This document shows positions 1 to 33,388 of a DNA stretch of 33,388 nt, one piece after another. The stretch comes from Oleiagrimonas sp. Its GTDB lineage: Bacteria > Pseudomonadota > Gammaproteobacteria > Xanthomonadales > Rhodanobacteraceae. The stretch is taken from positions 1-33,388 of the forward strand of contig NZ_JAQIBU010000166.1 of NCBI RefSeq assembly GCF_027858935.1, given 5' to 3'. The notes beneath the pieces were generated by a model. It saw nothing but the letters and a program-made list of their open reading frames with translations, ran no database searches and had not been told where the DNA came from. Every line of letters begins with the position of its first letter. Within the stretch, counting starts at the first letter, position 1. The position numbers were made by a program, and so were the translations under genes.

Positions 1-39
1 GGCAGCGGGCCGGATTCGCTGCTCTCGCTGCAGCAACTG

Positions 40-669
40 GTGCCGTGGTTCCAGGGCCATGACGTGCTGCAGTTCCTGGTCTATTTTGCCGTCTTCGACC
101 TGGTCTACTACCTGATCCACCGCTTGCAGCATGCCGTGCCGTGGTGGTGGGCGCTGCACAGCCTGCACCATAGCCAGCGACAGCTCAATTGCTGGTCCAA
201 CGACCGCGACCACTACCTGGATGACCTGTTCGAGGTGCTGACCATCACCTGCGTATCCTTCCTTGTGGGTGTGCAGCCGATCGATTACGCCCTGCTGATC
301 CTGATCGGTGCCCTGGTGGAGAACTTCTCGCATGCCAACGTGCGCATCCGCTTCGGCCGCGTGTTCGACAAGCTACTAGTGGATCCCGTCTATCACCGCC
401 ACCACCATATGCTCATCGATCCTGAACGCCCGCACCTGCACAACTGCAATTTCGCGCTGGTGTTTCCGCTCTGGGACATCATGTTTGGTACCGCCCTCTA
501 CAATGAGCCATTACACCCATGCGGTGTCGAGGACCCTCAGATCGACGCCGACAACCAAAAGGGCTTCCTGGGACAGCAATGGGCAGGGTTGCAGCGCTTC
601 TGGCGTGCGTTGACCGGATCGCGATCAGAGGCAGAGGCAGAGGCACCAGAGTCGATCATTTCCACCTGA
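40..669 (+). CDS. Fatty acid hydroxylase / sterol desaturase superfamily protein (probably N-terminally truncated by the window start)
   Basis: Histidine-box motifs HRLQH, HSLHH and HRHHH in a membrane protein; the reading frame is open to the window edge. Confidence 0.8.
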   Translation: MPWFQGHDVLQFLVYFAVFDLVYYLIHRLQHAVPWWWALHSLHHSQRQLNCWSNDRDHYLDDLFEVLTITCVSFLVGVQPIDYALLILIGALVENFSHANVRIRFGRVFDKLLVDPVYHRHHHMLIDPERPHLHNCNFALVFPLWDIMFGTALYNEPLHPCGVEDPQIDADNQKGFLGQQWAGLQRFWRALTGSRSEAEAEAPESIIST

Positions 670-692
670 CAGCCCGGGCCTTGGGTTGGCCG

Positions 693-980
693 TCAGGTGT
701 CCGAGCGAGAGGCATCGCGGCGCTCGCGAAGACGCCACTGCAGGTTTCTCACGTACACCACCAGGCCGCCGGCCTGGCCCAGGATGAACACCGGATCACG
801 CTTGTGGATGGCGTAGCACAGCAGGATGGTGCCGCCAATGATGCTGGCATACCAGAACAGCATCGGGAATGTGCTGCGCTTGCGGTATTCGCTGTACAGC
901 CACTGCACCAGGAAGCGGGCCGCGAAGATGGCCTGACCGATGAAGCCGATGACGATCCAGACCACACCGGAAATTCCCAT
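693..980 (-). CDS. Small membrane protein with lipid-A-disaccharide synthase N-terminal-like (LAB_N) domain
   Basis: GFIGQAIFAARFLVQWLYSEYRKRSTFPMLFWYASIIGGTILLCYAIHKRDPVFILGQ is typical of LAB_N domains. Confidence 0.8.
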   Translation of the reverse strand: MGISGVVWIVIGFIGQAIFAARFLVQWLYSEYRKRSTFPMLFWYASIIGGTILLCYAIHKRDPVFILGQAGGLVVYVRNLQWRLRERRDASRSDT

Positions 981-1186
981 GAACCAAGCCTCGTAAATGC
1001 AGCAAAACAGTGGGGCGGATCGTCCCGTGGTGGTACTGTTCCGGTCCGTCCCGCATGGAAAGGGGAACAGGCAGCACCAGACCTGCGGTCTCTGCGGGGT
1101 GACGCGGGCGCATCCATGCGTTCCAATTCACCAGGGCAGGCGTGGCACCTGCCCTGGGTGGGCATACTACAACAACGGTTTCTTTC

Positions 1187-1462
1187 ATGACGTTTAGCGA
1201 ACAGACCATCTGGCTCACCGTCGGCTTTTCCGGCCAGGCACTGTTCGGCCTGCGCTTCCTGGTGCAGTGGCTGTACAGCGAATCCCAGGGACGCAGCGTG
1301 ATTCCACCCGCATTCTGGTATTTCAGCATTGCCGGCGGCTTGGTCCTGCTGTGCTATGCCATCCACAAGCGCGAGTTGGTATTCATCGTGGGTGAATTCA
1401 TCACCCTGATGATTTTCATACGCAACCTCTACATGCTGCGCCGCGGATCAAGCGACAAGTGA
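1187..1462 (+). CDS. Second LAB_N domain small membrane protein (paralog of the 693-980 gene)
   Basis: GFSGQALFGLRFLVQWLYSESQGRSVIPPAFWYFSIAGGLVLLCYAIHKRELVFIVGEF; ATG at 1187 preferred over the 1142 ORF start. Confidence 0.8.
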   Translation: MTFSEQTIWLTVGFSGQALFGLRFLVQWLYSESQGRSVIPPAFWYFSIAGGLVLLCYAIHKRELVFIVGEFITLMIFIRNLYMLRRGSSDK

Positions 1463-1472
1463 AGGCCTGACG

Positions 1473-3029
1473 ATGAGCGTGCAACCTCAGGAGACCGTCA
1501 AGCCCGAGACCGCTTCAAGGCAAGGCAGCAGTGGAACAGACCACGCCGCGTCCTCGCGCAAGGTACTGATCGGACTGATCGCCCTGCTGCTGCTGCTCGG
1601 CTATGCCTTCCAGGGCAGCCGCTCCCTCTGGAGTACGGACGAAGGGCGCTACAGCGGCAACGCCGCTCAGATGCTTGACTCCGGCAACTACCTGATGCCG
1701 GCCTTCAGCCCCGATCGCATCAACATCACCAAACCGCCGATGACCACCTGGGTCATCGCCGGATCCATGGACCTGTTTGGCCGCAACGCATGGGCTGTGC
1801 GCGCCCCGTATGCACTCGCCTTTGTGCTGACCGGCCTGCTGCTGTTTGCCATGGGAGGTCGGCTGGTTCCCGACGCACCATGGCTGCCGAGCCTGATCTA
1901 TGCCTGTTCGCTGGTCCCCTTCATGGGGGCCAACGTGGTCAGCACCGATGTCCTGCTGACCTTGTTCGAGGCCCTGGCGGCCCTGGGATTCGTTCGTTCA
2001 CACTTCGGGCCCCGCACGGCTACCGGGCGCAATGGCCTGTGGCTGATGTGGCTGGGCTTCGGATTGGCCTTCCTGACCAAGGGCCCCCCGGGACTGCTCC
2101 CCTTGCTTGGCATGGCGCCATTCGTGCTGCGCCGTGACGGCTGGCCTGGTCTTGGGCGGCTGTTCACGCCCACCGGCCTGCTGCTGTTCCTGGTGGCCGG
2201 TTTCAGCTGGTATGCGATCGTCGTGATGCGTACCCCGGGCCTGCTGCATTACTACCTGCACTACGAGGTCTACGACCGCCTCTTCACTGGTGCGCAGGGC
2301 CGGCACAGCCAATGGTATGGCTGGATTGTGGTGTATCTGCCCGTACTGAGCCTGGGCACCCTTCCGTGGTGGCCCGCCATGGGACGCGGCATCCGCAAGG
2401 CCGTCCACGCAGCGTGCTGGCGCCAGTGGTGGGGACAGGCCACCGCCCCCTTGTTCCTGTTGCTGTGGTTCGCGATACCGCTGGTCGTGTTCTGCCTGTC
2501 GCGATCGCGTCTGCCGATGTATTTGCTGCCGTTGTTTCTTCCGTTGTCGCTGATGCTTGCGCTGGACCTGCGCAGTCGCGTCGACCTGACGCGCAACAGA
2601 CAACGGCTGGCGCTGGCGGCATGGATCCTGGTACTGCTGACCCTGAAAGCCGTGGCGGCCTACGCCGTGCACCCGAAGGTGGACAACCTCAAACGCGCGC
2701 AAGAGCTCGAACAGACCACGGGAGGCGCATCGTACGACGCGCTGGTGTTCATCCTCGACAAGACCTCACATACCGCAGTCGAGGAGAGCACGCCGTGGGG
2801 CATGCGCATCTATACGCATCGTCCCGTCTACGGCATCGCCTGGCATGCCCAGGACCGCGCCGCACGCGTGTGCAAGGAACTGGACCGGGAAGCGAACTCG
2901 CTTTTCCTGATCGCCCCCAGGATTGATCCCGCGCAAGTGGCCACCATCATGGATCGTTGCCCGGGCCACGTGACCCGAACTGTTGTCGGCGCCTGGCGCC
3001 ACCAGACCCTGGTTCTGGTCAGGCATTGA
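1473..3029 (+). CDS. ArnT/PMT-like (GT83-type) membrane glycosyltransferase
   Basis: 518 aa multi-TM protein with the STDEGRYSGNAAQML and NITKPPMTTWVIAGSMDLFGRNAWAVRAP motifs of ArnT-like transferases. Confidence 0.8.
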   Translation: MSVQPQETVKPETASRQGSSGTDHAASSRKVLIGLIALLLLLGYAFQGSRSLWSTDEGRYSGNAAQMLDSGNYLMPAFSPDRINITKPPMTTWVIAGSMDLFGRNAWAVRAPYALAFVLTGLLLFAMGGRLVPDAPWLPSLIYACSLVPFMGANVVSTDVLLTLFEALAALGFVRSHFGPRTATGRNGLWLMWLGFGLAFLTKGPPGLLPLLGMAPFVLRRDGWPGLGRLFTPTGLLLFLVAGFSWYAIVVMRTPGLLHYYLHYEVYDRLFTGAQGRHSQWYGWIVVYLPVLSLGTLPWWPAMGRGIRKAVHAACWRQWWGQATAPLFLLLWFAIPLVVFCLSRSRLPMYLLPLFLPLSLMLALDLRSRVDLTRNRQRLALAAWILVLLTLKAVAAYAVHPKVDNLKRAQELEQTTGGASYDALVFILDKTSHTAVEESTPWGMRIYTHRPVYGIAWHAQDRAARVCKELDREANSLFLIAPRIDPAQVATIMDRCPGHVTRTVVGAWRHQTLVLVRH

Positions 3030-3074
3030 CCTGGCCGAACCCGAGCCCCCACCCCGACCGGAACTCAGCGATCT

Positions 3075-4988
3075 ATGTGCGGAATATGCGGCGCCCTCGC
3101 CCTGGACGGCCAGACCGAAGTCCGGGACCTGCGTGAAAGTACTCGCACCATGCTGGCGGCGATGACCCATCGTGGGCCGCACGGCGAGGCCATGCTGTCG
3201 CGCCGTAACGCGGCGATCGGCGCCAATCGGCTGGCCATCCGCAGCGTTCAGGACCACCAGCCGCCGTTGCTCGAGAACGATGCCGGCATCATCGTCGCCT
3301 GCAATGGCGAGATCGACAATCATCGCGAGCTTCGCGCCTGGCTCGAACAACGCGGCCACAACATCGCCCGCACCACCGATGTTGCGGTAATCCCGGCGCT
3401 CTACCTTGAACTCGGGTCTGGTTTCGTGGAGAAACTGGAAGGCGTATTTGCCATCGCCATCTGGGATCCTCGCAAGCAATCGCTTCTGCTTACCCGCGAC
3501 CGGGTCGGCGAACGTCATCTGCTGTACGCCAAACGCGGCAACACGCTCCACTTCGCCTCCGAATTGTCTGCCCTGGTCGCCGGACGTGCCGGTCCGCTGG
3601 AACTGGCACCGGAAGCGATCCGACAGTATCTCCGCGCAGGCTATTTCCCGGCGCCGGAACTGCCGCTCAAGGATCACGCGAAAGTCCGTCCCGGCGAAAT
3701 CGTCACTTTCGACAAGCAGGGACTCACGCGCACCAGATACTGGAACTGCCCGATCGGCAAGACAAAAACTGTTCGTTCCACGCCCCGCGACTTCGACAAA
3801 GTCTTTCGCGACGCGGTGTATCGGCAGAGCGACATGGATGTCGAGCACGGCGTGCTGCTCAGTGGCGGCGTCGACTCCTCACTGATCACGGCCGTGGCGC
3901 GCAGCGTGCGTCCGGACCGTCCGCTGACCACCTACGGCATCCGCTTCCAGGAAACTTCCTTCGACGAGGGGGATGTCGCCTCGCGGGTGGCACAGATGCT
4001 CGACTGCGACTACGTGCCGGTGACCGTCACCTCAAAGGACTTCCCCGAAACCCTGCGTGATCTGATCGCCGCCACCGGCGAACCGCTTGCCGATCCGGCC
4101 TGGATCCCGCTTTCCGTGGTCGCGCAACGCGCGGCACAGGACGTACGCGTGGTACTCGCCGGGGAAGGCGCCGACGAACTTTTCGGCGGGTATCCGACCT
4201 ATCTCGGGGCACGCTTCGCCGATCGATACATGCGCCTGCCTGCTTCCATCCGCTCGGCCTTGCGCCAAGGCGTTGAACGCCTTCCGGTCAGTGACAAGAA
4301 AGTCACGGTCTCATTTCTGCTCAAGCGCTTCATGCAGGGCCTGACCCTGCCCGGCCTTGCACGCCACATGTCATGGACGGCCAACATCCAGCCGGAAGTG
4401 CTGCACCGCCTGGGCATCGATGTTCAGCTGGATCCACCCTCGCATCCGGGCATGGCGCTGTTGGACGAAGTCCAGCGTTTCGATTTCCGCAACGCCCTGC
4501 CAGAGGCACTGATGGCCAAGGCGGACCGCGGCGGCATGCGCCACGCACTGGAGATTCGTGCGCCCTTCCTGGACCACACGGTGATCGATTTCGCCTCGCG
4601 GCTGCCCGAACGCGCCCGTGTCCACGGACTCACCACCAAGGTCTTCCTGAAACGCTACGCGTTGCAGTACCTGCCCCGCTCGGTGGTCCACCGGCGCAAG
4701 CGTGGACTATCCGTACCGTTGGCCAGCTGGCTGCGCGAACCGCTGCATGACTGGGCCCAAGACCGACTGTCCAGCCATGCGCTGGAAGATGCCGGAATCT
4801 CGACCCAGGGTGCCCTGGAGCTTCTGCGCGATCACCGTGCCCGCAAGAGCGACCACGCGCGGGCCCTGTGGACCCTGATCGTGCTCAGCGAATGGCTCGA
4901 CTGGGCCGCGCAACATGCTACACAAGCTCCTTTGCAACGCAAGGCAACTGCAGACGACTCGATACAGTCAGAGGACTCTGGGCATTAA
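3075..4988 (+). CDS. asnB: Asparagine synthase (glutamine-hydrolysing)-like amidotransferase
   Basis: N-terminal MCGICGALAL with catalytic Cys2; SGGVDSSLI PP-loop; AGEGADELFGGYPTY. Confidence 0.9.
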   Translation: MCGICGALALDGQTEVRDLRESTRTMLAAMTHRGPHGEAMLSRRNAAIGANRLAIRSVQDHQPPLLENDAGIIVACNGEIDNHRELRAWLEQRGHNIARTTDVAVIPALYLELGSGFVEKLEGVFAIAIWDPRKQSLLLTRDRVGERHLLYAKRGNTLHFASELSALVAGRAGPLELAPEAIRQYLRAGYFPAPELPLKDHAKVRPGEIVTFDKQGLTRTRYWNCPIGKTKTVRSTPRDFDKVFRDAVYRQSDMDVEHGVLLSGGVDSSLITAVARSVRPDRPLTTYGIRFQETSFDEGDVASRVAQMLDCDYVPVTVTSKDFPETLRDLIAATGEPLADPAWIPLSVVAQRAAQDVRVVLAGEGADELFGGYPTYLGARFADRYMRLPASIRSALRQGVERLPVSDKKVTVSFLLKRFMQGLTLPGLARHMSWTANIQPEVLHRLGIDVQLDPPSHPGMALLDEVQRFDFRNALPEALMAKADRGGMRHALEIRAPFLDHTVIDFASRLPERARVHGLTTKVFLKRYALQYLPRSVVHRRKRGLSVPLASWLREPLHDWAQDRLSSHALEDAGISTQGALELLRDHRARKSDHARALWTLIVLSEWLDWAAQHATQAPLQRKATADDSIQSEDSGH

Positions 4989-5639
4989 TCCATTCGTATA
5001 AACCTATGATACAAGCTGCCCTGCCGATTGGTGGACAAAAAAAGCAATAAAATGCCACCGCAAGTGGCCCCTGAATACTGTAAAGGTCCGAAGTATGCAT
5101 AGATGGTGCATCTCTGCGGTATCCGATCAAGACTTACTCTTGCAGGACTATTATAAGCAGGTAACAGCGCACACTATTTAATATAACTCATCCATATAAA
5201 TTTTAATGCCTTAAGCGATGGTTCAACATGTATAGTCTGCTTTTCGATAAGGCATCGTTGCATTTTAATATAAGATCGAAACCATTTACGCGCAGAGAAA
5301 TTTCTACTTAATAAACCACTTCTTTAAGTCTAATTTTTAAAAATTAAGTTTAATTAAATAAGGTTGTGCATTTGAATTTAACCAAACATCACTTCAATAC
5401 AACATCCATATATATATTAATTATTAATTTTAAACAATTCGATAGATCGCATCGTTATCAGGAAACCCACACATATCCTCAAATGGAGTTATGTGACTGA
5501 ACTTGAATCCAATATTACACATGAATGTTCTTGCTGATAAAGTTTTTCTGAACTAATGCCAAAATTCGTCTGAGTCTCTTCGATAGGATGGAAAAGAATA
5601 GAAATTTCCATTCTCTCCTACCGTTGCGCAGTGGAATAC

Positions 5640-6644
5640 ATGATCCGTTACACCTCAAGAAACGAATATCTTGGTTCACAGCCAGTGCTCGTGCTGGAAA
5701 ATCTTGTTACCGGTACGATGGTACGCATAGCGAAAAGAGGTGCCACTCTTCTCAGTTACAAGATTTTTGATCATCGTGACATGATCGATATCGCTGATGG
5801 GTATCGCGACGAATCCGAACTATTAGCCTTTACGGGCTCGCGTTTTGCAATTATGTTCCCTTTTGCAAATCGTATCGGCGATGCTGAATACATTTTTAAT
5901 GGCTCGAAGTACAACCTGGTTCAAAGCGCTAACCGTGAGGAACGTTCAATTCGACACGGATTTGTCCGTGATGCTGACTTTGAAATCCTTTCAGTACAAC
6001 AGAATATTTCCAATATTTCTGCGACTTTCGCTTGCAAAAATATTCATCCTGAACTGTTCCATGGTTATCCGTTTTCCGTAGGCATTCGTGTTACCTACAC
6101 ATTGCATGATCTCGGCTTGGATCTTGAAATTGAGATGCACAACCATGGAGATCAATCTGCTCCTTGTTTCGCTGGCTGGCATCCTTACTTCAAACTGGAT
6201 GACAGTGGCATCGATCAATGGAGTCTTCGAGTTCCTGCAAATAACCGTATTGTTTGTGATGATTTTCGTATTCCTCTAATGGGAAGCAATGCTTATGCAA
6301 GAGTGGATCTTGATCCTACTTTCGATTTTCGAAATACAAAAGATATCTCCAAAACCGTACTTGACGTCGCTTACGCTAACCTGAAGCCTGATGTGGATGG
6401 TCTCATACGTACGCGCATAGAAGATCCTACCGGTCGGCGCGCACTGAACGTCTGGCAACAGAGTGGCGTGATGATGGTATTCACTGGAGACAATCTTGAA
6501 CACGGTGTACGGCGTTCAATTGCACTGGAACCGATGGAGGCTTTACCGAATGCATTCAATCGAGCCGATAGTTGCAAATCTATAACGCTACTGTCAGGAG
6601 CGACAAGAATCTTCCGATGCGGGGTCGAGGTATTGCTGACATGA
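5640..6644 (+). CDS. Aldose 1-epimerase (mutarotase) family protein; candidate sulfoquinovose mutarotase by neighbourhood
   Basis: GalM-like features: GSRFAIMFPFANRIGDAEYIFNG, FAGWHPYFKL, LEPMEALPNAFNR. The ORF track starts at a GTG at 5631; an ATG is at 5640. Confidence 0.75.
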   Translation: MIRYTSRNEYLGSQPVLVLENLVTGTMVRIAKRGATLLSYKIFDHRDMIDIADGYRDESELLAFTGSRFAIMFPFANRIGDAEYIFNGSKYNLVQSANREERSIRHGFVRDADFEILSVQQNISNISATFACKNIHPELFHGYPFSVGIRVTYTLHDLGLDLEIEMHNHGDQSAPCFAGWHPYFKLDDSGIDQWSLRVPANNRIVCDDFRIPLMGSNAYARVDLDPTFDFRNTKDISKTVLDVAYANLKPDVDGLIRTRIEDPTGRRALNVWQQSGVMMVFTGDNLEHGVRRSIALEPMEALPNAFNRADSCKSITLLSGATRIFRCGVEVLLT

Positions 6645-6798
6645 AATCAAATACGGGAACTTGCTCAGAATTTCATGTGTATCCAAGCTCTAGCAAACTG
6701 CACGAATACTGGTAATCCCTCACAGAATAGCTGACCCTAGGGAAACTCTGATTTTGCCCCGCGGTCGAAGCGAAGCCCCTTCCGACAGAGTGTAGAAG

Positions 6799-7785
6799 AT
6801 GCCCGAGCAGCTGACCTTGGCCACCGAGGCTGATGGTGGATTCGAGACCCATCGCAAGCCGACGCGGCGCGATGTGTTTTTGGCCGAGATGGACAAGGTG
6901 GTGCCGTGGTCCGAGCTATGCGCGGTGATTGAACCGTTCTATCCGAAGGCACGTGCCGAAGGCGGTCGCCGCCCGGTGGGTCTGGAGCGCATGTTGCGCA
7001 TCCACTTTCTGCAGCAGTGGTATGCGCTGAGCGATCAGGCGGTGGAGGAAGCGCTGTACGACTCGGCGTCGATGCGGCGGTTTGTGAGGATTGATCTGGG
7101 GCGTGAGCCGGCGCCGGATGAGACGACGGTATGCAAGTTCCGCCACCTGCTGGAGAAGCACGGGCTGGCCAAGGAGCTGTTCAAGACGGTGAATCGGCAT
7201 CTGCACGACAAAGGGTTGAAGCTCTCGCAGGGCACCATCGTGGACGCAACAATTCTTGGTGCGCCGTCGTCGACGAAGAATCGGGACAAGGCGCGTGATC
7301 CGGAGATGCATCAGACGAAGAAAGGTAATCAGTGGTACTTCGGTATGAAGGCGCACATCGGCGTGGACGAGGCCACTGGCTTGGTCCACAGCGTGGTGAC
7401 GACGGCGGCGAACGTGAGCGATGTCACCCAGGTGGGCGATCTACTGCACGGCAAAGAGAAGGTCGTGTTTGGTGACGCCGGTTACACGGGTGCCGAAAAA
7501 TACGCGCCAGCCAAGCGCAGGCGGAAGTGGCATATCGCGGCCAAGCGCAGCAAGGTCAAGGCGATCGAGGATGAGACGTTGCGGACTCTGACCGAGAAGA
7601 TCGAACACATCAAGGCATCCATCCGCGCCGCGGTTGAGCATCCGTTCCGGGTGGTCAAGCGGCAATTCGGTCATGTGAAGGCGCGCTATCGCGGCTTGAC
7701 CAAAAACGGCGCGCAGGTGCTGACGCTCTTCGCGCTGAGTAACTTGTGGATGGCCCGCCAGCACCTGCTGGCCAAGACAGGGTAA
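6799..7785 (+). CDS. IS5 family transposase
   Basis: 328 aa DDE transposase: VDATILGAPSSTKN, GNQWYFGMKAHIGVDEATGLVHSVVTTAANVSDV, VFGDAGYTGAEK, EHPFRVVKRQFG. Confidence 0.95.
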   Translation: MPEQLTLATEADGGFETHRKPTRRDVFLAEMDKVVPWSELCAVIEPFYPKARAEGGRRPVGLERMLRIHFLQQWYALSDQAVEEALYDSASMRRFVRIDLGREPAPDETTVCKFRHLLEKHGLAKELFKTVNRHLHDKGLKLSQGTIVDATILGAPSSTKNRDKARDPEMHQTKKGNQWYFGMKAHIGVDEATGLVHSVVTTAANVSDVTQVGDLLHGKEKVVFGDAGYTGAEKYAPAKRRRKWHIAAKRSKVKAIEDETLRTLTEKIEHIKASIRAAVEHPFRVVKRQFGHVKARYRGLTKNGAQVLTLFALSNLWMARQHLLAKTG

Positions 7786-7924
7786 GTGCGCCCGCCAAGC
7801 GCGCTGCCGCGCTTAAACGCGGCAAATTAGGGTGAAACATCACCCACTGATGCGGTGTTTATCGGTCGCCGAGCGAAGAGCGAACACGAATATGATGGAT
7901 GCTGCCACGAACGACGGTTGATCA

Positions 7925-8079
7925 GACCATCCGTAGGGCAGGAAGACGTCTCGGCGCTTTGTTTTGCGGTCCGTCTTGAAACCGCCTTCGGCTTGCGTGG
8001 GCAGGCTCCGTTGATTGGGCATGGGGTACGATTTGCGGGTACGGTCGAAGTTCGAAAGCGGAACAAAATCAGATTTTCC
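7925..8079 (-). pseudogene. 5' remnant of a second, diverged IS5-type transposase/left end, inverted relative to the intact transposase
   Basis: Minus-strand translation MPNQRSLPTQAEGGFKTDRKTKRRDVFLP resembles the intact transposase N-terminus MPEQLTLATEADGGFETHRKPTRRDVFLA; similarity ends abruptly afterwards. Confidence 0.7.
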
Positions 8080-8149
8080 CTAGGTCATGAAGGAATAGAT
8101 TTCTTTTAGATTTATGAACTTAGTTGAGGTAAAGCCGCCATGATTGACT

Positions 8150-9751
8150 TCAGTGCTTAAGTGAATCCCAAAACCCACAATGGTGCTCGTTTTTAAGTAA
8201 TAATAAAGTTTTTGACCCTGGCCTAGAACTATTTAATGACATGAATTTATTATGGATAAATAAAGGCCAGTATGGTTGATATCCAGAATTAGGATTACCG
8301 TGATTTTTCGCAAAATTTGTCCAATAACTTATCATGACCCGAGATAAATCCTCTTGTTTCGCATCCAACATATGAATTCGTCCACGCGAACCGTGAAATT
8401 CAAAAAAAAGATATTGCAGCTCACTTGAGTGATATGCACCATAGGGTATTGGAGCCATATGCAGATAGACGGGAGCCGTTTCATCTGCAAATTCATAATA
8501 ATAGGTCGGTACAAATTTACTTATTAAATTCGCCTTCTCCAACCCAGGACAGACAAATATACTATCTGTACCAACAGCAGCAAGCGCTAAATCAGGCCTT
8601 TTAAATTTTGATATTTTATACCGCGAAAATATGCCAACCGCATATTTTCCATATGTTTTCCTGATACGTGAAACAAATTGTGCCTTGGTCACCTGTGAAC
8701 CACTGACATATTCCGCATGACCGATAAAATTTGTAACTTCATCTTTATTAGTTCCTATAATTATAGGAACTTTATTGAAATCGCCAGTTTCAAATGCTTC
8801 TTTTTGAGTTCGCGTTAATACAGTTCCGTCGATTATAAGATTAGGGCGTCCATTTGAATATTTACCGCCCAACGCCTGGATCTTTCTTACGGGGAGACGG
8901 CGAAGACAAGAAATTGTTTTATCATTACTTTTAAATCCACATCCTACTTTTTTGGCAAATTTCTTACCATTTATTTCTGCTTTATCTAAACTTTCTGGTG
9001 TAGTCAGGGATGTATAACTTCCGCTTTCCTCGATTGCCCCTTCAAATAGCCCTTTAGCAGTAGGTGAAATGATATTAGCTAAAACGCTTAACCCACCAGC
9101 TGACTCTCCGAATATTGTGACATTATTTGGGTCCCCACCAAAGGATGAAATATTTCGTTTAACCCATTTCAAAGCAAATTGTTGATCCATTAGTCCGTAA
9201 TTACCAAAACGGTGGCCCTCTTTATCAAGGCCAGGAAGAGCCAGGAAACCGAAAATATTCATTCTGTAATTAAGAGTAACTACGATGACATTACCATTGC
9301 GTACCAGCATTGAAGGGTTGTATCCATCACTTGATCCGTGTGCCAAACCGCCTCCGTAAATCCAAACCATTACTGCAAGCTTTTTCTTATGTTTCAATTT
9401 GTATGGTGTAAATATATTAAGATATAAACAGTTTTCGTTTGTCGTTGCATCAGAAAATATTCCATTAGCACCTTGGGCACAGCCTCCTGCATATTTGGTA
9501 GCTAAGAGTATATTATTCCATTTTATAGGTGCCACTGGCGGTCTCCAACGGAGTCGACCAAGAGGTGGTCTGGCATAAGGTATACCTAAAAATTCACGTG
9601 TATTGTCTTTCAACTTCCCTTCTACAGATCCATATTCAGTTCTAACAATAAGCTTTATATCACTATTACTATTTTTTGCATACGCACAAGCCGGTGCTTC
9701 AAGAAGACCAAATGCGAAAGAAACAATCAGGATTAATAAAATTTTTTTCAT
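8150..9751 (-). CDS. Secreted type-B carboxylesterase / lipase family protein
   Basis: Signal-peptide-like N-terminus MKKILLILIVSFAFGLLEAPACAYA; FLGIPYARPPLGRLRW; nucleophile elbow FGESAGG; ENCLYLNIFTP. Confidence 0.9.
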   Translation of the reverse strand: MKKILLILIVSFAFGLLEAPACAYAKNSNSDIKLIVRTEYGSVEGKLKDNTREFLGIPYARPPLGRLRWRPPVAPIKWNNILLATKYAGGCAQGANGIFSDATTNENCLYLNIFTPYKLKHKKKLAVMVWIYGGGLAHGSSDGYNPSMLVRNGNVIVVTLNYRMNIFGFLALPGLDKEGHRFGNYGLMDQQFALKWVKRNISSFGGDPNNVTIFGESAGGLSVLANIISPTAKGLFEGAIEESGSYTSLTTPESLDKAEINGKKFAKKVGCGFKSNDKTISCLRRLPVRKIQALGGKYSNGRPNLIIDGTVLTRTQKEAFETGDFNKVPIIIGTNKDEVTNFIGHAEYVSGSQVTKAQFVSRIRKTYGKYAVGIFSRYKISKFKRPDLALAAVGTDSIFVCPGLEKANLISKFVPTYYYEFADETAPVYLHMAPIPYGAYHSSELQYLFFEFHGSRGRIHMLDAKQEDLSRVMISYWTNFAKNHGNPNSGYQPYWPLFIHNKFMSLNSSRPGSKTLLLLKNEHHCGFWDSLKH

Positions 9752-10224
9752 TGGTCTTTTATCTCGTAGAAAAAGATAATAACTACAACCTCTTTTATCT
9801 TCAGTGCTGTAAAGACAATTCAATAATGTAGGAATTAATTTAAAGGACTGGCAGTTATTTAAATTATATCAATCACTAAATCAGTTGATAGCACAGGCCT
9901 TGTTTTCGTTTGTAATTTAATAATTTATTGATAATCTATATTTACTTTAAATAAGGCATATCATAATTAAATATTTTATCGCTATATTGGGGTATCTAGA
10001 TTTGTTCTGATTATTGTATGCTAATTACATATTTATTATGTATTTGATTTATAATTTTTACAAAATAATTTTGTAAATTTTTAATTATTTTAGAAAAAGT
10101 CTAGTTTTTATATGTAAGGCACAAATTCACGGTTTAATAATTATGACTAACTCACCTGCTCATAAAGCTGATCTGCCAAGTTACTAATTAATAATCATAG
10201 ATTTACAAGAAACTACCAGAGACA

Positions 10225-10250
10225 GCATCTCCCGGTTAACCGGGAGATGC
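10225..10250. terminator. Strong hairpin just downstream of the TonB-dependent receptor gene; possible terminator
   Basis: GCATCTCCCGGTTAACCGGGAGATGC is a perfect 26-nt inverted repeat 11 bp past the receptor stop; no strong U-tract. Confidence 0.5.
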
Positions 10251-10261
10251 GTTGTGCACAT

Positions 10262-12670
10262 TCAGAAATTGTATCGGCCGACCAGCCCTACAATTCGTCT
10301 TGCATTCCTGGGCACTTGCTGTCGTACGTAAGAAGCACACGGGACAACATTACCGTTAACTACTGTTAATGAGCAATTTGGTAAACGCACATCTGCATAG
10401 AATGTGTTTAGAACATTTTGCACTTCGAGTTTGACAGAGTAAGTATCTGTATCATCTGATGCTTTCAAGCCAATGTTCCAAATCCCATATGCTGGCTGCG
10501 TTGCATAAGCTGCTTGCGATATAGGTGTTTGAGCTGACTGCCAGTTGTAATTTGTATCAAGACTTAATACAAATGGTAGTGATGGCAATGGCAGTTCATA
10601 ATCACCATTTAATACAAATCTGTATTTTGGCGTTGCAAACTGTTTTCCGTTTCGATATTCACATGTCAATGGAGCACCCACAGGACAGTTGTATTTATCA
10701 ACTTTAGCATTTGTATAAGCGAATCCACCGGCAAGATTCATGCCTGGAATGGGTCTAGCCCGGAAGTCCATCTCCAACCCCTTCGTGCTAACTGTTCCGG
10801 CATTAACAAGATTAGTGATAATTGTCCCGTTGACATTAATGAAGTTGTTTGTCTGAAATCCATTGAACTTGGTGTAAAAGATTGATGTGTTCAACTGAAG
10901 ACGGCGATCAAACAGCACTGACTTAACACCAGCTTCATAGTCTTTTGATGTTTCTGCTGATATCAGAGCCGTATTGTTCGATGTCATATTGAAGAAAACG
11001 TTGTAGGCAGGACTTTTGTACCCCGTGCTGTAAGTCACATATGCCGTACTGTTATCGCTTAAATCTCCCTTCAAACCTATCTTACCAGTGACATGATTAT
11101 CAGTTGCGCTATCACTGTTATTAAAGCTAGGTTGCAATCCAGGCATCCCTCCAAGACTACTTCTACTTAAGTTATATCCAACTTTGTCGAAAGTGTAGCG
11201 TAATCCTAATATGCCGCGTATATGATCGGTGAATGAATATGTGCCTTGACCATAAAGGGCATAATTGTTGTGGGTTATTCTGTCGTATTCCTTACCCGAT
11301 CCGCTTACAAACGTTGATTTTCCAATTGCGCATGGAATGGTTCCATTTGGTAATGCAGGCAATGTAGATCCTACACAAAAAGTATCCAGACGTCGGAAAT
11401 TGTCATGTGCAATTGTGTGGAATAAAAACATTCCGGCAACATATTTGAACCGTCCAGTATCTGGCGAAACAATACGAAATTCCTGTGAATATTGATCAAG
11501 TGACATATGCCCATGATCGGCCATACGGAAGTCGTAAGGTACGGAAGATTCCAGTAGCCCCGGAGGTCCGGGTAAAAAATCACCATCTCGACGTTCCAGA
11601 TTCGTCCACCGGCGTGTTGCAGATATGGATACGAACTTGAATCCACTGGGCATGCTCCAGTCAAATTCAGCTGATAAACCTTCGTTTGTATCTTGCGTTA
11701 ACGGAAGTGTATCTTCATTGATATTCTTGTTTTTTGAATTTGGTACAACAGCGCCTAATTGAGGACGAAGGACCAAACTGGTAAATGGTGTGTTTTGCAC
11801 TATGTTAATAGACTGCCCACAGCAGTTGTCGTTTGTCCGAGACCAATCGGCGATAAACGTTCCTTTCAAGTTTGAATTTGGCCTCCAAATCAATTTGGAT
11901 CTCACGCCACCTTGTTTTGTTCCGTTGCTCAGTTTTCCATTGTAAAAGTTACGTGAATTACCATCAAAATTCCAGTATTCATATGCAACTTGTCCGTCAA
12001 GCGTTGATGAAATAGGTCCTGAAAACAGACCTCTTACGCGATATTCATTATCGTTGAATACGCTGCCCTGGACATATCCAGTTCTTTGATTTGTTGGATC
12101 TGTTGTAACAATGTTTATAGCACCAGCCGATGAATTCATACCAAATAGTGTTCCTTGCGGACCATTCAGTACTTCAACACGCTTCATGTTCAACAGATTT
12201 GTAAAAGCCATACCTGAAGCGGCATATACAACCCCATCTACAACAGTAGACACACTTGGTTCGCTCGCGCGACTAAATGAAACAGTACCTATACCACGTA
12301 TACTGAATGACTGATTTAAGTTTGTCGTTCCGCCATTAAACGTCAAACTTGGGGAAAACTGAGTCAATGATGTCGTAGTGGGTGTCGTCGCTTGTTCAAT
12401 CTGTTCTTGTGAAACGACATTTATTGATGCTGCAACTTTCTGCAGATTTTGCACCCGATGCTCTGCAGTCACCACCACTTCTTGCAGCTGTGCAGAATTC
12501 GCTTTTTCTTTTGACTTATTGTCTGATTTCTTGTTGTTTTTCATGGAAGATGCAGACTTTGCACCTTGTGATTCCTGTTGTTTTGATGACTTTGCCTGCG
12601 CAACGGTTAACGGTACTGCCCCAAACAGCAATGCCATGACGCACACGTACAACGGTCGATAATTTTTCAT
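10262..12670 (-). CDS. TonB-dependent outer membrane receptor
   Basis: Plug region LQEVVVTAEHRVQNLQKVAASINVVSQEQIEQ, RGIGTVSFSRASEPSVSTVVDGV, EVLNGPQGTLFGMNSSAGAINIVT; C-terminal aromatic GLVGRYNF. Confidence 0.95.
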   Translation of the reverse strand: MKNYRPLYVCVMALLFGAVPLTVAQAKSSKQQESQGAKSASSMKNNKKSDNKSKEKANSAQLQEVVVTAEHRVQNLQKVAASINVVSQEQIEQATTPTTTSLTQFSPSLTFNGGTTNLNQSFSIRGIGTVSFSRASEPSVSTVVDGVVYAASGMAFTNLLNMKRVEVLNGPQGTLFGMNSSAGAINIVTTDPTNQRTGYVQGSVFNDNEYRVRGLFSGPISSTLDGQVAYEYWNFDGNSRNFYNGKLSNGTKQGGVRSKLIWRPNSNLKGTFIADWSRTNDNCCGQSINIVQNTPFTSLVLRPQLGAVVPNSKNKNINEDTLPLTQDTNEGLSAEFDWSMPSGFKFVSISATRRWTNLERRDGDFLPGPPGLLESSVPYDFRMADHGHMSLDQYSQEFRIVSPDTGRFKYVAGMFLFHTIAHDNFRRLDTFCVGSTLPALPNGTIPCAIGKSTFVSGSGKEYDRITHNNYALYGQGTYSFTDHIRGILGLRYTFDKVGYNLSRSSLGGMPGLQPSFNNSDSATDNHVTGKIGLKGDLSDNSTAYVTYSTGYKSPAYNVFFNMTSNNTALISAETSKDYEAGVKSVLFDRRLQLNTSIFYTKFNGFQTNNFINVNGTIITNLVNAGTVSTKGLEMDFRARPIPGMNLAGGFAYTNAKVDKYNCPVGAPLTCEYRNGKQFATPKYRFVLNGDYELPLPSLPFVLSLDTNYNWQSAQTPISQAAYATQPAYGIWNIGLKASDDTDTYSVKLEVQNVLNTFYADVRLPNCSLTVVNGNVVPCASYVRQQVPRNARRIVGLVGRYNF

Positions 12671-12927
12671 CTTCACCCTCCTAGTTCCGTCTTGAGAATC
12701 GCCTATAGGCGTTTTCCTCACGAAAATCAATGGACTACTAGCTTTCTGTCTAGCTTAGGGGTGTATACGACAGAGCTTGCTTGAGTCAGGAACTTATACG
12801 CATACCAGCAACTAATTTGGTGTGTGAATAGCTAAGGTAGAACTTCCTGACAGTGCAAACGTTGTAGCGCCTCCCCCTCCTCCACCATGACTTGTTCGTA
12901 ACTTTCTTAACGTGATCTTTATCTGAT

Positions 12928-12947
12928 GTCTTATGTCTTATACAACT
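12928..12947 (+). promoter_or_regulatory. Putative GntR operator, site A (upstream of the TonB-dependent receptor)
   Basis: GTCTTATGTCTTATACAACT differs at 1 of 20 bases from site D. Confidence 0.6.
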
Positions 12948-13258
12948 ATGCTGAAGTGAGGTCAACCCGCCTGGCGAGCCTGTCACGCTGGGCCGGGATG
13001 TTGGGTTAGATCCCAGAACCACCATCTCCACCAGGCTGAACCGCTTGAAGCAAGCGCAAACGGTCCCTTCTGAGATCTGCCGGACTGGGACACGTTGCTT
13101 ATGTGGAAGGGCTCGCGTGACGCCCGTCAATTCAACTCGATGGATGGTCTGCGCTTTACTATTCCTAGCTCTCAAACACCCCTGACAGCAATCTATCCCA
13201 TGGTCTAAATGAGCGGGCCAACCGTTTATATGAACTTATTGGAGTCGCTAGTTTGTAC

Positions 13259-14020
13259 TCACACGATGCCGCCATCCACCAGGAAATCCTGACCCGTACA
13301 AGCGCGTGCGTCTTCGGATACGAGGAATAGGACCATCGCGGCCACATCATCCGTACCGAGTCGGAACTTCAAAGCCTGTTCGTCGATAAAACTTTGTTCA
13401 AGTCGATCATCGACCCACATCCGCATCTGACGCTCGGTTTTGATCGCTCCGGGTACCACCGAGTTGACGCGTATCCCCTTCGGGCCCAGCTCCTGTGCCA
13501 TGGTTCGTGTCAACGCGTGGATGCCTCCTTTTGCAGTGGTGTAGCCCGTAAACCCGGTACGCCGGCGTCGCCAACTGACAGATCCCATGTTGATAATTGA
13601 TGCACCCGAAGGCATCAGAGGAGCCGCAGCCTGCATTGCGAAAAAATGTGGACGCAAGTTCACTTCCTGGCTTGCATCCCAAGAAGTGGGTGTGACCTTG
13701 TCATATGCAATTCGTCTGTCATTGGCCGCGTTGTTGATCAGCACGTCGAGTCGTCCCTCGTGGTCTTCCGTGAAATCGCGTATGGCCTGTTGCAGACTGT
13801 CTATGTCGCGCACATCCACCTGACGCGTCCAAAGCGCGGCATGTCCTGCCGCCTTCATCTCACGCACCATTTTTTCGCTGGACTCATTGTCCAGATCTAT
13901 GAACCCGACCCTAGCCTTTTGCTCGAGAAGTCGCCTGACTAGACACGCACCGATTCCAGTAGCACCGCCGGTGACAAAAGCAGTCTTTCCGGAAAGGCAC
14001 GGATACTGATTTTTCAACAT
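13259..14020 (-). CDS. Short-chain dehydrogenase/reductase; candidate sulfoquinovose 1-dehydrogenase
   Basis: TGGATGIG cofactor motif, NNAAND, YTTAK catalytic motif, C-terminal GQDFLVDGGIV. Start MLKNQYPCL at 14020; 4 nt from the lactonase gene. Confidence 0.85.
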   Translation of the reverse strand: MLKNQYPCLSGKTAFVTGGATGIGACLVRRLLEQKARVGFIDLDNESSEKMVREMKAAGHAALWTRQVDVRDIDSLQQAIRDFTEDHEGRLDVLINNAANDRRIAYDKVTPTSWDASQEVNLRPHFFAMQAAAPLMPSGASIINMGSVSWRRRRTGFTGYTTAKGGIHALTRTMAQELGPKGIRVNSVVPGAIKTERQMRMWVDDRLEQSFIDEQALKFRLGTDDVAAMVLFLVSEDARACTGQDFLVDGGIV

Positions 14021-14024
14021 GAAA

Positions 14025-14930
14025 CTACCCCGCGAAATAGGGTTCGGGAATGCCAGGAACGGGTACCCGAAAACTGAAAATGCCACCGCTATGTGGATGA
14101 CTGCGAAGTTGCTCGTCACTCAGTTGCTGACGAGCTGTGGTGACAAAGGCTGTGCGCATGTCGGACCCCCCGAACGCGATCATGGTGGCGTTGATCGACG
14201 GAATCGTGACCATCTCTACGACTTTTCCATCGGGAGCAAATCGTACTACCCTGCCACCATCATAAAGTGCTGACCAATAACAGCCTTGCGTATCGACACT
14301 GGCGCCATCCGGCCGACCACCTTTGGACTTGAACTCAGTGAACGTGCGCGTGTGACTGATTTCCCCGCTCTCTGAGTCGTAATCCCAGCAACGCACAATA
14401 AGGTTGCGCGTATCTGACCAGTACATGGTCCGTCCATCCGGGCTAAAAGCCAGACCGTTAGCACTACGCACATCTCCAGCAAGACGCTCGATCACACCCT
14501 TCGCATTGATCCGGTGCAGCGCCCCTGATGATCCTTTGAAATCAATCGTGCCTGCCAGAAATCGCCCAACCTGATCACAACGCCCATCATTGAATCTTCC
14601 GCCATCGGGCACTACTACTCCCTCGCCAATCCAACGTGGCATGGCATCGAAATGATCAATCAAGGCAAAACGGTTCCTCATAGCCAGTACAAACCCGCCT
14701 TTGCTTCGCTCGGAAAAACACGCTACAGGTTCTTCAAAGACACGACTGCTGTTGTCACCGCTAACAGGATCGAAACGATTCAGCGTTTGCTCACTGATGT
14801 CGACCCAGTACAAGACCTGGTCCCTTACTGACCAACGCGGACACTCACCAAGAGCGGCCTGTGCATCCAGTTCAAGCCTCACGGCGCCATGTCCACCTTG
14901 TTCGCCTGAAGTTTCCGCGTTGCTCATCAC
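14025..14930 (-). CDS. SMP-30/gluconolactonase/LRE family lactonase; candidate sulfogluconolactonase
   Basis: LGECPRWSVRDQVLYWVDI, FNDGRCDQVGRFLAGT, SANGLAFSPDGRTMYWSDT, GGRPDGASVDTQGCYWSALYDGGRVVRF. Confidence 0.9.
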   Translation of the reverse strand: MMSNAETSGEQGGHGAVRLELDAQAALGECPRWSVRDQVLYWVDISEQTLNRFDPVSGDNSSRVFEEPVACFSERSKGGFVLAMRNRFALIDHFDAMPRWIGEGVVVPDGGRFNDGRCDQVGRFLAGTIDFKGSSGALHRINAKGVIERLAGDVRSANGLAFSPDGRTMYWSDTRNLIVRCWDYDSESGEISHTRTFTEFKSKGGRPDGASVDTQGCYWSALYDGGRVVRFAPDGKVVEMVTIPSINATMIAFGGSDMRTAFVTTARQQLSDEQLRSHPHSGGIFSFRVPVPGIPEPYFAG

Positions 14931-14951
14931 CGCGCCTCCTTCTTAACCACA

Positions 14952-14971
14952 TATTATATATGATGTAATAT
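14952..14971 (-). promoter_or_regulatory. Putative GntR operator, site B (divergent lactonase/dehydratase promoter), degenerate
   Basis: Minus strand ATATTACATCATATATAATA matches site C at about 15 of 20 positions; within an AT-rich imperfect palindrome 14950-14976. Confidence 0.4.
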
Positions 14972-15066
14972 ATATGACTATGCAGACATTTCATACACGC
15001 GTGATCCGCTAGGTGGCGTTGCTGCACACACACTGTCGATTCGCAGAATCCGGAACAATATAACTG

Positions 15067-16803
15067 ATGAACAAGCCCAACAGCTCTCGCAAATCAATCA
15101 ATGAACTCCGCAGCCAGAGGTGGTTCGGCACGGCTGGCATGCGAGCATTTGCCCATCATCAGCGCATGTATCAAACCGGCGTCCGACGGGAGGACTACGC
15201 GGACAAGCCGGTCATTGGCATCATCAATACATGGAGTGATCTGAGTACCTGCCACTCCCACTTGAGAAGTCGCGCGCGTTCGGTGAAGGACGGCGTACTT
15301 GAGGCAGGTGGCTTTCCGGTTGAACTTCCGGCGCTCTCGCTAGGAGAAGTGATGGTCAAGCCGACCACGATGCTCTATCGCAATCTTTTGGCTATGGAAA
15401 CCGAAGAGCTTATCCGCAGTCACCCCCTGGACGCTGTGGTATTGATGGGCGGCTGCGACAAGACCACACCTGGTCTCATCATGGGTGCAACCAGTGCCGG
15501 CATACCGGCGTTGTACATGCCTGCCGGCGCTACTCTGAGCACGCGGTGGCGCGGAGAATCGATTGGCACCGGTACCCACACCCGCTCCTATTGGGACCAA
15601 TTGCGTGCAGGCGAGATCAGTGAAGAAGACTGGCGTGAACTGGAATCGGTTTCGGTACGCTCCTCCGGTACGTGCAACACCATGGGTACCGCTTCCACGA
15701 TGGCATTACTCGCCGAAGTGTTGGGATGGACACTTCCGGGCGCTGCTACTATCCCCGCGGTCGATTCGGCACATCCGCGCATGGCGCGAGCCGCAGGAGA
15801 ACGTGCAGTTTCAATGGCATGGGAGGATTGGACTCCCAAACGTTGGCTAAACGCCAGCAATTTCATGAATGCAATCACTTTGCAATTGGCGATTGGCGGC
15901 TCTACCAATGCCGTGATTCATCTGATAGCCATGGCCGGACGGGCCGGCATACCTCTTACTCTGGACAATTTCGCCGATCAGGCCGGTAAAGTGCCATTGA
16001 TCGCCGATCTGATGCCTACCGGTCGCTATCTGATGGAAGACCTGTATTTTGCTGGCGGCAGTCGCGCGCTGTTTGGTGAACTGGGCGACCTACTCGAAAC
16101 CGGATCCCTCAGTGTTACCGGCGACACCCTGAAGGAAAACATCAACGGTGCCAAGGTCTGGAATCACGATGTGATTCGTCCACTGGACAGACCGGTGACC
16201 GATACGCCTGCTTTGGCGGTGCTGCGGGGCAACCTGGCCCCTCATGGTGCCGTTATCAAGCCGTGTGCAGCCACGCATGCGTTGTTGCAACATCGCGCCC
16301 GCGCCGTGGTGTTCGAAAACGCAGCGGACATGCATGAACGTATCGATGATCCAAATCTGGAGGTCAATGCCGAGAGCATCCTTGTGCTGAAGAACGCCGG
16401 TCCAGTCGGCGCTGGAATGCCCGAATGGGGCGGACTGCCTATTCCCCAGAAATTGCTGCGCGCTGGTGTGCGCGACATGGTACGCATTTCTGACGCACGT
16501 ATGAGCGGTACCCATTTCGGCACCTGCATCCTGCATGTGGCTCCGGAGGCTGCAATCGGCGGCAACCTGGCGCTGGTCGAGAATGGAGACGAAATCGAAT
16601 TGGATGTTCTCGCCGGGCGGCTTGAGCTCCTGGTCGATGAAGCCACTCTCGCCGAACGCCGAAAACGATGGCAACGGCCAGATACGATCTATAAACGGGG
16701 TTTTGGCGTCTTACATGTATCGCATGTCAATCAAGCACCGCAGGGATGTGACTTCGACTTTCTCGCAGGTGCTGAGCCCACTCCCGAACCCGACATTTAC
16801 TAG
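15067..16803 (+). CDS. IlvD/Edd family sugar-acid dehydratase; candidate 6-deoxy-6-sulfogluconate dehydratase
   Basis: Fe-S/active-site motifs SDLSTCHSHL, MGGCDKTTPG, SSGTCNTMGTASTM, GGSTNAVIHL, DARMSGTHFGTCILHVAPEAAIGG. Confidence 0.9.
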   Translation: MNKPNSSRKSINELRSQRWFGTAGMRAFAHHQRMYQTGVRREDYADKPVIGIINTWSDLSTCHSHLRSRARSVKDGVLEAGGFPVELPALSLGEVMVKPTTMLYRNLLAMETEELIRSHPLDAVVLMGGCDKTTPGLIMGATSAGIPALYMPAGATLSTRWRGESIGTGTHTRSYWDQLRAGEISEEDWRELESVSVRSSGTCNTMGTASTMALLAEVLGWTLPGAATIPAVDSAHPRMARAAGERAVSMAWEDWTPKRWLNASNFMNAITLQLAIGGSTNAVIHLIAMAGRAGIPLTLDNFADQAGKVPLIADLMPTGRYLMEDLYFAGGSRALFGELGDLLETGSLSVTGDTLKENINGAKVWNHDVIRPLDRPVTDTPALAVLRGNLAPHGAVIKPCAATHALLQHRARAVVFENAADMHERIDDPNLEVNAESILVLKNAGPVGAGMPEWGGLPIPQKLLRAGVRDMVRISDARMSGTHFGTCILHVAPEAAIGGNLALVENGDEIELDVLAGRLELLVDEATLAERRKRWQRPDTIYKRGFGVLHVSHVNQAPQGCDFDFLAGAEPTPEPDIY

Positions 16804-16813
16804 GAGTCAACGC

Positions 16814-17587
16814 ATGACTACACGAAACCGTTTCAAGGCTGCACTGGATGCAGGTCAGTCGCTGCAAGGCGTCTGGTCGATGTCCGGCTCTCCAACTATT
16901 GTCGAGGCACTGGGACACGTCGGCGCCGATTATGTGGTGCTCGATCTCGAACATTCGCCCACCTCGATTCATGGCATGCTGCCACTGCTGCAAGCAAGTC
17001 GTTCAGCAAACACCTTGGCCGCAGTTCGTATGTCCGATCACAGTATGACGTCGACCAAACACGCACTGGACTTGGGGGCGAACACACTGATGTTTCCTTT
17101 CGTCCAGGATGCGACTGAAGCAGCTGCACTGGTCGCTTTCTGTCACTACCCGCCCAATGGACAACGCGGTTATGCGCTGATGACGCGTGCGTCAGACTAT
17201 CTGGCCGACAAAGATTATCTAGCACGGGCCTCCGATGACCTGCTTTTGATCATGCAGGTCGAAACGACGCAGGCAGTCGCCAACGTCGAGAAGATCGCGC
17301 AAGTGTCTGGCGTCGGCGCAATCTTTGTGGGCCCGGGGGACCTGTCAGCGTCCATGGGACACCTTGGAAATGCTGGACACCCCGATGTGAGGAGCTTGAT
17401 GGCTGAATGTGCTCAGCGTGTCAATTCAGTTGGACTGGCCTGCGGTACTGTTATGGGTGATGCAGAGCAAGCTGCATGGGCTTTCGAGGTTGGCTACCGT
17501 TTCGTGGCTGTCGGTACGGATATGGCTTTGCTCTGTGGCAATGCTCGCAAGGCGCAACTCGATGTGCGTGAAAGGCGTCAAAAATGA
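16814..17587 (+). CDS. HpcH/HpaI family class II aldolase; candidate 2-keto-3,6-dideoxy-6-sulfogluconate (KDSG) aldolase
   Basis: VGADYVVLDLEHSPTSIHGM, GANTLMFPFVQDATEAAALVAFCHYPPNGQRGY, MQVETTQAVANVEKIAQVSGVGAIFVGPGDLSASMG. ATG at 16814, 10 nt after the dehydratase stop. Confidence 0.9.
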   Translation: MTTRNRFKAALDAGQSLQGVWSMSGSPTIVEALGHVGADYVVLDLEHSPTSIHGMLPLLQASRSANTLAAVRMSDHSMTSTKHALDLGANTLMFPFVQDATEAAALVAFCHYPPNGQRGYALMTRASDYLADKDYLARASDDLLLIMQVETTQAVANVEKIAQVSGVGAIFVGPGDLSASMGHLGNAGHPDVRSLMAECAQRVNSVGLACGTVMGDAEQAAWAFEVGYRFVAVGTDMALLCGNARKAQLDVRERRQK

Positions 17588-17598
17588 TCCGGCCACGC

Positions 17599-19071
17599 TT
17601 AGACCTGAGCTATCGCGCGATACCAACCATCAAGCAGACGATTTCGACGGTCTTGAGCCATGTCCGGAACAAATCGGGCATCCCGACGACACAACGCAGC
17701 GAAACTGTCGAAATCACCGTATAGATCACTCTGCCTGCCTGCCAAGTAGGCAGCGCCAAGCGCTGTGGTCTCCATTACCTTTGGTCGATCAACGGGAATA
17801 TCAACAATATCCGCTAGAAATTGTAGAAGCCAGTTATTACGCACCATGCCGCCGTCAACGCGCAACGACCTTGGAGAAATACCATCTTCGGCCATTGCAC
17901 TGAGCAAATCTGACGTCTGATAAGCCGTCGCTTCGAGTGCCGCACGAACGATATGTGCGCGTTGCGTTGCTCGGGTCAGACCGCTGAGAATACCCCGTGC
18001 ATCAGCGCGCCAGTGAGGTGCCCCCAACCCCGTGAAGGCGGGTACAAGATATACGCCGTCTGTATCGTCGATGCTGCGTGCCATCGCTTCGCTCTGTTCC
18101 GCGTTGTCCAGCAATCCAATGCCGTCGCGCAGCCACTGCACAGCAGCACCGGCAACGAAAATGGATCCCTCCAGCGCGTAATTCACCTTTCCATCGATGC
18201 GCCAGGCAACAGTTGTGAGCAATCGATGCGTCGATTGTGCCGGCATTGAACCGGTATTCATGACCACAAAACAACCGGTTCCGTAAGTGCTCTTTATGCT
18301 GCCGGTTTCGAAACATGCTTGTCCGAGCAATGCACCTTGCTGATCACCGACCATGCCACGAATCGGAATAGCACGACCAAACAACTCCGGTTCGGTGAAT
18401 CCGTATTCATCCGCGCAATCCCTGACCTCGGGCAATAGCCCATCAGGAATACGGAAAAGTGCCAGCAAATCTGGATCCCATTGCTGGCTGTGTATATCGA
18501 ACAAGCAGGTCCGGCTGGCGTTGGTTGCATCCGTAAGGTGACGGCGGCCACCGGTAAGCTTCCAGAGCAGAAAGCTGTCCACGGTTCCGAAGGCCAGTTC
18601 GCCCGTCTCGGCTCGCTTCCTGCTTCCGGGTACGTGGTCAAGCAACCAACCGATCTTGGTCGCCGAGAAATACGGGTCGAGGAGCAGTCCGGTCCTTGCA
18701 CTCACCAGTTCACCGTGCCCCGCATCGGCCAATGTCGAACAGGTCGCAGCTGTGCGCCGATCCTGCCAGACGATCGCGTTATGTATCGGTTTTCCGTTGC
18801 GGCGATCCCACACCAAGCTGGTTTCACGCTGATTGGTGATGCCTATGGCCACTACGCGATGGCCATTCCTCTCGGCTGCCTGCAATGCATTGCGGGCCAC
18901 AGCAAGGGTGCTTTGCCAGATCGCCGAAGGGTCGTGCTCGACCTGAGCAGGGGCCGGATAGATCTGGGCAAACTCCTGCTGGAAGACACTGACAATGGTG
19001 GCATCTGCATCAAACACGATGGCTCGACTGCTGGTGGTGCCTTGGTCCAGCGCGAGCACACAATTGCCCAC
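17599..19071 (-). CDS. glpK: Glycerol kinase (FGGY family)
   Basis: LALDQGTTSSRAIVFD, GITNQRETSLVWDRRNGKPIHNAIVWQDRRT, TDATNASRTCLFDI, GMVGDQQGALLGQACFETGSIKSTYGTGCF. Confidence 0.95.
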   Translation of the reverse strand: MGNCVLALDQGTTSSRAIVFDADATIVSVFQQEFAQIYPAPAQVEHDPSAIWQSTLAVARNALQAAERNGHRVVAIGITNQRETSLVWDRRNGKPIHNAIVWQDRRTAATCSTLADAGHGELVSARTGLLLDPYFSATKIGWLLDHVPGSRKRAETGELAFGTVDSFLLWKLTGGRRHLTDATNASRTCLFDIHSQQWDPDLLALFRIPDGLLPEVRDCADEYGFTEPELFGRAIPIRGMVGDQQGALLGQACFETGSIKSTYGTGCFVVMNTGSMPAQSTHRLLTTVAWRIDGKVNYALEGSIFVAGAAVQWLRDGIGLLDNAEQSEAMARSIDDTDGVYLVPAFTGLGAPHWRADARGILSGLTRATQRAHIVRAALEATAYQTSDLLSAMAEDGISPRSLRVDGGMVRNNWLLQFLADIVDIPVDRPKVMETTALGAAYLAGRQSDLYGDFDSFAALCRRDARFVPDMAQDRRNRLLDGWYRAIAQV

Positions 19072-19073
19072 GG

Positions 19074-19997
19074 TCAGTCCAGGTATTTCAGTACGTTCTG
19101 TGCGGTCACTTCGCTTACCCTGATGTTCGATTGTTCAGTGACACCCGCGATGTGTGGGGTCAGTATCAGATTTTCGAGGCCGGTGAAAACAGATGCAGTC
19201 TCGGCGTCCAATGGTTCCCGTTCGAACACGTCAAGCGCGGCGCCAGCCAGCCTACCCTCGCGCAACGAAGCTGCCAGCGCGTTTTCGTCCACCACGCCGC
19301 CGCGCGACGCGTTGATGAGAATGGCGCGCGCACGCATCATGCCCAACGCTTTCGCATCAATCATGTGTCGCGTCTCTTTCGTCAACGGCACATGCAGACT
19401 GATCACGTCCGATTTTTGAAGGATTTCCTCGAGACTGCCAGATTGCACATTTTTCCAAGCAGCATGATCCTTCGGTAGGTACGGATCAAAAGCCAGCACG
19501 TTCATGCCCAGTGCCTGCACCCGCAGAGCAACTGCTTGCGCTATTGCTCCAAAGCCGACCAGTCCCATACTGGTGCCGGCCAGCTCACGGCCAATCAACT
19601 CCATGCGTGGCCATTGACCAGCTATCAACTGGTTTGTAGCCGCGTAGGCGCCACGCAGCAACTGCAACGCGCAACTGACCACATATTCAGCTACCGCCTG
19701 ATCATTCGCGTTCTTTGCCGGATGCACTGCTATGCCGCGAGCCTTGCATGCCGGGACGTCAATATTGTCCAACCCCACACCAAGCCGTCCTACTACCCGG
19801 AGCTTTTGCGCAGCCTCCAGCAACGACGCACGGACTTGGGTCCGGTTACGAACGATTACCGCTCGCGCCTCAGCCAACGCTGCATGCAATTCATGGGTTC
19901 GGTCGACCAGGGTCGGGTCGTACAGCACATCGTGATCGGCGAAGACCTTACTGATCACCATTTCGTCCATGAATTCGCTAATCACAATATCAGCCAT
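19074..19997 (-). CDS. slcC: D-isomer-specific 2-hydroxyacid dehydrogenase; candidate (S)-sulfolactate dehydrogenase (SlcC-like)
   Basis: VGRLGVGLDNID, GTSMGLVGFGAIAQAVA, NASRGGVVDENAL, LILTPHIAGVTEQSN. Start [13 protein letters not shown] at 19997 overlaps the comC-like gene end. Confidence 0.75.
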   Translation of the reverse strand: MADIVISEFMDEMVISKVFADHDVLYDPTLVDRTHELHAALAEARAVIVRNRTQVRASLLEAAQKLRVVGRLGVGLDNIDVPACKARGIAVHPAKNANDQAVAEYVVSCALQLLRGAYAATNQLIAGQWPRMELIGRELAGTSMGLVGFGAIAQAVALRVQALGMNVLAFDPYLPKDHAAWKNVQSGSLEEILQKSDVISLHVPLTKETRHMIDAKALGMMRARAILINASRGGVVDENALAASLREGRLAGAALDVFEREPLDAETASVFTGLENLILTPHIAGVTEQSNIRVSEVTAQNVLKYLD

Positions 19998-21069
19998 GCT
20001 TAGAATCCGGGTTAGAGGAGAGTGTTCGTGCCGCCAATTGGTCGATTTCTGCCAACAGATTTGGAGCAACTTCGATACCGTCGCGAAACGCAGCAGCGCG
20101 CCGCGCCAGTCGCGAGGTGCCGGGAAGTCGCACTCCAGGCTCCTCACCAAATGCTTGCAACAATGCGGCCGCCCGCTGTGCAAAGGCTCCACCAGACACA
20201 TGCTGCGCGTCGATTGCAATGATGATCTGACCAAGATTCGGTGCAGCACCCTTGTCATCCAGTACCGAGGAGGCCTCCCAACCGAAGTGCGACCCAGCAA
20301 TACCAGCCGCAAGCAACTCGACGATTAACGCCAGCGCAGCTCCTTTTGATCCGGCAATCGGCAACATTGAGCCTTTCAGCCCGGCCTCCGGATCCGTAGT
20401 GGGTTGCCCGCTGCTATCCAATGCCCATCCTTCGGGTATGGATTTGCCTTGCTTTGACGCTGTTACAACCTTGCCCCGCGCAGCCGTCGACAAGGCAAGG
20501 TCGATGACCAGTGGCGGACCCTTCTGCAGCGGACATGCAAACGCGATCGGATTGGTGCCCAGACGCGGCTCCTTACCTCCCCAGAATGCCATTGCCTTGG
20601 GAGAATTACCGAACATCAATGACATCATGCCGGCTTCCGCGAGCTGCTCGACTATTCGCCCCGCCTGTCCGAAATGATGCGAGCGATGCACAGCCGCGAT
20701 CGCTATCCCTTCACTGCGAGCCAATGCTGGAAGGGCTGCGACTGCCAGATCCAAGGCGGGGAATGCGAAGCCATGCGCTGCGTCGATCCGTACCGCGGCA
20801 GGTGCTACCTGCTCCACCTCTGGTGTAGCGAATCCGTCAACCTTACCCACGCGTGCCTGAGCTGAGTAGCTGGGCACACGTGACAGACCATGCCCGTATT
20901 GGCCATCTATCTCCGCGCTTATCAAAGCATGCGCCACGGCCGCCGCATTGGCTTCATTGCAACGATTTGTGATCAACGCGGAAATGACGCGCTGCTCTGC
21001 CTCAGAGATAGAAAGCCATACCGATGCGGAGGCTGCAGCTTCGGAGCTTTCCGATGAACTATCAAGCAC
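19990..21069 (-). CDS. comC: Malate/L-lactate dehydrogenase (Ldh_2) family oxidoreductase; candidate (R)-sulfolactate dehydrogenase (ComC-like)
   Basis: [72 protein letters not shown]. Confidence 0.75.
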
Positions 21070-22234
21070 TGCGATACAACTTGGTCATCACGAACTCGCG
21101 GTGACCAAGCGCCTCCGCGGCAGTGAAGCGACCGTTGGCGGTATCAACGATGCAGTTGATCAGGCTGTCGCCGGCCTGGTCTATCGACATTTCGCGCCGT
21201 ACTATTCCAGACACATCCACATCGATGTGCTCTGACATCAATCGGACGGTACGTGGATTGCCTGTGATCTTTATTACCGGCATGATCGGATTGCCGACAA
21301 CATTGCCCTGACCCGTAGGAAAGCAGTGCACGACATACCCTGCTGCAGCCATAAGGGTCACGCACTCAGCCGCTGCGGATGATGTATCCATGAAGTACAG
21401 GCCAGGACCCCGCTCTGGTGCTTCGGCCGGCTCGAGAACATCCAGATAGCTGCACTTCTTCCCGATTTTTTCCAAATTACCGAGCGCCTTTTCCTCGATG
21501 GTTGTGAGACCGCCCTCGATATTACCTCGGGTAGGTTGGCTCTCCGACAAGTCGTTGGTCTTGTGTTGTTCGATGACGTCGTTCTGATACGCGCTCCACA
21601 CCCGCATGAATTTCTCGCCAATCTCCGGTGTAGCAGCTCGAGCCTTGCATAAGTGCTCTGCACCAGTGATTTCCGAAGTCTCGCCGAACACGCCGTAGAT
21701 GCCCTTGCTGATCAGCTTGTCGTACATATTGCCGACTGTGGGACACGAAGCCAGCCCTGTCGTGGTATCAGATTCACCACACTTGGCCGCCACCCAAAGT
21801 TCGGATACATCGCATTCAGTACGAACCATGCCCGATGTGGCGTGCACGAATTCCTTGGCCTGCCGCGAAGCCTTCATGATGGTTTCTAGATCGCCATGAC
21901 CTTCGATGGAGAATCCAACAACAGGCTTTCCAGTTTTGGCGATTCCGTCAACGATCCGTTTCGTCCAGCCAGGCTCGATACCTATGACAATGCATGCAGC
22001 CACATTTGGATTGGCACCGGTACCGATAATGGTACGGAAGTGCAGATCTAGATCCTCACCGAACTGCAGACGGCCGTAGGAATGCGCTAGGGCGATTGTA
22101 CCCTTGATGTTGTTCGCCACTGCTTCGCAGGCGGCATTTGAGATGTCATCGACCGGAAGTATTGCAACATAGTTGCGCACTCCGACCCGCCCGTTCTCGC
22201 GTCGATAACCCCAAAACTTTGTTTGCTCAGTCAT
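21062..22234 (-). CDS. suyB: UxaA-family large subunit, SuyB-like (2R)-sulfolactate sulfo-lyase subunit beta
   Basis: 390 aa, [113 protein letters not shown]; resembles SuyB as recalled and is split from the SAF subunit. Confidence 0.8.
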
Positions 22235-22246
22235 GAATTTTTTCCT

Positions 22247-22615
22247 TTACCAGCGCTTGGTCTTGAGGTTTTGCACATGCACGTGATCGCCCTTCTTGGT
22301 CGTAGCAACGATGCGACCGATATCCTGTCCATATTTGACGACCGTATCTCCCTCGGCCATATCCTTCAGCGCGATCTTGTGCCCAATCTGTACATCTTGA
22401 GTGGGAGTCACATGGAAATCGGAGTCGTCTTCCAGCACCACGCCGAGCAGATTCGACCCGGCTTTGACTCCTTCAACCACGACAACTCCTACATTGTCCT
22501 TTTTGTCGTGTACCAGCAATTGTGGTTGAGACACAGCACATTTCTCCCGAGTAGGACGCCGGATCTCTCCAGCGTGTTTGAATTTTTTGACCAAGCTGGC
22601 AAGCCGAGAGGCCAT
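22247..22615 (-). CDS. suyA: SAF-domain small subunit, SuyA-like (2R)-sulfolactate sulfo-lyase subunit alpha
   Basis: QLLVHDKKDNVGVVVVEGVKAGSNLLGVVLEDDSDFHVTPTQDVQIGHKIALKDMAEGDTVVKYGQDIGRIVATTKKGDHVHVQNLKTKRW; immediately upstream of suyB. Confidence 0.8.
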   Translation of the reverse strand: MASRLASLVKKFKHAGEIRRPTREKCAVSQPQLLVHDKKDNVGVVVVEGVKAGSNLLGVVLEDDSDFHVTPTQDVQIGHKIALKDMAEGDTVVKYGQDIGRIVATTKKGDHVHVQNLKTKRW

Positions 22616-22630
22616 CTAAGCTCGTCGTTC

Positions 22631-22650
22631 TCTTATATAAGATATAAGAT
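22631..22650 (-). promoter_or_regulatory. Putative GntR operator, site C (suyA/gntR divergent region)
   Basis: Minus strand ATCTTATATCTTATATAAGA; contains the perfect palindrome TCTTATATAAGA. Confidence 0.65.
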
Positions 22651-22787
22651 TAGACTGTTCTTCGCTTGTTTTCAATAGCGCCGTCATCAGTGATGCGCTT
22701 CAGACGTCTATCGGCCAACATGTGTCGAGATCAGGTTAAAATGCTGCGAACCATAGATTCCGCATGACTGCGGGCTGGTGAGGAAAA

Positions 22788-23513
22788 ATGGATTCTAAAT
22801 TTACCCCAGGGGTACGCCCGCTTTATCAGCAGGTCTACGACTACCTTCTTGAACAAGTCGCTGCCGGTACCTGGAAGCTTGGTGCAGCACTACCCAGCGA
22901 ACAGGCGCTAGGCCAACAACTGGGCGTGAGCCAAGGAACCGTTCGCAAGGCCTTGGACGAACTTGCAAGCATCGGCGTCATGGAACGTCGTCAGGGCAAG
23001 GGAACGTTTGTTGCTGTGAACAGCGAAGAACGCTCGCTGTTTCGCTTTTTTCACCTTTGCACCCCTGGTGGCGATCGCGTCACTCCCAGCGCCACTGGCG
23101 AAAAGGTTACGCGCAGAACAGCCACAGCAGCGGATATGGCGCATCTAGGACTGGCAAAGAACGCCAAGGTCATCGAGATCAAGAGGGTGCGCCTCATCGA
23201 GCAGCAGCCAATAATTTTCGAAACCATCATTGTGCCTGCCACCATGCTTGCTGGGTTGGACAAGCGCAAAACGCTACCGAATTCGCTTTACTCGCTGTAC
23301 CACTCCGCATTCGGCATCAATATCGGCTCAGTGCAGGAAGAGTTGCGTGCGGCCCTGGCCGACAAACAAGATCGAGATCGACTTAGCGTACCGATTGGCA
23401 GCCCGCTTCTGCATATTGATCGAATAGCTTTCGGCATAGACGGTACACGGGTGGAGTGGCGCATAAGTCGCTGCAGCACGGCGCATCACGTCTATTCCAT
23501 CGAACTTTCCTGA
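22788..23513 (+). CDS. GntR family transcriptional regulator, HutC/UTRA type
   Basis: N-terminal wHTH PLYQQVYDYLLEQVAAGTWKLGAALPSEQALGQQLGVSQGTVRKALDELASIGVMERRQGKGTFVA plus UTRA-like C-terminal domain. Confidence 0.9.
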   Translation: MDSKFTPGVRPLYQQVYDYLLEQVAAGTWKLGAALPSEQALGQQLGVSQGTVRKALDELASIGVMERRQGKGTFVAVNSEERSLFRFFHLCTPGGDRVTPSATGEKVTRRTATAADMAHLGLAKNAKVIEIKRVRLIEQQPIIFETIIVPATMLAGLDKRKTLPNSLYSLYHSAFGINIGSVQEELRAALADKQDRDRLSVPIGSPLLHIDRIAFGIDGTRVEWRISRCSTAHHVYSIELS

Positions 23514-23550
23514 GAGGCTGCAGTTGGCGCCACTTTGCAAACACGCTCAA

Positions 23551-23570
23551 GTCTTATATCTTATACAACT
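23551..23570 (+). promoter_or_regulatory. Putative GntR operator, site D (upstream of the aldehyde dehydrogenase)
   Basis: GTCTTATATCTTATACAACT, 27 bp before the ATG at 23598; 19/20 identical to site A. Confidence 0.65.
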
Positions 23571-23597
23571 CTAAGTTGGTTTATTAAGGCAAAGAGC

Positions 23598-25046
23598 ATG
23601 GACCAGACAGAACTGCTGCAACAGACCTGCCATGTTGGTGGTCGATGGCTGGCCGCAGACGATGGCTCAACCCGTGATGTAATAGACCCGGCTACTGGCG
23701 AAAAGGTCGGCAGCGTCCCGCACTTCCGCACGCAGGAGACCAAGCGCGCGATCGATGCTGCTGCAAAGGCATTTCCTGGTTGGCGTGACACCCCGGCCGC
23801 GCGACGCGGCGAGCTGATGCAAAAGCTCGCCGATTTGATGATGGAACATCGCGAGCCTCTGGCGATACTGCTAACCAGGGAAATGGGCAAGCCTTTGGCT
23901 GAATCACGCGGTGAAATTGCCGGCGGTGTGGGCTACCTGCGTTGGTTCGCCGAGGAAGGTAAACGCATCTATGGCGACACGATTCCTTCCCCATGGCCCG
24001 AACGTCGTCTACTGGTAATGAAGCAGCCGGTGGGTGTGGTCGGAGCGATCACGCCCTGGAATTTCCCCAGCAGCATGATCGCACGCAAGCTTGGCGCCGC
24101 ATTGGCCGCCGGTTGCACGATGGTCGTCAAGCCTGCTCCACAGACCCCATTCTCGGCATTGGCGATAGCCGTTTTGGCAGAAAAGGCGGGCCTGCCCCCT
24201 GGGGTACTCAATGTAATCACCGGTGAGGCAGCAGAGATCGGAGCAGCAATGATCGATCACCCGCAGCTACGCAAGATAACTTTCACCGGATCGACCGCAG
24301 TGGGCAAGCAACTCGCTTCGGCAGCGACAGCCAACATGAAGCGCGTTTCCATGGAGCTAGGCGGTAATGCACCCTTCATCGTCTTCGACGATGCAGACCT
24401 GGACGCCGCCGTCGAAGGGGCGATGATCGCCAAATTCCGCAACACGGGACAGACCTGTGTATGCGCCAACCGTATCCTGGTCCAGGACAGCGTATATGAC
24501 ATATTTGCGCAGAAGCTTGCAGCAGCGGTAAAGGAACTCAGGGTCGGTAACGGCTTTGAAGAGGGCGTGACACAGGGACCGCTTGTAAACAGCGCCGCGC
24601 TCAAAAAAGTCGAGGCTCACGTCGCAGACGTACGGGCACATGGTGGCACTGTCTTGCTGGGCGGAAAGCCACATTCCCGCGGAGGGTTATTCTACGAGCC
24701 AACGGTACTTACCGGAGTCGCTGCCGATGCCTTGATCATGCGCGAAGAAACATTTGGCCCGGTTGCTCCGCTGGTCCGCTTTCATGACGAAAAGGAGGCC
24801 ATCCAGCTGGCAAACGCAACAGAATACGGACTCGCCAGTTATTTCTACGCGCACAATCTGGCGCGTGTGTTTCGCGTGATGGAACAGCTCGAATATGGCC
24901 TTGTAGGCGTCAACACCGGCATGGTGACAACAGAGGTGGCGCCGTTCGGCGGCGTCAAGGCAAGTGGTATGGGTCGTGAAGGATCAAAGTATGGTGTCGA
25001 GGACTATCTTGACATCAAGTACTGCTGCCTCGACCTGGGTCACTGA
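23598..25046 (+). CDS. NAD(P)-dependent aldehyde dehydrogenase (GabD-like); candidate sulfolactaldehyde dehydrogenase
   Basis: ITPWNFPSSMIARKLGAALAAGCTMVVKPAPQTP, FTGSTAVGKQL, MELGGNAPFIVFDDADLDAAVEG, FRNTGQTCVCANRILV. ATG at 23598 (MDQTELLQ). Confidence 0.9.
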   Translation: MDQTELLQQTCHVGGRWLAADDGSTRDVIDPATGEKVGSVPHFRTQETKRAIDAAAKAFPGWRDTPAARRGELMQKLADLMMEHREPLAILLTREMGKPLAESRGEIAGGVGYLRWFAEEGKRIYGDTIPSPWPERRLLVMKQPVGVVGAITPWNFPSSMIARKLGAALAAGCTMVVKPAPQTPFSALAIAVLAEKAGLPPGVLNVITGEAAEIGAAMIDHPQLRKITFTGSTAVGKQLASAATANMKRVSMELGGNAPFIVFDDADLDAAVEGAMIAKFRNTGQTCVCANRILVQDSVYDIFAQKLAAAVKELRVGNGFEEGVTQGPLVNSAALKKVEAHVADVRAHGGTVLLGGKPHSRGGLFYEPTVLTGVAADALIMREETFGPVAPLVRFHDEKEAIQLANATEYGLASYFYAHNLARVFRVMEQLEYGLVGVNTGMVTTEVAPFGGVKASGMGREGSKYGVEDYLDIKYCCLDLGH

Positions 25047-25057
25047 GGCATCATCGA

Positions 25058-27160
25058 ATGACGAACCTCCAGGACATCGAGCAGCACTGGCCCGCACCAC
25101 AATGGAACGATATCACTCCAGTGACTGTGACGGGCGAGGTGGTACTTGTCGCCAACGATCATGTGGTGATTCCGACCAATGCGGGCCCACTCAATATCTC
25201 CCTGTATTCCGACGGCATGCGAATCGACAGCGGACCGCGCGCAATCGGCGACTACGGGATGCTGGCCAAGGAACCCGAACGCCTACCGTTGCAACTGAGT
25301 AACGAGACCAACCGAAACATCGTGCGGGGAGGCGATTTCGAGCTCGAGCTTGAGCTTGAACCTCTGGCTTTCGTCTTGCGTAAAAACGGGATCGTAGTAC
25401 AGCGTTCACCGCGCGACAGCCATTTTGAACGACGTTTCCGTCTTCCACCATTTGCTCGGATTGAACGTGGTTGGCTTGTCTCACTCGATCTTCAGTCGAA
25501 CGAACCGGTCTACGGTCTGGGCGAGAAGTGGGGACGGTTGGACAAGCGTGGGCAGTGGCTACGCTCGCTGAACGAGGACGCGTTGGGCGTCAACGCAGAG
25601 CGTTCCTACAAGAACACGCCATTTGCATGGTCTCCTCGCGGCTGGGGATCCCTGGTACACACACCCTCTCCAGTAAGCCACGCTGTTGGCTTCGCGCCCT
25701 TTTCCGAGCGGGCGTATGTCATAACAATCGAGGACGAGGCGCTGGACTTTTTCCTGTTCGCCGGAGCGAATGGCGCAGAGTTACTTGGCAGTTATACCGA
25801 CCTGACCGGTCGCGCTCCGGTACCGCCGCTTTGGAGTCTGGGACTGATTCTGTCCAAGGCGTACTACCGCACGCCTGAGGAAGTACTCGAAGTAGCGCGC
25901 GAAGTTCGCCGCCGTGGTATGCCGTGCGACACCATCACCTTCGATGGACGTGCCTGGCAGGATACCGAAACACGCTTCGCATTCGAATGGGATCCAAAGC
26001 GCTTCGATAATCCCAGAGAGGTACTAGCCCAACTTAAAGACATGGACTTTCGCATATGTGTGTGGGAATACCCGCTGATCTCAACACGCCATCCATGGTT
26101 CGAAGAACTGCAAAGCAAGGGCTGGTTGTTAACCGACGCAGCTACCGGCAAGGCCTATCGCTATAGCTGGGAAACGGAAGCATTCGGGAAGGTGCTGACG
26201 CCGCTCCCTGACTCCGGACTGCTCGACTTCACCCATCCTGAGGCCTACAGATTCTGGCGCGACCAACACCGCGCGCTCTTCGATCTAGGCGTGGACATGA
26301 TCAAAGCTGATTTTGGCGAACAGATCACAGACGACATGCGCGCCTTCAACGGCGAGCATGGACATGCTTTGCACAATGTCTACACGCATCTATATAACCG
26401 CTGTGTGTACGAGGGCGCAGAGAGTTATTCCAGCGCTGGACCCTTTCTGTTCTCACGCTCCAGTTGGATTGGCGCGCAGCGATATCCTTCACAATGGGGT
26501 GGCGATCCTCAAGCCGACTGGGGGGGCATGGCCGCCAATCTACGCGGTGGTGTGGCATGGGGCCTGAGCGGCGGCGCCTACTACGCTACCGATATAGGTG
26601 GCTTCTATCAGGATGATCGAGATCCGGTGCTGTACGTACGCTGGGCCCAAGCCGCAGTCTTTTCCGCACACATGCGTCTGCATGGCATAGGTGCGCGCGA
26701 GCCGTGGTCCTACGGAAGCGAAGCAGAAGCCGCTACTTTCGCGGCCCTCAGGTTGCGCTATCGTCTCTTGCCCTATCTGCTTGCAACAATGCAGACCGCT
26801 CATGCTACCGGCCTTCCGGTCCAGCGAGCGATGGTACTGGCCTGCCCCGACGAACGAGCATCATGGGCCTTTGAGGACCAGTTCTTCTTCGGATCCGACA
26901 TACTGGTTGCACCCTGTCTGGATCCGGACGGTTCCGTCGAAATCTACCTTCCACAGGGTATCTGGCACCGTTTTCCTGATGGCGGTGCATTCGAGGGTGG
27001 GCAAACGCACCAGTTGCACCTGGCACTGACGCAGACCGCCGTTTTCGTGCGCGCCGGCACAAGCATTCCATTGGGCCCAGAGGTTCAACACACTGGCGAA
27101 CTGGGCGGAACTGCCCGCATCATCGAATATTGGCGCGACGGCGCATTTTCACCTGCGTAA
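25058..27160 (+). CDS. GH31 family alpha-glycosidase; candidate sulfoquinovosidase by neighbourhood, but YicI-like in its motifs
   Basis: GH31 nucleophile region MIKADFGEQ, acid/base region QWGGDPQADW, FSRSSWIGAQRYPSQW, ATDIGGFY. Confidence 0.9.
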   Translation: MTNLQDIEQHWPAPQWNDITPVTVTGEVVLVANDHVVIPTNAGPLNISLYSDGMRIDSGPRAIGDYGMLAKEPERLPLQLSNETNRNIVRGGDFELELELEPLAFVLRKNGIVVQRSPRDSHFERRFRLPPFARIERGWLVSLDLQSNEPVYGLGEKWGRLDKRGQWLRSLNEDALGVNAERSYKNTPFAWSPRGWGSLVHTPSPVSHAVGFAPFSERAYVITIEDEALDFFLFAGANGAELLGSYTDLTGRAPVPPLWSLGLILSKAYYRTPEEVLEVAREVRRRGMPCDTITFDGRAWQDTETRFAFEWDPKRFDNPREVLAQLKDMDFRICVWEYPLISTRHPWFEELQSKGWLLTDAATGKAYRYSWETEAFGKVLTPLPDSGLLDFTHPEAYRFWRDQHRALFDLGVDMIKADFGEQITDDMRAFNGEHGHALHNVYTHLYNRCVYEGAESYSSAGPFLFSRSSWIGAQRYPSQWGGDPQADWGGMAANLRGGVAWGLSGGAYYATDIGGFYQDDRDPVLYVRWAQAAVFSAHMRLHGIGAREPWSYGSEAEAATFAALRLRYRLLPYLLATMQTAHATGLPVQRAMVLACPDERASWAFEDQFFFGSDILVAPCLDPDGSVEIYLPQGIWHRFPDGGAFEGGQTHQLHLALTQTAVFVRAGTSIPLGPEVQHTGELGGTARIIEYWRDGAFSPA

Positions 27161-27232
27161 GCGAGCTCACTGGATCCTTCTGGATCGACACGTTCCCAGC
27201 CCGCGTTTCGCAACGTACATGATCCAGGCGTC

Positions 27233-28765
27233 TCAACCGCCTGGTTTCTGCTTTGCGTCAGACGATAGCGCCCTGCGGCGGGAGTCCATGTAGCTCTGCA
27301 CCTGCTCCTGTGCGGTTGCGTCCAAGTGCAGACCCAGCTTGGAGCGTCGCCACAGCACGTCTTCGACACTGCATGCCCATTCAGTGGACATGAGGTAATC
27401 CAGCTCCGATGCAGTGAGGCCCAGACCAAAATCCTGGCCTAGATCCTGCATTTTTCGCGCCTGACCGATCACGCGATCAATACGGGAACCATAAGCGTGG
27501 GCGAGCCGGTTCAGCGCAGCCGGCGGCATAAACGCATATTTTGCTTCAAGTTGCTCCAGCCACTCATCGAAATTAGCGTCGGGAATGTCACCTCCGGGCA
27601 AGAGCGCATCCCGGGTCCAGGGACGTGAACGACGGCCAAGCACCTTGTCTAGCTTGCCTAGTGCTTCTTCGGCAAGTCGACGGAAAGTGGTGATCTTGCC
27701 GCCATAAACAGTCAACAATGGAGCCTCTCCATTACCCCCGCTAAGTTCCAACGTGTAGTCGCGTGTGATCGCCGAGGGATTATTGGAACCGTCGTCATAC
27801 AGAGGTCGAACTCCTGCGAAACTCCAGATCACATCGGTTGGCTTCACTTCCCGTTTCAGATACCCGCTGACAGTCCGGCACAAATAAGCGGTCTCTTGCT
27901 CACTAATTGCCACATCGGACGGATGCTCCGAATAGGGTACGTCCGTAGTTCCGATCAACGTGAAATCGTGTTCATACGGGATCATGAACACGACACGACC
28001 ATCACCTCCTTGCAATGTATATGCTTGCAGGCCAGCGTAAAGTCGAGGCACCACGATATGGCTGCCTTTGATCAGCACCACACTGCTTCCGGCGCTCCTC
28101 GAATGCAGCTTTTCGGCGACCGGCATCACCCATGGACCCGTCGCGTTGACAATTGCTCGTGCACGCACGCGAAGAGTATCTCCCTCCTCTAGCAACAAGT
28201 CGGCCTGCCAGACGCCCTCTAGCCGATGTGCTGCAATGAAGCGTGTATGCGTCAGCACCTCGGCCCCCCGTTCGCGGGCATCCAATGCATTGAGGACAAC
28301 CAGGCGCGCATCGTCTACCCAGCAATCTGAGTATTCAAATCCCAATGCGTAGCGCGCGTCCAATGGATCGCCTGCCGCATGTTTGCGCAGATGCAATGTG
28401 CGTGTCGCTGGCAGCCGTCTGCGTCCCCCCAAGTGGTCGTAGACAAACAGACCAAATCGGAGCAGAGGCGCTGGTCGCAAGTCCGCATGATATGGCAGGA
28501 CGAAGCGCAGAGGCCACACGACATGGGGTGCCGAGCGCCATAATACTTCGCGTTCACTCAACGATTCTCGCACCAGTCGAAATTCGTAGTGCTCGAGATA
28601 GCGCAAACCACCGTGGATCAGTTTCGAACTGGCTGATGAAGTTCCACTGGCGAGATCAGCCTGCTCGCAAAGCAGCACTTTGTAGCCGCGTCCCGCAGCA
28701 TCGCGCGCGATGCCAGCACCGTTGATGCCACCGCCAATAACCAGTAAATCGAATTCGCGTTCCAT
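27233..28765 (-). CDS. glpD: FAD-dependent glycerol-3-phosphate dehydrogenase
   Basis: DLLVIGGGINGAGIARDAAGRGYKVLLCEQADLASGTSSASSKLIHGGLRYLEHYEFRLVRESLSER; TDVPYSEHPSDVAIS; LLTVYGGKITTFRRLAEEAL. Confidence 0.95.
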   Translation of the reverse strand: MEREFDLLVIGGGINGAGIARDAAGRGYKVLLCEQADLASGTSSASSKLIHGGLRYLEHYEFRLVRESLSEREVLWRSAPHVVWPLRFVLPYHADLRPAPLLRFGLFVYDHLGGRRRLPATRTLHLRKHAAGDPLDARYALGFEYSDCWVDDARLVVLNALDARERGAEVLTHTRFIAAHRLEGVWQADLLLEEGDTLRVRARAIVNATGPWVMPVAEKLHSRSAGSSVVLIKGSHIVVPRLYAGLQAYTLQGGDGRVVFMIPYEHDFTLIGTTDVPYSEHPSDVAISEQETAYLCRTVSGYLKREVKPTDVIWSFAGVRPLYDDGSNNPSAITRDYTLELSGGNGEAPLLTVYGGKITTFRRLAEEALGKLDKVLGRRSRPWTRDALLPGGDIPDANFDEWLEQLEAKYAFMPPAALNRLAHAYGSRIDRVIGQARKMQDLGQDFGLGLTASELDYLMSTEWACSVEDVLWRRSKLGLHLDATAQEQVQSYMDSRRRALSSDAKQKPGG

Positions 28766-28786
28766 TCGTTGAATGTTATATCATGT

Positions 28787-28806
28787 GTCTTATATAAGTC
28801 TAAGAC
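28787..28806 (-). promoter_or_regulatory. Putative GntR operator, site E (glpD/MFS divergent promoter)
   Basis: Minus strand GTCTTAGACTTATATAAGAC, sharing the TCTTATATAAG core with site C; half-site spacing about 1 nt shorter than in A and D. Confidence 0.55.
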
Positions 28807-28852
28807 TATGACGCCCGCGCGTCTCACCGCAAAACGAACGACGGAGATTCAC

Positions 28853-30067
28853 ATGGGAAGTTCGAGACTGCGCTACTGGGTACTGACACTGGTCGTCATT
28901 GCCATCATGCTCAACTATGTTGATCGTCAGATCATTGCATTGCTGAAGCCGATACTGGAGCAGCAGTTTGGTTGGAACGACGCAGACTACGGCGATATCA
29001 CCACATTTTTTCAACTCGGTGGAACGGTGGCTGTCCTTTTCGCTGGTCGATTCGTTGACCGTACTGGCCTGAAGTCAGGCTATGCATGGGGTGTCGGCGT
29101 TTGGAGCCTGGCTGAGATCGCACATACAGTCACCCGTACCGTAACGCAATTTTCGGCGGCACGACTGGTTCTGGGGGTGGCCGAGTCGGTAAACACACCG
29201 GCGGCCGTAAAGAGCATGGCGACCTGGTTCCCGCAAAAGGATCGCTCCTTGGCGTTGGGCATCATGAATGCCGCGCCCAATATCGGCGCCATCGCTACAC
29301 CACTGTTGATACCATGGCTGGCGCTGACTTATGGCTGGCGCGAGACCTTCTTCATTACTGGCGTCGCAGGATTGGTCTGGCTGGTCATATGGCTCGCGCT
29401 TCCCAAGCCACCCAAGCGAATCGAAGTTCACGGCGAATCCAAGCCTCGCCCCGTACCGTGGCGACAATTGATGGATGACCGCTATACCTGGATCATGGTG
29501 TTGGGCAAACTGATGACCGATCCGGTCTGGTGGTTGCTGCTGTTCTGGGCTCCAGACTTTTTTGACCATCGCTACCACCTGAACATGGCGCATATCGGTT
29601 TACCCATTGCCACAATCTACCTGATGGCGATGATCGGCGCCTTTCTTGGTGGGTGGCTCCAGAGCTTGCTGATACGCCGAGGATTATCGGTCAATGCTGC
29701 GCGCAAGATTCCCATGCTGATTGCGTCATTTCTGGTACTGCCGCTACCGCTGGTTCTGCTCACGTCAAATTACTGGGTGGCAGTACTGCTGGTGGGCACT
29801 GCACTTGCCGGTCACCAAGCATTTTCCACCAATTTGTTCGGCTTGGCTGCTGACTCATTTCCCCACCGCGCTGTCGGCTCAGTGATCGGTATCTCAGCAT
29901 TCGCAGGCAATCTAGGCGGACTCGCCATCCTTTTCATTGCAGGCATCCTGTTGAATCGCTATCACAGCTACCTGCCGCTGTTCGCGTACGCAGCGATCGC
30001 GTACCTCGTCGTGCTAGCACTGATCAATTGGATCGCGCCCCGGTTACGACTGATCGAAGAGAATTGA
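28853..30067 (+). CDS. MFS transporter, anion:cation symporter (hexuronate/sugar-acid)-like; candidate importer of SQ or SQ-glycerol
   Basis: MLNYVDRQIIALLKPILEQQFGW and multiple TM helices; ATG at 28853 preceded by GGAG, preferred over upstream starts overlapping operator E. Confidence 0.85.
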   Translation: MGSSRLRYWVLTLVVIAIMLNYVDRQIIALLKPILEQQFGWNDADYGDITTFFQLGGTVAVLFAGRFVDRTGLKSGYAWGVGVWSLAEIAHTVTRTVTQFSAARLVLGVAESVNTPAAVKSMATWFPQKDRSLALGIMNAAPNIGAIATPLLIPWLALTYGWRETFFITGVAGLVWLVIWLALPKPPKRIEVHGESKPRPVPWRQLMDDRYTWIMVLGKLMTDPVWWLLLFWAPDFFDHRYHLNMAHIGLPIATIYLMAMIGAFLGGWLQSLLIRRGLSVNAARKIPMLIASFLVLPLPLVLLTSNYWVAVLLVGTALAGHQAFSTNLFGLAADSFPHRAVGSVIGISAFAGNLGGLAILFIAGILLNRYHSYLPLFAYAAIAYLVVLALINWIAPRLRLIEEN

Positions 30068-30233
30068 AAAAGCCCTTTCCACGGTATAAGGAAGGGCGGA
30101 TTCAAGGTCCGCGTGCAACACAGTCATTGCATTGTGCCGATCCTGCGTATTAGCCAGTCGTCAATGCTCGTTGGTGACCTGCAAGGGCGTGTGGAACCCA
30201 TGGGGCTTGCAAGGTCGGGGGTTGAAGCTAAGG

Positions 30234-30440
30234 TCAGCTCGGATTGAGCCCAACTTGGCTGTACACCGACAAGTCCGTGCCCTTGGGAAAATACTGGCGT
30301 AGCAGGCCCTTGGTATTCTCGTTGCTGTTGCGCCGCCAGGGGCGGTGGGAGCCTGCCAATTAAACCTTCACACCGATGCGCAAGGTCAGGGCGTCGTGGT
30401 AGCTCATCTCCTTGCCCTGGTCATAGATCAAGTCCGGACT
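30234..30440 (-). pseudogene. IS30-family transposase C-terminal remnant with an in-frame stop
   Basis: Minus-strand translation LIYDQGKEMSYHDALTLRIGVKV*LAGSHRPWRRNSNENTKGLLRQYFPKGTDLSVYSQVGLNPS* carries the NENT.GLLRQYFPKGTDLS IS30 signature interrupted by TAA. Confidence 0.8.
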
Positions 30441-30845
30441 TTGGAAACGGCCTTGTCAACGGTCGACTGGTCTATCTCATGGTTTTCGCGAGGGCAGGCG
30501 TTTGATTGCGAACCGCACGGGTGCGCTCACGAAAAGGAGGACGACATAACGGGCTCGCGCCGGGCGGCATTTGCCGAAAACACACAACTCCACTTGCCCT
30601 GGCCCGCGAAGGATCAACCCGAATGACTTGCGGGTTCAACGGGCCCTTTACGGCCTCCCGCGAAGCGGCCACGGCGGACAGTCGACCAAGAGCGTGGGCG
30701 ATGCTGACGTAGCGCTTCTTGCCCGAGGTGTCGCCATGCTCTGGGCAACGACGCAGGCAAGACCTGAAACAAACCGTATCAATACGGCATGCCAGGTCCT
30801 GCCATGACTCGATAAGGCCAGGCCCGGACTTTATCCTGCCTTTTA

Positions 30846-32684
30846 TCAGTAACCAACCACCTCGCCGTCCTTGCGCATTTCGCTGGCGCCCCAGTACACA
30901 TGGTCCTTGGCGTCATACATGATCGCCTCGTATCCGCCGAAAGCGCCGGAGCCGGGGGGCACCCAGTCCACTTTGTAGCCGCGTTTCTCCAGCGCAGCCC
31001 CGACCGACTTGTTGAAGCCCGACTCCAGCTCGACCGTACCGATGCCTTTCGATGGCAGGCCCGTCGGCGTGGCGCTGCCCACGTGTCTCCAGCGGGCGGC
31101 ATCGCCGGCTTCCTGCACGTTCATGCCAAAGTCGATCATGTTCACCAATACCTGCACATGACCCTGCGGCTGCATCGAGCCCCCCATCACGCCGAACGCG
31201 AGCCAGGGCTTGCCCTGTTTCATCACGAAGGCGGGAATGATGGTGTGAAAGGGGCGTTTGCGGGCCGCGTACACGTTCGCGGCATCGCCATGCAGCGAAT
31301 ACAGCGCACCGCGATCCTGGAACATGAAACCGAGTCCATCGGCGACCAGGCCCGAACCCATGCCGGCGTAGTTGGACTGGATCATGGACACCATCATGCC
31401 GCTGCTGTCGGCCGTCTCGAAGTCGGTGGTGTCGCCGTTGAACAGGCGCGGATTGCCGGGCCCGATATTCGGGTTGGCGTGCTGCAGGTTGATCATCTTG
31501 CGCCGTTGGTCGGCATATTTCTCCGACAGCAGGCCTTTCATCGGCGCATCGTAGAAGCGCGGGTCGGCGTAATACTTGGAGAGATCGGCAAAGGCCAGAC
31601 GCTTGGACTCGATCTCCGCGGTCAGCGTGTCCGCGGTGCCAACACCCATTTTTTTCAAGTCGAAACCCTTGAGGGTGTTGAGCATCTCCAACGCGGCAAA
31701 ACCCTGCCCGTTGGGCGGCAGTTCGTAAACATCATAGCCGCGGTAGTTGACCGACTGCGGCTGCACCCAGGCGCCGTGGAAAGTGGCGAAATCCGCATAG
31801 CGCAGATCACCACCGATGCGCTTGAAATAGTCCGCCATGGTGTGGGCGATCCTTCCCTTGTAGAAGGCATCGCGCCCGCCCTTGGCGATCAGGGAAAGCG
31901 TGTGGGACAGATCGGGGTTGTGAAACACCTCGCCCTGCCGCGGCGTATGCCCGTTGATCAGATAGAGTTTTTTCGCGTTACCGAATTCCTCGATCAAGCC
32001 ACGATTCTTCTCGAAGGCTTTCCAGTTGCCTTTCCAGTACCTGGAGACGATTTCAGTGACCGGGAAGCCATGCTTGGCATAGTAGATCGCCGGAGCGAGA
32101 TCCTCACTGATCGGCAACTTGCCAAAACGCTTGTGCAGGGCGAACCAGGCATCGACCACACCAGGCACGGTCACCGGAAGCGAGCCGAACAGGGGGATCT
32201 GGTCGGAAGGTTTCATGCCCGCCTTTTTGTAGGCAGCCGCCACTTCGGCCCGCATGCTGGCCAGATCACGCCCCTTGGGCGACCAGCCGGATCCGTTGTA
32301 GCCATAAAGCTTATGGGTCTTGGGGTCGTACACAATGGCAAAGGCATCACCGCCAATACCGTTCAGCACCGGCTGCATCAATCCGAGGACCGCGTTGGCG
32401 GCGATGGCGGCATCCACGGCGCTGCCGCCTTTCTTCAGGATTTCCACGGCGGCAAGAGATGCGATCGGCTGTTCGGTGGCCGCCATGCCGTGCTGCGCCA
32501 GTACCGGAGACCGGGATGCCCATGGAGCACCCGCGTAGCGATCACCACGGCCGATGCTGCCGGCACGCGCACTGGCCATGCCCAGCAGACCCGTGACGAG
32601 CATGGCCACAAGCGCGGAGCCCACCCACGTGATGTCCGAACCACCGGATCGTGAATGTGAATGAAGACGTTTGGATGAATGCAT
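30846..32684 (-). CDS. ggt: Gamma-glutamyltransferase family protein (Ntn hydrolase) with N-terminal membrane/signal segment
   Basis: GMAATEQPIASLAAVEILKKGGSAVDAAIAANAVLGLMQPVLNGIGGDAFAIVYD; NGDTTDFETADSSGMMVSMIQSNYAGMGSG; GVMGGSMQPQGHVQVLVNMIDFG. Confidence 0.9.
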   Translation of the reverse strand: MHSSKRLHSHSRSGGSDITWVGSALVAMLVTGLLGMASARAGSIGRGDRYAGAPWASRSPVLAQHGMAATEQPIASLAAVEILKKGGSAVDAAIAANAVLGLMQPVLNGIGGDAFAIVYDPKTHKLYGYNGSGWSPKGRDLASMRAEVAAAYKKAGMKPSDQIPLFGSLPVTVPGVVDAWFALHKRFGKLPISEDLAPAIYYAKHGFPVTEIVSRYWKGNWKAFEKNRGLIEEFGNAKKLYLINGHTPRQGEVFHNPDLSHTLSLIAKGGRDAFYKGRIAHTMADYFKRIGGDLRYADFATFHGAWVQPQSVNYRGYDVYELPPNGQGFAALEMLNTLKGFDLKKMGVGTADTLTAEIESKRLAFADLSKYYADPRFYDAPMKGLLSEKYADQRRKMINLQHANPNIGPGNPRLFNGDTTDFETADSSGMMVSMIQSNYAGMGSGLVADGLGFMFQDRGALYSLHGDAANVYAARKRPFHTIIPAFVMKQGKPWLAFGVMGGSMQPQGHVQVLVNMIDFGMNVQEAGDAARWRHVGSATPTGLPSKGIGTVELESGFNKSVGAALEKRGYKVDWVPPGSGAFGGYEAIMYDAKDHVYWGASEMRKDGEVVGY

Positions 32685-33348
32685 GGCTCCCCCGTATGAA
32701 CAATGCGCGTAGCCACCGATAATAGCACTGTCGAAAAGAACGGTTCCTGGAACATTGTCCACGGGTGACCTTTATGCACGAACGGGTCACGATTCGCTGC
32801 CGGCATGACGTTTTCTGTGCCGGCTCCCCTCATCTGTCAACACGATCATTTCCGCTTAACTGCGAAGAACCATTTTTGCGTCGGCGTCTTTCGAATATAA
32901 GCTCTATGCAACTGGTACATAAATGTATGTCTCGATGCATGCCTTTATGTTGCTCATCATCTTACTCACTTCCGATTTTTGCCAAAGGAAACCAATTGGA
33001 GGTCGGGAAATTGGTTGGCAGCACAGCGTTGGCGGGGACAGATGTTCGACCGTCGCAATCCGGTCCATAGCGTTCACGGCCCAACGAACATGCCTACACA
33101 AGTGGGCCCCGAAAATTGGACAGCGCGATAAGTGCTCCCTCGGGTCAAGCCGCCAGCCTGGCAGCATCTTGGAAATACACACTTCCCGTCGTGTACCGGC
33201 CAATCGAGAGTGCACTCCACTCAGACCCTGAGATTTCCCCACGAATCTCCTCGTTCAATCAACACGTTACGCGCTGACTGAAGGAACAGTGCGCGCATGA
33301 TGCGGTCATTCCTCACGGGTTACGAAGCCAGAGGAAGCAGACCACACC

Positions 33349-33388
33349 ATGCGCGCAACCGAAGTATTGCAAAAGTGCTTGGGCAACG
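33349..33388 (+). CDS. Start of a CDS cut by the window end; possibly an IS4-type transposase
   Basis: GAGGAAG Shine-Dalgarno-like sequence then ATG; MRATEVLQKCLGN resembles N-termini of some IS4-family transposases as recalled. Too short to confirm. Confidence 0.3.
   Translation, partial: MRATEVLQKCLGN

Follow-up and report, generated by a model that had tools for sequence, protein, structure and literature searches.

The GH31 gene and its neighbours in the window

The window, which is the whole 33,388-nucleotide stretch of Oleiagrimonas sp. DNA analyzed here, contains a GH31 glycosidase gene at positions 25058..27160 of the plus strand, and its product is a proposed alpha-sulfoquinovosidase (SQase). 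The ORF has an ATG start, encodes 700 aa and begins 11 nt past the stop codon of an upstream aldehyde dehydrogenase gene; all four motifs quoted in an earlier note on this DNA are found in it. The Pfam GH31 domains are present as a full set and score far over their cut-offs (284 bits for PF01055), and the protein possesses the TIM-barrel domain of the family together with an invariant catalytic pair: the nucleophile D418 (26309..26311, plus strand), aligned with YihQ D405 and YicI D416, and the acid/base D483 (26504..26506, plus strand), aligned with YihQ D472 and YicI D482. A signal peptide is not obvious by eye, and the enzyme is therefore probably cytoplasmic. The earlier note had judged the region preceding the core closer to YicI-type alpha-xylosidases than to YihQ, and the searches agree for the protein as a whole: the nearest chains by sequence are 5f7c (BT_0339) and YicI at ~330 bits versus ~125 bits for YihQ-type chains, and the NCBIfam models score 425 bits for YicI and 195 bits for YihQ, both under cut-off, that of the alpha-xylosidase equivalog being 606 bits. 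The AlphaFold2 (AF2) model (mean pLDDT 88.7, pTM 0.90) has YicI (8t7z/1we5) as its top Foldseek match, with YihQ-type chains absent from the top 50; this ranking backs the phylogeny given below and is silent on substrate.

Four genes with the predicted functions of a sulfo-ED pathway for sulfoquinovose (SQ) are found in the same window. A short-chain dehydrogenase/reductase (SDR) at 13259..14020 of the minus strand (likely ATG 14020, the ORF opening at 14119) is the proposed SQ dehydrogenase. Its top PDB match is the Sulfoquinovose 1-dehydrogenase of P. putida (9gwu, E 2.5e-65), in which Arg152 contacts the sulfonate directly and Arg154 does so via water (PMC12133307), and both positions are Arg in the window protein. 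The other three genes encode an SMP-30 lactonase (14025..14930, minus strand), a proposed sulfogluconolactonase with 43% identity to that of the Shinella cluster; an IlvD/EDD-family (PF00920) dehydratase (15067..16803, plus strand), a proposed sulfogluconate dehydratase with 58% identity to the Shinella sulfo-ED enzyme; and an HpcH/HpaI aldolase (16814..17587, plus strand), proposed by domain match to be the KDSG aldolase. The aldehyde dehydrogenase that precedes the GH31 gene (23598..25046, plus strand, within a TTG-started ORF from 23535) belongs to the SSADH/GabD group, is 55% identical to its Shinella counterpart and is the proposed sulfolactaldehyde dehydrogenase.

The sulfo-lyase arm is recognized by homology alone, with SlcC, ComC, SuyA and SuyB present together on the minus strand. 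It comprises an SlcC-like (S)-sulfolactate dehydrogenase assigned by Pfam and NCBIfam (19074..19997, likely ATG 19997, a TTG-started ORF reaching 20312); a ComC-like sulfolactate dehydrogenase of the Ldh_2 type (19990..21069), whose best NCBIfam match is L-sulfolactate dehydrogenase, under cut-off; and the large and small subunits of (R)-sulfolactate sulfo-lyase, SuyB (21062..22234; Pfam GD_AH, homologues of 75-84% identity occur in 11 further loci) and SuyA (22247..22615; a weak galactarate dehydratase N-terminal match, conserved beside SuyB). SuyAB did not match a curated model of their own. Disposal of the glycerol aglycone is assigned to the glycerol kinase GlpK (17599..19071, minus strand), with the glycerol-3-phosphate dehydrogenase GlpD (27233..28765, minus strand) as the next step, both matching NCBIfam equivalogs over cut-off. 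Thus, the SQ context proposed in the earlier note is real, as judged by the likeness of the SDR to SQ dehydrogenase with both sulfonate-contacting arginines kept, the SlcC/ComC/SuyAB set and the glycerol genes.

The regulatory and transport genes include a GntR/UTRA regulator (22788..23513, plus strand), homologues of which are found near most clade members (described below), an MFS transporter recognized by Pfam and NCBIfam, a putative importer of SQ or SQ-glycerol (28853..30067, plus strand), and a TonB-dependent receptor (10262..12730, minus strand), homologues of which flank most clade members. Beside the receptor lies a carboxylesterase gene (8150-9823, minus strand) with a signal-like N-terminus, which could be a sulfolipase stripping the acyl chains from SQDG. 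An aldose-1-epimerase, possibly an SQ mutarotase (5631..6644, plus strand), is separated from the rest of the cluster by a transposase (DDE_Tnp_1, DUF772) at 6799-7785 of the plus strand.

Phylogenetic position and the YihQ triad

A genome scan yielded 80 loci with 50-69% identity to the window protein and a class-wide search yielded 5 more, which together with the window make a set of 86 loci, 83 members of which were aligned along with a relative from Deinococcus. The closest relatives are encoded in three Nitrospirillum loci (L005, L006 and L081; 68-69% identity), and the plasmid-borne protein of Deinococcus peraridilitoris is more distant (43%). The GH31 phylogeny, proposed as a check in the earlier note, places the clade and the Deinococcus protein on a single branch (support 100), which joins YicI and a Haloarcula protein with support of 99 in the large tree and 97/95 in the careful tree. 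The clade is thus monophyletic and sister to YicI, lying outside the YicI clade proper, and the YihQ-type enzymes are found elsewhere in the tree; a topology uniting the clade with YihQ is rejected by the AU test (p-AU 0.0012). The window enzyme represents a GH31 lineage that is separate from YihQ and has its origin on the same side of the family as YicI.

In E. coli YihQ, the sulfonate is bound by an established triad, R301, W304 and Y508, which the earlier note had described as missing here. The triad was compared in an 85-row alignment and by profile-profile alignment, and none of the three residues is conserved in the window protein. By profile-profile alignment R301 and W304 sit in an insertion that the window protein is without, the alignments to YihQ being uncertain around that insertion; the YicI-YihQ profile alignment is unreliable near it and was left unused. 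The site of Y508 is occupied by F516 (26603..26605, plus strand), which is Phe in all 83 relatives. R306, in the sequence TRF, was weighed as an in-register counterpart of YihQ R301, but this pairing was abandoned, as R301 falls on E304 in the global alignment and is without a partner in the profile alignment. The earlier note had also pointed to the Phe that follows DIGG; it is present, but it is not distinctive by itself, being common to YicI.

Descent from a YihQ-type sulfoquinovosidase, with strong divergence and loss of the triad, would be in keeping with the pathway role and family common to both enzymes and with the basic residues that each has close to beta-alpha loops 1-2. The rejected joint grouping, the well-supported placement with YicI and the loss of all three triad residues speak against this origin, and we consider it scarcely credible.

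Clade neighbourhoods and the proposed function

The ORFs neighbouring the clade genes were clustered, their families were named, and each locus was scored for SQ pathways within ~10 kb. Among the 86 loci, 47 contain a TauD-type dioxygenase together with an aldo-keto reductase (AKR), the sulfo-SDO pair; 16 contain two or more members of the set made up of FucI-like isomerase, PfkB kinase and DeoC/LacD aldolase, and SuyB accompanies them in 11 of these 16; the window carries the sulfo-ED pathway. In total, a local SQ pathway is present in 64 loci and a partial one in 4, leaving 18 with none. A key gene is located elsewhere in 11 more genomes: the SDO dioxygenase was found away from the GH31 gene in 10 of the 15 genomes checked for loci without a pathway, and one further genome of this kind has an SQ isomerase elsewhere (86% identity). 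For the FucI-like family, the sole NCBIfam match is sulfoquinovose isomerase, under cut-off. As a control, 20 loci of other GH31 genes from the phylum were scored, of which 18 are without any of these pathways; the two exceptions have FucI-like and PfkB genes next to a third GH31 type. Among 369 genomes from the class, the clade GH31 is present in 6, the dioxygenase in 5 and both in 4. A hypergeometric calculation by hand gives ~1e-7 for a random overlap of this size, a figure that is overstated because three of the four genomes share a genus. Taken over the whole clade, the GH31 genes are associated with SQ catabolism, and SQ is common to the three unrelated pathways (sulfo-SDO, hybrid sulfo-EMP and sulfo-ED) beside them.

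Several individual neighbourhoods are of interest. Seven gammaproteobacterial MAG loci (L051, L052, L054, L056, L030, L032 and L084) combine SQ isomerase, kinase and aldolase with SlcC/ComC/SuyAB, which suggests complete SQ mineralization by a hybrid sulfo-EMP route. On the D. peraridilitoris plasmid (L126, 1334-12058), the GH31 gene lies in a cluster with isomerase, kinase, aldolase and aldehyde dehydrogenase genes; the annotation is L-fucose isomerase/tagatose aldolase, and the cluster looks like sulfo-EMP. The Paraglaciecola loci (L022, L027 and L031) have the SDO dioxygenase and reductase at another locus than the GH31 gene, so that a survey of single clusters limited to 10 ORFs would overlook the link. 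The third GH31 type in the two control exceptions (L163 and L164, around GH31_L109 and GH31_L110) is ~670-725 aa long, has the motif DLGGY beside its FucI-like and PfkB neighbours, joins YihQ on a long branch in one tree and may be an enzyme for another sulfosugar or deoxysugar.

A recognizable SQ pathway was not found within 10 kb of the GH31 gene in Nitrospirillum (3 loci) or Rhodothalassium, nor nearby in one class genome with the clade GH31. Genome-wide, SQ isomerase was found in neither Nitrospirillum nor Rhodothalassium, and the SDO dioxygenase was not found in Rhodothalassium. Nitrospirillum has IlvD homologues (52%) away from the GH31 gene (L139), in the neighbourhood of genes for an SDR, a lactonase and an SSF protein; this group was followed as a possible sulfo-ED pathway, and a matching aldolase was not found near it. 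These exceptions, with the closest relatives among them, may use an unrecognized or scattered pathway, and they modestly lower our confidence in the SQase assignment.

The clade might instead cleave glycosides of other sulfosugars, such as alpha-sulfofucosides, or SQ linked to other aglycones, with SQ-glycerol not the main substrate. The sulfofucose pathway likewise ends in SlcC/ComC/SuyAB (PMC12421959), and the glycerol genes are missing from some clade loci. However, sulfofucose degradation uses a dehydratase of a different family (PF13378/PF02746; PMC12421959), so that the PF00920 enzyme of the window, the type found in SQ degradation, argues against sulfofucose; moreover, the SDR matches SQ dehydrogenase, the isomerase of the EMP-type loci matches SQ isomerase, and GlpK and GlpD are present in the window and in several other loci. 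Such alternative substrates appear improbable, and SQ-glycerol is the more likely one.

From sequence and gene context, the GH31 product very likely frees SQ from its glycerol glycoside. As proposed, a cytoplasmic retaining alpha-glycosidase would cut sulfoquinovosyl glycerol into SQ and glycerol, and the glycerol would pass to GlpK and GlpD. The successive action of SQ dehydrogenase, lactonase, dehydratase and aldolase on SQ would yield pyruvate and sulfolactaldehyde, the latter being oxidized to sulfolactate, which SlcC/ComC would invert and SuyAB would cut into pyruvate and sulfite.

The loop-2 signature as a candidate sulfonate pocket

In the clade alignment, 38 columns are fixed that are rare in YicI, YihQ and other GH31 proteins. 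The clade signature, D296-G-R-A-W-Q-D-T-x-T-R-F307, occupies beta-alpha loop 2 (25943..25978, plus strand), with G297, R298, T305 and R306 invariant in 83 of 83 members; the Deinococcus relative retains D-G-R-A-W and T-R. This loop is one residue longer than that of YicI and is modeled with moderate confidence (pLDDT 73-85). In YicI, C307 and F308 decide between xylose and glucose, i.e. the fit at C6, as known from mutagenesis. The window protein has G297 and R298 there instead, the profile alignment placing G297 on C307 and R298 (25949-25951, plus strand) on F308. Two further conserved charged residues are located on the active-site face according to the model and the alignment: K267 at the end of beta-strand 1 (25856..25858, plus strand; Lys in 81 and Arg in 2 of the 83 relatives), a candidate second basic residue, and E337 of the sequence WEYP at the end of beta-strand 3 (26066..26068, plus strand), invariant in the clade and Ile in both YicI and YihQ. 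In the proposed mechanism, G297 would make room in loop 2 and R298 would bind the sulfonate at the site of YicI C307/F308, perhaps with assistance from K267 or R306. Provided that the enzyme is an SQase, we lean towards R298 as the sulfonate ligand.

These replacements bear on the possibility that the protein is a conventional alpha-xylosidase or alpha-glucosidase of the YicI type, present in the cluster by chance. Although YicI-type enzymes are its nearest characterized relatives and best fold matches, both size determinants are changed, the score is under the YicI equivalog cut-off, and three unrelated SQ pathways recur around the clade versus any match in 2 of 20 control loci; we regard a chance association as very improbable. 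Between the two options of the earlier note, a different substrate is less favoured than a new GH31 clade that acts on SQ by means of another sulfonate pocket, given the monophyly, the three non-homologous SQ pathways and the basic residue that is invariant in the loop determining the fit at C6. As a whole, a GH31 SQase of separate lineage with a putative loop-2 pocket, in a cluster that would let one organism mineralize SQ-glycerol, explains the data best, and we hold this explanation with considerable confidence.

Comparison with known sulfoquinovosidases and sulfosugar pathways

SQ is produced at ~10 billion tons a year and is mostly locked in glycosides (PMC10755693). Two SQase classes have been named, YihQ-type GH31 and GH188 (PMC10755693, PMC13372026). 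Surveys target these classes, and members of the present clade would get an alpha-xylosidase or alpha-glucosidase label, so that sulfo-SDO and EMP bacteria able to use the glycosides would go unnoticed as such. A description of the clade was not found in the literature covered on these SQase classes, and its novelty as a second GH31 SQase lineage is provisional. If the clade is SQ-active, its position apart from YihQ means that SQase activity arose twice in GH31. It is probable that SQases evolved at least two times in this family, and that a widespread YicI-related lineage, recognizing the sulfonate by its loop-2 Arg, fills the gap left by the lack of an SQase in the sulfo-SDO and hybrid sulfo-EMP clusters of marine Gammaproteobacteria, of some Alphaproteobacteria and of a Deinococcus. 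A second origin with the short signature DGRAW, if true, would be a clean test case of sulfonate recognition gained twice in one family.

The YihQ-type SQases (E. coli YihQ, A. tumefaciens SQase and E. rectale SftG) share with the window enzyme the GH31 fold, the catalytic Asp pair and the gateway position in SQ clusters, but identity is ~23-29%, the triad is not conserved and the clades are separate. For known SQases, kcat/KM values on pNP-alpha-SQ lie around 1e5 per M per s (PMC11968277). YicI-type alpha-xylosidases form the sister group with the best fold match and common WGGD and DIGGF regions; they differ in C307/F308, replaced by G297/R298, in the extra loop-2 residue of the window enzyme and in their xyloside rather than SQ context, the window score being under the YicI equivalog. 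The NAD-dependent GH188 sulfoquinovosidases (SqgA) serve as the SQase in SQ clusters without YihQ (PMC10755693), and have an unrelated fold and an oxidoreductive mechanism, whereas the window protein is a GH31 enzyme. Among pathways, the Shinella sulfo-ED cluster has counterparts of the window dehydratase, lactonase, aldolase and aldehyde dehydrogenase together with a YihQ-type SQase. The sulfofucose pathway of Paracoccus wurundjeri resembles that of the window in having ED-type steps followed by SlcC/ComC/SuyAB in one organism, but its dehydratase is of another family, its glycosidase was not found and its uptake is by an ABC system, in contrast to the MFS and TonB genes of the window (PMC12421959).
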